From Phaeodactylibacter xiamenensis (GTDB lineage Bacteria > Bacteroidota > Bacteroidia > Chitinophagales > Saprospiraceae), in the NCBI RefSeq assembly GCF_000759025.1, contig NZ_JPOS01000084.1, positions 1 to 64,000 of the forward strand: 64,000 nucleotides of DNA, written 5' to 3'. Each line of letters opens with the position of its first letter. The first letter of the stretch is position 1. The notes beneath the pieces are model-generated. The model was not told where the DNA came from, ran no database searches, and saw only the letters and a list, made by a program, of their open reading frames with translations. Position numbers and translations under genes: made by a program. Shown in pieces: positions 1 through 64,000 of the stretch.

Positions 1-365
1 GTTGTTTCCTGGGCTAAGGTGATGGTTTTCGGCGCTCCCGAACGAGGCGAGTCTTTTAACGTACTGATTAAACGTTTGCGTAAATCCAAGGGGCTCACTT
101 CTTGATTCTCCAAATACGATTCATAGGATACCAAATTATCATAGTCTGCCTCCCAGCGCCTGCGCCAGGATTTTACCGTATTCAGTGAAATATCCAGTTC
201 CCTTTTGATGTGGGAATTGCTTTGTCCTTGATTGGCCATTAGCAATAGCTTGATGCGCTTGGCTAGTTGCTGGCTTGTCGTATGCCGGCGCCCTATATCC
301 TGCAATATCTCCTTTTGTAGTAGAGTCATCGGGATTGGGGCAGCCGGTGCTTGGCCTCTTCCCAT
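1..365 (-). CDS. IS630-type transposase, N-terminal helix-turn-helix part (runs off the window edge)
   Basis: Reading leftward from an ATG at 365 gives an open frame of 121 codons that is still open at base 1, so only the N-terminal part is present. The protein starts MGRGQAPAAP and contains a basic helix-turn-helix with the run LDISLNTVKSWRRRW, followed by a second basic region (LRKRLISTLKDSPRSGAPK). This matches the N-terminal DNA-binding half of IS630/Tc1-type transposases as I know them; the DDE catalytic half would lie outside the window. It abuts the truncated end of the exported-protein gene at 412-1353, which fits an insertion there. The family call rests on the HTH and the 'SGAPK' linker style only, so an orphan HTH protein is the alternative. 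Confidence 0.6.
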   Translation of the reverse strand, partial: MGRGQAPAAPIPMTLLQKEILQDIGRRHTTSQQLAKRIKLLLMANQGQSNSHIKRELDISLNTVKSWRRRWEADYDNLVSYESYLENQEVSPLDLRKRLISTLKDSPRSGAPKTITLAQET

Positions 366-411
366 GGTATTTTCTGTCAAAGAACGTTTAAAATTATCAA
401 TTATTTATGTC

Positions 412-1353
412 TTAAGCCACTAGACTTGAAGAAGCACTTGCTCCATCTATCCCATAAAAACGAGCATTTGACAATTCCCCAGCACATCGGTCAAAATCTA
501 AAAGTATGATGCCGTGCATATTGTCGAAGACTGCAAATTTAGTTCCATCCGGAGAAAATCCAGCGTGCCGGTAGTCATGGAATAATGGCAAATCAAACAA
601 ATTATAATAACTTGCTGGTAAGGTATCTACACTAGTCAGATGTATACCAAGGCTATCTATCAAATAAGTGTAGTAAATAGAGTCTGCGAAAGTACCATGC
701 ACAAGCCACCATCCCGAATTGTCAGCCGTTTTGGTCAGCCCAAGCGGAGAGCTGTATCCATCAAATAGCTTGTTATTCTTGGATAAAACTTCTCCTAATC
801 CGTTATCCCCTTGCATATCAATATGGGTGTATGAGACACCATCCATAGGAAGGAAAACAGTGTCAAGCCTTGGTTCGATGGGCTGATGAAGGTATAAATA
901 TTCGTTTTGCCGCCCAGGATAAGGAATGGACAAACCTGATAGTGAAGATATATAAGGGTTGGGATAGCATATTTCCCACCAGGTGTTGTAGTTGATAGTA
1001 TCCCCGTTGAGCATAATCTCATTCTCTCTATTGTAAATATGAAGACCATTGCTGTAGTACAACACTTCTGTGCCGGTACTATCTGCCATTACATGACCAT
1101 ATAATTGCATATTTACGGGTCTGTATTTTGGTGAAGCCGTTGGAGGATTAGTGATAAAACTAATTTCTCCTCCATGAAATGTCGGAAATTCCCAATCGTT
1201 ATTATATCCATAGTACCAGATATAATCATGATTCTGCGATTCCCCAACTCGTGGCAATATTAAAGAAAAGAGAAAAACCCATAGGACTAGCTGTGCATAA
1301 TCAGTCCTATGGGTAAAAGCTCTTTTATCGTTGCAAGAGCAATTTTTCAACAT
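412..1353 (-). CDS. Exported WD40/propeller-like protein, probably C-terminally truncated
   Basis: A 313-residue protein with a hydrophobic export signal at about residues 20-40 (LVLWVFLFSLILP) and a body rich in Trp, Tyr and short beta-strand patterns. It includes a propeller-like FSPDGTKFAVFDN segment near the end. Long Saprospiria proteins of this style normally continue through further blades to a T9SS C-terminal sorting domain; here the frame stops about 50 bases from the transposase at 1-365, just after an apparently normal blade sequence. I infer the 3' end was lost to an insertion near the TA at 420-421. The start at 1353 overlaps the end of the upstream gene by 29 bases. I saw no good in-frame start nearer the signal peptide, so the first 20 residues are uncertain. 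Function unknown. Confidence 0.55.
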   Translation of the reverse strand: MLKNCSCNDKRAFTHRTDYAQLVLWVFLFSLILPRVGESQNHDYIWYYGYNNDWEFPTFHGGEISFITNPPTASPKYRPVNMQLYGHVMADSTGTEVLYYSNGLHIYNRENEIMLNGDTINYNTWWEICYPNPYISSLSGLSIPYPGRQNEYLYLHQPIEPRLDTVFLPMDGVSYTHIDMQGDNGLGEVLSKNNKLFDGYSSPLGLTKTADNSGWWLVHGTFADSIYYTYLIDSLGIHLTSVDTLPASYYNLFDLPLFHDYRHAGFSPDGTKFAVFDNMHGIILLDFDRCAGELSNARFYGIDGASASSSLVA

Positions 1354-4103
1354 AACGTTCCCCGTTTTTCAGTTGTACTTCAATCAAGTACATCCCATCG
1401 TTTTGTGTACTTAGGTCTAATCTTAAACTTTGATCCCCTTCTGCAAGCATTTGACTTTCGATAATTTGCCCAATTAGATTATACACCCTCAATGAGGCTG
1501 ATTGCTTAACAGAAACATCAACAGTAGCAAATCCTTTTGAAGGGGAGGGATATACTGATAACTGCTTTTGATTCACTCCCTCAGCTACCGATGGGACGTT
1601 AGCCTTTTTTAAAGCGGATTGTCCAGAGCAAGCCTCAATTGCATTATATTCGAATAAAGTGTTTGCGATAGCATTCGCCAAATAAACAGCTTCACCATAT
1701 TCTGTAACACAAAGTCCCGCAGTGCTCGCTATAATTTCCTGATCTGATTGCGGGTAATCATTAAATGGCACATATAAATTGTCATAATAAATTGTCAAAA
1801 CTTGCTTTAATAGATCATCAGCAGGTTCTTCAGGCACCCAATTCTCCAAATCACTTTGAATAGCTTCTATTTCAGATAACAATGCATTTCGGTATACTTG
1901 CTCTGCTTCGATAAGTAAGTCCTGCTTTTGTTGAGCATCTGCAATACGTAAAGCTTTATTGTTATTATTCGAACCATTATCACATTGAGCAATTTCAACT
2001 AAAGCATCCGATAACTCGTCTCTTATCGTACTGAAGTTTGCAAGTTCAACGAGGTCTTCCAGGTGCTTTTGTTTATTATAAACTGCATATCTACTTTGAA
2101 AAGAAGTCGTGTTGACACTATTATACCAGCTTTGGTTAGTTGCATCTAGCCATTCGGGGTAATCCGTCAACTTACGATATAAGTTAAAAGTTGCATCTCT
2201 ATATTTCCCTTCCGAATTTATGGGGAACATGACACCTTCACCAATGATACCTTCTTTATCAAAAGCTGTCATTCGTTCTATCGGCTCTTCATTTGACTCT
2301 GAACAGGCCTGGGGTAGAGAGCCATTCGGATCAAGATGAAACCAATCAGTACTGGTACCATTGCTAGATTGAGTCGGAATGATTGGGGAGGGCCATAGAT
2401 TACCCGTATTTGAGCCTACAGTAAATTGGTTAGCTATTTTAAAAAAGAATGGGATGTTTGGAACAAAAACTGACTCTAATGAAGCTTCTGCAGTACTGCC
2501 TCCGTTCCATACATTCTCATGATAAGGTTGTTGCCCTACTAGCCCAACTCCATCTACACTGTAAACACTCAACCCACGTATATGGTTATTCATGGTATTT
2601 CTTAGAATGGTTGCACCATCACAATTTTCAAAGAAAGAAAGACCTGCACCTCCATTTTGAGTGTAATTACAGGATAAGAAACAAGATTGACAGTTATTCA
2701 GGAAAATCCCTCCGTCACCTTGGCCATTGCCTAAAGTAGAAGTTACGTGATTATCCAAAATAACTATCCGATCTGTATTTATAGAATAAATAACATCCGT
2801 ACCTAGAGATCTAAAAATATTATCTTTAATGATCCCTCCAGACAGTAATGATAATTCTAAACAAGCATCTATATCTGTAGTAAAATCATTGCCTTCAATT
2901 GTAAGCGCCGTCCTTCCTGCATGCCACAATGGCGTATTTAATTGTACGCCTAAACCAAAGGCCTTATTTGTAGTTCTATTGCGATGTATTTGGATTGAAC
3001 CAAGGCTATTTCCGTTAATAACAGCTAAATACCCAATTCCTAAATCCAACGTAGGATTATAAATTCCATTATTAGTAAATTCATTATCCAACATGTGAAA
3101 ATATCCACCATCTGGAACCCAAGCACGTATTGTCTCTTTAACAGATTGAAAAGATGAATTTTGTACCCTTAAATTGACTCCTGCACCAATCCCAGTCAGT
3201 TGGTCAAACGGGCAACGAGTACATATGGCATGTGAATCACTTATAAAATTGGCTAAAAGACCATTGACTTCTAAACCATCAATTACTAAATGATTATTAG
3301 TTCCCGGGGCACCGTAAGTAAATATTCCTGCATAGTACCTCTCTATGTAGTTATTTTCTGCGATAGATACAGCTCTACAGTCATTGATTGTTATGGCTGT
3401 TAATTCATCCGAAGTAAATGGAGGGAAAAATGGTGGTGCAGTTATAAAGCTATTATCCTGACCAATACTTATTGGGGCATCAATGTATTCTAAATGTAAA
3501 GGTCTTCTGATGTCAGTAAATGAATTGCCGGTAAAGGTTAGTTGATTGCTAGGACTTTCGACTTGGTTAGGAAGCCCCGAAATTCTAAAACCAAATTTCG
3601 AAAAATCTGTGAAACTTGAATTGGTTATCTGAAGCGATGTGCTTTCAGTTGCTATTACCCCATTAATACTACCTGACACATTTGAGTTTTTAATGATCAA
3701 TCCAGCGGAAGGTTCATCAACTCTGATTTCACGCCAACTACCGCCACAAGGAAGAACTGTAGATTGCGTAATTGTAAGGGTTGGAGCAATGTTGTTTAAT
3801 ATACTGCCGTCGTTAATGTAAACAATTACGTTATGGTTTAAAATGATATTTGATCCTGCCTCAAATGCATAGTCAACATCAATAAGAAGGTCATCGTTCA
3901 CCAAAACATTAAGTTGCCCCCCCCGCAGGTAGAGGACCGTTAGGGCTAATAAAATCACTAAGTGTTGCAGTCGTAGAACCCATAGGCGCATTTATTGTAA
4001 TATAGGTGTTAGGATCACCTACCAAGCATGGATTACTAGCAAAACACATAGTACCAAATAGTAGATTTGAAAAAAGGATTAGAGAATACTTAAAAGTTTT
4101 CAT
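1325..4103 (-). CDS. Secreted parallel beta-helix protein with T9SS sorting domain, frame broken at a G8 tract
   Basis: The gene begins at the ATG at 4103 with a signal peptide (MKTFKYSLILFSNLLFG...CFAS). It reads to about 3917, where a run of eight G (coding strand) shifts the frame; that frame stops at 3909. The rest, 1325 to about 3925, is one long frame. With seven or ten G the join would read ...GPLPAGGQLNVLVND..., which is smooth. The body (about 550 residues) has repeated short Asn/Ile-rich strands such as 'ITNSSFTDF', 'IKNSNVSGS' and 'ILDNHVTST', typical of right-handed beta-helices. The last 80 residues are a type A T9SS sorting domain (SVYPSPSKGFATVDVS ... LRVYNLIGQII ... VEKLLLQR). 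It is markedly more AT-rich than genes after 4340. It is a likely cell-surface or secreted protein; substrate unknown. The shift may be a sequencing error, a phase-variable tract or decay. Confidence 0.7.
3917..3924 (-). repeat. Homopolymer G8 tract inside coding sequence
   Basis: Eight consecutive C on the + strand (G on the coding strand) sit about 60 codons into the beta-helix gene, exactly where its two reading frames meet. Loss of one G (or gain of two) joins the signal peptide to the main body. Homopolymers like this are prone both to slipped-strand change and to sequencing miscounts. Confidence 0.85.
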
Positions 4104-4300
4104 ATGATAAGAATTGTTGGTTACGAAGGAGAGAGTCTATTAACACAGAGAGAAATCAGAGGACCACTGTTTCATGTTAATTTTGCTCACATAAATATAC
4201 TTTTTTATTGTGAACTATGCAATAGAGTTTAGAAAACTTGAAAAATTAAGTGTCAGTTCTTATTGATCAATCTAAAGCTTAATTCTTGTTTCCTCCTAAA

Positions 4301-4333
4301 TCTGCCGCCAACAACCAGTACGCCGGCGGCAGA
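4301..4333 (-). terminator. Hairpin after the sodium:solute symporter gene
   Basis: A perfect 9-bp inverted repeat (TCTGCCGCC / GGCGGCAGA) lies directly after the symporter stop on the minus strand. The following bases (TTTAGGAGG) give only a short T run, so this is a terminator-like hairpin rather than a textbook one. It separates the symporter from the upstream end of the beta-helix gene. Confidence 0.4.
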
Positions 4334-4340
4334 TCACCCA

Positions 4341-6101
4341 CTACCAAAAATACCCCACCACCACCGCCGTAATCAACAGCAGGATAATTGCCAGGTAACG
4401 ATAGTTTTGGTACCAGGGCAGGCTGCGCAGTTCCTCGGTTTCTTCCCGGAACAATCGGCGGTTCCAGGTCAGGCTGTTGACCTGCTCTTCAGTTGGAGCG
4501 GGAGAAGAAAGGCTCACCAGAGCATGCACGATCAGGCAAAGGATCCACATGATGAAAGCCATGGTCAGGAAGTGGATATCGGTAAGGGCGGCAATCCAGC
4601 CAGCCGGGGCTTCACCTTCGGGCAGCCCGCCTACGTAGACCTTTAGTATGAGCATAATCACCGCGAAGACAAAGCCAAACAACAGGCTCACAATTGACCC
4701 TCTGGCACTGGCTCTTTTCCAAAACAGGCCAAGTACGAAGGTGGCTACTGCCGGAGGCGCTGTATAACTGATCACCAGCTGCAGGTACTGCCAGAGCGAG
4801 TCGGACACCTTCTCAATAAAGGGTACCCAGGCAGCGGCCAGCACCACCAGGATGATCGTTGCAATCTGCCCGGCACGAACCAACTGCTTACTGGTCATAT
4901 CGGGCTTGATGTTGCGCACGAAGTCCATGGTGATTAGCGTGGAGGCGGAGTTGAAAGTCGCAGATACGGAAGACATCATCGCGGCCAGCAAACCAGCGAC
5001 GACCAGCCCGAGGATACCGGAAGGCAGCAGTTGCATCAGCAATACCGGATAAGTCAGGTTGGCACACTCAGAAAGGTCCTGACAAGGGGTGCCATCTGCG
5101 GTAATGTAATTCAAACCGGAAATATCGAGTTCGTTGTAGACCAGCAGGGCCAGCACACCCGGTACCACCATGATAAAGATGACCGGCAGTTTGAGCAATC
5201 CGGCAAAGAGGGCACCCCAGCGGCCGTGGTTAAGGTCGCGGGCACCCAGCACCCGCTGTACCATGAACTGGTTGTTGGCCCAGAAGTAAAACCCGAGCAG
5301 CGGCACACCGGTAAGCAAACCGTACCAGGGCATAAACTCATCATTGCCCGGCCGGACCAGGCTGAAGGCTTCCTCAGCAGTACTGGGCGCAAAATGCCCG
5401 GCAGCCCGGGCGGCTTCCACGCTGGCTACGCTGCCTGATTGCAGGCGCTCCGTGAGGGCAACCATCATATCGCCCCATCCGCCACCGAATTCCTGAAAGG
5501 CAAAGTAGGTCAGCAAACAAGAGCCGATGACCAGAAGAATCGCCTGAATAACTTCGGTCTGGATTACGGAATTAAGCCCACCGGGTATCGTGTAGGCCGC
5601 TGCGGCAATGGCCAGCATGAGAATAATCTGCCAGGACGGCAATGCCGGAAACAACAGCTTCAGCACAATACTGCCGACGTAAAGGCCAGCCGCTGTATCC
5701 ACCATGACATTACCGACGATGGTGATGAAGGAGAAATAGTACCGTGATTTCCGGTCGTACCGCTTTTCCAGAAACTCGGGCATGGTGTATACACCCGATT
5801 TCAGGTAAAACGGCAGGAAGAAGATGGCAAAGAAAATCAGAACCACCACTGCAAACCACTCGTAGTTGTAGACGTGGATATTGGTTTTGTAGGCATCTCC
5901 CGCCAGGCCAATGAGGGTGGAACTGGAAATATTGGCAGAAAACAGGGCAATCCCCACAATCGGCCAGGTCATGCCTCTGCCGGCCAGGAAGTAATCTTCA
6001 GAACTATCGCGTTTACCATGGTAGATACCGTACCCGATAATCAGTACGGCATAGGCCAACATAATACCGATGTCGAGCCCACTGAGCTGAAACTGGTCCA
6101 T
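4341..6101 (-). CDS. Sodium:solute symporter (SSS family, SGLT-like)
   Basis: A 586-residue polytopic membrane protein with about 14 hydrophobic segments. It has the SSS-family N-terminal pattern LAGRGMTWPIVGIALFSANI (residues about 40-59), in which 'FSANISSSTLIG' is the sodium- and substrate-site helix, then PGGLNSVIQTEVIQ around 175 (the family signature region) and a late SSVSATFNSASTL stretch typical of TM8-like sodium sites. SSS proteins move sugars, myo-inositol, sialic acid or amino acids together with Na+. The SGLT-like features favour a sugar or polyol, but the substrate cannot be read from sequence. It is a single-gene unit: a hairpin follows it and a candidate promoter (6160-6188) and a structured RNA precede it. 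Confidence 0.9.
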   Translation of the reverse strand: MDQFQLSGLDIGIMLAYAVLIIGYGIYHGKRDSSEDYFLAGRGMTWPIVGIALFSANISSSTLIGLAGDAYKTNIHVYNYEWFAVVVLIFFAIFFLPFYLKSGVYTMPEFLEKRYDRKSRYYFSFITIVGNVMVDTAAGLYVGSIVLKLLFPALPSWQIILMLAIAAAAYTIPGGLNSVIQTEVIQAILLVIGSCLLTYFAFQEFGGGWGDMMVALTERLQSGSVASVEAARAAGHFAPSTAEEAFSLVRPGNDEFMPWYGLLTGVPLLGFYFWANNQFMVQRVLGARDLNHGRWGALFAGLLKLPVIFIMVVPGVLALLVYNELDISGLNYITADGTPCQDLSECANLTYPVLLMQLLPSGILGLVVAGLLAAMMSSVSATFNSASTLITMDFVRNIKPDMTSKQLVRAGQIATIILVVLAAAWVPFIEKVSDSLWQYLQLVISYTAPPAVATFVLGLFWKRASARGSIVSLLFGFVFAVIMLILKVYVGGLPEGEAPAGWIAALTDIHFLTMAFIMWILCLIVHALVSLSSPAPTEEQVNSLTWNRRLFREETEELRSLPWYQNYRYLAIILLLITAVVVGYFW

Positions 6102-6159
6102 AATTTAGTTTGGTTAGTTTAACGTTTGTTTTGGTAAAATTTGGTCACAGAGGCATGGG

Positions 6160-6188
6160 CTAAAATAGAGCTTTTTTGGTTTCTGCAA
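6160..6188 (-). promoter_or_regulatory. Candidate promoter of the symporter gene
   Basis: On the minus strand a TTG (6186-6188) is followed after 18 bases by TATTTTAG (6160-6167). This is close to the Bacteroidota pattern TTTG-N19-TAnnTTTG, with a final AG instead of TG. It lies about 60 bases before the symporter ATG and downstream of the RNA terminator at 6247-6274, so the symporter could be transcribed independently of that RNA. Confidence 0.35.
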
Positions 6189-6240
6189 GGAATTTACGAT
6201 GCCTTTTGGCAAATCCACGGCAGGAACCCTGCCCACCGGG

Positions 6241-6373
6241 CAAAAAAAGAGCGGCGTCATAAAGACCCGCTCTTGTAAGAAATCACCCGACTGTTATTAA
6301 GAAGAAGTTGCCTTCTTCGAAATATACATTCTTATATATTTTCAGAGGTTGGCACCTCGATTGTGCGTTTATT
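6241..6373 (-). ncRNA. Candidate structured RNA with intrinsic terminator, upstream of the symporter
   Basis: Four hairpins follow one another on the minus strand. They are a 5-bp stem GAGGT/ACCTC with loop GCCA (6345-6358), an AT-rich stem of about 7 bp (6320-6341), a perfect 7-bp stem GAAGAAG/CTTCTTC closed by a GCAA tetraloop of the GNRA class (6301-6318), and a terminator of 8 bp (AAGAGCGG/CCGCTCTT, 6247-6274) followed by seven T. A TAACTTTG -7 box lies just upstream (6380-6387), predicting a transcript of about 130 nt. No coding frame fits. It could be a free small RNA or a leader that attenuates the symporter, whose ATG is 140 bases past the terminator. I recognise no known RNA family. 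Confidence 0.45.
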
Positions 6374-6379
6374 GCAAAG

Positions 6380-6387
6380 CAAAGTTA
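6380..6387 (-). promoter_or_regulatory. -7 box for the candidate structured RNA
   Basis: TAACTTTG on the minus strand matches the Bacteroidota -7 consensus TAnnTTTG exactly. The nearest upstream TTG is about 24 bases away, longer than the usual 17-23, so the -33 element is weak. The predicted start, about 6373, is just before the first hairpin. Confidence 0.4.
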
Positions 6388-6771
6388 ACGAAAACAAGTT
6401 AAATGTTAAAGCAATCTTAACAGATTCGCCAATTTCCTTTAGTTTTTACACTAATATGAAAATAGAGAATATTCGCTGTTGCTTACCTTTAAATACAGAT
6501 AATGCCCCGGTTTTGTTCCCATTAGACCAAATTTGGATACTAACCCGGATGAATATAGCCTGCCATATCAAGCCGGTTGTCTTTGCCTACCTTATAATAC
6601 ATGCTCCAATATTTGTTTCAGCTGAAAGAGGCGGTAAGGCTACGATACTGAAAAAGACTCCCTGTTGATCAACGAGGCAACAGCCATACATTGTTAAATT
6701 CTTCCGGATTTCTTTTTTTGCCTATTGAAATATGGCGAATCGAATTATCCGTCAGAAGCAACTTGGCTTCC

Positions 6772-6802
6772 TTTGCAAATTCACGAAATATAAATACTTT
6801 TG
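6772..6802 (+). promoter_or_regulatory. Promoter of the halopyrrole-type operon
   Basis: TTTG at 6772-6775 and TACTTTTG at 6795-6802 are separated by exactly 19 bases, a full match to the Bacteroidota housekeeping promoter pattern TTTG-N19-TAnnTTTG. The predicted start of transcription, near 6808, leaves a leader of about 65 bases before the carrier-protein ATG at 6873. Confidence 0.65.
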
Positions 6803-6872
6803 TAAGTAAAGCGACATTTGTTTGGGTATTCAGACCTACACCGAAAGGAGCTAAAAACAAATCATAAACAAC

Positions 6873-7136
6873 ATGGCACATATTAAAGCCCAACTGCGGG
6901 ACTACCTCCTGAATGAATTAAACCTGCCTTTACAGCCTGAGGAATTACAAGACGACACCATGCTGGTTAGCGACCGTATCATGGATTCCATATCCTCCCT
7001 CATGCTGGTAGAGTACCTGGAGAAAACCTTCAACATCAGCTTTGAGCCACATGAGGTGACCGCGGAAAACCTTGACTCCCTAAACATTATCGAGGCATTC
7101 GTCAATCAGAAACAAGTTAGTGCAAAGGCTGCATAA
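6873..7136 (+). CDS. Acyl/peptidyl carrier protein (PltL-like)
   Basis: An 87-residue stand-alone carrier protein, the usual length for a free ACP/PCP. Ser39 in the motif IMDSISSLMLV is the expected 4'-phosphopantetheine attachment site. Predicted helices at the N-terminus, after Ser39 (LMLVEYLEKTF) and near the C-terminus (LDSLNIIEAFV) fit the four-helix fold. It is first in the operon and its 3' end overlaps the adenylation gene by 17 bases. With the next three genes it matches the PltL/RedO role: carrying L-proline while it is oxidised to pyrrole-2-carboxylate and then halogenated. The family is certain; the prolyl cargo is inferred from the neighbouring adenylation enzyme. Confidence 0.88.
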   Translation: MAHIKAQLRDYLLNELNLPLQPEELQDDTMLVSDRIMDSISSLMLVEYLEKTFNISFEPHEVTAENLDSLNIIEAFVNQKQVSAKAA

Positions 7137-8619
7137 AGACATTCTTCAGCAAGCTGCAAATAACCCTGGAGGTGTTGCGATTCAATTTCCATTTGAAAAA
7201 AGAAACCTCTCTTACGGGCAACTCTATGCTCAGGCACGCGGGATAACCCTTGCGCTTGAGAGACTTTCTCTGCCCAAGGGCAGTATTGTAGCCCTTTATC
7301 TGGACAAATCGCCGGAAGCGATCGCTGCCATCCTGGGTATTTTAATGGCAGAACTTGCCTACCTGCCACTGGATGTGGATGCACCCGATTCAAGGAATCA
7401 ATTCATCATTGAGCAAAGCCAGGCTCAGGTTATTTTGACCAGAGAAATGGCCGAAAATCCTTTCCCGGTACTGAGTAGTCCTTCTGGTACGGTCGAAGGC
7501 CTTGCTCTGTACCGGTCTGCTGCAGAGGCATCCGGCTTAAAATTACCTGAAGGGCTGGCTTATGTGCTTTACACCTCAGGCTCGACCGGCGTACCTAAAG
7601 GCGTGATGGTCACGCACACAGCAGCTCTTGCGTTTGTGGATTGGGCTCGTGATACTTTTGTACTACGGCCGGAGGATACGCTCACCTCCATTGCGCCCCT
7701 CCACTTTGACCTGTCCATCTTTGATATCTTTGGCGGACTGAGTGCGGGCTGTACACTTTTGCTCCTTACGCCATCAGAGTCCAAAAACCCCTTGCTCCTC
7801 AGCAGCTATATAGCAGAATATGGTGTGACTACGATTTATGCCACTCCTACCCTTCTCCAATTGATGCCCCGGTTCGGGAAAGCTGGCCGGTACGATCACA
7901 GCAAACTCCGTCAAGTACTTTTTGCGGGAGAGGTTTTTCCTATTCCTGCGCTTAGAGCCCTGCAGGAGATATGGCATACAGCCAAATTTTACAATCTCTA
8001 CGGCCCTACCGAAACCAACGTCTGCACCTGGCACCCGCTGCCGCCAACCGGTACAGACGACCGGCAAGCCCCCTATCCTATCGGACAGCCCTGCCCCTAT
8101 GATCAGTGCGCTATACTACAGGAGGATGGGAGCATTAGCAGTGAGCTTACTGGTAGTGGCGAGCTTTTGGTGAGTGGTGCTTCTGTAATGGCCGGATACC
8201 TTGGTATGCCGGAGCAGACTCGTCAGGCGATGGTAGAACACGAAGAACGGGTGTGGTACAAAACCGGAGACCTGGTGGAAGTAGATTCAAATGGTGACCT
8301 CCTGTACCGCGGGCGCCGGGGCAGAATGGTCAAACGACGGGGGTACCGCATAGAACTTGGCGAGATAGAAGCAGCCCTGCACCAGTATGAAGCTATCGCT
8401 CAGGCCGCCTGTCTGGCTCTGGAAAAAGAACAATCGGTAAGTGCGATATGGGTGTTTTATGTAGCTCCGGAAGGCCCGCTGCCCCATACCTTATTGACAG
8501 AGTTTCTGGCAGGCCGGATACCGGAATACATGCTGCCAGACCGGTTTGTACACTTGCCGGAAATCCCACAGACTTCCAGTCAAAAAACCGACTATCAGGC
8601 CCTAAAGCAACTGCTATAA
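7120..8619 (+). CDS. Stand-alone adenylation enzyme, predicted L-prolyl-AMP ligase (PltF-like)
   Basis: A 499-residue ANL-superfamily enzyme without condensation or carrier domains. The core motifs are YTSGSTGVPKG (151-161), FDLSIFD (196-202), YGPTETN (294-300), YKTGDLVEV (about 395) and a C-terminal lysine in SQKTDY (Lys489). Mapping the ten GrsA pocket positions gives D197, L198, F201, Y240, L267, A269, L293, V301, C302 and K489. The code I remember for PltF/RedM-type prolyl adenylation enzymes is DLLYLALVCK, so nine of ten agree and only the third differs (F for L). It should activate L-proline as prolyl-AMP and load the carrier at 6873. The start is a GTG at 7120 inside the carrier gene. 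It is followed by a TAATG overlap with the dehydrogenase, which implies translational coupling. Confidence 0.85.
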   Translation: MQRLHKDILQQAANNPGGVAIQFPFEKRNLSYGQLYAQARGITLALERLSLPKGSIVALYLDKSPEAIAAILGILMAELAYLPLDVDAPDSRNQFIIEQSQAQVILTREMAENPFPVLSSPSGTVEGLALYRSAAEASGLKLPEGLAYVLYTSGSTGVPKGVMVTHTAALAFVDWARDTFVLRPEDTLTSIAPLHFDLSIFDIFGGLSAGCTLLLLTPSESKNPLLLSSYIAEYGVTTIYATPTLLQLMPRFGKAGRYDHSKLRQVLFAGEVFPIPALRALQEIWHTAKFYNLYGPTETNVCTWHPLPPTGTDDRQAPYPIGQPCPYDQCAILQEDGSISSELTGSGELLVSGASVMAGYLGMPEQTRQAMVEHEERVWYKTGDLVEVDSNGDLLYRGRRGRMVKRRGYRIELGEIEAALHQYEAIAQAACLALEKEQSVSAIWVFYVAPEGPLPHTLLTEFLAGRIPEYMLPDRFVHLPEIPQTSSQKTDYQALKQLL

Positions 8620-9752
8620 TGTACTCTTTTGCACCATCGGAAAAACAGCAGCAGCTTCAGGTATCTCTTGCCGAATTCATCAGGCAGGAGCTGGCTCCCC
8701 TACTTGATCCCGATGCAAAAACGTTCCCCTCCGAAGCCTGGAAAAAGGCCGGTGAGCAGCTGCTGCAGGGGCTCGCCATCCCGGAGACATACGGTGGGCG
8801 CGGGCTGGATGCAATGGATGTTTTCCTCGCGCTTGAAACCCTGGGTTATCATTCCGAAGACAACGGCTTCAACTTTGCAATTAGCGCCCATCTGCTGGCT
8901 TGTACAGTGCCGGTCTGGTTGTTTGGGACGGAAGAACTCAAAGCGGAGTACCTTCCTGGTTTATCCAATGGGGCACTTACTGCTGCCAATGCGATGACCG
9001 AGCCGGCATCAGGCTCCAATGCCTTTAGTATGCAAACGACCGCCCTGCCTCTTGAATCCGGAGATTTCATGCTGAACGGCAACAAGTGCTTCTCCAGTAA
9101 TGCGCCGGTTGCTGATGTGCTGGTCGCTTACGCTGCCAATGACCCTGAACGGGCACACATGGGAGGCATTACCGCCTTCCTTATCGATCGCAAAAAACAC
9201 CCTTTTTCAACCGGAGCCCCTCTTGAAAAGGCAGGCTTGCACACTTGCCCGCTGGGAGATGTTTTTTTTGATCAAACCCCTGTTGAAAATCGTTTTATCA
9301 TTGGTAAGGTAGGCCGTGGCGCATTGGTCTTCAACCGGTCTATGGAGTGGGAACGGAGCTGTCTCGGCGCTACACATATCGGCAATATGCAGCGATTGCT
9401 TGACAAAGCGGCCAAGCTGATTAAGAACACTGATGCAGGCGCCTTCGGCGAAGCCGTCCGGCAGGAAATCGCCTACTGGCAGGCCCAGCTCGACGCAGTA
9501 AGGATCAACGGGTACGCTCAGGCGTGGCAACTGAGCCAAAAGAAGGCTAATCCGCGAGGAGCAGCTTCCTCTAAACTACTCATCAGTGAATTGTACAAAA
9601 AAATGACAGTAGCCCTTTGCAACTGCTTAGGGGAAAAGCAATATCTTGATGGTGACTTTAACCGGTCGCAGGCAGATGCACTTAGCAGCACCATTTACTC
9701 TGGCACGTCCGAAATACAAAAACAAATCATAGCTCAGTCGATAGGGCTGTAA
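8619..9752 (+). CDS. Acyl-CoA dehydrogenase-family flavoenzyme, predicted prolyl-carrier-protein dehydrogenase (PltE-like)
   Basis: A 377-residue enzyme, starting at the ATG of the TAATG overlap (MYSFAPSEKQQQ). It has the acyl-CoA dehydrogenase core: helical N-terminal domain, the flavin strand region around AMTEPASGSN (125-134), and the C-terminal helical domain ending in YSGTSEIQKQIIAQS. The usual catalytic Glu of medium-chain enzymes (Y-E-G-T) is Ser here. A Glu on the earlier helix, in MEWERSCLGA (Glu245), lines up with the isovaleryl-CoA dehydrogenase base. As I know it, that placement is also used by the PltE/RedW/CloN3 prolyl-PCP dehydrogenases. The predicted reaction is FAD-dependent oxidation of prolyl-S-carrier to pyrrolyl-2-carboxyl-S-carrier. 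An ordinary branched acyl-CoA role is the alternative, but the operon context argues against it. Confidence 0.82.
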   Translation: MYSFAPSEKQQQLQVSLAEFIRQELAPLLDPDAKTFPSEAWKKAGEQLLQGLAIPETYGGRGLDAMDVFLALETLGYHSEDNGFNFAISAHLLACTVPVWLFGTEELKAEYLPGLSNGALTAANAMTEPASGSNAFSMQTTALPLESGDFMLNGNKCFSSNAPVADVLVAYAANDPERAHMGGITAFLIDRKKHPFSTGAPLEKAGLHTCPLGDVFFDQTPVENRFIIGKVGRGALVFNRSMEWERSCLGATHIGNMQRLLDKAAKLIKNTDAGAFGEAVRQEIAYWQAQLDAVRINGYAQAWQLSQKKANPRGAASSKLLISELYKKMTVALCNCLGEKQYLDGDFNRSQADALSSTIYSGTSEIQKQIIAQSIGL

Positions 9753-9764
9753 ACCATCTTTATC

Positions 9765-11102
9765 ATGAACACCTCAGCAGACATTATCATTATTGGAGGC
9801 GGGCCAAGCGGTTCGTCCACAGCCACTTACCTCGCCCGTCTTGGATATGACGTTCTTGTGCTGGAAAAAGAGCATTTCCCGCGCGAACACGTTGGTGAGT
9901 CCATGCTTCCCTTCACTTACGACCTCTTTGAAGAACTGGGTTTGCTGGAAGAAATGAAAGCCCGCTTTACCAGAAAACCCGGGGTTACGTTTTCCAATGC
10001 GGATGCCAGCCAGGAATCACATTGGTGCTTCAACCGGGTCATTGATGGTCCGCAGGCACTTTCCTTTCATGCCCGTCGTGCCCACTTTGACGATCTGTTG
10101 CTGAGAAACAGTGAAAAGAATGGCGCCACCGTTATCGAGGGCGCAACAGTAACGGCCGTGGATTTTGAGCCGCAGGGCGTCAAAGTCACTGCTGAAATTG
10201 ATCACGGTGCTCTGCAAATATTTGAAGCCCGCTTTTTAGTGGATGCCAGTGGGCAGAATGCTTTTGTCGCACGAAAACTCGGCACACAAAAGCCATTTAA
10301 GCGGCTCAATGTGCGGCAGGCCCTTTCAGCACACTGGGTAGATACGAAGCTGGACGCCAGTCTGGCTAACGGCAACATCAAAATTGTCCACCTGGGCGGA
10401 GAAAAGCTGGGCTGGATCTGGATGATCCCCATCAAAGACAGCCTGAGTATCGGTGTGGCGCTCAATATGAGCTATGCCAAACAGGAGCGCAAACGGCTGA
10501 TGGCCCAGCACGGACGTGATGGCTGGGAAAAAGCGCTCTACCTGCAGGAAGTGCAGTCTTCACCAGCGGTGATGTCTGTCCTGGAGGGTGCCAAAATGAT
10601 TGACGAAGTGGCCAGTAATGGTGATTTCTCCTATTACAGTGAGAAAAAGTTTGATGATCAGTTTGCCATCGTTGGTGATGCCAGTGGCTTCCTCGATCCT
10701 ATCTTCTCCAGCGGCATTTACCTCGGCATGATGAGCGCGAAGCTGGTCTCAGGCGGGATTGATGAAATGCTGAAAGGCAAAGGCAAAGAGCGCCTTGAAG
10801 AAGCTTACAAGGATATTTCCGGTGGCTATCAGGTGGTGGAAGAACTCATTTGTACCTTTTATGAGCCTAACTCCATTGCCTTTTCTGATATTACGGTAGA
10901 CCGGAACTTTGGTTTCAGGAAGTTTGAAACCGCCTACTCCATACTGCACCTGATCCTGGCCGGTGATTTCTTTAAGAATCACGAGCGGTACCTCAAAGCA
11001 ATAGCGACGCTAAAGAGCGCGGAAATGATTGAGAAGTTTAAGAGCCTGACCGGCCACGCTGACGAAGCCAAAATGGAAGAAGTGTGCCTGATGCCTGCTT
11101 AG
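9765..11102 (+). CDS. Flavin-dependent halogenase, predicted pyrrolyl-carrier-protein type (PltA/Bmp2-like)
   Basis: A 445-residue FAD enzyme. It has the dinucleotide-binding GGGPSGSS at 11-18, the halogenase hallmark WxWxIP as WIWMIP at 217-222, and the FxDPxxSxG element as FLDPIFSSG at 309-317. Lys71 (TRKPGVTF) sits where the catalytic lysine that forms the haloamine intermediate is expected. These features separate it from plain geranylgeranyl-reductase-like oxidoreductases. It starts 12 bases after the dehydrogenase and is the fourth gene of the operon, so carrier-bound pyrrole is the likely substrate, as in PltA and Bmp2. Whether it uses chloride or bromide, and how many positions it halogenates, cannot be read here. 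It would need a flavin reductase from elsewhere in the genome. Confidence 0.83.
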   Translation: MNTSADIIIIGGGPSGSSTATYLARLGYDVLVLEKEHFPREHVGESMLPFTYDLFEELGLLEEMKARFTRKPGVTFSNADASQESHWCFNRVIDGPQALSFHARRAHFDDLLLRNSEKNGATVIEGATVTAVDFEPQGVKVTAEIDHGALQIFEARFLVDASGQNAFVARKLGTQKPFKRLNVRQALSAHWVDTKLDASLANGNIKIVHLGGEKLGWIWMIPIKDSLSIGVALNMSYAKQERKRLMAQHGRDGWEKALYLQEVQSSPAVMSVLEGAKMIDEVASNGDFSYYSEKKFDDQFAIVGDASGFLDPIFSSGIYLGMMSAKLVSGGIDEMLKGKGKERLEEAYKDISGGYQVVEELICTFYEPNSIAFSDITVDRNFGFRKFETAYSILHLILAGDFFKNHERYLKAIATLKSAEMIEKFKSLTGHADEAKMEEVCLMPA

Positions 11103-11195
11103 ATACACATGCGTAAAAAGAGCATTCGTTTCTACAGCCATGCTAATGGAGCCTAATATTGCAAACGGCCAGGTTGCCGGCCTCAAATACTGAAT

Positions 11196-11897
11196 ATGTA
11201 CGGAAAATACTGGGATGCATTCTACCATAGAACCTATGCCAGTGGTAAAGCGCTTTGGGATGTCCCACCCGAACAGTCAGTGCTCGAAGACCAGCGTGTT
11301 TTTGGCTCCGCTTTCGAGGGGGTCGGCACCGTAGCGGATATAGGTTGTGGCACCGGAGAGCAATCCAGGTACCTCGCCAGGTTCTACTCCAAAGTAATTG
11401 GGATCGATGCAGCCCCCAGGGCTATAGAAATCGCAAAGCAACACACACCTGCTGCCAATACGCTCTTTGAAGTGGGGGACCTTGCCTCCCCTGAATTCGC
11501 ACAGCAGCTGCATCAGGCCCATGGAGACATGAATGTTTACATGCGGGGGGTGCTTCATCAAATCAGAGAAGCTGACCGGGAACAAGCCGCTGCCAACCTG
11601 TTACACCTGATTGGCGACAAAGGTGCGTTGTACCTGATCGAAGTGGGTAAAAACATCAGGGACTATTTCCGCTCCGCTACCAATTCCTTTCACGAGCTGC
11701 CGGATGCGGTACAGGAAACTTTCATCAGTAATTTACCGCCCCATGGCGTGGATGAGGAGGAGATACACCGGCTTTTTAACCAAAAACAATATCGGTTAAA
11801 CCAGCACGGTACCGGGTATTTAAACACCAACCTGCTTTTGAGAGATGGCACGGCTGTAAAAATCCCGGCTGTATTCGGTTTGATTGCTAGGAATTGA
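11196..11897 (+). CDS. Class I SAM-dependent methyltransferase of the halopyrrole operon
   Basis: A 233-residue Rossmann-type methyltransferase. Motif I is VADIGCGTGEQS (about 48-59), followed by the acidic strand end VIGIDAAP (about 68-75) and GDLASPEF. There is no signal peptide. It follows the halogenase by 93 bases on the same strand and may be the last enzyme of the operon. Its N-terminal YWDAFYHRTYASGKALWDVPPEQ resembles the leader of thiopurine/thiol-type and small-molecule methyltransferases, so a small acceptor is plausible. A tempting idea is methylation of the pyrrole product (N-, O- or carboxyl-methyl), possibly to release it. That is inference; the acceptor is unknown. Confidence 0.75.
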   Translation: MYGKYWDAFYHRTYASGKALWDVPPEQSVLEDQRVFGSAFEGVGTVADIGCGTGEQSRYLARFYSKVIGIDAAPRAIEIAKQHTPAANTLFEVGDLASPEFAQQLHQAHGDMNVYMRGVLHQIREADREQAAANLLHLIGDKGALYLIEVGKNIRDYFRSATNSFHELPDAVQETFISNLPPHGVDEEEIHRLFNQKQYRLNQHGTGYLNTNLLLRDGTAVKIPAVFGLIARN

Positions 11898-11941
11898 GTT
11901 ATTTTGACGCTCATTTAATCATCCATACAAAACCAACGATA

Positions 11942-12322
11942 ATGAAAAATTCATTTGTCTTGTTTTTTGCATTCATGCTGGGCATTATTTTGGTTTCCTG
12001 CTCAGGAGATGCGCCGGACAATAATAGTGAAACAGAAACAACCGCTAAAACGGAAGCACCTGCCGCCCAGGCCAATCCTGATAAATCCAAAGTGGTTATT
12101 CCTCAGGGGCAATCTGCGGATGAATTCGTTTTTACTAAACTCAAGAAAGGTTTAGACAAACGGGGTATCAAATTTTCTGCAGATCAGGACACAGCCTTAC
12201 GGCAACTGATCAGCGAAAACGACCTTACACCAGAAAACCTTAAAGCAAAAAGGGCGGAGATACTCCGGCAAGTACAGGAAGAAATCCTGACAGACGAACA
12301 AAAAGCTATGCTAAAAAAGTAA
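11942..12322 (+). CDS. Small lipoprotein with LTxxQ-like motif
   Basis: A 126-residue protein starting at the ATG at 11942. The signal peptide FVLFFAFMLGIILVSC ends in a lipobox (LVSC), so it is probably a periplasm-facing lipoprotein. After an Asn/Glu/Thr/Ala-rich linker comes a helical segment ending LTDEQKAMLKK, which resembles the LTxxQ motif of Spy/CpxP-like periplasmic proteins. It begins 44 bases after the methyltransferase stop and could be cotranscribed, but nothing in it suggests a part in pyrrole chemistry. The upstream in-frame start at 11894 would spoil the signal peptide and is rejected. Function unknown. Confidence 0.7.
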   Translation: MKNSFVLFFAFMLGIILVSCSGDAPDNNSETETTAKTEAPAAQANPDKSKVVIPQGQSADEFVFTKLKKGLDKRGIKFSADQDTALRQLISENDLTPENLKAKRAEILRQVQEEILTDEQKAMLKK

Positions 12323-12337
12323 AGCTAATTCTTCAAA

Positions 12338-12371
12338 GAGGGAAAGGTCTGGCACAACTGGCTTTTCCCTC
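12338..12371. terminator. Hairpin between convergent genes
   Basis: GAGGGAAAG and CTTTTCCCTC form a nine-pair stem with one bulge in the 73-base gap between the lipoprotein gene (+) and the large membrane-protein gene (-). T-rich bases follow on the + side (CCTATCCTTTT), so it best fits termination of the halopyrrole/lipoprotein transcript. Confidence 0.45.
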
Positions 12372-12395
12372 CCTATCCTTTTGCCCTGGTCTCAT

Positions 12396-15300
12396 CTAGT
12401 TGATTTCAAACAACAAATAACTTCCCCGGTAAACCGTTTCCCCTCTGATGCCTGCCCGTCCGGAAATACGATGCTTACCCAACGGCACCGTTTCACCGGG
12501 TTCACCTTTCACTACATTATCGGTAAAAATCAGCCTGACTTTGGGTGACGTAAAGAGCATTTGCGAAAAACGCCGGGTTTTTTCCGTCAGGGTCTTTTCG
12601 GGGGTACGGTCCAGGCTTGCCGTATTCATATCGAACAGGATATAACGGAATCCTTCTGCCTTTAGTAAATCGATAAAGGCATCCTCTGCCCCATCCAGTG
12701 CCCGCATTATTTCGTCGTATTTACCCAGCTGATTATCCTCCAGTACGCGGCGGTCGTTGTAATCAATATGATAATTGAAGAAGGTGCCCACCCGGTAGAC
12801 TTTATCTTCTTTATTTTGATTGATGTAATCGATGGCTTCTCCTAAATAAGGTTTGAATGAAGACAGGGTCTTACTGGCGCTAAGCCCCTCTCCAAAAGAA
12901 CGCAGAACCGGTTCCTGATAAATAAGGCCTGCATTTTTGGGAGGCTGCAAAGCAGATATAAAAACTAAAGCATAGCTCATTAAAATATAAACAGCCAGGG
13001 TGGCGCCTACTGCCCATGACCGAACGCTTCTGTACTCAAAGCCAATAGACTGCGCTCCATAAACGAGGAAAATCATTAAGGTAACCAGCATCGGGAAACC
13101 ATACCAGGAAATACCGCTGCCTATGAGCAACCAAAGCGCACCAAAAGCTACTGTAAACAAGAGCAGATAGCGTGCTTTCTCAGTACTGCCTCCCCAGCGG
13201 GCCTTAAGTAGCCAGCCGGTAATACCACCCAGCAATAGCAGTGTTGCAAAAACACCAGAGAAAGCCATGCCGGATGCGGCCTCGAATAATGGCGCTAATG
13301 GCCTTGCTGCAAGCAATACAGTATCGTTGAGGGAAGCCCATATGCCGGTAACAAAATTTTCGTAAGCAGGCGGAGGGCTCCCCAGCAGTTGCTCCTTCAC
13401 TACTGCCAGCCCTTCCTGATGGTCTACCGTCCACACCCCAAGCATAAATAATAGAATGGATAGTACAGAAAGTACCAGGTTTGGAGCTAGACTTTTTTTC
13501 CCTCCTGAAAACAACAAGATGGGGAATAAAACCAGAAATAAAATCCCAATATCAATGTACTGTGACTTTAGAATATTGGTATTCATGGTTAAATCATAGG
13601 GCAGAGAGGCATAAAGGGGCAGCCCTGATTCATACCCCAGATAGCGTTGTATCTCCTCTCTCTTTGCCAGGGCGCCGGCTGAGAATAAAAGATCATCTTT
13701 TGTCTCTTCGGTTGTCTCAGCAATCTCTGGCCTTATGTTGCCCAGGCCCTCTTCACGGAGGTCAAACGCCATGGCTTTTTCCCGCTGTTCCGGTAAAAGG
13801 ACCTGATCTGTCACGAAACGCAGAAGCTTGCCACGGTTCAATTTGTCCGCAGCCGTAATTTCTTCCTGCTCCAGGTAGTTGCTAATCTGCTCCAATTGGA
13901 CATCGGAAAGCTGTATGTCCAGGCCAGCAGTGCGTTTTTTTATGTTTTCCATGAGCCTTTCCGGATAGTCCACTTCAATGGCCTGAGCCTGTACCTTAAT
14001 CACAGGTGTGGGAAAAGGTGCCTCCAGAAGGGCCTGAACGCCTACCTCCCCATTGGCAGCCATGTTGCGAATACCCCATGGGGCGAAACACAGTAATGCA
14101 GCTCCTCCGGAAAGCAGGTAAGCCATCAGCAGGGATTTGAGGTTTACCCCTTTCATCCAGGCAGGGACTAACAAGGCAACAGCGGCACCAATACCGATCA
14201 GCCCTACCACATAAGGTGCTGTTTCCCCAAAGGGAAAATAGCCGAAATTATTCCCCCCAAATAAGAATAGTACTCCGGAGAAACCAGTGACCAGGCTCAT
14301 CGCCAGCCAATAATTCCCAAACCGGTAACCGATCACCGTAAAAATGGCTACAATGCTGAGTAAGCCCGTGTACTTAATGCCAAAGGCAAACCCCAGCAGC
14401 CACCCTGTAAGCAACAACATCCACTGAGTTGCCGAAAGGCCAAATGGTAGTTTGACAGGAGATTCATCCTGAGCGTCAGGCCGGGCAGCCCGCGTCCAAA
14501 ACTCAATCAGCATAAGGGCTGCTGCCAGCGTGATGAAGGTAAAGCCCAGGTCCACCTTTTCATCGTAAAGGTAGTGGAAACTCAGGCTGGGGTTTAGGGC
14601 AACCAGCCAGACTGCCAGCCAGGACCAGCTCCGGTTCAACAGCAACCGGGCCAGCCTGAAAGCAGCCAACAGCACGAGTAAAAAAGAAAAGTGGGCAATA
14701 CCAATTGAGAATACAGCTTTGCCAAAAAGCACTTCTCCAAGACTCAGCAGAAGCTGCCAGAAGTAGGCCTGCCCCCCCTCTGTTAGCCCGTTGTACTCCA
14801 CAATAAGCTGAGTGGTATTCATGTAGAGGGCCGCACCGTCAAAGCCGGTTGGGAAGGGCTTGATCGCCGCAATCCCATTGACTGCAAGCGTGCTCAACAG
14901 GAAGAATACAGGTAACTGCAACCAACGGTTTTTGTATTTGTAGACTTGTTGTTTTAATAAAGTACGCTGCCAAAGATTCCAACTCTCCCGGTAACGCCAT
15001 CCTAAAACCCCAAGGGCTATAATTCCTGCAACGATTGTATTAAGCTGATGAAAAGCCCCCAGCAAAAATGCCCCTAACCCGATAAAACTGGTACCTGTAG
15101 CCACCCGGAGTAAGCTTGCTGTACCTTTTGAATATCGGTTGGCCAGCAAAGCCATCACCGGCTGCCCGGCCACGTAAGCAAGGGTATAGAGTAAAAATAA
15201 ACAGCCGTGTACCAGAACGTTCATCCCCATGAAGCGCCAAAGGCCGCCCGGGTCATTAAAAATACTGTACCGGTTATTGAAGATAAGTATCGTGACAACC

Positions 15301-15563
15301 TGAAAGATCAAAAATAATCCGTAAACCTGAAGCCCGTTCACTTTCCGGGTCCGCCCTGACTTCCCACTGAAAACCCACCATGCCCAGGCGCCTGCTGCAA
15401 TAACGGTATTAGCAGCAAAAAGGTCTGCATTGGGCATCATGAGCAGACTGGTGAAGTAATAGGGATGGAACCCAAAGTATGCGATAAGTACTAAAAGCAC
15501 CCAGAAAATACTAAATGCGCTGATTAGATTGCGGTTGAGGTTTTGTGATACTGGAGTTTTCAT
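12396..15563 (-). CDS. Large polytopic membrane protein, GT-C glycosyltransferase-like
   Basis: A 1055-residue protein with roughly 20 predicted membrane segments and a soluble C-terminal domain of about 200 residues. After several N-terminal segments there is a first large loop with the acidic pattern PTGFDGAALYMNT (about 240-250), then a row of hydrophobic helices with YDEKVDLGFTF. This arrangement resembles GT-C enzymes that use polyprenyl-phosphate sugars. I do not recognise a specific family and cannot point to a proven catalytic Asp. A soluble insertion at about 505-640 (LEAPFPTPVIKV...) lies between helices. It is 35 bases downstream of the sulfotransferase-glycosyltransferase fusion and almost certainly in the same operon, so a role in assembling the surface glycan is the best guess. 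Confidence 0.65.
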   Translation of the reverse strand: MKTPVSQNLNRNLISAFSIFWVLLVLIAYFGFHPYYFTSLLMMPNADLFAANTVIAAGAWAWWVFSGKSGRTRKVNGLQVYGLFLIFQVVTILIFNNRYSIFNDPGGLWRFMGMNVLVHGCLFLLYTLAYVAGQPVMALLANRYSKGTASLLRVATGTSFIGLGAFLLGAFHQLNTIVAGIIALGVLGWRYRESWNLWQRTLLKQQVYKYKNRWLQLPVFFLLSTLAVNGIAAIKPFPTGFDGAALYMNTTQLIVEYNGLTEGGQAYFWQLLLSLGEVLFGKAVFSIGIAHFSFLLVLLAAFRLARLLLNRSWSWLAVWLVALNPSLSFHYLYDEKVDLGFTFITLAAALMLIEFWTRAARPDAQDESPVKLPFGLSATQWMLLLTGWLLGFAFGIKYTGLLSIVAIFTVIGYRFGNYWLAMSLVTGFSGVLFLFGGNNFGYFPFGETAPYVVGLIGIGAAVALLVPAWMKGVNLKSLLMAYLLSGGAALLCFAPWGIRNMAANGEVGVQALLEAPFPTPVIKVQAQAIEVDYPERLMENIKKRTAGLDIQLSDVQLEQISNYLEQEEITAADKLNRGKLLRFVTDQVLLPEQREKAMAFDLREEGLGNIRPEIAETTEETKDDLLFSAGALAKREEIQRYLGYESGLPLYASLPYDLTMNTNILKSQYIDIGILFLVLFPILLFSGGKKSLAPNLVLSVLSILLFMLGVWTVDHQEGLAVVKEQLLGSPPPAYENFVTGIWASLNDTVLLAARPLAPLFEAASGMAFSGVFATLLLLGGITGWLLKARWGGSTEKARYLLLFTVAFGALWLLIGSGISWYGFPMLVTLMIFLVYGAQSIGFEYRSVRSWAVGATLAVYILMSYALVFISALQPPKNAGLIYQEPVLRSFGEGLSASKTLSSFKPYLGEAIDYINQNKEDKVYRVGTFFNYHIDYNDRRVLEDNQLGKYDEIMRALDGAEDAFIDLLKAEGFRYILFDMNTASLDRTPEKTLTEKTRRFSQMLFTSPKVRLIFTDNVVKGEPGETVPLGKHRISGRAGIRGETVYRGSYLLFEIN

Positions 15564-15598
15564 AGTTGTTTAATGTTAAAGAGGCTTTTCGTTGATTT

Positions 15599-17629
15599 TT
15601 ATTTACGTACCTGCTGGTAGGTCAAAAAAGTTTCATAGGCCGTCCGCAGCCAGGAAAATGCCCTGGCCCGGCGCAATGCCGCCTTTCCCAGATCAGCTCC
15701 ATCAGCAAGCAAAACCTCTTCCATTCCTGCCCGGATTGCCCCTACGCTGCCGGCATCCACGCCGACCCCACCGTCTCTCACTACTTCAGGCATAGAGCTG
15801 TTGTTTCCAAAAAGTACAGGGGTGCCACAAAGCATGGCTTCCAAAGGAGGCAGGCCAAAACCTTCATAATGAGCTACATAACACAGGGCTACCGCACCGG
15901 AATACACCGTAGCAAGGTCCTCATCTGCCACATAACCTGTGAAGTGAATGGAAGAGGCATAAGGGTGCGCCTTATCGTAAAGGGTGCTTACCTTCCATCC
16001 GCGTTTTCCGCACACCACAAAGGTCAGGTCTTCATAGGCTCCTGTAGATTTAAGCTGCAGGAAAGCGGCGAGGGTGTTAGCAAGGTTTTTTCGTGGCTCT
16101 ATGGTTGAAAGGCTCACCAGGTAAGGCCCTTCAGGGATTTGGTACCGCTCCCGCACCTGATGTAAACGCTGTTCCGTTCTCACGGGGTGGAACAAATCAC
16201 CATTAGCAGCTTCGTATACAACCTTTATCCTGTCTTGTGGGATGGCATAGCTGGCCTGGACATCCCGACTGGTCGCTTCAGAAACAGCAATCAGGCAAGC
16301 CGCTTTTTTCTCCAGAAAGCGCATGCCTGCTTCTGACAGTTTTATATTGTGTTTTTCGTGAAACGCAGGATAAATAAGATGGGTCAAATCGTGAACTGTA
16401 CCAATAACCGGCAGTGTATAGGGTTTGATGAAAAAGTAATTCTGGGGTAAAGGGAGATGTATAAGGTCATAGTTCTGCATAATCCGCTGTTGGCTCGCTC
16501 TTGCCTTATACCGCCCCACCGCCCCCCTCACCCAGCTCAAAAAAGAACGGGCGGGCAACCGGGTATATATCCGCCTGAGCGGTTGATATATGAAAAGCGG
16601 GAGATTGTCAGCCAGCCATGCTTTAAGCCGCAGCAGGATATGCTCATATCCTGAAGGCTGATCGCTACGGTGCAGAGCTTCATCGGATAGCTTTTTTTCC
16701 GATTCACCTTCCCTTTTGGCTTCGGTGTTAATCAGGTCTATAACAGAACGCAGCGGCTTAATGCTATCCCCAATGAGACAATCGACTAGTAGCTTTTCGG
16801 GCAATTGCGATTGTAAAGCATTCAAAGCCTGCAAAAGCTCTACCTGATACCTGCGGACCCCATCCATAGTCGTATCCGCTAATTTATTGGCCTCCATAAG
16901 TACACGTACCGGCTGCATGGCAGGAGCCTCATTAGCCCCCCTACCGTAGCCAAACTCCTGTAGCGTCGATCCATGCAGTTCGCCAAACAGGGACTGCAGG
17001 TCTTCGGGCATCTCCTCCTTCCATGAACCAGCTTTGCCCTTGCGAAAGTTCTTCCGGGCAAGGGCTGCGACCTCCTCTTCCCGGGCCAGGAACGTAGTCC
17101 CACTTCCATACTGCGGCTGACCAAACTTCAGCTTCTCAAAGGTTGGCAGTCGCTCCCGGTTGGGGTCAGGAAGGTCTATTACTTTGCGGAGTTTTTCCAC
17201 CTCGCGAAGCGGGTCTTCGATTAAGTCTTCATAACGAATAACAACATCGGCCTCAGCCGTCCACTGCTTCACATTCTCGGACCAGCCACCGAAGTAACTG
17301 CCACCTAGCGCGAGCGTTGCTTCCAGAAGGTTGGTGTAGAAATCCGTGCCTGGTTCAATGATATCTTTTCGGTGGTGGGCCAAAGAAACAAGTGCATCCC
17401 GTCCGTCACGAACAAGGTATACCTTGGGTGCAGCACGGTGTTCCTCCGGCAACTGATCAGGCAGCAGGTGGGTTTTCACAAAGGGATAGGCGGCATAGTT
17501 CTCGTCCATCGGATAGTTGTCTTCCCGATGGAACGTACTTGATTCCAACCCGTAAACTTCAAACAGAATATTTCTAAAAAAGGTATTGCCCGAACGAGGG
17601 AATGAAGCCAGCCATATCATATTAAGCAA
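15599..17629 (-). CDS. Fusion protein: sulfotransferase domain + GT4-type glycosyltransferase domain
   Basis: A 676-residue protein with two catalytic domains in one uninterrupted frame. Residues 1-230 are a PAPS-dependent sulfotransferase: the 5'-phosphosulfate loop is FPRSGNTFFRN (residues 10-20), and the 3'-phosphate segment is VYLVRDGRDALVSLAHH with the expected Arg and Ser. Residues about 235-676 are a GT-B glycosyltransferase of the GT4 type: GTVHDLTHLIYP, LSTIEPRKNLANTL, and the EX7E-like HYEGFGLPPLEAM. The join (RGANEAPAMQPVRVL) looks like a linker, not an accidental read-through. The same protein probably transfers a sugar and sulfates the glycan. It is divergent from the glycosyltransferase at 17692 and upstream of the GT-C-like gene. 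Confidence 0.85.
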   Translation of the reverse strand: MLNMIWLASFPRSGNTFFRNILFEVYGLESSTFHREDNYPMDENYAAYPFVKTHLLPDQLPEEHRAAPKVYLVRDGRDALVSLAHHRKDIIEPGTDFYTNLLEATLALGGSYFGGWSENVKQWTAEADVVIRYEDLIEDPLREVEKLRKVIDLPDPNRERLPTFEKLKFGQPQYGSGTTFLAREEEVAALARKNFRKGKAGSWKEEMPEDLQSLFGELHGSTLQEFGYGRGANEAPAMQPVRVLMEANKLADTTMDGVRRYQVELLQALNALQSQLPEKLLVDCLIGDSIKPLRSVIDLINTEAKREGESEKKLSDEALHRSDQPSGYEHILLRLKAWLADNLPLFIYQPLRRIYTRLPARSFLSWVRGAVGRYKARASQQRIMQNYDLIHLPLPQNYFFIKPYTLPVIGTVHDLTHLIYPAFHEKHNIKLSEAGMRFLEKKAACLIAVSEATSRDVQASYAIPQDRIKVVYEAANGDLFHPVRTEQRLHQVRERYQIPEGPYLVSLSTIEPRKNLANTLAAFLQLKSTGAYEDLTFVVCGKRGWKVSTLYDKAHPYASSIHFTGYVADEDLATVYSGAVALCYVAHYEGFGLPPLEAMLCGTPVLFGNNSSMPEVVRDGGVGVDAGSVGAIRAGMEEVLLADGADLGKAALRRARAFSWLRTAYETFLTYQQVRK

Positions 17630-17691
17630 ATCTATTTCTGAGCCCTAAGTTAAAAAAGTTAAATTTATGCCCTGAAAAATCTGATAAATCT

Positions 17692-18711
17692 ATGGCTGAC
17701 AAACGCAGAGTACTATTTCACCGGACCTGGACGAAGCCCAATGGCGGCACGAGCGGTGGTCAGATGAAGGTACGTGATGCGTTCGTTCATTTCCAGGCTT
17801 CAGAGCGGTTTGAGCCCAAGGTTTACTTTCCCCCCTCAACGCTTTGGGTGGATAACCCTGGCAACGTCTGGCGCCCTTTCCGCCAACGGGGCATCGGAGA
17901 GTGGTCTATCCTTCCGGACGATGTACTCTTCTTCTCCGGCCACGACTGGAATATCCTCAACGATACGGAACGGCAACACCCGCCTGTCCCCATTCTCAAC
18001 ATCGCCCAACCGAGGCATACCAATCCGGCGGACAAAAGGCACGCTTTTCTAAAGCACCCGGCCATACGCATTGCCAAGAGTTCTGTCGGCAAAAAAATAC
18101 TGGAAGACCACGGCGTAAACGGCCCGGTGTTCCTGATACCCGATAGCATCGACTTTACTTTACTGCCTGAACCTAACTCCAAACCGGATTTGGACTTGTT
18201 GATCGTAGGGTTAAAAAACCCGGGGCTGGCCAAACGGCTGGAACAGCGCCTCAAACGCAAAAACCGCTGGCGGTGGCGCAAGTGGAAGATCAAAGTGCAA
18301 ACCCCTCCCCTGCTGCCTACCCGACAGGATTTCCTCCAACTGCTCAACCGGGCAAAGATCGTCGCTTATCTGCCGCTGGATGCCAGCCGGGGCGCAGAAG
18401 GGTTCTACCTGCCGGCCCTGGAAGGTATGTACCTGGAAAAGCTCGTCATCTGTCCCTATGCTGTTGGGAATATTGATTTTTGCATTCCCGAAAAGACCTG
18501 CATACAACCGGATTACAATGAAGAAGCCCTCATGGAAGCCATACTGCGGGCACTCCAAATGCCGGATAGCGAGCGGCAGCCTTTCCTACAGCAAGGCAAA
18601 GCCATCACAGCCAACCACGATATCAAAAAGGAGAAACAATCCATGTTGAACCTCCTGCATCAGGCCGATGAGCTCTGGGCAGATCAATCGCTTTTCCAAT
18701 ATGGACAATAG
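17692..18711 (+). CDS. Glycosyltransferase, GT-B fold (GT4-like, divergent)
   Basis: A 339-residue soluble protein. The N-terminal half starts VLFHRTWTKPNGGTSGGQMKV, a Gly-rich acceptor-side loop seen in GT-B enzymes. The C-terminal half has the donor-side pattern VAYLPLDASRGAEGFYLPALEGM, an E..G....P.LE motif equivalent to EX7E. It sits 62 bases from the divergent fusion gene, so the two share a control region, and overlaps the next gene (a sulfotransferase) by 11 bases, implying coupled translation. It is probably one step of the surface-glycan pathway; donor and acceptor unknown. Confidence 0.75.
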   Translation: MADKRRVLFHRTWTKPNGGTSGGQMKVRDAFVHFQASERFEPKVYFPPSTLWVDNPGNVWRPFRQRGIGEWSILPDDVLFFSGHDWNILNDTERQHPPVPILNIAQPRHTNPADKRHAFLKHPAIRIAKSSVGKKILEDHGVNGPVFLIPDSIDFTLLPEPNSKPDLDLLIVGLKNPGLAKRLEQRLKRKNRWRWRKWKIKVQTPPLLPTRQDFLQLLNRAKIVAYLPLDASRGAEGFYLPALEGMYLEKLVICPYAVGNIDFCIPEKTCIQPDYNEEALMEAILRALQMPDSERQPFLQQGKAITANHDIKKEKQSMLNLLHQADELWADQSLFQYGQ

Positions 18712-19522
18712 CACAGGTAAAAATATCATCCTCACGGGGCCACCACGCTCCGGCACAACGCTAAGCTGCTTCCTGCTTAATCAGTTGCCCAACACTATCA
18801 CGCTGCACGAGCCTATGAACCTGGGTATGTTCCAAAGCCAGGAACAGGGACTTGAGGAAACGCAGCAGTTTTTCGCAGCCATGCGGCAGAGCCTGCTCAC
18901 AGAGGGTAAGGCTTTGTCCAAAGTCAAAGCCGGCGCCATTCCTTCTAACCCTTTCGGGAAAGCGGAGGAGGGAAAACGAGCCAGCCTGGTAAAAAAAGAT
19001 TGGATACACTTTGAGAAACCCCTGCAGGAAGACTTCACGCTGGTGATTAAGCAAAATGCGCACTTTACCTTTTTGCTGGAGCCCCTCAACCTACTCTATC
19101 CGCTGTATACCATCATTCGCAATCCGGTCTCCACCATTGCCTCCTGGAATACCATTCAGGCGCCGGTATCCAAAGGCAACCTGACTGTGCTTAAAGGGCT
19201 GCGCCCCGCGCTGTTTGAAGAATTAGAGCGCATTCCGGACTTGCTGGACCGGCAGGTACGCCTGCTGCACGAACTTTACCTCCCTTACCTCCTGCTTCGG
19301 AAAGAACAGCTTATCCGCTATGAGGATATAGTGCAAAGCAATGGGGCGGAACTGGGTAAGATTGTGCCCTCAGCTGCCAATATTGACCACCCCCTTGAGA
19401 GTAAAAACCGTAACCAGCTGTACGACGAAAGCTTAAGGTCCGCTATTTTCGAGCGCCTGGTCCGGTTCGGAGGCTGTTATATGGACTACTACCATGAAGA
19501 ACAGCTGGCTCAAGCTATTTAA
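18701..19522 (+). CDS. PAPS-dependent sulfotransferase
   Basis: A 273-residue protein starting at the ATG at 18701, which overlaps the upstream glycosyltransferase stop by 11 bases. The 5'-phosphosulfate loop is ILTGPPRSGTTLSCFLLN (residues about 9-26), and the 3'-phosphate-binding segment is YTIIRNPVSTIASW with Arg and Ser as expected. It also has IRYEDIVQ, typical of the family near the C-terminus. It is clearly paralogous to the sulfotransferase at 26585-27484, sharing the P-loop style, the 'HEPMNLG/NEPIAWRG' segment and the 'ESKN' region. The predicted role is sulfation of a sugar of the exported glycan in the cytoplasm. The earlier in-frame start at 18668 would extend it deep into the neighbour and is not preferred. 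Confidence 0.85.
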   Translation: MDNSTGKNIILTGPPRSGTTLSCFLLNQLPNTITLHEPMNLGMFQSQEQGLEETQQFFAAMRQSLLTEGKALSKVKAGAIPSNPFGKAEEGKRASLVKKDWIHFEKPLQEDFTLVIKQNAHFTFLLEPLNLLYPLYTIIRNPVSTIASWNTIQAPVSKGNLTVLKGLRPALFEELERIPDLLDRQVRLLHELYLPYLLLRKEQLIRYEDIVQSNGAELGKIVPSAANIDHPLESKNRNQLYDESLRSAIFERLVRFGGCYMDYYHEEQLAQAI

Positions 19523-19646
19523 AGCTACAATGTGGTGCTAATATGGGGCGCCCTAAGGGAAGAAAGCCTGATATTCTACAGTGACTAAAGCTGTGTGGTT
19601 TTTTCTCTTTACTTTTACCCAGGCAAAATCAACTTAACAATTTATT

Positions 19647-22199
19647 GTGATGCTCAACCGGACAGCAACGTATCTGCGAAAAGCGAACAATACTCTCACG
19701 GCAGATATCAACCTTTCTGAGTTTTTGAATATCTTAATACCGCTTGCCGCCGCAGGTGTCGCGGTCCATTTGTTCAAACTGGAGGGCTCAACCGGACTGT
19801 CAGCATTAATGCCGTTTATTATTGGTGGGTTCGCTATTCATATCGTTCTTCCCATCCGCTACAAATTGCCGTTTTTCTTTTCTCTCTGCATTGCAGCGCT
19901 GTTCATTATACTGGGAGCAGAGACGAGCATTTGGATTTTAGCGCTTGGCATGGGGCTTTTTGGGGTCACGCAGATGCCAGTATCACTGAAAACCAAACAA
20001 TATACCATCCTGGCGTGCACCGCGATAATCGCAATGCTGTTTTTGAATGGGGTATTTCCTAATAAGGTCATTCCTGTACTTGGTGGTATTTTTATGTTTC
20101 GCATGATTGCTTTTCTGCATGAAATGAAGCATCAGAAACAGCCCAGGAGCATATGGATGCAGCTCAGTTATTTCTTTTTGCTGCCCAACCTGATCTTCTT
20201 TATTTTCCCGGTTGTAGACTACAAAGTGTTTACGGACAGTTACTACCGTAAACCAGCATATGCAACTTACCAGAAGGGTATTATATGGATCGCCAACGGG
20301 CTCTTGCATTTGTTCCTGTACCGGATTATCTACTATTATTTCATACCGCCCCCCTCTTCCATAGCTACAGTCTATGATTTGCTGCTGTTTTTAGTAGCAA
20401 GTTATGCGCTGATTGTACGCCTTGCCGGGATCTTCCACTTTTCAGCAGGTGTGATTTGCCTTTTTGGATTTGACCTGCCTCCGACTTTTCAACACTACTT
20501 TTTTGCCCAAAACTTTAGTGATCTTTGGCGCAGGATTAATATTTACTGGCGGGATTTCGTCATGAAAGTTTTTTACTACCCTATTTTTTTTAAAATCAAG
20601 CACATAGGGACGGCCCCTGCAATTATTGCAACCATTCTTATTGTTTTCTTTATCAACTGGTTTTTGCACGGATATCAGTGGTTCTGGATTCGGGGCAGTT
20701 TCCCCCTCACCATTCAGGATGCTGTTTTCTGGGGGGTATTCGGTATTGTTGTAGCGATCAACGCAGCCATGCAAGTTGCGCGCCGCCCGAAAAGAATAAA
20801 CCATCTCGTTTTCTCGCCTTTACATGCAGCAAAAGTAGCTCTGTCAGTAATTGGGACTTTTATGTTCATTGCACTGCTGTGGTCTTTTTGGACCACTAAT
20901 GATATACGGCAGTGGGCAGAAATGATGCTCCTATTCACCACCGTCTCTGTCAGACAGGCTTTAACAATTGTATTGGGAATTGCAGTTTTAACGGGAATTG
21001 GCATTGGTATCCAATACCTTTATTTCAAAATTCCGAAGGGCACTTCCTGGTTTTACTGGCCACCCCGATTCAAGCTTCAGTTTATCACGGCAATGCTGGT
21101 GCTGGGATGTATATTTGCTTTTCCGGGAATTAATCAGCGCATACAGGGCACACTAAACTTCGACATGGCGCCCGTGCTGGAAACCAGGCTTAATGCTGCA
21201 GACCAGGAAAACATGTTCAAAGGGTATTACGAAACACTACTGCCAAATCAAAGCCTCATGGGAAGCCCGCTGGATGAAATCAACCGGGAGAAACCTGATA
21301 ACTGGAAAAATCTCTCTGAGACCACTTTTTATACCCCTACTAATGATATTTTCCTGAAGCGAATCACACCCAATCTGGATACTACGCTCAAAATGGCCCC
21401 CTTTAAAACGAATAGCGCAGGATTCCGTGATGATGAATTTACCGTGGACCAAAGTCCCGGGAACCTTAGAATAGCTTTGAACGGAGGCTCTATCGAAATG
21501 GGGGCAGGCGTACCGAATGAACAGATTTTCGCTTCCATTGTAGAATCCAAACTGAATACTGAAAAGCCATTCGCTGATTTGGGATGGGACACTGCCGACC
21601 TTCTTAATTTTTCCATGCCAGATAACCACATGCCCCAGCAAATTGGGACCACAGACCGGCTCATCCCCAGATACCAGCCAGATATTGTGATTTATACGGC
21701 TCACCACCGGGAGCGCCTGCGCCTCATACGAAACCTTAAGATTCTGGGAACCAGGAATGTAAAAACCGGATATCCCTACCTGCAAGAAATACTGCAGGAG
21801 TTGTCGAATACACCCGAGCCGAAACAGCAACAGGCTCAAGAGTTGGCAGATGCTGTCATCAAATGGGGGCTGGAGACCTTCCGGGACTCCTGCCAGGCAA
21901 TGGGGGCTATCCCTGTTTGGGTATATATTCCGGTATTAAACCGCAATCTTGACCTGGAGGAGAAAGATGAACTGATGGCAATGGCCAGAGAAGTAGGTAT
22001 CATCACCCTTGACCTCTCGCAAGTGTTTCAAAATGCAGAAGGCGTCAGTCCCATTGATTTATGCCTGGCGGAATGGGACCGGCACTTTAGCCCGTTGGCA
22101 CACGGTATGGTTGGTGATGCACTTTATCAGGCACTGGTGGAGTCAGAGCAACTGCGCTCAACGCTGCGTAACCTTGCCGAAGAAAGAAACATCGATTAG
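19647..22199 (+). CDS. MBOAT acyltransferase fused to an SGNH-hydrolase-like domain
   Basis: An 850-residue protein. Residues about 25-500 contain around 12 membrane helices with MBOAT features: LWRRINIYWRDF (293-304) and the invariant active-site histidine in NWFLHGYQWFW (His341). Residues about 590-850 form a soluble SGNH-like domain: block I is GGSIEMGAG with Ser615, and the C-terminal block is EWDRHFSPLAHG with Asp811 and His813. MBOAT proteins paired with SGNH domains O-acetylate polysaccharides such as alginate or peptidoglycan, moving the acyl group across the membrane. Here it would acylate the glycan made by the neighbouring enzymes. Block I has GGS rather than the usual GDS. Its last 42 bases overlap the GT8 gene on the other strand. 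Confidence 0.82.
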   Translation: MMLNRTATYLRKANNTLTADINLSEFLNILIPLAAAGVAVHLFKLEGSTGLSALMPFIIGGFAIHIVLPIRYKLPFFFSLCIAALFIILGAETSIWILALGMGLFGVTQMPVSLKTKQYTILACTAIIAMLFLNGVFPNKVIPVLGGIFMFRMIAFLHEMKHQKQPRSIWMQLSYFFLLPNLIFFIFPVVDYKVFTDSYYRKPAYATYQKGIIWIANGLLHLFLYRIIYYYFIPPPSSIATVYDLLLFLVASYALIVRLAGIFHFSAGVICLFGFDLPPTFQHYFFAQNFSDLWRRINIYWRDFVMKVFYYPIFFKIKHIGTAPAIIATILIVFFINWFLHGYQWFWIRGSFPLTIQDAVFWGVFGIVVAINAAMQVARRPKRINHLVFSPLHAAKVALSVIGTFMFIALLWSFWTTNDIRQWAEMMLLFTTVSVRQALTIVLGIAVLTGIGIGIQYLYFKIPKGTSWFYWPPRFKLQFITAMLVLGCIFAFPGINQRIQGTLNFDMAPVLETRLNAADQENMFKGYYETLLPNQSLMGSPLDEINREKPDNWKNLSETTFYTPTNDIFLKRITPNLDTTLKMAPFKTNSAGFRDDEFTVDQSPGNLRIALNGGSIEMGAGVPNEQIFASIVESKLNTEKPFADLGWDTADLLNFSMPDNHMPQQIGTTDRLIPRYQPDIVIYTAHHRERLRLIRNLKILGTRNVKTGYPYLQEILQELSNTPEPKQQQAQELADAVIKWGLETFRDSCQAMGAIPVWVYIPVLNRNLDLEEKDELMAMAREVGIITLDLSQVFQNAEGVSPIDLCLAEWDRHFSPLAHGMVGDALYQALVESEQLRSTLRNLAEERNID

Positions 22200-23090
22200 T
22201 CCTTCCTCCATCTGCTTAACAAATGTGAAGTAGTCTTGGTAGGCGTCCATCCACTTGAGCATAGCTTCGTAAAAAAGCGGCTGTTTGGTAAGATTGTTTT
22301 CCATTTGCATATGCTTCCAGGGGTTTTTCTTACCTGAATAATGCACCAGTTTGGCAGTATCCAGCGTGTCCCCCTCCCGATCCTTAATGATATCCGCCAA
22401 TCCTAACCTGAAGTTATAAGTGCCGGGCAGCGCATGATAATCCTTTCGGAAATACATGTTGAGCAGGTACTGGTCCGTTGAGGGGCGCTTTAGGCTTTTA
22501 TACAAATCAGGGTTGACCAGCTTCAGCAATTCTTTATAGGTCTTTTTATTCACCCATTCATCTGTAAAAAACATGATACCGGCGTTGAAAGTACGGTACC
22601 AGAAGTGGTCTTCCTCCGTTGGAGCCTGTGCTACCTGGAAAGTAGTGCCGTCTTTAGCCTTCCCCAGATAAGTAGCCCGGTCCGGCACACACATCATGGG
22701 GTACTCAAGGTCCATAAGCTCCCCAAAATCACCCTGGATCAGGACATCGCTATCAATATACATGTAGCGTTTATACCCTTCGAGCATGAACAGGTTTAAA
22801 GAATAAAAAACCATTTTTTTATGTGCTAAATCTCTCCGAACAGCCACAACTTTGTCAATAGCCTGAAGCAGATCTTCCCGGGGCGCCGCAAATTGCACAT
22901 TAGGGAAACGCTCCAAAAGGCTTTTTTCTGAATCGGATAAACCATAGCCATAGATGATGATATCTCCGTCGAACCACTTATTATACTTGAAGAAAGTATA
23001 CAACATGACCAATGTCCCGGGAATGAAATCTGATGTGGTAATGGTAATCAGACAGTGAGGCTTTTTCTCAGGCTTTGACCAAAATGCCAT
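22158..23090 (-). CDS. GT8-family glycosyltransferase
   Basis: A 310-residue GT-A enzyme. The N-terminal strand is CLITITTSDFIPGTLVML, the metal- and nucleotide-binding DxD is in YMYIDSDVLIQGDF, and the late motif LVHYSGKKNPWKH is the H-x-x-G-x-x-K-P-W signature of GT8 (LgtC/glycogenin type). These enzymes are retaining and use UDP-Glc, UDP-Gal or UDP-GlcNAc. It is paralogous along its whole length to 25661-26539. It is the last gene of a leftward run (27484 to 22158) that carries the ABC exporter, 43 bases after the ATPase. Its 3' end overlaps the converging MBOAT gene by 42 bases. Confidence 0.88.
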   Translation of the reverse strand: MAFWSKPEKKPHCLITITTSDFIPGTLVMLYTFFKYNKWFDGDIIIYGYGLSDSEKSLLERFPNVQFAAPREDLLQAIDKVVAVRRDLAHKKMVFYSLNLFMLEGYKRYMYIDSDVLIQGDFGELMDLEYPMMCVPDRATYLGKAKDGTTFQVAQAPTEEDHFWYRTFNAGIMFFTDEWVNKKTYKELLKLVNPDLYKSLKRPSTDQYLLNMYFRKDYHALPGTYNFRLGLADIIKDREGDTLDTAKLVHYSGKKNPWKHMQMENNLTKQPLFYEAMLKWMDAYQDYFTFVKQMEEGLIDVSFFGKVTQR

Positions 23091-23133
23091 TTCGATTTTG
23101 TTTTGAAGAGTTATTCCGACCGGAAAGAATTAG

Positions 23134-23964
23134 TTACATTTCGAAGTGCCGGATCTTTTTAAGCTTCATCTCCTTGACCCGCTCAGTCATATCATCGCCA
23201 ACGATATCATTGATGTAATACTCTAATGCGTCTTTAGCATCGTGAGCGTCCTGTATTAATTTCCCGCTCCGCATGACTAAGACTCGATTAGCCAGCGCCA
23301 TTACTTTACGGATACGGTTCGTAACGTAGAGGACGGCACGCTCTTTTTCTTGTACATATTCTCCTAAATGCTCGTAACACTTGGTTTTAAAGAGGCTGTC
23401 CCCCACTGCCAGGGCTTCATCAATAATAAACAGATCCGGCTCCGTAGCGATAGCCACTGAATAAGAAAGCCGGGCCCGCATACCGGAAGAGTAGTTCCCC
23501 ACCGGTGTATCAAGTGCATACTCCAATTCAGAAAAGTCGATGATAAAGTCCAGCTTTCGCTTCAGTTCTGCTTCCGTCATACCGAAAATAGCCGCTTTCA
23601 GCTTCATATTTTCAAGACCCGTAAACTCATTACGCAAGCCAACATTGAGTGCAAAAATGGGCGTTACTTTTAATCCTTGCCGGTACTTAATCTCTCCGGA
23701 TGTTGGCTGGTAAATCCCGGCAATTATCCGCATAAGGGTGGTCTTGCCTGAACCGTTCGCCCCAATTACTGCAATAATCTCACCTGGCTTGACCTTAAAG
23801 GAGACCTCATGGGTGGCCCAAAATTCTTCCGGGCGCAACTGCGTCGTTATCGGCAAGCCGACAGTTTGGCGGGCAACATCTTTTATGCCATAAAAAAGGC
23901 TTCGCTTCAGTCTGCGGCAAAACTTTTTAGAGACATGGTTTATTTCTAACAGGTGCTCATCCAT
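23134..23964 (-). CDS. ABC transporter ATPase, polysaccharide export (Wzt/TagH-like) with altered H-loop
   Basis: A 276-residue nucleotide-binding subunit: Walker A GANGSGKTT (68-76), signature NYSSGMRARL (158-166) and Walker B LFIIDEA with Glu183. The long N-terminal stretch before Walker A (FYGIKDVARQ...LRPEEFWATHEVS) is typical of Wzt/TagH/RfbE exporters of O-antigen and teichoic acids. It lies 14 bases after the matching permease, so the two form one transporter. The odd feature is the switch (H-loop) position. Family members read V-S-H-D or V-S-H-N; here the sequence is LYVTNRIRK, with Asn216 where the histidine should be. There is no extra C-terminal sugar-binding domain as in some Wzt proteins. 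Confidence 0.88.
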   Translation of the reverse strand: MDEHLLEINHVSKKFCRRLKRSLFYGIKDVARQTVGLPITTQLRPEEFWATHEVSFKVKPGEIIAVIGANGSGKTTLMRIIAGIYQPTSGEIKYRQGLKVTPIFALNVGLRNEFTGLENMKLKAAIFGMTEAELKRKLDFIIDFSELEYALDTPVGNYSSGMRARLSYSVAIATEPDLFIIDEALAVGDSLFKTKCYEHLGEYVQEKERAVLYVTNRIRKVMALANRVLVMRSGKLIQDAHDAKDALEYYINDIVGDDMTERVKEMKLKKIRHFEM

Positions 23965-23978
23965 ATGCTTTGGTTCAA

Positions 23979-24773
23979 TTAATTATTGATGAGGCGTTCC
24001 AGTACAATGGAGCTTGATTTCAACAGGAACCGGAATGAAAGTGCCATAAGAATAAAGCTAATACCGGAAAAAACAAGGTATTGCAAGGGCATATAAAAAG
24101 TGCCGCTGGTAAGTAAGTCCCTGCTGAAACCAATAAGATAAGTCAGTGGATTGTAATTGACAATAACTTCCAACCAGTTGGAGGTGATCTTAGGGGTGTA
24201 CACAATTGGCGTTAAAAACATCAATAGCTTCATCCCTTCATCAATAAGGTTGGCCACATCTACCATAATAATCCGAAAAATAGCGACCACCATGCCTAAG
24301 GCCATACCGAGCATTAGAAGCGGGACCAAGGAAATCGGGAAAAGCAGTGCCAGTGCAGAAAAACGTACCCCAAATGCCAGTAAGACAATAATATTGACTA
24401 CAAAAGGGATGATGAAATTAATCAGATGAACCACTATTTTTTGCATGAGCAATGGCTCGAAAGGCACCTCGGACATAATCAACATACGCCCGTTCTTCGT
24501 CAATAAATTGCTCGTGGACTTGTAGGCTTCCAGGAAAAAGCCCCAAATCGACGTGCTGAGCAAAACATAGGCCGGGTATGGAATATCTGTTTCTCCAGGG
24601 TTAACGACTCCAGCTCCGTTTAGGACCACCCAAATAATCACAGCAAGAATGGGCAGAATAAACATCCATGCCATCCCCAAAAAGGATTTTTTGTACATCC
24701 CTATGATTTCCACCTGCGTCAGTTGTTTGACCAGGTACCACCAGGATCTTATGCTCCTAAAAAACTTCCACAT
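23979..24773 (-). CDS. ABC-2 type permease, polysaccharide export (Wzm-like)
   Basis: A 264-residue integral membrane protein with six hydrophobic segments and the start LVKQLTQVEIIGMYKKSFLGMAW, typical of Wzm/TagG permeases (an amphipathic coupling region before TM1). It pairs with the ATPase 14 bases downstream. Together they should flip a complete, lipid-linked glycan across the inner membrane. That implies the locus makes its polymer by the ABC-dependent route and needs no Wzy polymerase. Confidence 0.88.
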   Translation of the reverse strand: MWKFFRSIRSWWYLVKQLTQVEIIGMYKKSFLGMAWMFILPILAVIIWVVLNGAGVVNPGETDIPYPAYVLLSTSIWGFFLEAYKSTSNLLTKNGRMLIMSEVPFEPLLMQKIVVHLINFIIPFVVNIIVLLAFGVRFSALALLFPISLVPLLMLGMALGMVVAIFRIIMVDVANLIDEGMKLLMFLTPIVYTPKITSNWLEVIVNYNPLTYLIGFSRDLLTSGTFYMPLQYLVFSGISFILMALSFRFLLKSSSIVLERLINN

Positions 24774-24846
24774 CGCAATTTGCTTTCCGGTTATTCAACG
24801 CGTTAAAGGAAACAGGCTGACTTTACTTCAACAAAGATAGTATAGT

Positions 24847-25479
24847 TTATTGATCCCTTGTTATGCCATACCCGTATTGCTCCATGAAGAAACCAAAAAC
24901 TTCCCTTGCGCGTTCCAGTGCCTCAGGGCTGTAGAATGATTGGAAGTCCTGATCACTTTTACGAGTAGTGTTCACTTTGGGCAGCTCTATGCTTGCCGTT
25001 GGAATACCGGTCAGGGAAAAAGCATGCTTCAGGTCAGGCTCCAGAGATTCGTACTTGATAATGAAGTCCATATACTTCAGGGTCTGCTCATGAAAGCCTA
25101 TTCCGTAAGGCTTCGTATAGAACTTCAGGAAATAATCAGAAAAGTCAGCGTCTGTTTTTTCCAAATAATGGTAGCGTTCCATCGCTTCGGGATGGACTGG
25201 TCGCCCGGTCCTGAGCCGCCCCCGGGAAAACTTCCCTTTATGGTCGTTCTTTTTCTTAAAGTACTCGCTAACAGCGGAATCCATTGGGTGCCGAACGCCT
25301 GCAAAAGTAAAGTACAGTCTTTCTTCAGGCGTGGCTGTTTCACAAAACTGCAGGTAGGAGTTATGCCTTTTGCCTCTTCTCTCTCCATTGAAATGGATCG
25401 TCAGGTAATTGGAGATGGCAGACGAAGCAGTTCGGGGCACACTAAAAAAACAGTATTTGTAGGTATGGCTTATTATCAT
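24847..25479 (-). CDS. Sulfotransferase family 2-like protein
   Basis: A 210-residue protein starting at the ATG at 25479 (MIISHTYKYCFFSVPRT), which places the start directly before the first strand. The frame is open further up to 25521, but those 14 residues have no family likeness. The 5'-phosphosulfate loop is FFSVPRTASSAIS, a variant of the F-x-x-x-P-K-T-G-S/T loop with Arg for Lys. The 3'-phosphate segment is FAGVRHPMDSAVSEYF with the expected Arg and Ser. It resembles carbohydrate sulfotransferases of the Sulfotransfer_2 group rather than the larger paralogues at 18701 and 26585. It lies 73 bases upstream of the exporter genes on the same strand. Confidence 0.8.
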   Translation of the reverse strand: MIISHTYKYCFFSVPRTASSAISNYLTIHFNGERRGKRHNSYLQFCETATPEERLYFTFAGVRHPMDSAVSEYFKKKNDHKGKFSRGRLRTGRPVHPEAMERYHYLEKTDADFSDYFLKFYTKPYGIGFHEQTLKYMDFIIKYESLEPDLKHAFSLTGIPTASIELPKVNTTRKSDQDFQSFYSPEALERAREVFGFFMEQYGYGITRDQ

Positions 25480-25660
25480 TATACAAAATTCTCGATCCTT
25501 TAAAGTGGAAGGGTTCGGCAATGTCCCAATAGGGTGCTGCCATAGCGCTGTTTAGGTCATCATGCTTGGAGCGGGTTCGTTCATTCCTCCTCATCATGAT
25601 TGAGACACGTCTAATTAGCAATATTTCCCTGAAACAGCTGACGGATTATACCTAAATTCC

Positions 25661-26539
25661 CTACCCTTCACTCCATTCCTCCAACATTTCCATGTACAGC
25701 TTATTCCACAACTGAAAGGCGCGCCAATACACCTTATTCTTAAGTACCATTCTTAAGACTTGGTCCGCCATCCACGGGTTTTTTTGACCCGGAAAATGGA
25801 AGATTTTTACATCTTCAAAGCTAAAACCTTCCTGCGTTTTTATATGCTCCGCCAGGTTGACCCGATAGTTGTAAATGCCAGGTAAGATATGATAATCATT
25901 TCTAAAAAAATGATTGAGCAGAAACTGATCTGTTGTTGGCCTTCCAAGCCCTTCGTAAAGCTTGGGGTCCAGCAAATCAAGGAGTGACTGGTATACTTTC
26001 CGGTTAACAAGTGCTTTATCAAGAAAGAAAATACCGGCATTAAATGTCCGGAACCACAAATTGCCACCCCGGTCAATATCTTGTACCATCTCAAACGTAT
26101 CCCCATCCTTGGCAAAACCTTTATAAGAAACAGAGTCCTTACAGCACATTAGGCTATGGTCCATGTCGACCAACTCTTCAATGCTATCCTGAAAGAAAAC
26201 GTCACTATCTATGTAGAAGTACTTGTCATACCCCTTTAGGTTAAAGAGGTTCAGGGAGTAAAAAACCATCTTTTTATAGGCGAGCCCGGGGCGGACTTTT
26301 AGTATCGCCTCCACCCGCTCTACGACCTCTGGAAATGGCTCTATAAACTTTACATTTGGAAACCGTTGCAAGTAGTCGCGATCTTTATCTGATAAATCAT
26401 AGGCGTAGATGAGAATGTCGCCTTTAAACCAGTCGTTATATTTCAGGAAGGAATATAACATGACCAAGGTGCCCGGTACGAAGTTCGGGCTTGTTATGGT
26501 TACCAGGCAGACTTTTGTTTTTTTAGGCCAAAGCCTCAT
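25661..26539 (-). CDS. GT8-family glycosyltransferase
   Basis: A 292-residue GT-A enzyme paralogous to 22158-23090. The first strand is VCLVTITSPNFVPGTLVM, the DxD is in KYFYIDSDVFFQDS, and the GT8 H-x-x-G-x-x-K-P-W signature appears as IFHFPGQKNPWMA. Pairs of GT8 enzymes in one locus usually add consecutive hexoses. It starts 45 bases after the upstream sulfotransferase stop and is probably in the same leftward operon. The next gene starts 182 bases downstream; that gap shows no clear promoter or terminator. Confidence 0.88.
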   Translation of the reverse strand: MRLWPKKTKVCLVTITSPNFVPGTLVMLYSFLKYNDWFKGDILIYAYDLSDKDRDYLQRFPNVKFIEPFPEVVERVEAILKVRPGLAYKKMVFYSLNLFNLKGYDKYFYIDSDVFFQDSIEELVDMDHSLMCCKDSVSYKGFAKDGDTFEMVQDIDRGGNLWFRTFNAGIFFLDKALVNRKVYQSLLDLLDPKLYEGLGRPTTDQFLLNHFFRNDYHILPGIYNYRVNLAEHIKTQEGFSFEDVKIFHFPGQKNPWMADQVLRMVLKNKVYWRAFQLWNKLYMEMLEEWSEG

Positions 26540-26584
26540 TGGAAATTCGTTTGGTATGTAACCTTATTTTAACGGCTGCTCAGG

Positions 26585-27484
26585 TTAACCAAGCTGCTGT
26601 TCATACAGCTGATATAACTGCTCCACTTCTTCCTTTTCGTAAAAAGACCAGCAGTGGTGATCGGTTGAATTTAAAAGCGCTTCCCCCATTTTCAGCATCT
26701 GGTCCCGATCATAGACCGTCCCCACATTTTTGCTCTCCAAAATGGTATGCGCCACATACGGCTGTCCTATCATTCCTTCCAGCACCTGCCCCTGCGTGTC
26801 TATAACGGACTCATACCGGATTACCCGATCGGGCTGAAGCTCAGCATACCGCTCCAGATAAAAATCCAGCAGGAACAGTTGGCGCTCCAACAGGCCTCCC
26901 ATTTGCTCCAGTTGCCGCTGCATTTTGGGGTTCAACACTTCCAGGTGCCGCATCGTCCCTCTGGAAACCGGAATGGTAACGGTACTCCAGGACCCCAATA
27001 CGGCGAGTGGGTTGCGAATGATGGCATAGCAGGGATAAGTCTTCATCAGGTCGGGCAGCAGCTGTGTGAATACCGAATTGTGCTTAACAAACAGCTTAAA
27101 GTCAGCGGTCAACGGCTTATCAAAATAGACCTCTGCACGACGAATCACTCTTTTACGAGCCCCTTCCGTACGCTCAAAATGATTATCGGTAACTTTCCCG
27201 TCTTTCCCCCTTACCGGAGCTTTACCCTCCGTCAAAAGGGTATGACGAAACCGATTCAAATGATCATTTATTCGTTCCAAACCTTCCTGATATGAACGCA
27301 AGCCGCGCCAGGCGATGGGTTCATTGAGTCCAATGATATTCTCTTGTTCACTAAGCAGTTTGCAAGTCAGGGTCGTACCTGCTCTGGGCAATCCGGTCAG
27401 GATCACAGAATTGGGCACTGCTGAGGTTTTATTCCCCTCTGCAGCGAACCACTTTTTCAATAGGGTTTTCAGATTCGTCATCAT
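26585..27484 (-). CDS. PAPS-dependent sulfotransferase
   Basis: A 299-residue protein. The 5'-phosphosulfate loop is VILTGLPRAGTTLTCKLL (residues about 27-44), and the 3'-phosphate segment is YAIIRNPLAVLGSWSTV with Arg and Ser in place. VIRYESVIDTQGQ is the usual late strand. It is a paralogue of 18701-19522 and is first in the leftward run that ends with the exporter and GT8 genes. The role is predicted to be sulfation of a glycan residue using PAPS. No PAPS-synthesis genes are in the window. Confidence 0.85.
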   Translation of the reverse strand: MMTNLKTLLKKWFAAEGNKTSAVPNSVILTGLPRAGTTLTCKLLSEQENIIGLNEPIAWRGLRSYQEGLERINDHLNRFRHTLLTEGKAPVRGKDGKVTDNHFERTEGARKRVIRRAEVYFDKPLTADFKLFVKHNSVFTQLLPDLMKTYPCYAIIRNPLAVLGSWSTVTIPVSRGTMRHLEVLNPKMQRQLEQMGGLLERQLFLLDFYLERYAELQPDRVIRYESVIDTQGQVLEGMIGQPYVAHTILESKNVGTVYDRDQMLKMGEALLNSTDHHCWSFYEKEEVEQLYQLYEQQLG

Positions 27485-27590
27485 GAGATCAAATATAGCT
27501 TTAATGTAGAAAAACTCAATTCTAACGCAGATATTTATCCCAAACCAAAGTCCTGTGCACTCAGGCTGACCCTATTATTCAAACCTTAAC

Positions 27591-28372
27591 ATGATGCTAA
27601 CCATTCCGAAAGACTTAACTCATCCTAAAGCCCAAGCCTCTAAGTACTTTTTTATTTCCCATCCTAAATCAGGAAGAACATGGATTCGCTACGCCTTGCA
27701 CCTCTATTTTAATGCTTTGTCGAAAACAGATGATATGGAGACCTTTGTTTTTCGGCTCCCCCGTTTCTTTGGCAGTATTCATTTTACACATTTGGGTTAT
27801 AACGATAAAAGAGAAATCGGCACAGCAGCCCCGGAAGCAATTGTTTCTATTATCCAAAAATTTGAGCAAAAGAAAATTTGTCTTTTCAGAGATGAGCGAG
27901 ATACTGTTGTTTCTTTTTACCATCAGCTGTATCACAGGAAAGGCAGTTTTGGAGGATCGCTCTCAGAATTCATTAGGCATCCGCAATATGGTATCGAAGC
28001 CATAATCAGATTCAATTCCACGGTTTATCATACCTTAATCAAAGGTGATCCTAAAAAACACTACCCGATAACTTATGAAAACTTCATGGATGATGAATGG
28101 AACAATTTCATTAAGCTGCTTGAGTTTTTAGAATGGCCTATCGATGAACCACTACTTAAAAGACGTTGTCTATTGCTTCATTTGATTCTATGAAGCGAAA
28201 GGAAAACCAATTCCAAAGCAAACGGCTTAAGCCTGCCTCGTCAGCCCCCGACAGTTCAAAGATCAGGAAAGGAGTTATTGGGAACTATCGCCTGGAGCTT
28301 TCTCGGGCGGATATTGAATGGGTGGACGAGCAATTTGAAAAAGGCTCTGTTCTCAAGCATTTTCATATTTAG
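27591..28372 (+). CDS. Sulfotransferase, frame broken near the 3' end
   Basis: The first frame (27591-28193) has a sulfotransferase 5' loop ISHPKSGRTWIRYAL and a 3'-phosphate segment LFRDERDTVVSFYHQLYH. It then loses family likeness after EPLLKR. A second frame, from about 28160 to 28372, supplies the expected C-terminus: ASFDSMKRKE, then IRKGVIGNY and a final short helix. Adding one A to the AAAA run at 28158-28161 would join the two as ...EPLLKKTLSIASFDSM..., so a single-base deletion explains the break. The full protein would be about 260 residues. The gene is AT-richer than its neighbours and reads on the opposite strand to the flanking sulfotransferase run. It is either a fresh pseudogene or a sequencing miscount. 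Confidence 0.75.
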
Positions 28373-28488
28373 CGTGCTATTCATTATGCCTCTTTTTTGC
28401 ACCTGTATGCAAAAATTATCCTATCATCGCATTACAAACCGCTGTAATGGCCGGTCATCAAACTAATGAAACGAAAAAACTAGCCTAC

Positions 28489-29712
28489 ATGAAAAAGAAT
28501 CCGCATTTAATCCCCTTCATACTGGTCACCAGTCTGTTCTTCCTCTGGGGGCTCGCCAATATTCTTAATTCGGCACTCATTTCGCACTTTCAGCCGGTCT
28601 TTGACATCAGCCGGGCGCAGGCCCTGTTGGTAGAGACGGCCTTTTACCTGGGCTACTTTACGATTGCAGTGCCTGCCGGGCTGTACATGGAAAAATACAC
28701 TTATAAAAAAGGGATCATTTTGGGCCTGCTGCTGTACGCCATCGGGGCCCTGCTTTTCATCCCGGCCGCCAAGATGCTCACCTTTGCCTTCTTCCTGTTG
28801 GCACTTTACGTCATCGCCAGTGGTCTGGCTTTTCTGGAAACGGCTGCTAATCCATATGTGACCATTCTCGGCCCCAGAGAAAATGCCACTCAGCGCCTCA
28901 ACTTTGCACAATCCTTTAATGGCGTTGCACTGGTAGTCGGCCCCTACCTGGCTGGACTACTTATCTTCTCCGGCAATGAAGGCGACATGGCTACGCAGGA
29001 GGCCAAAGTACAAGCCGCTAATGCAGTGGTCGTACCTTATGTGGGTATCGCCGTGGCGGTATTAGTGGTCGCCCTCCTGATCTGGCGCACCCAAATGCCC
29101 GAGCCGGACAAGGGCGATAAACTGAAGTTTGACCCTGCCATTTTCAAGTTTCGCCACCTCATGCTCGCTGTGCTTGCGCAGTTGCTGTATGTTGGTGCCC
29201 AAGCGGGGCTTTGGGGCATTACCATCGACTTTGTTACAGAAATGATGCCAGGCGTGAGTAAGGAAGTAGCCTCCGGAGCTTACCTGGTAGCAGGCACCCT
29301 GCTGTTCGTGATCGGCCGCTTCATTGGCACTTTCCTAATGTCTTATATTAAGGACAGCACCCTGCTGGGCGTTTACGGATTGATTGCCGCCGGCCTTTGC
29401 CTAATGGGTATTATGCTGGGTGGCGCAGCGGCAGTTTACGCCATTCTTGCGGTCAACTTCTTTATGTCGATTATGTTCCCCACGATTTTTGGGCTGGGCG
29501 TCCGCGATTTGGGCAAACATACCAAGCTGGGTTCGTCTTTTATCATTATGGCCATTGTGGGCGGAGCGGTTTTCCCTCCAATTATGGGTATCCTCTCTGA
29601 GTCCGTTAACATTCAGGCCAGTTTCTGGATCCCAGTGGTGTCCTTCTTGTTTGTGGCCTTCTATGGCTTCCGTGGCTACATGCACCCTAAAGGGTTTGTG
29701 GCGGCGGAATAA
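28489..29712 (+). CDS. fucP: FucP-type sugar:H+ symporter (MFS)
   Basis: A 407-residue 12-helix MFS transporter. The start at 28489 (MKKNPHLIPFILVTSLFFLWG) gives the typical FucP N-terminus; an in-frame ATG at 28447 would add 14 polar residues. FucP-family features are FFLWGLANILN, ETAFYLGYF, LETAANPYVTILGP and the late FPTIFGLGVRDLG. The family takes up L-fucose and, in some members, glucose, galactose or N-acetylglucosamine, driven by protons. The neighbouring ROK regulator (30083) suggests sugar-controlled expression. Whether the substrate is fucose cannot be settled from sequence. Confidence 0.85.
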   Translation: MKKNPHLIPFILVTSLFFLWGLANILNSALISHFQPVFDISRAQALLVETAFYLGYFTIAVPAGLYMEKYTYKKGIILGLLLYAIGALLFIPAAKMLTFAFFLLALYVIASGLAFLETAANPYVTILGPRENATQRLNFAQSFNGVALVVGPYLAGLLIFSGNEGDMATQEAKVQAANAVVVPYVGIAVAVLVVALLIWRTQMPEPDKGDKLKFDPAIFKFRHLMLAVLAQLLYVGAQAGLWGITIDFVTEMMPGVSKEVASGAYLVAGTLLFVIGRFIGTFLMSYIKDSTLLGVYGLIAAGLCLMGIMLGGAAAVYAILAVNFFMSIMFPTIFGLGVRDLGKHTKLGSSFIIMAIVGGAVFPPIMGILSESVNIQASFWIPVVSFLFVAFYGFRGYMHPKGFVAAE

Positions 29713-29733
29713 CGACTGCCCCTTTTCCAACTC

Positions 29734-29772
29734 AATGGCGCCATCGGGACCACAGATTCCGGTGGCGCTATT
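29734..29772 (+). terminator. Hairpin after the FucP gene
   Basis: AATGGCGCCATCGG and CCGGTGGCGCTATT pair over 14 positions, including two G-U pairs, around an 11-base loop. The stem lies 22 bases after the symporter stop. The T run after it is weak (GTATTTA). Confidence 0.45.
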
Positions 29773-29936
29773 GTATTTAGAGCTTTGGACAAACGAAATA
29801 GGGTCAATGGCTACCCATTACAGCTACAGGCTTACAGCCTTTGGAGTAAAAATTTTCAAAAAAGGGTAGGAAAAATAAAAAATAACGAAAATAAAACCCT
29901 TCTTTTTGATATTTTTAAAAAACAAGCTGCGATATT

Positions 29937-29944
29937 TACCTTTG
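29937..29944 (+). promoter_or_regulatory. -7 box upstream of the ROK regulator
   Basis: TACCTTTG fits TAnnTTTG. The expected TTTG about 19 bases further up is missing; the closest is 28 bases away. It would give a leader of about 130 bases before the ATG at 30083, with two short hairpins in it. Confidence 0.3.
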
Positions 29945-29964
29945 GGCTGGTTGAGCCCATAAAT

Positions 29965-29980
29965 ACCTGACCCTTCAGGT
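29965..29980. promoter_or_regulatory. Palindrome in the ROK leader, possible operator
   Basis: ACCTGA and TCAGGT form a perfect 6-bp inverted repeat around four bases, about 20 bases past the candidate -7 box. The 370-base gap 29713-30082 otherwise shows only the FucP hairpin and AT-rich sequence. Autoregulation by the ROK protein is a guess based on position. Confidence 0.25.
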
Positions 29981-30082
29981 GCGCAAAATGGAGTGATGAA
30001 AGTTGAGGAAGGCATTCTGTTGCTGAAAATGCTAATCCTTTAACACTTCAACTTGCCAATACGATCAAACAGGAACCCTGGT

Positions 30083-31312
30083 ATGAACAAGCTGTTTCTC
30101 ACGGAGCAATTCAATGATTCGATAAGCGGCGTCGCCTATAAATCAATCCACCAAAAAAAACGCCTGCTGGCCTACTTTGCAGAACATGGCCCTTCTGCTA
30201 TTGGCGATCTTCGCAGGGCCTTGCACCTTTCGGTTCCCAAAGTCACGGCCTTGCTCAACGAGCTGATGGAGGAGCAGTTTGTCAAAGACTATGGCAAGGA
30301 CAACTCCACCGGCGGGCGCCCGCCTAACCTCTACGACCTGGCTGCCGAGTCTGCCTATTTTCTTGGGGTGGATGTGCACCGGACCTTTGTAAACATTGCG
30401 CTAACCGACTTCCAGAAAAACATTGTGAAAATCAAGGAGCAAGTTCCTTACACCCTTTCCAATACTCAGGAAAGTCTTGATGCCCTTTGCTTGCTCATCA
30501 AATCTTTCATGAAGGAATTAGGCCAGTCTCGGGAAAAAATCCTGGGCATTGGTGTCAACCTAACCGGCCGTGTCAACTCAGCTACCGGCTTTAGTTATAG
30601 CTTTTTCCACTTTGAAGAGCAACCTCTGAGCGAGGTCCTCAAAGACAAACTTGGCATTCAGGTAGTACTTGAAAATGATTCCCGGGCCATGGCCTATGGG
30701 GAGTTTGCAGCAGGAGTGGTTGAGCAGGAGCGAAATGTCTTGTTCCTCAATCTGGATTATGGTATCGGTATGGGCATGGTGCTGGATGGGCAGCTTTACT
30801 ACGGCAAATCAGGATATTCTGGCGAGGTTGGGCACATGCCGGTCTTTGACAACAACATTATCTGCCAGTGCGGCAAAAAAGGATGCCTGGAGACCGAAGC
30901 TTCCGGATGGGCATTGGAGGAACGATTTAAAACCCGTGTCCGCAACGGTGCCACCACTCAATTGGTGCAAAATCAGGAGCACTTGAAGACAATTGACTTG
31001 GAAGCTATTATTCAGGTAGCAGAGTCAGATGATGTATTAGCCATCGAACTTATCGCAGAGATTGGTGAACAACTTGGCCGCGGCATCGCTGCACTGATCA
31101 ACGTATTTAACCCGGAACTCGTTGTGCTGGGGGGTAGTCTTGCTGCTACCGGCGATTATATCCGCTTGCCATTGCTCAGTGCGCTTAACAAATACTCCCT
31201 GAGCCTGGTGAGCAATGATACCGCCCTCAAGGTATCCAACCTGGGCAACCGGGCTGGTGTCCTGGGTGCTTGCTTGCTGGTACAGCACAGGTTCCTTGCA
31301 ACGAAGGCCTAA
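30083..31312 (+). CDS. ROK-family transcriptional regulator/sugar kinase-like protein
   Basis: A 409-residue protein starting at the ATG at 30083; a TTG at 30053 is the alternative. Residues about 25-75 form a winged helix-turn-helix (IGDLRRALHLSVPKVTALLNEL), followed by the ROK domain. That domain has a first phosphate-loop strand YFLGVDVHRTFVNIALTD, ENDSRAMAYGEF around 205, the zinc-binding C-Q-C-G-x-x-G-C-L-E motif (CQCGKKGCLE) and LVVLGGSLAATGDY near the end. This arrangement matches NagC/Mlc/XylR-type repressors that sense sugars or phosphosugars. Its position after the FucP symporter suggests it controls sugar uptake, but its targets are unknown. Confidence 0.87.
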   Translation: MNKLFLTEQFNDSISGVAYKSIHQKKRLLAYFAEHGPSAIGDLRRALHLSVPKVTALLNELMEEQFVKDYGKDNSTGGRPPNLYDLAAESAYFLGVDVHRTFVNIALTDFQKNIVKIKEQVPYTLSNTQESLDALCLLIKSFMKELGQSREKILGIGVNLTGRVNSATGFSYSFFHFEEQPLSEVLKDKLGIQVVLENDSRAMAYGEFAAGVVEQERNVLFLNLDYGIGMGMVLDGQLYYGKSGYSGEVGHMPVFDNNIICQCGKKGCLETEASGWALEERFKTRVRNGATTQLVQNQEHLKTIDLEAIIQVAESDDVLAIELIAEIGEQLGRGIAALINVFNPELVVLGGSLAATGDYIRLPLLSALNKYSLSLVSNDTALKVSNLGNRAGVLGACLLVQHRFLATKA

Positions 31313-31381
31313 TGCCCAGGCCCTCACAATGTGTTGGAACGGCACAGCCCGTTTCCCTAACAGCCATAAAAGCAAAAATAA

Positions 31382-31415
31382 AGCGGAGCAGCAGCATCTT
31401 CGCCCCTACTCCGCT
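31382..31415 (-). terminator. Terminator of the yidC gene
   Basis: AGCGGAG and CTCCGCT form a 7-bp GC-rich stem 24 bases past the yidC stop on the minus strand. They are followed there by TTTATTTTTGCTTTT, a good T-rich tail. It lies between convergent genes (ROK on +, yidC on -). Confidence 0.6.
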
Positions 31416-31438
31416 CCATAAGCGCCTTTATGATCAGG

Positions 31439-33325
31439 CTATTTTTTGCGCTTTTTCTTTTGCTGTTCCTGAATAGCCTGCTGTTCCTTCAGGGCTTTTT
31501 CCAGGCGTTGCTGAAAACCCTTTTTCTTTTTCGGCTTTTGTTTGTACGCTTCCAGCTCCCGGTTGATCTTATCATTGTCGATGATGTAATTCTTGGTGAC
31601 AATGGTCTGCGTAATATTGATCAGGTTACTGAACAGCAGGTAGCAGGTCAACCCAGCAGCAAAGCTATTAAAGAAACCCATGAACATGATCGGCATGATG
31701 TACTGCATGTACTTCATCGCCGGGTTGGCGCCCATGTCCATATGCCGGGTATTGTAGTAGGTGTAGATCAGTGTAGTGATCGCCCAGAGCAGGGTAAACA
31801 GGCTGATGTGCGCACCGAAGCCGAATGGGATTTCGAAGGGCAGTTTCCAGAAAATGTCGTATGAAGACAAGTCATTGGCCCACAAGAAGCTCGCCTGCCT
31901 GAATTCAATAGAGGCCGGGAAGAAGCGGTACAGGGCGAACCAGATCGGCATCTGAAGCACCATTGGCATACAGCCACCAAGCGGATTCACCCCAAATTCG
32001 CGGTACATCTTCATGGTCTCCATCTGCTGCTGCTGCTGATCGTCCTTGTATTTCTCCTTGACCCCCTCCATACGGGGCTTTAGGGCGGCCATTTTCGATT
32101 GGGAGTAAAGCATCTTGTAAGTCAATGGATACAGTACGAGCTTCACGACAAAGGTCAGCACCAGGATTACAATACCGGCACTTCCGATAAAACTCGACAG
32201 GAAGTTGAACACCGGACGGATAATCCATCGGTTGATGGACCCGAAAATGCTCCAGCCAAAGGGGATCACATCCTGCAAACCGTGCCCCATATTGTAGAGG
32301 CGGTCGAACTCATTGGGCCCGACATACATGTGCATGGCAAAAGACTCACTGCCTGAGCGGCCGTAGGGGATTTCTATTTCTGAAACCAACAGCTTGAGGT
32401 CTTCGCCTTCTTCAGGCAGCATTTTCGTTTCAAAAGTGCCGCCATCGAAACCATTCTCGGCAATCAGGGACGTGTTGAAGAACTGATTGGCGTTGGACAC
32501 CCACTTCAGGCGTTGCCCGTCAATCTCCTCTGTATCGTCTCCGGTACAGCTACAGTAGTCCGGGGCGTCATCCATCGGTTTGAAATAAACGGTGGAATAG
32601 CGGCGCTCGTAGTCTTCGTTGTGCTCCAGCTTGTCCAGGTAGTTTACCCAGCTCAGCTTGATTTCATCCACGCCCTGAGACACCACGTTATTCAGCTGCT
32701 CGAGCTTGATATCGTAGTCAATATTATAGGACCCATCGGCGATGGAATAGGACTGTTCGAAGTAGCCACCGGTAGTCGTTGGCGCACGCAGGACGATGGA
32801 CTGCTCGTTTTGCTCTGCCACATCGAAATACAAGCCTCCGGTGCTCACACCGCCGGAAGGCAGGTTAGCAATGGGCAGCAAGTATTCAAACTTATTTTTT
32901 TCATCTTCCAGGAGGTAGAGCGGCACTTCTTCGGTAGAACCATCCTCCAGGTAGCGGAGTTTTTTGTGGTTCTTGATGAGCACAGAAGTGATGCGCCCGC
33001 CCTTTGAAGAGAGATTCACCTTCATCAGGTCATTTTCCAGCACCAGGGTTTGTTCTTCACCATCCGCTGCAGCAGCAAAGGGGCCAAATGCCGCCTGCTG
33101 ACGAAGGAGGGCCAGAGAATCATCCACGGTTTCCACCAGCTGTACGGCTTCCACGGTGTCCTTAGCTACTGCTTTGAGGCTGTCTACCCGCGCCTGTACC
33201 TGCGCAATAGAGTCCTGAAGGGCTTGTTGTTCCTGTATCTCCGCTTCAGTGGGCGCCATAAACTGTTGCCATGCCATCAGCAGGATAAAGATGAGCGTGA
33301 GTCCTATTATCGTATTCCTATCCAT
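31439..33325 (-). CDS. yidC: Membrane protein insertase YidC
   Basis: A 628-residue inner-membrane insertase of the Gram-negative type. It has TM1 at 5-22 (IIGLTLIFILLMAWQQF), a short coiled coil (about 28-70), a large periplasmic beta domain (about 80-350) and the conserved insertase core of five helices (about 365-580), with the cytoplasmic hairpin rich in Gln (KDDQQQQQMETM) and LGGCMPMVLQMPIW. The C-terminal tail is strongly basic (KQKPKKKKGFQQR ... KKKRKK), as in Bacteroidota homologues that help bind ribosomes. YidC inserts proteins with SecYEG or alone, often with substrates delivered by Ffh, which is encoded at 37538. A hairpin terminator follows it. Confidence 0.97.
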   Translation of the reverse strand: MDRNTIIGLTLIFILLMAWQQFMAPTEAEIQEQQALQDSIAQVQARVDSLKAVAKDTVEAVQLVETVDDSLALLRQQAAFGPFAAAADGEEQTLVLENDLMKVNLSSKGGRITSVLIKNHKKLRYLEDGSTEEVPLYLLEDEKNKFEYLLPIANLPSGGVSTGGLYFDVAEQNEQSIVLRAPTTTGGYFEQSYSIADGSYNIDYDIKLEQLNNVVSQGVDEIKLSWVNYLDKLEHNEDYERRYSTVYFKPMDDAPDYCSCTGDDTEEIDGQRLKWVSNANQFFNTSLIAENGFDGGTFETKMLPEEGEDLKLLVSEIEIPYGRSGSESFAMHMYVGPNEFDRLYNMGHGLQDVIPFGWSIFGSINRWIIRPVFNFLSSFIGSAGIVILVLTFVVKLVLYPLTYKMLYSQSKMAALKPRMEGVKEKYKDDQQQQQMETMKMYREFGVNPLGGCMPMVLQMPIWFALYRFFPASIEFRQASFLWANDLSSYDIFWKLPFEIPFGFGAHISLFTLLWAITTLIYTYYNTRHMDMGANPAMKYMQYIMPIMFMGFFNSFAAGLTCYLLFSNLINITQTIVTKNYIIDNDKINRELEAYKQKPKKKKGFQQRLEKALKEQQAIQEQQKKKRKK

Positions 33326-33433
33326 TCAGATCTTGAACTTTTTTCACCAATGCTGTGCTATTAAATAACTGAAAGTCAAAAAATTAGGCCAAAAATCATG
33401 TTCCGGCATGCGCACAGCGCTTCTAGAGCACCG

Positions 33434-33441
33434 CAAAAGTA
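33434..33441 (-). promoter_or_regulatory. -7 box of yidC
   Basis: TACTTTTG on the minus strand is an exact TAnnTTTG match, about 108 bases before the yidC ATG. A clear TTTG at the right distance is not visible. The leader between it and the ATG contains the short palindrome GCGCTGTGCGC. Confidence 0.45.
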
Positions 33442-33509
33442 CAACTTTCAGGGTGCTTGCGGTAAACACAATAGATGTTTATTCAGAATTGTTCGGCCAG
33501 CCCGCTAAT

Positions 33510-34733
33510 TTATGAGGCAGGAGTAGCTTCCATGGCTGCTTCCACCGCTTTGTAAGTTTCCAGTGCCACCTCCAGGCAATCCATCGCTTTTTCGAGGTCT
33601 TGCTCATTCAGAATGTAGGCAATCCGGACTTCATCGCGGCCCAGCCCGGGCGTGGCGTAGAACCCTTCGCCCGGAGAAAGCATGACGGTAGCCCCTTCGT
33701 GCTCAAAGAACTCCAGCAGCCACTGACAGAAATGCTCAGCGCTGCGCAACGGAAATTTTGCAAAGCAGTAAAAGGCACCACCGGGCAGATAGCTCACCAC
33801 ACCGGGCATAGCCTGCAGGCGATTGTAGACTACCTGCCGGCGGCGATCGTAGGCTTCAGTGACCTGACCGAGATAGCTGTCGTCCATGTCAAGGGTGGCT
33901 TCCGCCAAAATCTGTGCCAGCCCCGGAGGGCTCAGGCGAAGTTTGGCATAGCGGGTAGCGGCTTCCAAAACACCCTGATTGCGGGTAACCAATGCTCCGA
34001 TGCGCGCTCCGCAGGCACTGTAGCGCTTGGAAATAGAGTCGACCACGATAACATGATCTTCCAGCCCTTCCAGGCGAAGGGCAGAGTAGAATTCCTTACC
34101 ATCGTAGCAAAACTCCCGGTACACCTCGTCCACAAACAGGAACAAGTCGTATGCTTTGCACAACCGCCCCAGCTGTGTTAGATCTTCCCGGCTGTAAAAG
34201 CAACCGGTAGGGTTATTCGGGTTGGTGATAAAAATGCCCCGGGTCTTGTCCGTGATGACGGCTTCAAAGGCTTCTACCGGGGGTAAGGCAAAACCATCTT
34301 CAATATCACAGGTAATAGGCCGGATATTCAGGCTGCCAATCTGCGCAAAGCCATTGTAATTGGCATAAAACGGTTCGGGAACGATAACTTCGTCCCCTAT
34401 GTCAAAACAAGACAGCATAGCGAACTGAATGGCTTCAGAACCTCCGGTCGTCACAATGATATCGTCAGGCGTAAGCGCGATCTCAAATTTACGATAGTAC
34501 TCCACCAGCTTTTTACGGTAGCTCAATTGCCCCACTGCCGGGCTGTAAGCCAGTACTTTTAGCTGATTTTCACGCACCTTCTGCAGGGCGTACAATGGCG
34601 TTTCTATATCGGGCTGACCAATATTCAGGTGGTACACATGCTTACCGGCATCTTTGGCTTTGTCGGCAAAGGGGACCAGTTTTCGGAAAGGCGACATGGG
34701 AACATTTTTGCCCCGGCTGGAAATAGAAGGCAT
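33510..34733 (-). CDS. Pyridoxal-phosphate aminotransferase, class I/II
   Basis: A 407-residue fold-type I aminotransferase: GQPDIETP near the N-terminus, TTGGSEAIQFA (PLP phosphate loop), ITNPNNPTGCFYS (Asn contacts the cofactor), FVDEVYREF (Asp to the pyridine nitrogen) and the Schiff-base lysine in DSISKRYSACGARIG. The late Arg in EVRIAYIL binds the substrate carboxylate. The overall pattern fits aspartate/aromatic-type class I-gamma enzymes common in Bacteroidota; the substrate is not decidable. The neighbours are not a pathway, and it has its own -7 box at 34762. Confidence 0.9.
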   Translation of the reverse strand: MPSISSRGKNVPMSPFRKLVPFADKAKDAGKHVYHLNIGQPDIETPLYALQKVRENQLKVLAYSPAVGQLSYRKKLVEYYRKFEIALTPDDIIVTTGGSEAIQFAMLSCFDIGDEVIVPEPFYANYNGFAQIGSLNIRPITCDIEDGFALPPVEAFEAVITDKTRGIFITNPNNPTGCFYSREDLTQLGRLCKAYDLFLFVDEVYREFCYDGKEFYSALRLEGLEDHVIVVDSISKRYSACGARIGALVTRNQGVLEAATRYAKLRLSPPGLAQILAEATLDMDDSYLGQVTEAYDRRRQVVYNRLQAMPGVVSYLPGGAFYCFAKFPLRSAEHFCQWLLEFFEHEGATVMLSPGEGFYATPGLGRDEVRIAYILNEQDLEKAMDCLEVALETYKAVEAAMEATPAS

Positions 34734-34761
34734 AGCGCTAATGTTTCTTATTAATTAGGGC

Positions 34762-34769
34762 CAAATATA
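34762..34769 (-). promoter_or_regulatory. -7 box of the aminotransferase gene
   Basis: TATATTTG on the minus strand, 28 bases before the ATG, matches TAnnTTTG exactly. No clear -33 TTTG is present. Confidence 0.4.
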
Positions 34770-34829
34770 GATTAATTTGAGTCAGCGGCGACGCCCAGGT
34801 GTGTTAAATCCAGACTTTTTGTACGATGC

Positions 34830-35615
34830 CTACTCCAGGCGGAAGGCTTCATCGGGCAGGTTTCCGAGGACTTCAATCCCGGTGATTTTTCGCTCGACCC
34901 GATCGCCACTCAGTTTCAGCCCGTTGTATTCCTGATAATTTTGCCATGGAACTACAAAGCCCGGCGCTTCATCCGCTGCATCGCGGAAGTAAGCCCACTG
35001 CCGCACCAGGTGCTCGTCCTGATCCACCCATACCAGGTATTTGTTCTGCGGGGTATCCCCGACTTCCTCGAAGGTCAGCTGCAGGACATCTGCTACTTTC
35101 CCGGCCTGCGTGGTATCTACACCCTGATATTTCAAGGTTACGCCAGAGTCCTTGAGCTTAAAAGGCATAAAAACCCAGTAGGCATCATTAATCCAGATGC
35201 TTTTGCCTTGTTGTAAGAGATTTTTCAAGCTGTCCGGCTCCGTAATGAGCGCTCCATCCACCCTGGCCTGCCCCTCTCCGGTATTCAGGTTGAAAGCCAT
35301 GACGGTACTGCTGTCCGGCAGCATCGTGATCCGAACATTGCCGGTTTTCTTATCCCAGAGCAGGGTACGCCGGTTGAAAAAATTCCAGTGGAAGTAGCGG
35401 GACTGGTCCCAGGTGCGCCGGCCTCCCATTGCCTCCATCACCGAATCTGCGATGGCTATCGCCTTTTCATCTGATGCACCTGCATTGAAACCCGGGGCTG
35501 CCGGATTAGGGTATACCTGCGGTGCTGTCGTAAGTGTATCGTCCGTTTCTCCGGAAGGAGTGCAGGCTGACAGCCCGGCTAAAATCAGGAGTGAAAGTAA
35601 GTAGGCAATTCGCAT
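34830..35615 (-). CDS. Lipoprotein, LolA-like beta fold possible
   Basis: A 261-residue protein with a lipoprotein signal (LSLLILAGLSAC, lipobox LSAC) and a Thr/Pro linker. The body includes DSVMEAMGGRRTWDQSRYFHW, a pattern I associate with Bacteroidota outer-membrane lipoproteins of LolA-like fold, then repeated beta-strand segments. It probably sits in the periplasm facing a membrane. No catalytic motif is visible. The downstream gene is the aminotransferase; the upstream one is the helix-hairpin-helix protein. Function unknown. Confidence 0.75.
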   Translation of the reverse strand: MRIAYLLSLLILAGLSACTPSGETDDTLTTAPQVYPNPAAPGFNAGASDEKAIAIADSVMEAMGGRRTWDQSRYFHWNFFNRRTLLWDKKTGNVRITMLPDSSTVMAFNLNTGEGQARVDGALITEPDSLKNLLQQGKSIWINDAYWVFMPFKLKDSGVTLKYQGVDTTQAGKVADVLQLTFEEVGDTPQNKYLVWVDQDEHLVRQWAYFRDAADEAPGFVVPWQNYQEYNGLKLSGDRVERKITGIEVLGNLPDEAFRLE

Positions 35616-35684
35616 GATTTTTTGTTTTTCACCACAACAGGCCGGAAAAGTAAGGGTTCATGATTTTCAGCTTTTTAGTCTCCC

Positions 35685-36320
35685 TCAGCTTTTGTCTATG
35701 CCACCCTGCAGCTCATCCTGTAGCTTTTGTAAAGCTTCCCATTCCCCGGCTGCTGCCAATGCAGCCTGCCGGGGCCAGGAATCCGGCTTTGCCAGGCCAA
35801 ACCGTTTGCCAGCCTCATCCAGGATTTCCTGCAGCCGCTCTACGGTCGTATTTGCTAACTCCTTCCAGGTGTAAATTCCACCGGCATTAAGCAGCCCCTC
35901 GATTTTTGGGCCGATGCCCTCGATTTTTGTGAGGTCATCCGGGTTGGACGAGCGCCCCATGGCCACTACTAACGTAGGGCCCGTTGACAGCTCTACCCTC
36001 CCCTCTCCTTCACCGGCCTGCGCTAATTTGGATTCCAAGATCCGTTTGTCTGCTTCGCAGCTGTTCAGTTTTGCACGGATTTCCTTAAGGGTACCCTCCA
36101 ACTGCTCGTGCTGATACTTCAGCCCCATGTAGTCCTTTTCCCAGTTGGTGCTCCGGGCCTGTAGTGCAGCATTGTCAACTTCCAGCTCCCGGAGCTTCTT
36201 TTTATTGCCACACAGCAAACAGCCAACGATAGCGCCCAGTATAAAAGCCAGGGCAGATAAAATGAGCCACCATAGCCAGCAAGGCTCAAGCGTGGCAAGA
36301 AATAGTGTTCCGAATTCCAT
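35685..36320 (-). CDS. Membrane-anchored coiled-coil protein with helix-hairpin-helix domain
   Basis: A 211-residue protein with one N-terminal membrane segment (WLILSALAFILGAIVGCLLCG, written here as two parts: WLILSALAFIL and GAIVGCLLCG). A coiled coil follows at about 43-95, then a helix-hairpin-helix-like segment LTKIEGIGPKIEGLLNAGGI around 128-147. The last part (TWKELANTTVERLQEILDEAG) continues that module. Such tandem helix-hairpin-helix modules occur in Bacteroidota envelope proteins beside OmpA-type genes, as here (36347). The role is unknown. It ends 69 bases before the lipoprotein gene. Confidence 0.75.
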   Translation of the reverse strand: MEFGTLFLATLEPCWLWWLILSALAFILGAIVGCLLCGNKKKLRELEVDNAALQARSTNWEKDYMGLKYQHEQLEGTLKEIRAKLNSCEADKRILESKLAQAGEGEGRVELSTGPTLVVAMGRSSNPDDLTKIEGIGPKIEGLLNAGGIYTWKELANTTVERLQEILDEAGKRFGLAKPDSWPRQAALAAAGEWEALQKLQDELQGGIDKS

Positions 36321-36346
36321 AGTTGATTTCGTTTTGCTGAGGTTTT

Positions 36347-37180
36347 TTATTGCGGTTCAATACGGACTTCCACCCGGCGGTTCTGATAGCGCCCCTCCTC
36401 CGTAGCGTTAGAGGCAACTGGCTGGGCATCGCCTTTGGAATCCGTGGTAACCTGTGAGGCAGATACGCCGGCTTTTACCAGAAACTGCTTTATCGCTTCT
36501 GCTCGGGCCAGCCCCAGGCTTATATTCTGCTCTGCTGAACCTGTATTGTCCGTATGCCCTGTAATCCGCAACGGTTGCCCCGATGACCGTAGCCGTTCGG
36601 CCAGCTTAACCAGGAAGGAATCTACTTCCGGAGCATAAACCCGGTCAGCAGAACCTGTGGGAAAACGGATGGACACCCGGTCATCAAGTTGTTCTACAGA
36701 ATTCTGAGCTTTGGGATCCACCCATTCAAACAATGCGCCCTCAAAAGGTGCAGATTTGGCGTCCGCCGGGGCCTTCACCTGACGGGCGCGCAACTGCAGG
36801 CGCGTACTGTCCAGCAGCCCGTCAAACAGCCGGGCTACTTCCTTTGCACGTGCAAGGCCAAGGTTTTCGGAACCGGCCGCTGCTTTTTCACCCTCGAAGT
36901 AGAGCCCCGTGATTTCCAGTAATTGCAAGGAGTCGCCCCCCAATACCTGCTTCCGCAAAAAAGCCTCAATACCTGTGCTAATGTAAGCTTCAGTATCAGA
37001 CCATTTGAAATAAAGCGGGGAATCAGCAACAGCAGCCCGGTTTGCATCAGTGGATTCCGTGATTTCCTGTGGGGCTTCGTCGCAGGCATGGCAAAGCGCT
37101 TCATGGCAACCGTTGAAGGTCAGCAAGTAAAACACCAGCCACACTACGATTGCCAGGAGCAATTTTAGTGGAAAAGACAT
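36347..37180 (-). CDS. OmpA-family peptidoglycan-binding protein
   Basis: A 277-residue protein with an N-terminal membrane or signal segment (LLLAIVVWLVFYLLTF), a middle region and a C-terminal OmpA-like domain. That domain contains RITGHTDNTGSAEQNISLG and ARAEAIKQFLV, the family motif with the Asp and Arg that bind diaminopimelate of peptidoglycan. It ends with RYQNRRVEVRIEPQ, the usual finish. An incomplete earlier repeat (LEITGLYFEGEKAAAGSENLG ... ARAKEVARLF) suggests a degenerate second OmpA-like unit. The next gene downstream is the helix-hairpin-helix membrane protein, 26 bases away, so the two are likely cotranscribed. Confidence 0.9.
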   Translation of the reverse strand: MSFPLKLLLAIVVWLVFYLLTFNGCHEALCHACDEAPQEITESTDANRAAVADSPLYFKWSDTEAYISTGIEAFLRKQVLGGDSLQLLEITGLYFEGEKAAAGSENLGLARAKEVARLFDGLLDSTRLQLRARQVKAPADAKSAPFEGALFEWVDPKAQNSVEQLDDRVSIRFPTGSADRVYAPEVDSFLVKLAERLRSSGQPLRITGHTDNTGSAEQNISLGLARAEAIKQFLVKAGVSASQVTTDSKGDAQPVASNATEEGRYQNRRVEVRIEPQ

Positions 37181-37537
37181 AGCTTCGTTTTGTTTATTGA
37201 ATATTTGGTTTTCAGAACAGGCAACCCAATGTAGTCGTCTTAATTCAGGTAGCCTGTACTGTTTGTGCTAAGTGCGGGGAGCTATGACTTCTATAGATCA
37301 GTCATTAAATTAAGCCTTTTCAGCCGAAAAGTCACTTAAGGATTCGGACTTTTTAGGGCAGAAACCATAAATCTCAAATCATTTACCCCGTTTGTGCCGT
37401 TTCTATTAGCTGAATAGTGTACAATAAGGACGAGGCAATGCGAAAAAGTAACACCCGCTATACACATTATGGACAAGATGGAAGCTTTTTACTATTTTTG
37501 CACCCAGTTCACAATATCATAAACGAAGTAATAGAAT
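37181..37537. other. 357-bp divergent intergenic region
   Basis: This is the control region between the OmpA-family gene (-) and ffh (+). I see the ffh -7 box at 37493-37500. I see no conserved RNA, repeat or ORF in the rest. Confidence 0.5.
37493..37500 (+). promoter_or_regulatory. -7 box of ffh
   Basis: TATTTTTG matches TAnnTTTG and lies 37 bases before the ffh ATG. No convincing -33 TTTG is present at the usual distance. Confidence 0.4.
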
Positions 37538-38932
37538 ATGTTCGATAGCTTAAGTGACCGGTTAGAGGGGGCCTTCAAAACCCTGAAAGGAGAGAGCAAG
37601 CTTACGGAGATTAACATCGCGCAGTCCGTAAAGGAAATCCGCCGTGCTCTCGTTGCGGCCGACGTGAACTATAAAATTGCCAAAGACTTTACAGATACCG
37701 TCAAGGAGAAAGCCCTTGGGCAGGAAAACGTCCTGAGTTCGGTGAAGCCCGGTGAGCTGATGGTCAAGATCGTCAACGACGAGCTCGTCAGCCTGATGGG
37801 TGGCGAAGCGGCTTCCTTCGACCTGAAAGGCAAACCATCAGTCATCCTGATTGCCGGCCTGCAGGGGTCTGGCAAAACCACTTTCTCAGGAAAACTGGCG
37901 CGCCACCTGAAAGTCAACAATAAGAAAAGCCCCCTGCTTGTAGCCTGTGACGTATACCGTCCGGCGGCGATCAATCAGCTTGGGGTGATTGGCGATCAGA
38001 TCAAGGTGCCGGTGTACAAGGAAATGGAGAACAAAAATCCGGTAGAGATCGCGCTCAAGGGCATTGCGCACGCACAGGCGCATAGCCACGATGTGGTGAT
38101 CATTGATACGGCCGGGCGTTTGTCGGTTGACGAAGAGATGATGGAGGAAATCTCCAACATCAAAGAAGCGGTGCAGCCTAATGAGACGCTATTTGTGGTG
38201 GACTCTATGACCGGGCAGGATGCGGTAAACACCGCCAAAGCCTTCAATGACCGCATCGACTACGACGGTGTGGTGCTGACCAAGCTCGATGGCGATACGC
38301 GCGGTGGTGCGGCGCTTTCCATCAAATACACCGTGGGCAAGCCGATCAAGTTTGTTTCCACCGGTGAAAAGATGGACACGCTTGATGTCTTCCACCCCGA
38401 CCGTATGGCCAGCCGTATTTTAGGCATGGGTGATATCATCTCCTTTGTGGAACGTGCTGAGCAGCAGTTCGACGAGGAGCAGGCCAAGAAGCTGGAGAAG
38501 AAGATCAAGAAGAATAAGTTTGACTTCAATGACTTTCTGGAACAGATTGGGCAAATCCGGAAGATGGGCGACCTCAAAAGCCTGATGAGCATGATTCCGG
38601 GCATGAGCAAAATGACGAAGAACCTCGATATTGACAATAATGCCTTTAATAAGGTGGAAGCGATCATCTTCAGTATGACGCCTCAGGAACGCGCCAACCC
38701 TGAGCTGATGAATACGAGCCGTAAGCGCCGTATTGCCGGTGGTTGCGGGCAGTCGATTGAGGAGATCAACATGTTCCTGAAGCAGTTCGACCAAATGCGG
38801 AAGATGATGCACAAGATGAGCAAGATGCCGGGCATGGGCATGGGTGCTCCGGGCGGCAAAGGTGGTACAGCCGGCAAGCGTGGCAAAAAAATGGGCGGTA
38901 TAGCCCGTCGCCGGGCGAAGCGCAAGCGCTAA
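37538..38932 (+). CDS. ffh: Signal recognition particle protein Ffh (SRP54)
   Basis: A 464-residue SRP GTPase. It has an N-terminal helical domain, then the G domain with P-loop LIAGLQGSGKTTF (about 104-116), DVYRPAAINQL, DTAGR, TKLDGDTRGGAALS and the C-terminal methionine-rich M domain (GMSKMTKN ... RKMMHKMSKMPGMGMG). That domain carries the RNA-binding SGxG-type loop (here GGCGQSIEEIN). The basic tail is RRRAKRKR. It binds signal sequences and 4.5S RNA and hands ribosomes to FtsY. It is single-gene with a strong terminator after it. Confidence 0.97.
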   Translation: MFDSLSDRLEGAFKTLKGESKLTEINIAQSVKEIRRALVAADVNYKIAKDFTDTVKEKALGQENVLSSVKPGELMVKIVNDELVSLMGGEAASFDLKGKPSVILIAGLQGSGKTTFSGKLARHLKVNNKKSPLLVACDVYRPAAINQLGVIGDQIKVPVYKEMENKNPVEIALKGIAHAQAHSHDVVIIDTAGRLSVDEEMMEEISNIKEAVQPNETLFVVDSMTGQDAVNTAKAFNDRIDYDGVVLTKLDGDTRGGAALSIKYTVGKPIKFVSTGEKMDTLDVFHPDRMASRILGMGDIISFVERAEQQFDEEQAKKLEKKIKKNKFDFNDFLEQIGQIRKMGDLKSLMSMIPGMSKMTKNLDIDNNAFNKVEAIIFSMTPQERANPELMNTSRKRRIAGGCGQSIEEINMFLKQFDQMRKMMHKMSKMPGMGMGAPGGKGGTAGKRGKKMGGIARRRAKRKR

Positions 38933-38951
38933 AGCTCGAAACAAGCAATAA

Positions 38952-38990
38952 AAAAAAACGGATGCTCGTTAAGTCGGGCATCCGTTTTTT
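38952..38990. terminator. Bidirectional terminator after ffh
   Basis: AAAAAACGGATGC and GCATCCGTTTTTT form a 13-bp stem with an 11-12 base loop. It has A-rich and T-rich sides, so it can stop transcription from both ffh (+) and the small gene at 39015 (-). Confidence 0.85.
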
Positions 38991-39014
38991 AGTCGGGTGG
39001 TGAAAAAATGCGGC

Positions 39015-39251
39015 TTAGCTTGCCGGCAAAAAGCGCTTTCCTACTTCAAACGCCTTTTTGATCAGGCGCACATCGGGCAGAACCACAGAACCAGATTCTG
39101 ATTCAATGCGGTCTTCGTAATCCAGTTCCTCAACAGCCGTATCCTCTCCAATATTCAACTGATGAGAAGCTACATTGAGAAAAGTGTAAGCGGAAAGACT
39201 AGCTGCCAGTGCCAGCGAAACGAGTACAGTACGGGTGTTTGGCTTTTTCAT
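39015..39251 (-). CDS. Small exported protein, unknown function
   Basis: A 78-residue protein with a signal peptide (TVLVSLALAASLSAYTF), a short acidic middle (AVEELDYEDRIESES) and a hydrophobic-basic end (LPDVRLIKKAFEVGKRFLPAS). The C-terminal segment could form an amphipathic helix. It ends beside the bidirectional terminator, which supports it being a real transcription unit. I have a general impression of similar small proteins in related genomes but cannot name a family. Confidence 0.6.
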   Translation of the reverse strand: MKKPNTRTVLVSLALAASLSAYTFLNVASHQLNIGEDTAVEELDYEDRIESESGSVVLPDVRLIKKAFEVGKRFLPAS

Positions 39252-39410
39252 TTCCTAGATTTCTAATAAGTCACTGCAATAATACAGATTTTCTACCAGC
39301 ATGTCCAGCAGAATCGACGAAAGTGCCTGTTTTTCGGACACATTTCTGCATCAATGACGGATGCCTTGAGCAAAAAGTTGCACGCTATTTAAAATTTAAC
39401 ACCTCCACAC

Positions 39411-39442
39411 TTTGTCAGTAAGCTAACATATCCCTATTTTCA
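39411..39442 (+). promoter_or_regulatory. Candidate promoter of the PA-domain gene
   Basis: TTTG (39411-39414) is followed after 20 bases by TATTTTCA (39435-39442), a near match to TAnnTTTG with two final mismatches. It is 30 bases before the ATG at 39473. Confidence 0.35.
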
Positions 39443-39472
39443 TTCCAGAAATTAAATAAAACACCATTTAGT

Positions 39473-41203
39473 ATGAAAAAACTTTACCAACTGCTGGCAA
39501 TATGCTGCCTTGTTAGTTTGGCTGCCAACCCACTGATGGCACAGATTCCAAACGATTCTCCGATTCCGGTCGACGTCTTTTTTGAAGTGCCTGGTACAGG
39601 CTTGACCCGGACGATCGGAGACTACACTTCTGTAAGTAACTCTACAGAATGGGGTACACAACCACTCCGCACCACCGTATCCGCAGAAGTAATGTGGGTC
39701 GATGATGATGATATCGCAGGCGATGGTATGGATACCTTAGGTTGCGACACCTCTACCATGGTCGACTACACGGACAAAATGGTTTTGATCCGCCGTGGAG
39801 GTTGCTTCTTCAGTGATAAAATCTACTACGCTCAGCAAGCAGGTGCCATTGCTGTGGTCATTGTTAATGCAGACGGTAGTGATGCTACCGGAGGTATGGC
39901 GGCTGGTGACGAAAAAGGGTTAGAGGTAACCATCCCATCTGTTTTCCTGAACGATCCGGGCGAAGCTGCCGGCTTCATTGAGGCATTGGATGCTGGTGAA
40001 ACCGTAATCGGGACTTTCCAGGTACGCGGATTCTTTGGTGACCTGGGGCCTGACCGCTACGGGACGCCGCTGGCTCAGGTAACTCCTTTTGAGAACATCT
40101 CAGTAGACCTTCTGAACCTGGACCCGATGGAACCGGTCCTTGATGTCTCTGCCAGCGTTGACATCATCGCTCCGGATGGCACAGAAACCAAGCTGACCGC
40201 TGAGGTGGATACCATTAATCCTGATGTCATTCACACCTTTGAGTTTGAGCCTTACACACCCGCTGAAGTGGGTACCTACGAGATGTTGTACACCAACTCT
40301 TTGACCGCGGATACCCTGCGGCGTCAGTTTGCTGTTACGGACTTCACCTTCCAAATGGACAATGGCAATATCCCGGAATGGCCGGTGGACAGCTGGATTG
40401 CCACAACCAGCGAGGGCTTCGTCGAAGACTTGCTGACTTATGACTTTGGCAACTACTTTGAGACCAATGACCAGGGTGCAATGGCTACACATGCCACTTT
40501 CTCCCTTGGCAACCCGGATTCTATCCGCACGGGCTTCAACGATGCTGACATTTTCTTCCTGACGCTGTTTGACACAGATCCCGATGGAGATGGTCAAAGC
40601 GCTACCGGTGATGAAATCGACTACTCGACCTTCGAGATTGTAGGACAGGCGGTTTACATCCTGAACGGTAACGAAGAGCCTTATGACCTCCTTACCGTGG
40701 AATTCCCTGAGCCGGTCGAGCTGAAAGCCAATACCGGCTACCTGCTCATGGCACAGTATAACGGTGTAAATGCCGCACTCGGTATTCCACCATGGTACAC
40801 TTACGCGGGCAATGAAGCTTACCCTGGCTTAAGCACCATGACTTTCACAGATCAGCTTTATACTGGTGGCTGGGCTGGCGACTTCCGCGCAGTGGTTCGC
40901 CTGCACCTGAATGGCTTCAGCGTGGACGCAGAAGACATTACTCTGGCGGACAACAAAGCGACGGTTTTCCCTAACCCCGCCAACGAGACCTTCCAACTGG
41001 AGCTGCAGCTGGACGAATATGCAGATGAGGTACGCGTAGCACTGGTAGATATGTTCGGCAGAGTGATCGAGCGCAATGTCTACGAAGGCGTGAAGGGCGG
41101 CACTTATACCTTCAATACCGCTAACCTCGCCGCTGGCACTTACTTCCTGGGTATTCAAACCCCGGAAGGACAAGCGACTAAGCGGATTGTGGTCATCCAC
41201 TAG
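39473..41203 (+). CDS. PA-domain protein with T9SS sorting domain
   Basis: A 576-residue protein with a signal peptide (residues 1-23, ending NPLMAQ) and a protease-associated (PA) domain at about 75-190 (VLIRRGGCFFSDKIYYAQQAGAIA; the G-G-C-F motif and A-G-A are characteristic). A region of beta-sandwich type follows, then a type A T9SS sorting domain from about 500 (VFPNPANETFQLELQL ... GTYFLGIQTPEGQATKR). No protease domain is visible, so the PA domain may act as a protein-binding module. It is a likely secreted or surface-attached protein. A terminator follows. Confidence 0.87.
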   Translation: MKKLYQLLAICCLVSLAANPLMAQIPNDSPIPVDVFFEVPGTGLTRTIGDYTSVSNSTEWGTQPLRTTVSAEVMWVDDDDIAGDGMDTLGCDTSTMVDYTDKMVLIRRGGCFFSDKIYYAQQAGAIAVVIVNADGSDATGGMAAGDEKGLEVTIPSVFLNDPGEAAGFIEALDAGETVIGTFQVRGFFGDLGPDRYGTPLAQVTPFENISVDLLNLDPMEPVLDVSASVDIIAPDGTETKLTAEVDTINPDVIHTFEFEPYTPAEVGTYEMLYTNSLTADTLRRQFAVTDFTFQMDNGNIPEWPVDSWIATTSEGFVEDLLTYDFGNYFETNDQGAMATHATFSLGNPDSIRTGFNDADIFFLTLFDTDPDGDGQSATGDEIDYSTFEIVGQAVYILNGNEEPYDLLTVEFPEPVELKANTGYLLMAQYNGVNAALGIPPWYTYAGNEAYPGLSTMTFTDQLYTGGWAGDFRAVVRLHLNGFSVDAEDITLADNKATVFPNPANETFQLELQLDEYADEVRVALVDMFGRVIERNVYEGVKGGTYTFNTANLAAGTYFLGIQTPEGQATKRIVVIH

Positions 41204-41231
41204 GTGAACGACTCACGTTCCTAAAAACAAT

Positions 41232-41268
41232 GGGCTCAGCTGGTCACGTACCGGCTGAGCCCGTTTTT
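41232..41268 (+). terminator. Terminator after the PA-domain gene
   Basis: GGGCTCAGC and GCTGAGCCC form a perfect 9-bp stem around a 13-base loop, followed by GTTTTTA. A-rich bases on the left side could also serve the converging ABC gene. Confidence 0.8.
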
Positions 41269-41297
41269 ATTGAAAGTTTTTTTTTCAAATATAGTCC

Positions 41298-43076
41298 CTA
41301 GACCAGCCGGCTCCGCCCCTGCGGAATCGCCTGAATCAACTTCTTCGTGTATTCGTTCTGAGGGTTTTCATAGATTTCATCGCTGTATCCTTGCTCTACA
41401 ATCTTACCGGCATTCATAACGATCATGCGGTCAGACATGAACTTGACCACCGACAAATCATGCGAAATAAAGATGTAGGTGAATTTGTACTTTTCCCGGA
41501 GCTCCATCAACAGGTTCAGCACTTGCGCCTGTACGGAGACATCCAAAGCAGAAACGGACTCATCACAAATAATGAACTTGGGGTTCAATGCCAGCGCCCG
41601 GGCAATAGCGATGCGCTGCCGCTGCCCTCCCGAAAACTCGTGCGGATAACGGTCAAAGTACTGAGGCGGCATGCTTACCGTTTCCAGTAACTGCAATACC
41701 CGGTCCCGCCTTTCAGCGTCTGAGCTGTACAGCCCGTGTACCTGCATGGGCTCCATAATCGCCTTACCGATGGTCATACGGGGATTGAGGGAAGCGTAGG
41801 GGTCCTGAAAAATAATCTGCATATCCTGCCGCAACGGCTTCCAGTCTTTTTCTGAAAGATCGAGGAGGGATTGCCCTTTGTATTCCACCCGGCCACTGCG
41901 CACCGGTGCCAAGCCGAGGAGGCTCCGCCCGAGAGTCGTCTTCCCGCAGCCCGACTCTCCAACCAGTCCGAGGGTTTCTCCGGGGTAAACTTCAAAGCTC
42001 ACGTCGTCCACGGCGCGGATGAAGTCTTTGGGCTTGCCCCAAAAGTTGTGCCTGGCCGGAAACCATGTTTGCAGGTTACTGACTTTCAGGATGGGCTCCT
42101 GTTGCTTGAGTACCCGGCTCCGGCGAAGCTGTTCCATGGCAGGCACCCGCTGCCCACGGATTACGGCCTCAAGGGTGACGGCTTTTTCCAGGATTTCCAC
42201 TGCACCGTCATCCGATTTTTTCACTTCCATAAAGTCACTGACCACAGGCAGGCGCTTGAGCCGGTAGTTGAGCGGCGGGCGGCAGGCCAGCAAGCTTTTG
42301 GTGTAAGGGTGTTTAGGGTTGGAAAAGAGGTCCTCTACCCTGCCCTCTTCGACGATTTTCCCCTTGTACATCACTAATACCCGGTCGGCAATTTCGGAAA
42401 TCACCCCCAGGTCGTGCGTAATAAAAATGACCGATGAACCCAGCTCTGTTTTCACCTTCGCCATGAGCTCCAGAATCGCTTTCTGTACCGTCACATCAAG
42501 GGCGGTAGTGGGCTCGTCGGCAATAAGCACGCCCGGCTTGCAGCTCATAGCCATGGCAATCATGACCCTTTGCTTCTGCCCCCCGGACAGCTGGTGGGGA
42601 TAAGCCTGATAAATACGGGCAGGGTCTGGCAGCTGCACTTCGTCAAATAAGGCCAGGGCACGGGTTTTGGCTTCGCTTTTGGAAAGCTTCAGGTGGTGGC
42701 GCATCCCTTCAGCAACCTGCTCGCCACAACGGAAAACCGGGTTTAGGGATGACATAGGTTCCTGGAAAATCATGGCAAGTTCGCTGCCCCGGTAGTGCCG
42801 CATCGATTTCCTCGGCAGCTCCTGTAAATTCACACCAGCGGGCGTTTCTTCCGGGAAGTACCCAACGGTCCCTCCCAGAATCCGGCCCGGGGAAGGAATC
42901 AGCCGCATTAGCGATAAGGCCGTGACAGACTTGCCAGAGCCCGATTCCCCTACGATACCCAGTGTCTCGCCCCTGTAGAGGTCAAAACTGACCCCATCCA
43001 CCGCACGGACTTCGCCCGCATCAGTGAAGAACGAAGTTCGCAGGTTTTTTACCGCTAAAAGTTTATCTTTAGTCAT
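41298..43076 (-). CDS. Fused two-domain ABC ATPase, oligopeptide/dipeptide type (DppD-DppF-like)
   Basis: A 592-residue protein with two complete nucleotide-binding domains. NBD1 has Walker A GESGSGKS (43-50), signature LSGGQKQR and Walker B VLIADEPTTALD. NBD2 has Walker A GESGCGKTT, signature FSGGQRQR and Walker B FIICDESVSALD. The 'PKHPYTKSLLACRPP' and 'PQNEYTKKLIQAIP' ends are the C-terminal extensions typical of OppD/OppF. Bacteroidota often carry this fusion as one gene. It should energise import (or export) of peptides or a similar solute with permeases encoded elsewhere. No partner permease or binding protein is next to it here. Confidence 0.9.
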   Translation of the reverse strand: MTKDKLLAVKNLRTSFFTDAGEVRAVDGVSFDLYRGETLGIVGESGSGKSVTALSLMRLIPSPGRILGGTVGYFPEETPAGVNLQELPRKSMRHYRGSELAMIFQEPMSSLNPVFRCGEQVAEGMRHHLKLSKSEAKTRALALFDEVQLPDPARIYQAYPHQLSGGQKQRVMIAMAMSCKPGVLIADEPTTALDVTVQKAILELMAKVKTELGSSVIFITHDLGVISEIADRVLVMYKGKIVEEGRVEDLFSNPKHPYTKSLLACRPPLNYRLKRLPVVSDFMEVKKSDDGAVEILEKAVTLEAVIRGQRVPAMEQLRRSRVLKQQEPILKVSNLQTWFPARHNFWGKPKDFIRAVDDVSFEVYPGETLGLVGESGCGKTTLGRSLLGLAPVRSGRVEYKGQSLLDLSEKDWKPLRQDMQIIFQDPYASLNPRMTIGKAIMEPMQVHGLYSSDAERRDRVLQLLETVSMPPQYFDRYPHEFSGGQRQRIAIARALALNPKFIICDESVSALDVSVQAQVLNLLMELREKYKFTYIFISHDLSVVKFMSDRMIVMNAGKIVEQGYSDEIYENPQNEYTKKLIQAIPQGRSRLV

Positions 43077-43189
43077 GCGTCCATTTTCCTTCCTTAAGTC
43101 TATATTGAGATTTCACCTTTTGGGTGCATTCGCTCCAAAAACGGATTCTCAACACAGCCTAAACAAATTGCAAAATAAAAAAAATCATC

Positions 43190-45466
43190 ATGCAACGACT
43201 GCTTATCCTGCTGCTTGTTTGCAGCGGACCTTTTTTCTCCCGGGCCCAGGACAGCCTCAATATGACCGCCCTTTCCGTGTGGGATGACAACAGCCTCCCC
43301 TCCCTTGGATCGCTGAGCTACAATGATATCTGGGGATATACCGCCCCGGATGGCCGGGAGTACGCCATTTTGGGCAATGTGGGCACCACCGTATTTTTTG
43401 ACATTACCAGCCCGGAAGCGATCGTGGAAGTCGGCCGTTTCCCCGGTCAGCTCAACTCCATTTGGCGGGATTACAAAACCTATGGCGAATACGCCTACAT
43501 GTGCGCAGACCAGGGCTCCGAAGGGCTGACCATCTTCGACCTGCGCCAACTGCCGGATACAGTGATTCAGGTCTCCCAGAGCACCGAATTCTTTACCCGG
43601 GCCCACAACATCTTTATCGACGAAGCTAACGGGCGGCTGTACGTAGCCGGCGGCAACAACCCTTCGAATGGTGTTACCATCCTCGACCTCACTCAAAACC
43701 CGGCTGCCCCTACCCTTTTGGGCAATCCCATACTGCCGGCCGGAGGGTACATTCATGACATCTTCGTCCGCGACAACATCGCTTATTGCTCCCATGGTAC
43801 AAGCGGGTTTTCTATTTACGATCTTTCTGATCCCACCACTCCGGTCACCATGGGCACCCTGAGCAACTATCCTGAGCAGGGGTACAACCATTCCAGCTGG
43901 CTTCATGGGGATGGAGACCACCTCGTTTTCGCAGATGAAACTTTTGGGCGCAGCCTGAAAATGGTCGATGTGAGCGACCCGCTGGAAATGGAGGTCGTTG
44001 ACCTTTTCAAATCAGAATTGCTGGCACCACAGGCGACCGGCTCTATCGCGCACAACCCTTTTATCCGGGGAGATTATGCCATTATTTCCTACTACCACGA
44101 AGGGGTGCAGGTTTTTGATATTAGTGACCCGCTGAATGTGACCTCATTTGCCTACTACGACACCCATCCACAGAACACCAACTATCAGGGTTACGATGGC
44201 TGCTGGGGCGTTTATCCGTTTTTCCCTTCCGGTACGATTATCGCTTCTGATACTGAAAATGGGTTGTATGTCCTTCAACCGGAGGGCTGGAGCTTTGAAA
44301 GCGAGCCGGTCTTCTCAGCCAGCCTAAGCCAAAGCGGAAGCGTGCAGCTTTGCGAAGAGGAAACACTCACCCTCTCTGCCACCATCGCCGGGGAGGGCTG
44401 GGTGTGGGAAAACAGTGGTACGCCCCTACCCGATGATCCAATGGCAAGCCTGACCATTCAGGAGCCCGGGCAGTACTACCTGGTCAACAATACCGGGACC
44501 TTCCCGACCTATTCCGATACCCTGACGGTCAGTATCACTGAGCTGCCTGCCTTTACAGGGCTGGAAGCAGCCTATACTTTCTGTCCCGGCGTACCCATGG
44601 AAATTGCCTTTGATGCGGAGCCGGACTTTGATTCGATCCTGCTTTTGCAACAACCGGGCAGCGTATTGATTGAGAATACCGATATGGAGTCCTTTCTCCT
44701 TCCCACACCTGGCAATTACAGCTTCCTGGGCATTCTGGATGATTGTACAACCGAGTCTGCTGTCCTGGAAGCTACTCGGTTGCCCGCCGCGCCCGCACCG
44801 GAGTTTCAGCCTTTCATCCCGCCACTTTGCGAGGGAGACAGCCTGATCCTTAGTGTGGAGCAAAGCCCGGGTTACGTCTACACCATTACTGACCTTGGGC
44901 TCAGCTTTACGGATACGAGCCTGTTATTGATACCAGCTGATGTGTACGAAATTACTGCCAGCAACGGACAGTGCGACACGGCATTCATCGTGGGTGAAGT
45001 GCCAGCCTCCCTGCCTGCCCCTGGTATTCAGCAGGTGGAGGACACGCTGTATTGCGACCTGACGAACAGTGGCTTATTTATCTGGCTGTACGAAGGCGTA
45101 CCGGTAGATACCACTACAGTGCCGTATTTCCTGCCGAACGAGGAGGGTACTTATCAGGTGGGCGCTCAAAATGAGGCATTCTGCTGGGGGTATTCTGAAC
45201 CAATTGAGGTGATGCTTAGCAGTACTGAGGATGCGCAACTTCAGCAACTCCGGATTTTCCCTAACCCGGCGTACGGGGAGCTCTTCCTCGAAAGCCCGGT
45301 GAGGATTGAGGGGATTCAGGTTTTTAATGCACAGGGGCAGCGGGTTTTACAGTCCTCGGTGTATGCCGGGCCGCTTCCGACAGGCCAATGGGCGGCAGGG
45401 CCTTATTTTATTAGTATCAAGCGGGAAGGGTTGCCCTGGGTGCATTTGAAGTTTATTAAACGGTAG
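43190..45466 (+). CDS. Choice-of-anchor B (LVIVD-repeat) protein with T9SS sorting domain
   Basis: A 758-residue protein with a signal peptide (residues 1-19, ending SRA). Residues about 25-370 form an LVIVD-type propeller; each blade carries a D-[IV]-S-D-P element, e.g. VFFDITSPEAIVEV, SIYDLSDPTTPV and KMVDVSDPLEMEV, together with 'FTRAHNIFID' and 'YDGCWGVYPFFPSG', features of choice-of-anchor B proteins. Cys-containing Ig-like segments follow (about 380-670), then a type A sorting domain (RIFPNPAYGELFLESP ... WVHLKFIKR). It is secreted or cell-surface; ligand unknown. Confidence 0.87.
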   Translation: MQRLLILLLVCSGPFFSRAQDSLNMTALSVWDDNSLPSLGSLSYNDIWGYTAPDGREYAILGNVGTTVFFDITSPEAIVEVGRFPGQLNSIWRDYKTYGEYAYMCADQGSEGLTIFDLRQLPDTVIQVSQSTEFFTRAHNIFIDEANGRLYVAGGNNPSNGVTILDLTQNPAAPTLLGNPILPAGGYIHDIFVRDNIAYCSHGTSGFSIYDLSDPTTPVTMGTLSNYPEQGYNHSSWLHGDGDHLVFADETFGRSLKMVDVSDPLEMEVVDLFKSELLAPQATGSIAHNPFIRGDYAIISYYHEGVQVFDISDPLNVTSFAYYDTHPQNTNYQGYDGCWGVYPFFPSGTIIASDTENGLYVLQPEGWSFESEPVFSASLSQSGSVQLCEEETLTLSATIAGEGWVWENSGTPLPDDPMASLTIQEPGQYYLVNNTGTFPTYSDTLTVSITELPAFTGLEAAYTFCPGVPMEIAFDAEPDFDSILLLQQPGSVLIENTDMESFLLPTPGNYSFLGILDDCTTESAVLEATRLPAAPAPEFQPFIPPLCEGDSLILSVEQSPGYVYTITDLGLSFTDTSLLLIPADVYEITASNGQCDTAFIVGEVPASLPAPGIQQVEDTLYCDLTNSGLFIWLYEGVPVDTTTVPYFLPNEEGTYQVGAQNEAFCWGYSEPIEVMLSSTEDAQLQQLRIFPNPAYGELFLESPVRIEGIQVFNAQGQRVLQSSVYAGPLPTGQWAAGPYFISIKREGLPWVHLKFIKR

Positions 45467-45525
45467 GGTTGTTATACAATTATTAGACGAGGAAATCTAT
45501 GCCTTATTGCACAGGAAGAACATGC

Positions 45526-45590
45526 GACTTCTACGAAGTCGGGCTGCTAATTGTTTTCCGGGGTTAGTAAGGTTTGACTTCTACGAAGTC
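45526..45590. repeat. Two copies of a 15-bp palindrome
   Basis: GACTTCTACGAAGTC occurs at 45526-45540 and again at 45576-45590, exactly 50 bases apart. It is a 6-bp perfect inverted repeat around TAC. A third copy with one mismatch (GAATTC start) is at 45713-45727, and a right half (TACGAAGTC) is at 45845. The last three are the left edges of the larger repeat units. Confidence 0.8.
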
Positions 45591-45915
45591 AGCCGTCTTG
45601 AGCAAGGCGGATCGCTGCGAGGGCCTGATCCACTGACCGTCGGCAAATTGATTGGACTGCTGAAAGCTGGAACGTTTTGAATACGCTGTGCGCTGCTGGT
45701 GGTAATAGGTTGGAATTCTACGAAGTCAGTCATCTTAGGCAAGGCGGTTCGCTGCAAGGGCCTGATTCACTGACCGTCGGCAAATTGATTGGACTGCTGA
45801 AAGCCGGAACGTTTTGAATACGCTGTGCGCTGCTGGTGGTAATATACGAAGTCGCTCCCTCTTTTTCGGTGAGGCAGCATAGAGGTCTGAATTACTGCCC
45901 TTCGGCAATTAGCAA
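45581..45915. repeat. Tandem repeat, 137-bp period, two good copies and a degenerate third
   Basis: Copy 1 is 45581-45707 and copy 2 is 45718-45844, each 127 bp with a 10-bp spacer. The last 80 bases of each are nearly identical, differing at one base (GCTGG/GCCGG). A third, decayed copy starts with TACGAAGTC at 45845 and retains the CTGA-TT-ACTG and TCGGCAA landmarks to about 45915. The gene-free stretch 45467-46054 has no coding frame of any quality. The inner unit is not recognisable as an IS. Confidence 0.75.
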
Positions 45916-45995
45916 GCAGGAAGGTGCTCCGAAATATTTCGGCGCCTTTCAACAGGTGCTGCTTGTAACGCTAGCTACCTGGGAAATTGAATTAA

Positions 45996-46033
45996 AAAGC
46001 CCGCCCTTCGCACTGTTGCGAAGGGCGGGCTTT
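45996..46033 (-). terminator. Terminator of the giant adhesin gene
   Basis: AAAGCCCGCCCTTCGC and GCGAAGGGCGGGCTTT form a perfect 16-bp stem around a 6-base loop, 22 bases past the adhesin stop on the minus strand. A run of five T follows the stem there. Confidence 0.88.
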
Positions 46034-46054
46034 GCTTTAGTCAGGAACAGGATG

Positions 46055-49000
46055 CTACCTTAGGATTGTCACGTCGCCTTTGATGATCTCTCCACCACCA
46101 ATATCCAATCGAAGGATAAAGTAGTAGGTACCGTCTGGAAGGTTGGTGCCATCCATATTCTCGCCCTGCCAGTCGTTACCGTATGGCTGAGCCTGGAATA
46201 CGATGTCTCCCCAGCGGTTAAAGACGATCAATTCGTTATTCGGATATTCATCCGGGTTCAAAATCAGCTGGTCAAAGATCAGTGCATCATTCAAACCATC
46301 GCCGTTTGGTGTGATACCATTAGGCGTTTCGATTTCCATGCTGTCGCGCTGTATACTTACCTCAACGGAAGCGCTATCGCAAAGGGTTGGACAATCCGCG
46401 TTGCAGATGACGTAGCCGAAGGCATCTTGTGCAGGACCGAAGAGGTTGGTGGTGAGGGTGTAGGTTACATCACCGTCTCCCTGATCCGTCACATCGCCCA
46501 GTGTTGGCTCACTGGTGAATTCAAAAGTGACACCTGGAACGCCGGTCAGGATATCGTTGGCCAGCAGAACTGCCTGTGCCTGATTTGAGCCCTGATCGAC
46601 CGTCATGATATCATTTGCGGCATCCGGTGCCAATTGTGGTTCAACCGTAATAGTGCTTGAGCTAAAGTCAGGGCAGCCATCCTGTGAAAGGCTCCAGGTC
46701 AGTTCTACCAATTCCTTGCCCAGTCCGGTAACCACCGTAGCACTCAGGGAGTCTGACTGTAGTGTGCCAATACCGCTATTGAGGGTCCATTGCCCGGTCA
46801 CCCCATCCGGCAGATTTGCACTAATGAAGGCATTGCCATCACAAGACACGCTATCGACTTGTGCCAGTGCGTCCGGCAGACTGTCGTCAGGCAGGATGGA
46901 AACCACTTCAGATGTATCAGAACAACCGGTATTCGTATTCGTCACGATAAATAGGTAATCGCCAACTGCATCGACCGTAGCCGTCAGATTGGTAACCGGC
47001 ACCGGAGGCAGCCCCATGCCGCCCACTGCTACCCATTCGTAATCGTAGATCATACCTTCAGAAGAACCGGTACCATCCAGGGTAAGGGTATCGCCACAGC
47101 CCAGGATATTGTCCGGAGCCGCACCCACAGCAATTGGCGTTTCGGGATCAAGCTCCACCGCTACCGTATCCATAGCTTCGCAACCATTGGTAGGGTCTGT
47201 TACGGACAGGAAGTAGGTGCCCGCAGCGTCTACATCCACCAGGAAGGAACCGGTAGCCGGGGTAATATTGCCCGCCATGCTTGTCCATTCGATGTCAAAC
47301 TCACCGTTGTTACCGTATAAAGAGGCATCAAGTGTAACGGTTTGACCAGGGCAGCCCAGGAAGTCAGGCATGGCAATTTCGCCTTCCGGTGCAGTAGTAT
47401 CGGCAGCGACTTCAAAGATCACAGTGGAATCACAACCATTCATATTGGAAGTCAGCGTCAACTGATAGGTACCCGGGGCATCTACATTGGCAGTCAGGGT
47501 GCCGTCATTAGGCACGATGGTCCCACCGTTGTCAACACTCCAGACTGTTGTGAAATCATTCGCATCACCCGTTGGTGCTGCACTCAGCAGGACATTCTCT
47601 GTGATACAGGTAAAGTCTTCGGGTACTTCCAGCTGTACAGCCGGCGGATTCGTGTCCTCACTAACTGTAAGCGTATCTACCGTTGAGCAGCCATTTATCG
47701 TATTTGTCACCATAAACTGGTACTGGCCCGGTGTGGTGACTTCAAGCGTTGGGTCCGTGCCCAGCTCCATACCATCGATATCCATCCAGCTGTAAACGGT
47801 TGTGTCAGGCTGGAAAGTAGAACCAGAAGCGTCAAGAGCAATGGTCGACGCGGTACAAGTCAGTGACGGGGATTCATCGGCAAATTCGATATCGGGGAAT
47901 TCGCGGATGTCGTTCACGATTAAATCATTTTCACCAACACAGCCTGTAGTCGTATCTGTAACCATCAGGTTATAAGTACCTGGCGCCAAAATACCAACTG
48001 TGGTAACATCGCCATCAAAAAATACGCCCGGAGACCATTCGTAAACCAAATCAGTTTCCTCAAACAGTTCAGGATTAGCAAGGCTTATCTCCACATTAAT
48101 GGTATCAGGCACATTGCAATCGTAGTCTATCACACCAATATCGGTTGGTTCGCCGAATACAATTGTTGGGGTCTCTCCCTCTACGGTCACCTGGACAGGT
48201 GAAGAACCAGCGGAACAGCCGGATTCAGAATTAAGGATACGCAAACGATATATCCCTTCATTGGTGACTTGGGCTGTCAATGCATCCGGACCGATGGCCA
48301 GCGTGTCGACAACAGTACCCTGATCAATTACCTGCCAAATATAAATCAAGTTATTGCCAGTATCAGAGCCCGTTCCATCCAGTGTATCTATCGGGTTAAG
48401 ACAGTCTAGTAAGATTTGGTTCTCAACCACCACCGCCGTTGGCGTATCCTGATTGTCTTCCACCACCACGGTATCTGTCACCGCACAATTAGAAACCACA
48501 TTTGTGAGGGTCAGCACGTAGATACCGGGCTCATCCGTCTGTACAGTTTGCCCGTTCAATGGAGAAATCAGGCTACCTTCAATCGCAGACCACTGATACT
48601 GCACCGTCACTGTACTATCGCTGACTGTGGAGCCGGTGGCATCCAGCATGACCTGCAGGTTGTTGCAATCCAGAGACAACACATCCTCGGCCAGTACGAT
48701 TTCGGGCGCATCATCCAGGTCATCGACCTCTCGGGTGAGAACGGTTTCACAACCGGTGATATCATTGGTGACGGTTATGGTGTACACTCCGGGTTCTGTT
48801 ACCCGGGCGATGGTATCGCCCTCGATAATGGAAATACTGTTCCCCCAATCTATGGTGAATGTACCCGGATCCAGGTCCACACTTGCCGCAAAGGTTACCG
48901 TATCCCTGTTACAATTCAGGTTTTGAGCCGGGGTCAGGGTCACCAGCGGAGGCATCGTATCCTGTACAACGAGGACGGTATCGGTGGCTACACAGCCCGA

Positions 49001-52000
49001 AAGTGTGTCGCGTACTGTTAGCACATAAAGCCCTGGTGCGCCAACCGGCTCTGTGATATTATCGCTCACATCACCCAGGGACAAGCTTCTCCAGTTGTAA
49101 GTCACGTTTGGCCCCTGTCCGGAAGCAGAGCCATCCAGCAAAGCTGTCTCACTGTCGCAACTGATCAGACCATCCACTGCAGCAACAGCGGCAGGGGGGA
49201 TAGTATCGTAAACTACGGTAACCATATCTGTAGCCGTGCAGCCGGTTGCCTCATCGGTAATGGTGAGGTTAAAAGTACCCGGTACGGTGACCGTTGGCGT
49301 GAGCAGGTCTTCCGTTCCAGGGGCCAACTGACCACCATCGGGAGAACTCCAGTCGGCTAACACAGCATTGGGGTTGGCGTTGGTGACAACCGCATTCAAT
49401 TGCACCTCATCTCCATTACAGTTGATGGCTGCGTCCTGATCTATCATAACCATAGGCAGCTCCGCCTCTGCTGAGACCACCGTGGAATCCAGTGCGGCAC
49501 AGCCGTTTTGATTATTGATAACTTCAAAGAAGTACGTACCAGGCGTGGTGGTAGAGAAAGTCTCTCCACTGGCCACTTCCATACCGGTATCATCCAGCCA
49601 TCGGGCTGTATAATCAGCGATATCTTCTGCTACAAAGCCGTTCAGGTTGGCCGCATCATTACAGCCGACGAATACAGAATCTGTACCAGGGCTGGCCAAA
49701 ATGAACGGAGGCGTGGTATCAATATCTATGGTAATGGAATCCGTAGCACTACACCCGCTATCAATAAATGAAGTCGTAATCACGTAAGTACCGGAATCCG
49801 AGGCCATAATTTCCCTGGTATCTGCAGTGAAACTATTTGGCCCGGTCCAGCTATAATCCACGTTGTCCTCCTCTACTACGGAGAGCATAATGGAGGGGTT
49901 GTTACAGTCAATTTGTCCTGGATCTGCCTGCTCAAACTCGACTAATGGCAGTGCAGGTGCCAGCAGTTCCAGCGTATCAGTAATAAAACAGCCGCTGCTG
50001 TCATCCCGAACCTCAAACGTAAATACCCCCGGCCCGATGGCCAGCAGGAAGCGGCTATCTGTGGCACCGCAGATTTGCCCGCCCTGAGAAGCGGTCCATT
50101 CGTATACCACATTCGGGTTTTCAGACACCTGTGTAGCCATCGCACTGATGAAGTTGGCAGTGCTGCAATCCCCGCAATTTGCGATACGGTCAGGGCCAAC
50201 ATCTACAAAAAGATCGGCTCCTCCCACCGGTACAGTAATGGTGTCGGTAAGCGAGAGCCCGGAATTATCGAGGATGGTCACCACCACATCACCTGCACAA
50301 AGGAATCGTGCGGTATTGCCAAATTGCGGAGGCGCCGTTTCCCAGCTGAAGGTGTACGGAGGCACGCCACCGGAAACGACAAGTTGTACTTCTCCGTCAC
50401 AAACACCAGGACAGCTTACTGCCGTAATGATTGTGGTATCAAGGAAAAGTTTATCATTGATGCAGAGTTCTGCGGGTAAATCCAGCAGGCTGCCTGGCCC
50501 ATTGGCGGTGGTCACCGTTGGGTTGGGAATCTCATTGACAGCTATGGAGTAGCAGGTATCGGCAGGCCCAAGCAGTTCAAAGCACATTTCAAAGATAATG
50601 GCTGAATCTACTGCAAACAATGGCTCTGCACTCATAAAGTCTATACAGGCAGCACCTACCGGCTCAGCATCCAGATCAAAGTTCAGGTTGGGGATGAGCC
50701 CGGGATCAATAAATTCAGTAAAGTTGAGGGAGCCTGGCGCCCAGTTGATACAGAAGCTTGCCCCCGTGATATCTTCAAACTGCCCGACCTGGAAGGGTAC
50801 ACAAACGGTATCCCGAAGGTCCCCTTCTACCTGGCCTCCCACCAGCCAGAAACCATCAGGGCTGAGAATACAGTAGTCGCCGCCGATGCCAGTCAATCCG
50901 ACATCTTCGTTATTGGAACTGGAAGTGATAACCTCGGCCACAAGCGGGTCACTGGCAATTTGAACCAGGTCACAAGTACCAGCCAGGTTTTCATCATCCG
51001 GAATTTGGAAACAAAGGGTAAAAATAGAGGTCCCATCTGCCAGGGTTACAGGCGAAGGAGGGTTCCAGTTGTCAAACAGAATCTGACCATTACCGAAGCC
51101 CAGGGCATTCAGTGCCGCAGCACCGTTGGGAAGGTTAACATTCTGAGGGCCAACTCCAATCAGATATTCCAGGTTTTCAGGTTCCCACACGATACTGAAC
51201 CGCATGTCCTCCACATCTGTGAAATTAGTTACAGTGAAGTCAAAGCAAAGTGTATCCCCTGGCTGTCCTTCCAGCCCACCGGTAAGTTCCATCACTATGC
51301 CCGGAGGCTGATTAACGGTTACTTCGCAGTTGGTAGGGTTGATCCCGATATTGGGGCCGTTGCTGATTTGCCCAACATCCGCATTATTATTGATAAACTG
51401 GAAAGGGCTGTTGCCACCGAGTCCGATCACATCAAAGCAAACCTCGAAAATGACATCACCCTCATTACGGGTTTGAGCAGAGCCATCCCACTCAAAGCCT
51501 AAAATACCATTCTGAGTATTCAGTTCATTAAAGCCCGTAGCGTTAAGCCCAGGGAGGTTAAAGCCCTGTACGCCGGTATATTCCAGAATGCTGGTGTTCC
51601 ACTGCATGAGGAAGCCCAGGTCGGTTACGTTTTGAAAGTTGCTGCCTGCTTCTACGGCTACACAAATCTGATCATTAACGGTTACCGGTGCGCCGCAGTT
51701 AGCGACCACCTGCACACCCTCAGGATTGCAGGTCCCCACCTCGATAATTCCAGGATTTTGGCCAACCTGGATGTTGGAGAAGCCGTTCATAAAATCATTC
51801 GTTGCTTCCGGGCGGAAGAAAGGCTGTCCGGGCTGCACGTCAGCAATGGACACATCAATATCTCTGGAGCAAGACCCCGGTTTAAGCCGGAGGCACAGTT
51901 GGAATATCAGTGTGGAGTCTGCCAGGGAAAGCAGGTTGGCGGGAGGTGGAGCCCCCCATGAAACTGTAATGCTGCCTTCCTGTACCCCCATAGCCGATTC

Positions 52001-52723
52001 CGGATTGCCAATATTGCCTGGCCCGAAGTTAGGCAGGTTTTGCGGGATAATCACGCTTTCAAAAGTAGCCAGCGTGGAGTCCCACACCACCGGGAACTGG
52101 AAGGAAGACAAGCTGTCGAGACCAGTTACGGAGAAGTCAATACAGACGAGGTCGCCCTCATTACCCTGCCCGCTGCCTATATCAATGATAAAGGGGCGAA
52201 CGCATGTAGATACGAATGCCGGCTCCACAAAAGTTTGTGTATTGACACAGTTACTGTTGTCTTTAGTGGTGTAGCGGTTGGGGCCAACGGTTACTGTTGT
52301 AGAGCTGCCGTAGGTGCCAATTGCCCGGAGGCAAAGTTGAAAGATAACCGGCCGGCAGGTATTGTCACAATCGTCGAGAGTCACCCCTTCGCCATCGTTA
52401 ATCGTACTGCAATCCTCAACTTCCCACATCATATTGAGGGAACCGGCGCTGGTTTCGGTGAAGTTGGCCGCACTCAGACCGGGCAGGTTAAACCCTGTGA
52501 CCTGAACAAATTCGAAAGCGGTGGAGTCCCAGAGAATGTTGAAATCCGTTGTAGCGATGTTGGAGAAGTTTTGCACCGTGACATCAATGCAAATCTCTTC
52601 ATCAAGACATGGCGGATTTTCCGGCTGTTCAAAGTACATCGTGTAAGCCACATTTTGGGCCTGCAACGCAAGTACTCCCCCGAAAAAGAAAAACAAAGCA
52701 AGGGAAAGAAGTCTTTTTTTCAT
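46055..52723 (-). CDS. Giant multi-repeat surface adhesin with type B T9SS (gliding-motility) sorting domain
   Basis: A 2222-residue protein starting at the ATG at 52723 (MKKRLLSLALFFFF); an ATG at 52762 is also in frame but adds a non-signal stretch. After the signal peptide come about five cohesin-like units (e.g. CLDEEICIDVTVQNFSN with a following 'FNILWDSTAFEF'), then an SprB-like unit (VSCPGVCDGEVQLVVSGG). Next are about 13 tandem Ig/PKD-like repeats of 80-90 residues, each with a Cys near the start (e.g. LDCNNLQVMLDATG) and another near the end (e.g. SNCAVTDTVVV) that could form a disulfide. A 'PDAANDIMTVDQGSNQAQAV'-type Ig unit precedes the C-terminal type B sorting domain (TPNGDGLNDALIFDQLIL ... 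LPDGTYYFILRL). It is a surface adhesin or gliding-related protein; binding partner unknown. Confidence 0.92.
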   Translation of the reverse strand: MKKRLLSLALFFFFGGVLALQAQNVAYTMYFEQPENPPCLDEEICIDVTVQNFSNIATTDFNILWDSTAFEFVQVTGFNLPGLSAANFTETSAGSLNMMWEVEDCSTINDGEGVTLDDCDNTCRPVIFQLCLRAIGTYGSSTTVTVGPNRYTTKDNSNCVNTQTFVEPAFVSTCVRPFIIDIGSGQGNEGDLVCIDFSVTGLDSLSSFQFPVVWDSTLATFESVIIPQNLPNFGPGNIGNPESAMGVQEGSITVSWGAPPPANLLSLADSTLIFQLCLRLKPGSCSRDIDVSIADVQPGQPFFRPEATNDFMNGFSNIQVGQNPGIIEVGTCNPEGVQVVANCGAPVTVNDQICVAVEAGSNFQNVTDLGFLMQWNTSILEYTGVQGFNLPGLNATGFNELNTQNGILGFEWDGSAQTRNEGDVIFEVCFDVIGLGGNSPFQFINNNADVGQISNGPNIGINPTNCEVTVNQPPGIVMELTGGLEGQPGDTLCFDFTVTNFTDVEDMRFSIVWEPENLEYLIGVGPQNVNLPNGAAALNALGFGNGQILFDNWNPPSPVTLADGTSIFTLCFQIPDDENLAGTCDLVQIASDPLVAEVITSSSNNEDVGLTGIGGDYCILSPDGFWLVGGQVEGDLRDTVCVPFQVGQFEDITGASFCINWAPGSLNFTEFIDPGLIPNLNFDLDAEPVGAACIDFMSAEPLFAVDSAIIFEMCFELLGPADTCYSIAVNEIPNPTVTTANGPGSLLDLPAELCINDKLFLDTTIITAVSCPGVCDGEVQLVVSGGVPPYTFSWETAPPQFGNTARFLCAGDVVVTILDNSGLSLTDTITVPVGGADLFVDVGPDRIANCGDCSTANFISAMATQVSENPNVVYEWTASQGGQICGATDSRFLLAIGPGVFTFEVRDDSSGCFITDTLELLAPALPLVEFEQADPGQIDCNNPSIMLSVVEEDNVDYSWTGPNSFTADTREIMASDSGTYVITTSFIDSGCSATDSITIDIDTTPPFILASPGTDSVFVGCNDAANLNGFVAEDIADYTARWLDDTGMEVASGETFSTTTPGTYFFEVINNQNGCAALDSTVVSAEAELPMVMIDQDAAINCNGDEVQLNAVVTNANPNAVLADWSSPDGGQLAPGTEDLLTPTVTVPGTFNLTITDEATGCTATDMVTVVYDTIPPAAVAAVDGLISCDSETALLDGSASGQGPNVTYNWRSLSLGDVSDNITEPVGAPGLYVLTVRDTLSGCVATDTVLVVQDTMPPLVTLTPAQNLNCNRDTVTFAASVDLDPGTFTIDWGNSISIIEGDTIARVTEPGVYTITVTNDITGCETVLTREVDDLDDAPEIVLAEDVLSLDCNNLQVMLDATGSTVSDSTVTVQYQWSAIEGSLISPLNGQTVQTDEPGIYVLTLTNVVSNCAVTDTVVVEDNQDTPTAVVVENQILLDCLNPIDTLDGTGSDTGNNLIYIWQVIDQGTVVDTLAIGPDALTAQVTNEGIYRLRILNSESGCSAGSSPVQVTVEGETPTIVFGEPTDIGVIDYDCNVPDTINVEISLANPELFEETDLVYEWSPGVFFDGDVTTVGILAPGTYNLMVTDTTTGCVGENDLIVNDIREFPDIEFADESPSLTCTASTIALDASGSTFQPDTTVYSWMDIDGMELGTDPTLEVTTPGQYQFMVTNTINGCSTVDTLTVSEDTNPPAVQLEVPEDFTCITENVLLSAAPTGDANDFTTVWSVDNGGTIVPNDGTLTANVDAPGTYQLTLTSNMNGCDSTVIFEVAADTTAPEGEIAMPDFLGCPGQTVTLDASLYGNNGEFDIEWTSMAGNITPATGSFLVDVDAAGTYFLSVTDPTNGCEAMDTVAVELDPETPIAVGAAPDNILGCGDTLTLDGTGSSEGMIYDYEWVAVGGMGLPPVPVTNLTATVDAVGDYLFIVTNTNTGCSDTSEVVSILPDDSLPDALAQVDSVSCDGNAFISANLPDGVTGQWTLNSGIGTLQSDSLSATVVTGLGKELVELTWSLSQDGCPDFSSSTITVEPQLAPDAANDIMTVDQGSNQAQAVLLANDILTGVPGVTFEFTSEPTLGDVTDQGDGDVTYTLTTNLFGPAQDAFGYVICNADCPTLCDSASVEVSIQRDSMEIETPNGITPNGDGLNDALIFDQLILNPDEYPNNELIVFNRWGDIVFQAQPYGNDWQGENMDGTNLPDGTYYFILRLDIGGGEIIKGDVTILR

Positions 52724-52855
52724 GAGGATATGGAAATTGGGAAGTATGATCTGAAAATTCATGGGACTTTCACAATTTTTAGTGGGCCACCATACCTGGT
52801 GTTGGTCCGTTAGAGTATAGCAGTATAAGTGTTTGTTGTTGTTCGGCCATTAGGT

Positions 52856-53809
52856 CTAGCGATAAAGCGACATCGTCAGGTTGATTTCATGGGTGGCACC
52901 TGCCGAGGGCCCAAAGGAGCTGAAGGAATAGTCAAAACCATAGCCGATTCTGAAGGTATTCTCGTAACCAGCAAGGTCACCCAGCATCACACCTGTTTCA
53001 AGGTGAGCATTACCCGCTGTTGAAGCACCAGCGCCTACCCAAAAGTTGACCGGGGTAAAGTAGCGTAGGTTAAAATCTACGTTTGTCGGCGCACCCTCAG
53101 TGTATTTAATCCATACCGAAGGCTCAAGGAAGCTATTGTCATTCAGGAAGGCATAAAAGCCGAACATACCATAATAGTGCTGCACCCGCTTCGTACTGTA
53201 CTCCCCTTCTTCATTCTGAAAGGTCAGGTCGAGACCGAACACCTGAGGGACAGACAATCCACCGTAGATCATATTGTCATTACGGCCTACCATCCGGTAG
53301 TAATAAAGACCAACGCCAACGTCCGGGAAGAACTGGGACTGATCAGTCGTGCCCACGATATCTCCCTGTTCGCGCAAGCGAATCTGGGAAGCATCAACGC
53401 GGAAATTCACCGCGCCGGCGCTAAGCCCCACGACAAAACCACCCGTCTCCGGATCACCGGAAACAATACCGGCAATACGGCCATAGGCCCCGGTAAACCC
53501 GGTTGGCCCGGTTTGGTCATTGATCACATGGCCGCCGGCCATGAACGTAACGCCTGATCCGCGTGTATGTATATAGGAACCTCGCAGGGTCTGAGTGGTG
53601 GGCGCATTTTCCAGACCCACCCACTGGGCACGATAGGAAGCGCCGAAGGAAATGTTTTGGCCAAAGGCGAGGAAGTCGCTCTCAACAGCAGCAGGATTGA
53701 TCACCGTGGCATTCTCACGGTACTGCGTAAATAAGGAAAGCTGCTGAGCATTAAGGCTGGCAGCCACTGTGAGAACCAGGAACAATAGCTTGTACTTAAG
53801 TCGCGTCAT
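52856..53809 (-). CDS. PorP/SprF-family type IX secretion outer-membrane protein
   Basis: A 317-residue protein starting at the ATG at 53809, right before the signal peptide (KLLFLVLTVAASLNAQ). An in-frame ATG at 53875 gives an extra 22 residues. Family features are QLSLFTQYRENATVINPAAV, ISFGASYRAQWVG, then alternating beta strands of an 8-stranded-type barrel ending TMSLYR. PorP/SprF proteins are linked to secretion or attachment of large T9SS cargo, especially type B-sorting-domain adhesins. It lies 132 bases upstream of the adhesin gene on the same strand; the usual order in many genomes is the reverse. Confidence 0.9.
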   Translation of the reverse strand: MTRLKYKLLFLVLTVAASLNAQQLSLFTQYRENATVINPAAVESDFLAFGQNISFGASYRAQWVGLENAPTTQTLRGSYIHTRGSGVTFMAGGHVINDQTGPTGFTGAYGRIAGIVSGDPETGGFVVGLSAGAVNFRVDASQIRLREQGDIVGTTDQSQFFPDVGVGLYYYRMVGRNDNMIYGGLSVPQVFGLDLTFQNEEGEYSTKRVQHYYGMFGFYAFLNDNSFLEPSVWIKYTEGAPTNVDFNLRYFTPVNFWVGAGASTAGNAHLETGVMLGDLAGYENTFRIGYGFDYSFSSFGPSAGATHEINLTMSLYR

Positions 53810-53830
53810 GGGATGAGTTTTTGAGATGCG

Positions 53831-53838
53831 CAAATTTA
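53831..53838 (-). promoter_or_regulatory. -7 box of the PorP/SprF-adhesin operon
   Basis: TAAATTTG on the minus strand, 21 bases before the PorP ATG, matches TAnnTTTG exactly. Upstream sequence is very AT-rich; a TTTTT stretch is at the -33 position rather than TTTG. Confidence 0.45.
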
Positions 53839-54514
53839 GAAAATTTATACGCTCGAAAAACGAATGATCTGTCATTAATTATAAAAAATAACATATAATA
53901 AAGTCCAAGATGCGTAAGGAAGTGCAGTACAAACAATTGAACAGGTGAGGGTAGCGTGCTATTCACTAATAACGGTGAATAAACAGCGCACATATAAGGT
54001 CATAAGGAAATGGCGGGAGCCCCGGTATTCCAACCTCAATCCAACAATATGTAGTTCTGTACCTCTAAAGCTCTTGGTGGCTGAACGTCAACAGCAGGTC
54101 ATAATCCAAAACGTAAAGTACGCCTTCTTATTTCCTGTAGTTCTGCACAACCACTAACGCTTGAAAGAAAAACATCCACTGAGGAGATTTTTACTCCCAG
54201 ACCATCACCTTTGCGCACAGCAAATGTCCGGGTTTTCCAAGCGAGACCAAATTTAGGCGTTTGGTTTTAGATTAGTGTATTTTATCTATGATAATTTTAG
54301 CTGACATTAGGGTGCCTTTTATCACCCTGGTCAACACAACACAACACAACACACTATTAATCAGCCTTATATACAACATTGAAAATTGGTCATACCTAAA
54401 GAATCCACGAATCTCCCCGAAGTGTGCAATGATTGAAGTAAGCGACGACATGGCATAAAGCAGCAAGAGGCTGCACGGAAACAAGCAGCCCCGAAAAAAA
54501 ATCCTAAACTACGT
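53839..54514. other. 676-bp gene-free region
   Basis: No coding frame of credible composition. It contains a 7-bp hairpin (TATTCAC/GTGAATA near 53960), a 6-bp hairpin (AGGGTG/CACCCT, 54309-54328), the (CAACA)4 run at 54332-54351 and a GGCTGC/GCAGCC hairpin around 54470 next to the glycosylasparaginase stop. I see no RNA family here. Confidence 0.45.
54332..54351. repeat. (CAACA)4 microsatellite
   Basis: Four tandem copies of CAACA in the gene-free region. No gene or obvious promoter lies immediately beside it. Confidence 0.8.
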
Positions 54515-55483
54515 TTAACGGGATAAGTAAGAAGAACTTTTGGTAATCTTTGGATCGGGCTCATTGGAGACCGCATAGGTAAAGCCCTTATGCAAAGCAT
54601 AGCCTCCATAAGAGCCGTCTTTCCGCAAGGCGAGAAAACACACCTGGAATTCTTCGTAGTTTTTCTGCTTTTTTACCACGCGTTCCACCGCTGCCCTGCA
54701 GGCTTCTTCTGCTGTACGGCCCTGCCGCATCAGTTCCACGACAAGAAAAGAGCCACACACCTTGACAATTGCTTCTCCCATACCCGTAGCCACCGCACCA
54801 CCAATTTCATTATCGACGAATAAGCCTGCGCCGATAATCGGCGAGTCTCCTACCCTGCCATGCATTTTGAAGGCGAGCCCGGAAGTGGTACAGGCTCCGG
54901 AGATATCTCCCTGCTTGTCCATAGCAAGCATACCAATCGTATCGTGGTTTTCAATATTGATAATGGGTTGGTATTTAGCTTCTTTTTGCCAGTCTTTCCA
55001 GGCTTGCTCCGCTTCCGGTGTGAGCAGATTTTCTTCCTGAAAGCCATTCTCCAGTGCAAACTGACGGGCACCTGCGCCTGCAAGCATGACATGCGGCGTC
55101 TCCTCCATGACCTTGCGCGCTACTGAAATGGGATGCTTGATATCCTGCAGAAAGCAAACCGAACCGCAATCTCCCGCAGCGTTCATAATACTCGCGTCGA
55201 GTGTAACTCGCCCGTCCCGGTCCGGCCGTCCTCCATACCCCACAGACATGTCTTCAGGGTCCGCTTCTACGGTCATCACGCCTGTTTCCACCGCATCCAA
55301 AGCGGACTTCCCGGCAGTCAGGGCCGCCCAGGCTGCCCGGTTCGCATTGACATTATTCCAGGTAGAGATTACAACCGGGGCTTCGGCTTTTTTCTCACTT
55401 TCAGCCCGAAGCAAGGAAGGGGCAACGGTTAGCCCAATGGCGCCCCCTAGCACTTTTTCTATGAATTTTCTTCTGGAAGACAT
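54515..55483 (-). CDS. Glycosylasparaginase (N4-(beta-N-acetylglucosaminyl)-L-asparaginase), Tat-exported
   Basis: A 322-residue Ntn-hydrolase starting at the ATG at 55483, which puts a twin-arginine signal at the N-terminus (MSSRRKFIEKVLGGAIGL; SRRKFI). The autoprocessing site is NHDTIGML: Thr182, released by cleavage before it, becomes the catalytic N-terminal nucleophile. Other conserved parts are GYGGRPDRDGRVTLDASIM and the GVGD-like HGRVGDSPIIGAG. It removes GlcNAc-Asn linkages from glycopeptides, a late step in using N-glycans. An upstream in-frame ATG at 55552 is less likely because it buries the signal. Confidence 0.9.
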   Translation of the reverse strand: MSSRRKFIEKVLGGAIGLTVAPSLLRAESEKKAEAPVVISTWNNVNANRAAWAALTAGKSALDAVETGVMTVEADPEDMSVGYGGRPDRDGRVTLDASIMNAAGDCGSVCFLQDIKHPISVARKVMEETPHVMLAGAGARQFALENGFQEENLLTPEAEQAWKDWQKEAKYQPIINIENHDTIGMLAMDKQGDISGACTTSGLAFKMHGRVGDSPIIGAGLFVDNEIGGAVATGMGEAIVKVCGSFLVVELMRQGRTAEEACRAAVERVVKKQKNYEEFQVCFLALRKDGSYGGYALHKGFTYAVSNEPDPKITKSSSYLSR

Positions 55484-55570
55484 ATGCGTTTTGGTTAATA
55501 CTTGGTCAAGGGAAACTGCTCCGGGCATATTTCTGTCACGGGAAAGGTACAAATTCTTTTGAAAAATTAT

Positions 55571-56800
55571 TCAAAAGTTGAACACTCCGGTAGCAGGTGA
55601 GGGTGTAATTGCAGGTACGGTAAGGTTTTCAGGCAGAGGCTTTTTGGCGGGAATACGCAGTTGCTTTAGCCATTCGAAAAGTGGCTTGTAGGCTTCGTCC
55701 AGACTTTTAAGCTGTTCAGTTTCAACGCTGCCCTGACAAACCACCGGTTCATCGGTTAGTTCGCCATCAGCATCCGTATCCAGCACTGGGCAACCCAAAC
55801 GCCCCAAAGAACCTGATAACTTTGGGCAGTGGTCGTCCAAATCTGCTAACCCATCGCTGTCTGAGTCCGGGCAGCCTTGGGTTTGTTTGCTGCCCTGGGT
55901 ATTAGGGCACCGGTCCTCCCGGTCTGCTATACCATCGAGGTCCGTGTCCGGGCAGCCATTGAGATTTCGAGGGCCAGGCTCGCCCAAACACAAGTCTTCG
56001 AGGTCCTCAACGCCATCGCCATCTTCATCCGGACAGCCAAATGCCGACCAGTTGCCTTTGATCTTTGGGCAATTGTCTTCTTCATCGGCAATTCCGTCCT
56101 TATCCTGATCTTTGGGCAACAGCCGGAAGGTAACGGTAAGCGCCCCCGTAGGCAACCAGTCCGGAGTGGCAGGGTTCCCGGCTTCACTAATACCATCTAA
56201 ATAGTCAGAGAATGCCGTGGCCGTGCCAAATTCAAAGCCCACCACCATACTGCGGGTCACATCGGCTTTAAGCCCTACGCCCACAGGAAGCAGGAAAGCA
56301 TGTTTCGGATAGCCCTCAGCCTGATCTTTGGCAATCTCCTCTGATTTAAACTCCGTGTTGGCACGGTCAAATTTCGCTTCTGCCGTATATCCTGCCCAGC
56401 CGCCGCCGATGTACAGATAGGGAGAAAAAATCCGTTTGAACTGCCGTGGCCCCGGATAACGGCGTTGCCCAAAGGGCTCCCACTCTACCGCGAGGGCTGC
56501 GGTGCCTATTGAGGATTGAAAGCTATAGTTTCTGTTGGTGAAACGGGGCAGATCTACCCCGCTGAGTTCAGTGTAGGTAAGATGAGTACGGATGGCCCAC
56601 TCCGGATGCAGATGGTACCGCGCAAGGAATCCATACAGTCCTCCCGTTTCGTCCAGTTCCGGGAATATCGTTTCGGTGAGCTCTCCCTGATAGCCCGAAA
56701 GGCCAGCCAGGAAGCCACCTTCCCATTTTGCAGGTTGTGCCTGCATCTGCCCCAGCAACAGAACAGCCAGGGCTGTGAAGTAAATCGTGTGTAGCCTCAT
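55571..56800 (-). CDS. Outer-membrane protein with DUF6089-like N-terminus and thrombospondin type 3 repeats
   Basis: A 409-residue protein with a signal peptide (LAVLLLGQMQAQ) and a beta-rich N-terminal domain of the DUF6089 style (WEGGFLAGLSGYQGELTET ... PYLYIGGGWAGY), about 25-230. Four to five TSP3 calcium-binding repeats follow (DKDGIADEEDNCPKIKG, DGDGVEDLEDLC, DLDGIADREDRCPN, DSDGLADLDDHCPK). Usually such a row is followed by an OmpA peptidoglycan-binding domain; here the protein ends after about 65 more residues with no such domain. It probably sits in the outer membrane; function unknown. Confidence 0.85.
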   Translation of the reverse strand: MRLHTIYFTALAVLLLGQMQAQPAKWEGGFLAGLSGYQGELTETIFPELDETGGLYGFLARYHLHPEWAIRTHLTYTELSGVDLPRFTNRNYSFQSSIGTAALAVEWEPFGQRRYPGPRQFKRIFSPYLYIGGGWAGYTAEAKFDRANTEFKSEEIAKDQAEGYPKHAFLLPVGVGLKADVTRSMVVGFEFGTATAFSDYLDGISEAGNPATPDWLPTGALTVTFRLLPKDQDKDGIADEEDNCPKIKGNWSAFGCPDEDGDGVEDLEDLCLGEPGPRNLNGCPDTDLDGIADREDRCPNTQGSKQTQGCPDSDSDGLADLDDHCPKLSGSLGRLGCPVLDTDADGELTDEPVVCQGSVETEQLKSLDEAYKPLFEWLKQLRIPAKKPLPENLTVPAITPSPATGVFNF

Positions 56801-57031
56801 TGTTTATCGAATTCAATATACCGGAAAACTCCCTCCGGCTTATACCTCGTTTTTCCGTCACATTTGCAACGGCCTTAATGCTGTTTATGCTGGTCGAATG
56901 GATGGATGTGCCCCCGAAATGGGGTATCTGGGTGTTCTTTCTGTGAAGGGGGGTGAATCTACCACACAAGGTACGGCTAATGCATCACATACCAAAAAAA
57001 CGAATAAGAATTAACAAGATTCTATCGGGCA

Positions 57032-57979
57032 CTAAAACAGCCGCTTGCGTTGAAAGTACCAGGTGACAAGCAGGCTAAGGCTGATCGAAACGGCGACGAT
57101 GATGGGGAGGGCGTAGGGTTGTCCCTCCAGAGGCAGGGGGATGTTCATCCCGTAAAAGGAAGCAACCAGCGTAGGTACCATCAGGATAATGGTAATCAGC
57201 GTGAGCCGCCGGATGGTGATATTGAGATTGTTGGAGATAATCGATCCATAGGCATCCATCGTCCCATTCAGGATATTGGTGTAGATGTTTGCCATTTCAA
57301 GGGCCTGACTGTTATCGATGATAATATCTTCAAAGAGATCTGATTTGTCCTCGTCATCCCGGATTTTAAGGAAATCCGTACGCTTCATCTTCATTTTCAG
57401 CAGTTCGTTGGCGCTGAGGGAGTTCACGAAGTAAACCAGGCTTTTTTCGATGCTGAGGAGCTGCTTGAGTTCTTTGTTTCGGCTGGAGTCGTACAGCTCT
57501 TTCTCAATGAGGTTCCGTTTAAGGTTGAGTTTTTTCAGGCAGGTCAGAAAGCGGTAGACGTTCTGCTCCATGATTTGAAGCACAAACGCACTTTCGTCAT
57601 TGGTGTTGAAGCCGCGGACCTTTCCGTCCAGGAACAACTGCAGGACCGGATTTTCGTAGGCCGTAATGGTGATAAACTGATCCGGTGTCAGAATGATACC
57701 GATCGGTACAGTAATATAAATGGCGTCGTTCTCTTCCTCTATCTCATTCAGGATAGGGGTATTCACCACAATAAGGCGGATGTCATCCTCCCGCTCGTAG
57801 CGCGACCGTTCGTCAATATCAAGGGAGTCGGTCAGGAAGTCGAGTGGAATATCAAATTGTTGGGAAAGCTCTTCCAGTTCCTCGTGGCTGAATGGCGGGG
57901 AGATGTTCACCCAGCAGCCATACTGCGGCTCTTCAAGCTCCCGTAGCGTTCTGTCCTCTTTGGTATAGTACCGGATCAT
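57032..57979 (-). CDS. corA: CorA-type Mg2+/Co2+ transporter
   Basis: A 315-residue protein with the CorA layout: a long cytoplasmic alpha/beta domain (1-240), a stalk helix and two C-terminal membrane helices separated by the signature YGMN in ASFYGMNIPLPL. The pentameric channel carries Mg2+ and sometimes Co2+ or Ni2+. The final basic QRKRLF faces the cytoplasm. It has its own -7 box at 58019. Confidence 0.94.
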   Translation of the reverse strand: MIRYYTKEDRTLRELEEPQYGCWVNISPPFSHEELEELSQQFDIPLDFLTDSLDIDERSRYEREDDIRLIVVNTPILNEIEEENDAIYITVPIGIILTPDQFITITAYENPVLQLFLDGKVRGFNTNDESAFVLQIMEQNVYRFLTCLKKLNLKRNLIEKELYDSSRNKELKQLLSIEKSLVYFVNSLSANELLKMKMKRTDFLKIRDDEDKSDLFEDIIIDNSQALEMANIYTNILNGTMDAYGSIISNNLNITIRRLTLITIILMVPTLVASFYGMNIPLPLEGQPYALPIIVAVSISLSLLVTWYFQRKRLF

Positions 57980-58018
57980 GGCTGCTCTTGGTCAATTTGA
58001 GGAATCGGACTTCATCCA

Positions 58019-58026
58019 CAAACATA
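58019..58026 (-). promoter_or_regulatory. -7 box of corA
   Basis: TATGTTTG on the minus strand, 39 bases before the corA ATG, is an exact TAnnTTTG match. It overlaps the short space after the upstream permease stop, so corA is probably transcribed separately. Confidence 0.45.
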
Positions 58027-58036
58027 CAATTTCTCA

Positions 58037-59344
58037 TCACTTAAACCTAATGGCTTTAACAGGGCTTATATTGCTGACCAGATAGGACGGCAACAGCAAA
58101 AAGACCAGGGTGATGATGAGCGTCCCTAAATTGATGAGCAAAATCGGCAGTGCCTGCAGTGCAATCGGAGCCGTGCTCAGGTAGTAGTTTTCTTCTGAAA
58201 GCCGGATGAGCTCAAACTGATCCTGCAATACGCACAGCCCTATGCCGAAGAGGTTGCCCCAAAAAAGCCCCACTATGATAATGTAGGCAGCATAATACAG
58301 GAACACTTTACGAATGCTCCAGTTGGAAGTCCCCAGCGCCTTAAGGGTGCCAATCATATTGGTACGCTCCAGAATCAGGATCATAAGCGCTGTGACCATA
58401 TTGATGATCGCTACAATTACCATCAGTGATAAGATGACGACCTCGTTGATGTCCTGCAGGTCCAGCCAGTCGAATATCTCCGGTAGTTTCCGGCGAATGC
58501 TTTCAGCGTATAGGTCAGGTGGCAGTTCTTCGTAGTAAATGTAATCGGTATAGGCCTCCAGGTCATCAATATCATCAATAAAGACTTCAAAGCCACTAAC
58601 CTGATCTTCTGTCCAGCCCAGCAGGCGCTGTATCTGCCGGATGTCCACCAGAGCAAACTTCTGATCGTACTCTTCCAGCCCGGTCCGGTAAACCCCGCTA
58701 ACGTAAAAACGGCGCTGCAACTGCTCGCCCTTCTCCACAAAGTGTACAATAAAGGTATCCCCGGTATCGATCTGCAGGCGTTTGGCCGTTTGGGCAGAAA
58801 TCAGGATGTCCCGAGACATTTCATCCTCAGGGAGCGACAACCGTTTCCCTCGTTTAATGTACTGGTCCATAAAAGCCCAGTCAAAGTCCTCCCCCACTCC
58901 TTTAAGGATAATGCCTTCGATATCCTGATCTTCTCCCTTGCCCGCCTCGATGATCCCTGGCTTGATGGCGAACACCTGAATGTGCCGGATACCACCCTTT
59001 GTGGTGTACGTCCGTTCCACCCGTTTGCCCATGAAGGGTTCCTGCATGCGGTAGGAAACGCCTTTGATTGTATCCAGATGCGGATAAAAATCCTGATCTT
59101 TTTTGATAGGAAAAGCTTCGAGCATGGACCGGTTAATGTCTGTATCGGTGATATGGATATGCCCCCAGAAGCCGAAGATTTTAGCCCGGATTTCCTGCTT
59201 GAAACCAGCAATCAGGGCATTAGAGCAAATCATGACCGTTACGCTCAGAGCGATAGCCACTACTGCGATCCGAATAATCAATCGGGAGAAGGATGCCTGA
59301 CCGGAGCCGGCAACACGCTTTGCTATGAAATACGGGAAATTCAT
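58037..59344 (-). CDS. ABC transporter permease, LolC/LolE/FtsX type
   Basis: A 435-residue protein with one N-terminal helix (IIRIAVVAIALSVTVMICSNA), a large periplasmic domain (about 60-300) and three C-terminal helices (VVILSLMVIVAIINMVTALM and two more). The last loop carries SNISPVKAIRFK, a coupling-type end typical of MacB/LolE. The family extracts lipoproteins from the inner membrane or works as mechanotransmission permeases. The matching ATPase is not next to it. A -7 box lies only 8 bases before the ATG. Confidence 0.85.
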   Translation of the reverse strand: MNFPYFIAKRVAGSGQASFSRLIIRIAVVAIALSVTVMICSNALIAGFKQEIRAKIFGFWGHIHITDTDINRSMLEAFPIKKDQDFYPHLDTIKGVSYRMQEPFMGKRVERTYTTKGGIRHIQVFAIKPGIIEAGKGEDQDIEGIILKGVGEDFDWAFMDQYIKRGKRLSLPEDEMSRDILISAQTAKRLQIDTGDTFIVHFVEKGEQLQRRFYVSGVYRTGLEEYDQKFALVDIRQIQRLLGWTEDQVSGFEVFIDDIDDLEAYTDYIYYEELPPDLYAESIRRKLPEIFDWLDLQDINEVVILSLMVIVAIINMVTALMILILERTNMIGTLKALGTSNWSIRKVFLYYAAYIIIVGLFWGNLFGIGLCVLQDQFELIRLSEENYYLSTAPIALQALPILLINLGTLIITLVFLLLPSYLVSNISPVKAIRFK

Positions 59345-59351
59345 ATACGGC

Positions 59352-59359
59352 CAAAGATA
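59352..59359 (-). promoter_or_regulatory. -7 box directly before the LolE-type gene, possible leaderless start
   Basis: TATCTTTG on the minus strand matches TAnnTTTG, only 7 bases before the ATG at 59344, so transcription would begin almost at the start codon. A TTTG is at 13 bases, too close for a standard -33. Either the message is leaderless, or the start codon lies a little further on, or the box is chance. Confidence 0.3.
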
Positions 59360-59436
59360 ACCGATTCTTTGACAAATACGGTACGAAATGTAATTGCCGG
59401 GGCACGAAGAGATTACTCCTTGCGGAGCCGGGCCCT

Positions 59437-61554
59437 TCAGCGGTAAGTCTGCAAACGCTCTTCGTCTTCCGCCGTAGCGGGTTCCAGCGAAACAGCTGTC
59501 CCGCCACCCGGCGCCAAGTCCAGCTTCAGGGTTGTGCTCCGGTCTACCAGAAAGGACTCGATGAGGAAAGCAGAGGGGTTCTCATCCCAGTGAGCGCCCT
59601 CTCCATCCCGGTAGATGGTCGCTTTGTAATTGGACCCCGCAGGCAGAAAATCCAGTGAAGCTTCAAGGGAACGCTCCTGCTCATCGGTAATGCTGCCCAG
59701 GAACCAGCGATCAGTACCGCGCTCCTGACGGGCGATAGTCACGTAGTCGCCAACCTCACCGTTGAGCACTTTGCTCTGTTCCCAATCTACGCCAACCTCC
59801 CGGATGAACTCGAATGCCGGATGGTCTTCGTAATGCTCCGGCAAGTCAGCCGCCATCTGTACCGGGCTGTAGATCACCACATAGAGCGCCAACTGATGGG
59901 CCAGAGTGGTGTTGATCTGGCTTTCTTCCTTGTAAGGTGCCAGTTTCATATTAAAAATCCCCGGCGTAAAATCTATTGGACCAGCCAGCATCCGGGTGAA
60001 AGCAACCGTGGGCAGATGATCCGGAGGGTTACCGCCTTCCACCGACCAGGCATTGAATTCCTGCCCACGTAAGCCTTCCCGGGAAGTCGCATTCGGAAAA
60101 GTACGCCGTATGCCAGTAGCTTTGATCGGCTCATGGGCATTGACGGCCACTTCATATTCGGCTGCCGTTTCCAGCACCTTGCGGTAATGGTTGACCATCC
60201 ACTGGCCATGGTGGTATTCTCCTGCCGGGATGATTTTACCCACGTAGCCGGTTTTTACGCTATGAATGCCCAGGCGTTGCATAAGCGCGTAAGCGGTATC
60301 GAGCTGCTGCTCGTAGGTACGTGGGGCGGCTGAGGTTTCGTGGTGCATGATCATTTCCACACCTTTCTCTTTAGCGTAGCGCACCACCTCCTCCAGGTCA
60401 TAGTCTTCGTAAGGTGTCACAAAGTCAAAAACGCCCTCCCGGTCTTCAAAGCCGATCCAGTGTTCCCAGCCGGTATTCCAGCCTTCCACCAGGACGGCTC
60501 CGATGTTGTTTTCAGCAGCAAAGTCGATGTAGCGCTTTGCATTTTCGGTGGTGGCGCCGTGTTTGCCACTTGCCATGTCCCAGGAGGACTTGCCGAGGTG
60601 CATTTCCCACCAGATTCCCACGTACTTGGTAGGCTTAAACCACTCCACATCGCCTAACTGATTGGGCTCATTGAGGTTTACAATCAGGTTGGACTCAATC
60701 AGGCCGGCGGCATCGGGACTGACCTGTACCGTGCGCCAGGGGGTATGGAAGGGCAGTTTCCGCTTTACTTTATAGGGCGTGCGCTCAGAACCGACCAAAT
60801 TACTGGTGAGCTTATAGGCGTCATTGTCCACCATAAGCGTCATGCCTGCGTAGTCCGTCAGGGCCGCTTCGTGGAAGCTGAGGTGCAGGCCGGAAGCCGT
60901 CCGCATCGTCACCGGGGTATTCACCGCATTGACAGGTATGGCGGTTTGCGCCAGATTGGGATGGTCCCGCTTGCTCAGCGCATCAATACCGGAAATGGAG
61001 GTTTCGTTGTACAGGTGTTCGTAAATATCCCAGTCGCCGGGAATCCACCAGGCCGTGTGGTTGCCGGTGAGCTGAAATTCGGTACGCTCCTCCGCAACTT
61101 CCAGGGCTTCCAATCCTTCCTGTTCCGGGACTTCATACCGGAAGCCAAAGCCGTCATCGTAAACCCTGAAGATCAGACGCATCCTGCGATTGGGCGGCGG
61201 CATTTCACGGACCTCCACGGTAAGCTCGTTGTAGTGATTGGATACTTCCCGCTGCTCGCCCCAGGGCATTTCCCAAACGTCATTCAGCGCCCGGGTGGAA
61301 TAGTCTGTCATTTCAAAGCCGGTGCGCAGGCTTGGTGCATCTACCAGCTCAAATCCCAAAGCAGAGGTGTCCAAAATGGCGGTGTCTTTATACCGGGCCC
61401 AGTAGACCGGCTCCCCTTCTTCAGTAAGCGTAAACTGTAACTGAAGGTCGCCACCTGGAGAAGAGATTTCCAGTATTTTGTCCATTTCTTTGTCTTTTGA
61501 GCAGCCGGCCAGGAGAGCCAAAGCCAGTAGAGGAAGGCACCAATAGGATTTCAT
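59437..61554 (-). CDS. GH97-family alpha-glucosidase-type lipoprotein (inverting, SusB-like)
   Basis: A 705-residue lipoprotein with lipobox LLAGC (Cys18), an N-terminal beta domain (about 30-280), a catalytic (beta/alpha)8 barrel (about 285-570) and a C-terminal beta domain. Glu406 (MHHET), Glu475 (NAHEPIK) and Glu499 (RGQEFN) have spacings of 69 and 24, the same as Glu439, Glu508 and Glu532 of Bacteroides SusB as I remember them (bases and acid of an inverting alpha-glucoside hydrolase). Retaining GH97 members use an Asp nucleophile instead. It is probably on the periplasmic face of the outer membrane or on the cell surface. No SusC/D pair is next to it. Confidence 0.92.
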   Translation of the reverse strand: MKSYWCLPLLALALLAGCSKDKEMDKILEISSPGGDLQLQFTLTEEGEPVYWARYKDTAILDTSALGFELVDAPSLRTGFEMTDYSTRALNDVWEMPWGEQREVSNHYNELTVEVREMPPPNRRMRLIFRVYDDGFGFRYEVPEQEGLEALEVAEERTEFQLTGNHTAWWIPGDWDIYEHLYNETSISGIDALSKRDHPNLAQTAIPVNAVNTPVTMRTASGLHLSFHEAALTDYAGMTLMVDNDAYKLTSNLVGSERTPYKVKRKLPFHTPWRTVQVSPDAAGLIESNLIVNLNEPNQLGDVEWFKPTKYVGIWWEMHLGKSSWDMASGKHGATTENAKRYIDFAAENNIGAVLVEGWNTGWEHWIGFEDREGVFDFVTPYEDYDLEEVVRYAKEKGVEMIMHHETSAAPRTYEQQLDTAYALMQRLGIHSVKTGYVGKIIPAGEYHHGQWMVNHYRKVLETAAEYEVAVNAHEPIKATGIRRTFPNATSREGLRGQEFNAWSVEGGNPPDHLPTVAFTRMLAGPIDFTPGIFNMKLAPYKEESQINTTLAHQLALYVVIYSPVQMAADLPEHYEDHPAFEFIREVGVDWEQSKVLNGEVGDYVTIARQERGTDRWFLGSITDEQERSLEASLDFLPAGSNYKATIYRDGEGAHWDENPSAFLIESFLVDRSTTLKLDLAPGGGTAVSLEPATAEDEERLQTYR

Positions 61555-61589
61555 ATATTTAGTTGGATTTCGTCGGTAAACTCAATAGA

Positions 61590-62282
61590 TTATACCCTCA
61601 TCAAATCTTCCACCACAGCAGGCACCCCCTGTGTAGCGGGCGCATCAATCACCTTCAGATCGGCAATCAGGCTCAGTTCATAATTGATGGAAGGGTTAGG
61701 GTCAACGTAGTAGATTTTCCGGGCTTTCTGAGCGAAACCGACCAACCCGGCAGCAGGATAAACCTGCATGGAACTGCCAATGATCAAAATGATATCTGCA
61801 TCCAGAACTTCCAGCGCAGCCTCCTCCAGCATAGGAACAGCTTCTCCAAACCAAACAATATGTGGGCGGAGCTGATGGCCTTTTTCACAGGTGTCGCCAA
61901 TATTCAGGTCTTCTTTCCAGTCGTAGACCAATTCCGGATGCTGTGTGCTGCGCACCTTGAAAAGTTCTCCATGCAAATGAAGTACGTTGCTGCTGCCGCC
62001 CCGCTCGTGCAAATCGTCTACGTTTTGGGTCACCACAGTGGTGTTGAAAATATCCTCCAAAGCAGAGAGGGCTTCGTGTCCGGAATTAGGTTCCACTTCA
62101 TGGAGTTGCCGCCGGCGCTGATTGTAAAAGTCAAGTACCAGCTCAGGATTCTTGCGCCAGCCCTGAGGGGAAGCCACTTCCATGACATCATGCCCTTCCC
62201 AAAGACCGTCATCGTCCCGAAAGGTTTTTATGCCGCTTTCGGCGCTCATGCCGGCGCCGGTCAATATTACCAGTTTGTCCAT
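61590..62282 (-). CDS. Class III sirtuin, NAD-dependent deacylase, without zinc-binding Cys
   Basis: A 230-residue protein starting at the ATG at 62282 (MDKLVILTGAGMSAESGI); the frame extends 13 residues upstream with no family likeness. NAD-binding motifs are GAGMSAESGI, VVTQNVDDLH (catalytic His in HLHGELFKV) and GSSMQVYPA. A YNQR motif (FYNQRRRQL) matches the Tyr-x-x-Arg of desuccinylase/demalonylase sirtuins such as SIRT5 and CobB. The zinc module of most sirtuins needs four Cys; between HGELFK and HIVWFGE I find only one (DTCEKGH). It removes short acyl groups from lysines in the cytoplasm. The neighbours are unrelated. Confidence 0.9.
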   Translation of the reverse strand: MDKLVILTGAGMSAESGIKTFRDDDGLWEGHDVMEVASPQGWRKNPELVLDFYNQRRRQLHEVEPNSGHEALSALEDIFNTTVVTQNVDDLHERGGSSNVLHLHGELFKVRSTQHPELVYDWKEDLNIGDTCEKGHQLRPHIVWFGEAVPMLEEAALEVLDADIILIIGSSMQVYPAAGLVGFAQKARKIYYVDPNPSINYELSLIADLKVIDAPATQGVPAVVEDLMRV

Positions 62283-62340
62283 ATCGTTTGCACTGAAAAT
62301 TATGTTCCTAAAGATACACAATCGGTGCAGACTGTAAAAA

Positions 62341-64000
62341 CTAATCCCGTAACTTAAGCAGGGCCGCCTTTACATAACCATCCCAACCACCCATAGAAAC
62401 TTTCCACCACCATTCATTTGTTTTTTCCAGCAATTTCAGCTCGGTGTATACCGGCATACGGGAAATCACTCCCGAACTGGAGTTGGGGGCTTCCCGCAGA
62501 CTCGTCCGCTGTGTCAGTAGGTAAGTAGCGTAGGGTGGCTCGTAGGCGATGGGGTACCCGCTCTCTGCTCCATCAGAGGCAGTATCAGCTGCTTCTGGTC
62601 CACTATCAACGGCAGGCTCCGATGCATTTGCTGGCATTTCGGGCTCAGGCGCTGTTTCCATTAGCGGTGCCTGTTCGGGCATCGGTTCGGGTGCCGGTGT
62701 TTCCATCTCTTCAGGGACAAGGGTTTCGGGCGCTGATTCCCGGAGTTCAGGTTTGGGAGCGGGCGCCTCTGTTTCCACTTCAGGCATAGCCTGAGCAGGC
62801 ATTTCGGGGCGCTCAGGAGTTGCCGGCGCTTCTGAGCCTGGCACATCATTTATCGCTTCTTTTTCGGCGGCAATCAGGAAAACAACCTGATTTAGGGAAG
62901 ACTTCCGCTCCGGCTGGAAGTCTACAGTCAGGCTATCGTAGCCGGCAGATTTCACTACGGCCTGGTACGGAGCACGTTCGGCAGAAAGCTGCATATTCAC
63001 CCGTCCACCAAAGGCTTCTTCTGTTTGGATGAGTTTGTAGTAGCCTCCTTGTTCTATCCGGTAAACATCTACGCTTGCCGCTTCGACCAGTCCCAGGTCC
63101 TGGTTGTCCCGTAGTTCAAGCCTGAAGGGGAATAGCTTTAGCCCGTCTGCGTTAGCGGGGTGGTTCTCCGGGTAGTTGTCTTCTTCATCAGGGTAGGTGA
63201 GCAACGGTGACTGTGCGGATGGCTCAGGGTTATCGGTGGCTATAATCTCGGTTGTAGCGGGCTCAGGCTCCGCAGGTGTGGCTCCTTCTTCCGAAGCGAC
63301 TTGATTACCATTAACCGCAGAGACCTCTTCCGGTGTCTCGTCGACTATTGCCTTGGCGGGCGATTCAGATTCAGCAGCTACTGGTGCTTCAGCCGGCGGA
63401 GTGGCGGCAGGTACATGGACAGGATCAGGCATTTCTGAATCCAAACCACGGGCAGCAGCCAGTTTTAAATCTGATTGCTTGCGCCCGAACGTCAGATTGA
63501 GCCCTGCCCGGAAGTTTGCCCCGTCGAGGCGCTCCTCGTTGGTCACAGCAGACAGGTTGTCAGCAATGGCATAAACCTGAAGCGGTCCCAGTTTAAGGGC
63601 TGCATTGGCGCCCAGGCTGTTAAAAGTACCGTTTTGCATAGTGTAAACGCCGCCTACGCTGAGTATACGCCCTAAGGAGAACCGGGTGCTCAGGGACAAT
63701 GCCGTAAAGGTACCACCGGTAAAAAACTCGTTGTACAATAACCCACCGACATCCCAAAAAGGAAAAAGCTGATAATTCGCGCCCAGGTAAGTGCGGGGTG
63801 CAAGCGCCTGCGTGTAAGCGACATTTGAGGTGGCTTCAAAGGTGCCCACCGTATCAATACCAGGCACCACTTCAAAGTCTTCTCCCTCGTCCAGGTTAGC
63901 CGCATCTACGCCTTCAAAGTTGACAGTGCCGGTCAGGTTAACTTGTTGTGTGGCATTTTCCCACCGGATACTGCCCAGGTTGAGCAAGGATGCAGACAGG
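62341..64000 (-). CDS. DUF5723-type outer-membrane protein with C-terminal SH3-like domain (5' end outside window)
   Basis: The frame is still open at the window edge, so the N-terminus with its signal peptide is missing; a TTG at 63987 is not a likely start. The visible start (SASLLNLGSIRWEN ... FFTGGTFTALSLSTRFSLG) resembles the barrel-like DUF5723 family. After the barrel comes a long Pro/Glu/Ala-rich linker (about residues 185-480 of the visible part), including a short carboxypeptidase-regulatory-like segment (VDVYRIEQGGYYKLIQTEEAFGG). The last 65 residues form a bacterial SH3-like domain (TQRTSLREAPNSSSGVI ... WWWKVSMGGWDGYV). The SH3 domain may bind the cell wall or a protein partner. 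Confidence 0.82.
   Translation of the reverse strand, partial: LSASLLNLGSIRWENATQQVNLTGTVNFEGVDAANLDEGEDFEVVPGIDTVGTFEATSNVAYTQALAPRTYLGANYQLFPFWDVGGLLYNEFFTGGTFTALSLSTRFSLGRILSVGGVYTMQNGTFNSLGANAALKLGPLQVYAIADNLSAVTNEERLDGANFRAGLNLTFGRKQSDLKLAAARGLDSEMPDPVHVPAATPPAEAPVAAESESPAKAIVDETPEEVSAVNGNQVASEEGATPAEPEPATTEIIATDNPEPSAQSPLLTYPDEEDNYPENHPANADGLKLFPFRLELRDNQDLGLVEAASVDVYRIEQGGYYKLIQTEEAFGGRVNMQLSAERAPYQAVVKSAGYDSLTVDFQPERKSSLNQVVFLIAAEKEAINDVPGSEAPATPERPEMPAQAMPEVETEAPAPKPELRESAPETLVPEEMETPAPEPMPEQAPLMETAPEPEMPANASEPAVDSGPEAADTASDGAESGYPIAYEPPYATYLLTQRTSLREAPNSSSGVISRMPVYTELKLLEKTNEWWWKVSMGGWDGYVKAALLKLRD

Follow-up and report, generated by a model that had tools for sequence, protein, structure and literature searches.

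A predicted Dlt-like gene set that may convert carrier-bound proline into a (halo)pyrrolyl group and transfer it to a surface glycan in Phaeodactylibacter xiamenensis

The stretch of 64,000 nucleotides analysed here (hereafter, the window), from a marine bacterium, encodes what we judge, with somewhat more confidence than doubt, to be a Dlt-like system that would oxidise and halogenate carrier-bound proline and acylate a surface glycan with the resulting (halo)pyrrolyl group; we infer both its chemistry and its acceptor glycan. The operon concerned is not free-standing: it sits inside a 21-kb sulfated-polysaccharide island, which extends to about 28.2 kb in the window, with an exporter, sulfotransferases, glycosyltransferases and an 850-aa acyltransferase. 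As the operon goes with an MBOAT-SGNH protein inside a polysaccharide island, the pyrrole is likely to end up esterified to a surface glycan and not in a soluble pyoluteorin-like product.

A preliminary description of this DNA had recognised four consecutive genes at 6873-11102, and the ORFs are indeed found there on the + strand, in agreement with their Pfam families: a stand-alone carrier protein with a DltC-like role (6873..7136, 87 aa, phosphopantetheine Ser39 in DSIS), an L-proline adenylation enzyme (7120..8619, 499 aa, GTG start), a pyrrole-forming prolyl-carrier dehydrogenase (8619..9752, 377 aa) and a flavin-dependent halogenase-like enzyme (9765..11102, 445 aa). The first two ORFs overlap by 17 bases, and the adenylation/dehydrogenase junction is TAATG. 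Treating this set as a minimal free-standing unit, however, left out the island and an accessory class I SAM methyltransferase (11196..11897, +; Methyltransf_25, 46.8 bits), which is encoded 3' of the halogenase in the direction of the operon, as in several relatives, though not all, and may methylate the pyrrole or a sugar. The carrier matches Pfam PP-binding at 21.2 bits (cut-off 20.8), with Ser39 invariant in the six aligned sequences; its best NCBIfam model is an ornithine-lipid ACP (73 bits, cut-off 130), and a relative at locus L017 also matches DltC (28 bits, cut-off 68). The genome has one Pfam match to ACPS. Pfam searches found no thioesterase gene within the operon and no condensation domain in the whole genome; the remark that no PKS or NRPS is attached was right, and a soluble PKS/NRPS product was dropped as first choice for lack of a condensation domain in the genome.

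The conversion of L-proline to pyrrolyl-S-carrier, already predicted in the preliminary description, is well supported at the sequence level, because the adenylation pocket matches that of PltF and the solved structures nearest to the dehydrogenase are prolyl-carrier dehydrogenases. The adenylation enzyme (Pfam AMP-binding, 247 bits) carries the proline-type pocket residue for residue as described (D197, L198, F201, Y240, L267, A269, L293, V301, C302 and K489, i.e., DLFYLALVCK); eight of the nine positions covered by the alignment with PltF (6o6e) agree, the third being F here and L in PltF, while the tenth, outside this alignment, is presumably Lys in PltF as well. In two relatives (L033 and L038), the pocket reads DLLYLALVCK. 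The L-proline ligase 6o6e is also the best single-domain solved relative of the adenylation family profile (383 bits), and DltA profiles match the enzyme at 253-257 bits, under their cut-offs of 476-560. As for the dehydrogenase (Pfam Acyl-CoA_dh N/M/1, 70-79 bits), the solved structures closest to its family profile are the prolyl-carrier dehydrogenases 5zw0 (367 bits) and 4irn (355 bits), then 6cxt (337 bits), named butyryl-CoA dehydrogenase in the table and which we take to be Bmp3; the next ACAD follows at 279 bits. Its best two NCBIfam models, PigA (303 bits) and RedW (275 bits), stay under their cut-offs (500 and 650). Glu245, which we take to be the base, is invariant (6/6), and a Ser occupies what we assume to be the MCAD-type Glu position.

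Halogenation is only likely, since the motifs are intact and yet the flavoenzyme forms its own clade. Flavin halogenases are characterised by a catalytic Lys, WxWxIP and FxxPxxSxG; Lys71, WIWMIP and FLDPIFSSG, picked out in the preliminary description, are all present in the window protein, which matches Pfam Trp_halogenase at 104 bits (cut-off 21). Across the 18 family members, the Lys and FxDPIFx-SG are found in every one, with WxWxIP in 14 and WIFVIP in four, and FSSG in 15 and FASG in three. A structure model (pLDDT 81) has CndH, PltA and ChlB4 as best Foldseek matches; the flavoenzyme is about equally close to halogenases of different substrates (ChlB4, CndH, PltA and Mpy16), and sequence comparison alone gave no separation between a PltA-like and a CndH-like substrate. 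The phylogeny proposed as a check did place the flavoenzyme in a clade of its own (support 1.0) but not with PltA or other pyrrolyl halogenases, and the position of this clade relative to PltA, CndH/CmlS and other Bacteroidota flavoproteins has a support of just 0.027. The halogenation claim keeps its motifs and its halogenase folds, but the same motifs are shared by those Bacteroidota flavoproteins, whose function is putative. One has to keep in mind another reading, unlikely in our opinion, in which the system is equally Dlt-like but its flavoenzyme hydroxylates or is inactive, the polymer then bearing a plain or hydroxylated pyrrole: besides the separate clade, the poorly supported deep branching and the motif-sharing flavoproteins, it would fit the flavoenzymes of L041, L042 and L045, only 28-29% identical and devoid of WxWxIP. 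Against it stand the Lys and FxDPIFx-SG kept throughout the 18 members and the nearest solved relatives, which are named halogenases.

For the 850-aa unannotated protein (19647..22199, +), to which neither Pfam nor NCBIfam assigns a family, we predict a fusion that joins a DltB-like MBOAT and an SGNH transferase in one chain. The Pfam MBOAT domain is absent from all 20 family members. Profile comparison with DltB-like MBOATs (hhalign) gave a probability of 90 and an E-value of 1.4e-6 and aligned His341 to the MBOAT His, and Foldseek retrieved DltB (E 3e-5), HHAT and PORCN (E about 1e-3), followed by SGNH esterases and PatB, from a model of low confidence (pLDDT 68, pTM 0.52). On the SGNH side, the putative catalytic Ser and Asp-x-His are present. 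His341, Tyr527-Tyr528, Ser615, Asp811 and His813 are invariant in the 29 acyltransferase sequences (28 distinct genes). GDSL lipase matches (E <= 1) occur in at least six of the 20 members, with none in the window protein; searching PDB sequences with seven members returned one chance-level match, whereas a search with 20 members gave nine at E <= 1, of which the two below 0.01 are SGNH-type esterases. FXYXXF is described as the motif with which DltX and related MBOATs shuttle the acyl group (PMC12148441). Only the DltB-like proteins of L018, L026 and L029, ending in FIYFEF, fit it exactly; the window protein has its Tyr pair within GYYE, and YY is found in all 29 sequences.

The remainder of the island points to a sulfated, exported polymer. 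Downstream of the methyltransferase come a small lipoprotein-like gene (11894..12322, +; 68% identity in the sister genome G004) and a 1055-aa membrane protein (12396..15563, −; 88% in L014 and 84% in G004), both assigned by eye and without a Pfam family. They are followed by a sulfotransferase fused to a Glycos_transf_1-type glycosyltransferase (15599..17629, −; Sulfotransfer_1 70 bits, Glycos_transf_1 85 bits), a glycosyltransferase (17692..18711, +; Glycos_transf_1 27.9 bits, cut-off 26.4) and a sulfotransferase (18668..19522, +; Sulfotransfer_3 28.2 bits, cut-off 27). Beyond the acyltransferase lie a family-8 glycosyltransferase (22158..23090, −; Glyco_transf_8 78 bits), a Wzt/TagH-like polysaccharide export ATPase (23134..23964, −; TagH 160 bits, cut-off 320; galactan Wzt 133 bits, cut-off 400), a Wzm-like ABC-2 export permease (23979..24773, −; ABC2_membrane 31.5 bits, cut-off 26.9) and, from Pfam, three sulfotransferases (24847-25521, −; 26585-27484, −; 27591-28193, +) and a second family-8 glycosyltransferase (25661-26539, −).

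The operon and the acyltransferase tend to occur together. In a sample of 396 genomes of the order, 12 have a halogenase ortholog and 18 the acyltransferase, all 12 being within the 18 (hypergeometric 7e-19, ignoring kinship among the 396 genomes); the earlier description of the set as unexpected in a Saprospiria-like genome is right only in part. The acyltransferase was also found in five of five further halogenase genomes beyond this sample, and every genome whose dehydrogenase scores 392 bits or more (15 in number) falls within the 18. A cultured relative, Neolewinella aurantiaca SSH13 (L016), also has the operon. The adenylation gene shares a contig with a whole or partial acyltransferase gene in 17 of these 18 genomes, counting G077, whose contig has the acyltransferase start only, and G394, whose contig starts short of the carrier site; in the 18th (G018), they are on separate contigs. 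In three genomes (L046-L048), carrier and proline-like adenylation genes directly adjoin the acyltransferase, and neither dehydrogenase nor halogenase was found beside them, so that the pyrrole is not obligatory; at L018, a DltB-like MBOAT gene lies directly 5' of the carrier gene. G004 keeps most of the island and lacks both operon and acyltransferase, its methyltransferase being reduced to the last 35 codons. Two losses at sites far apart need not be invoked to explain this, because the island of G004 differs at its right end too and because in G002 only the lipoprotein gene lies between operon and acyltransferase. Outside the order, a neighbouring carrier gene was found for one of five acyltransferase relatives in two genomes of other classes (G447 and G660), and not for the other four.

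This distribution bears on two further readings. The polysaccharide genes could be mere neighbours of an operon making a small diffusible halopyrrole, a tetrabromopyrrole-like signal or antibiotic freed by hydrolysis or methyl transfer; the Plt/Bmp type of the operon and a methyltransferase that follows the halogenase and is missing together with it in G004 speak for this, but we hold it improbable in view of the operon having no thioesterase gene and the genome no condensation domain, of the acyltransferase accompanying the operon in all 12 halogenase genomes of the sample and the five further ones, and of G004, where both are missing from an island largely kept. Even less credible to us is that the acyltransferase uses acetyl-CoA to O-acetylate the polysaccharide, as is presumed for other MBOAT/SGNH pairs, while the pyrrole set serves something else, a reading favoured by the four relatives with no carrier gene found alongside and by the other MBOAT/SGNH pathways described without a carrier protein (PMC12148441); the contig shared with the adenylation gene in 17 genomes and the adjoining carrier and adenylation genes of L046-L048 argue otherwise.

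In the Dlt-like system that we favour, a phosphopantetheinyl transferase would arm the carrier, the adenylation enzyme, whose pocket is of the proline type, would load L-proline onto it, and the dehydrogenase, by its family, would convert the prolyl thioester to pyrrolyl-2-carboxyl-S-carrier. The flavoenzyme would then halogenate the ring, which may also be methylated by the methyltransferase, unless a sugar is its substrate. Given the fold, the conserved residues, the co-occurrence and the joint absence, the MBOAT half may unload the carrier at the inner face and relay its acyl group via a tyrosine, either Tyr527 or Tyr528, to Ser615 in the SGNH half outside. The latter half would then form an ester with one of the hydroxyl groups on the sulfated polysaccharide that Wzm and Wzt export. 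That a halogenated heteroaromatic acyl group reaches a sulfated exopolysaccharide through a single-chain MBOAT-SGNH enzyme, a new envelope chemistry and an encoded organohalogen coat, seems to us an even bet. If true, this would be a second carrier-fed MBOAT-SGNH system, with an acyl group that is tailored, aromatic and probably halogenated, tying natural-product enzymology to envelope biology; it would offer a one-chain enzyme in which to study how acyl groups cross the membrane, lead one to expect polymer-bound organohalogen on the surface of some Saprospirales and give a use to halogenase sets that genome mining would list as orphan antibiotic clusters. Literature searches, covering few subscription papers, returned no paper on a flavin-dependent halogenase in Saprospir- or with MBOAT, nothing related for pyrrole, proline or acyl-CoA dehydrogenase with surface polysaccharide or MBOAT, and, for halogenated polysaccharides or lipopolysaccharide, titles chiefly on chromatography and two on algae.

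Among known systems, PltF/PltE/PltL/PltA and Bmp, gene names that we presume correct, share proline activation, prolyl-carrier dehydrogenation and a flavin halogenase with the operon, which differs by having no PKS, NRPS or thioesterase partner and a flavoenzyme in a separate clade. The clorobiocin CloN genes serve a small antibiotic through the acyltransferase CloN7, to our knowledge not an MBOAT, whereas the present system would acylate a polymer located beyond the inner membrane. The likeness lies in the carrier-bound synthesis of a pyrrole-2-carboxyl group from proline and in its ester linkage to a sugar hydroxyl (PMC11218499). Peptidoglycan O-acetylation by PatA/PatB also combines an MBOAT, an SGNH protein and a tyrosine relay, but it uses acetyl-CoA as donor, two proteins and peptidoglycan as acceptor (PMC12148441); the same article describes MBOAT-SGNH acylation that depends on a carrier for the D-alanine of the Dlt pathway, and the other MBOAT/SGNH pathways without a carrier. 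Dlt (DltA-DltC-DltB-DltD-DltX, D-alanylation of teichoic acids in the walls of Gram-positive cells) resembles the present system in its adenylating enzyme, stand-alone carrier and MBOAT and SGNH functions; here, in contrast, the pocket is of the proline and not the D-alanine type, the acyl group would undergo oxidation and probably halogenation while carrier-bound, a single chain unites MBOAT and SGNH and the setting is a Bacteroidota polysaccharide island. The system would thus work like Dlt, and we do not class it as Dlt.

The window, 64 kb at the start of a 300-kb contig, belongs to a 7.87-Mb genome. The four ORFs that the preliminary description had read as a halopyrrole-forming operon were found where it placed them: a carrier protein (6873-7136), an adenylation enzyme (7120-8619), a dehydrogenase (8619-9752) and a flavoenzyme (9765-11102), with the 17-base overlap and TAATG as junctions. 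Their family assignments held as well, the Pfam matches (PP-binding, AMP-binding, three acyl-CoA dehydrogenase domains and Trp_halogenase) all exceeding the curated cut-offs. Of the named relatives, a Phaeodactylibacter MAG (L014) comes closest, with 96% identity for the halogenase, 94% for the dehydrogenase and 86% for the adenylation enzyme.

A proline-type adenylation pocket had been proposed, and direct alignment of the pocket region bears it out: the residues are those of PltF at eight of the nine positions covered, the third pocket position being F in the window enzyme versus L in PltF. With a profile built from six adenylation enzymes, the best single-domain solved relative is the L-proline ligase 6o6e (PltF; 383 bits); chains scoring higher contain two matching domains each. 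Across 23 adenylation enzymes including that of the window, eight codes read DLFYLALVCK, five differ from this by V at position nine alone, two read DLLYLALVCK and eight differ otherwise. The dehydrogenase profile retrieved 5zw0 (367 bits) and 4irn (355 bits), both named prolyl-carrier dehydrogenases, then 6cxt (Bmp3; 337 bits), tabulated as a butyryl-CoA dehydrogenase; the next ACAD scored 279 bits. Entry 6af6, otherwise 5zw0-like, has Ala at the position of Glu245 of the window dehydrogenase and is presumably an active-site mutant. In NCBIfam, PigA and RedW are the top two models for the window dehydrogenase, each below its strict cut-off.

The halogenase motifs reported for the flavoenzyme (Lys71, WIWMIP and FLDPIFSSG) are all in place. 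Among 23 aligned homologs, 18 form the window halogenase family, L015 and L034 being cut at the contig start; all 18 have the Lys and FxDPIFx-SG, and 14 have WxWxIP, the other four (L032, L034, L036, L037) reading WIFVIP, while FASG replaces FSSG in L018, L032 and L034. The solved proteins scoring highest with the family profile, namely ChlB4 (209.7 bits), CndH (209.0), PltA (208.6), Mpy16 (205.1) and CmlS (193.6), lie too close together for a substrate to be chosen from them, and structural matches to an AlphaFold2 model (pLDDT 81) are the same halogenases. In a tree of 36 sequences (23 homologs, five solved halogenases and eight flavoproteins picked among 27 lower-scoring genomes), the 18 group together as a separate clade (support 1.0); the placement of this clade relative to PltA, CndH/CmlS and the eight flavoproteins has a support of just 0.027. 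Because of this weak placement, and because the eight flavoproteins also carry the halogenase motifs, we regard halogenation by the flavoenzyme as likely and go no further; the accessible part of PMC8269204 contains nothing bearing on the clade. Two other loci (L039 and L040, in G164 and G174) encode a flavin halogenase grouping with PltA/ChlB4/Mpy16 (support 1.0), in a neighbourhood resembling, by eye, a pigment cluster.

Of the first six loci compared, five (L014-L017 and L019) encode an 840-residue protein near the operon; its window counterpart (19647-22199, +) has no fitting family in Pfam or NCBIfam. Profile-profile comparison aligned this family to DltB-like MBOATs (probability 90, E 1.4e-6) and placed His341 at the histidine typical of MBOATs. 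Foldseek with a weak model (pLDDT 68) gave DltB (E 3e-5), HHAT and PORCN (about 1e-3), then SGNH esterases and PatB. All 29 homologs above 700 aa (28 distinct genes, the later copies L061-L063 and L075-L078 standing outside this alignment) keep His341, Tyr527, Tyr528, Ser615, Asp811 and His813, which would represent the histidine of MBOATs, two adjacent tyrosines linking the membrane and SGNH parts, and the SGNH catalytic residues; we call the protein a predicted MBOAT-SGNH fusion. The L018 operon lies directly behind a DltB-like MBOAT (TIGR04091 127.5 bits, cut-off 375; its best PDB match is DltB at 86 bits) and a gene of 300 aa, SGNH-like by eye, that has no Pfam family; the 840-residue protein is also present in that genome, on a different contig. 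On one contig of another genome (L057, G034 contig 61), five MBOAT-SGNH genes lie within 19 kb, which suggests several acylation sites or acyl groups.

Among 396 genomes of the order, 12, spanning eight genera and two families, have a halogenase ortholog (13 places of at least 489.8 bits; the next score is 217, and 27 further genomes have matches of 173-217 bits). All 12 fall within the 18 genomes encoding the MBOAT-SGNH protein (hypergeometric 7e-19, kinship ignored), as do all 15 whose dehydrogenase scores 392 bits or more (1.5e-24), a cut-off of our choice, below which the next score is 371 (G164). Five out of five further halogenase genomes also have MBOAT-SGNH: G770, G796 (L014), G797 (L015), G798 (L018) and G799 (L019), G796 being the contig of G002 and G797 covering the same places as G006. 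In G164, G174 and G194 (L046-L048), MBOAT-SGNH directly adjoins carrier and adenylation genes, with no dehydrogenase or halogenase beside it and no genome-wide dehydrogenase match of at least 392 bits; on other contigs of these genomes, dehydrogenase matches score 364-371 bits and halogenase-like ones 210-217 bits. Unoxidised prolyl transfer is possible there; the adenylation codes include DLHYLALVCK and DIFYLAFVCK. Three other MBOAT-SGNH genomes (L041, L042 and L045) combine the dehydrogenase with a different flavoenzyme lacking WxWxIP. From these two groups of loci, a carrier, an adenylation enzyme and MBOAT-SGNH appear to make up the core unit, to which oxidation and halogenation are additions.

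An MBOAT-SGNH profile search of 287 genomes drawn from the phylum matched five: G000; G470 and G658, in the SGNH part only; and G447 and G660, from other classes, with full-length proteins. In the G447 and G660 stretches fetched, one of five MBOAT-SGNH genes has a neighbouring carrier gene (BLAST, two carrier queries, E <= 1e-6); since none was found near the other four, the family is wider than the pyrrole pathway, and its tight link with the operon is a fact of the order. At L078 (G660 contig 22), MBOAT-SGNH adjoins the carrier gene, and the product of a gene nearby weakly resembles the adenylation enzyme (21% identity), possibly a system for another acyl group.

Within the genus, a single MBOAT-SGNH gene was found in G002, which, unlike in the window, lies directly behind the lipoprotein gene (window 11894-12322, +, by eye), this gene alone separating it from the operon. 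G004 (92% complete) has the island on one contig, flanked by the same two transporter genes, and retains the sulfotransferase-glycosyltransferase fusion, a sulfotransferase, Wzm/Wzt, the lipoprotein gene, relatives of two right-end sulfotransferases and, like G002, the gene for a 1055-aa protein without Pfam family (12396-15563, −; relatives of 1031-1046 aa, 28-30% identical, occur in L016, L017 and L019). Its island has no counterpart of window 6549-11804 (the operon) or 19428-23132 (MBOAT-SGNH and one GT8), and neither an MBOAT-SGNH gene nor a dehydrogenase (E <= 1e-60) was found anywhere in the genome. G004 differs from G002 by the operon (G002 10480-15692), the MBOAT-SGNH block (15904-18864) and a 3-kb right piece (31311-34388); both GT8 genes and 27591-28193 of the window lack counterparts in either genome, the right end differing too. 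A site never filled would be one explanation, but the methyltransferase gene (11196-11897) survives in G004 as its final 35 codons (69% identity, E 1e-11), and this remnant points to loss. Neither MBOAT-SGNH nor dehydrogenase was found in G003 or G005; in G001 (83% complete), a Wzm-Wzt-GT8-MBOAT-SGNH contig ends there, and the dehydrogenase was not found.

From 12.4 to 28.2 kb, the island encodes a 676-aa sulfotransferase-glycosyltransferase fusion (15599-17629, −), four more sulfotransferases, one Glycos_transf_1, two GT8 and a Wzm/Wzt-type exporter, so that a sulfated, ABC-exported polysaccharide would be the natural acceptor. Relatives of the fusion recur in other islands (L062 and L063 by BLAST, L052 by eye); farther away lies a probably secreted, adhesin-like protein of 2235 aa (46055-52762, −, by eye). 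Acceptor, halogen and donor preference are all predictions.

A literature search, whose coverage excluded most subscription papers, returned no description of such a system. A sugar esterified with pyrrole-2-carboxyl has its precedent in clorobiocin (PMC11218499), and PMC12148441 describes the tyrosine relay and presents MBOAT/SGNH pathways other than Dlt as having no carrier. The window system would operate in the manner of Dlt, yet its proline pocket, predicted tailored acyl group and fused MBOAT-SGNH set it apart from Dlt itself.
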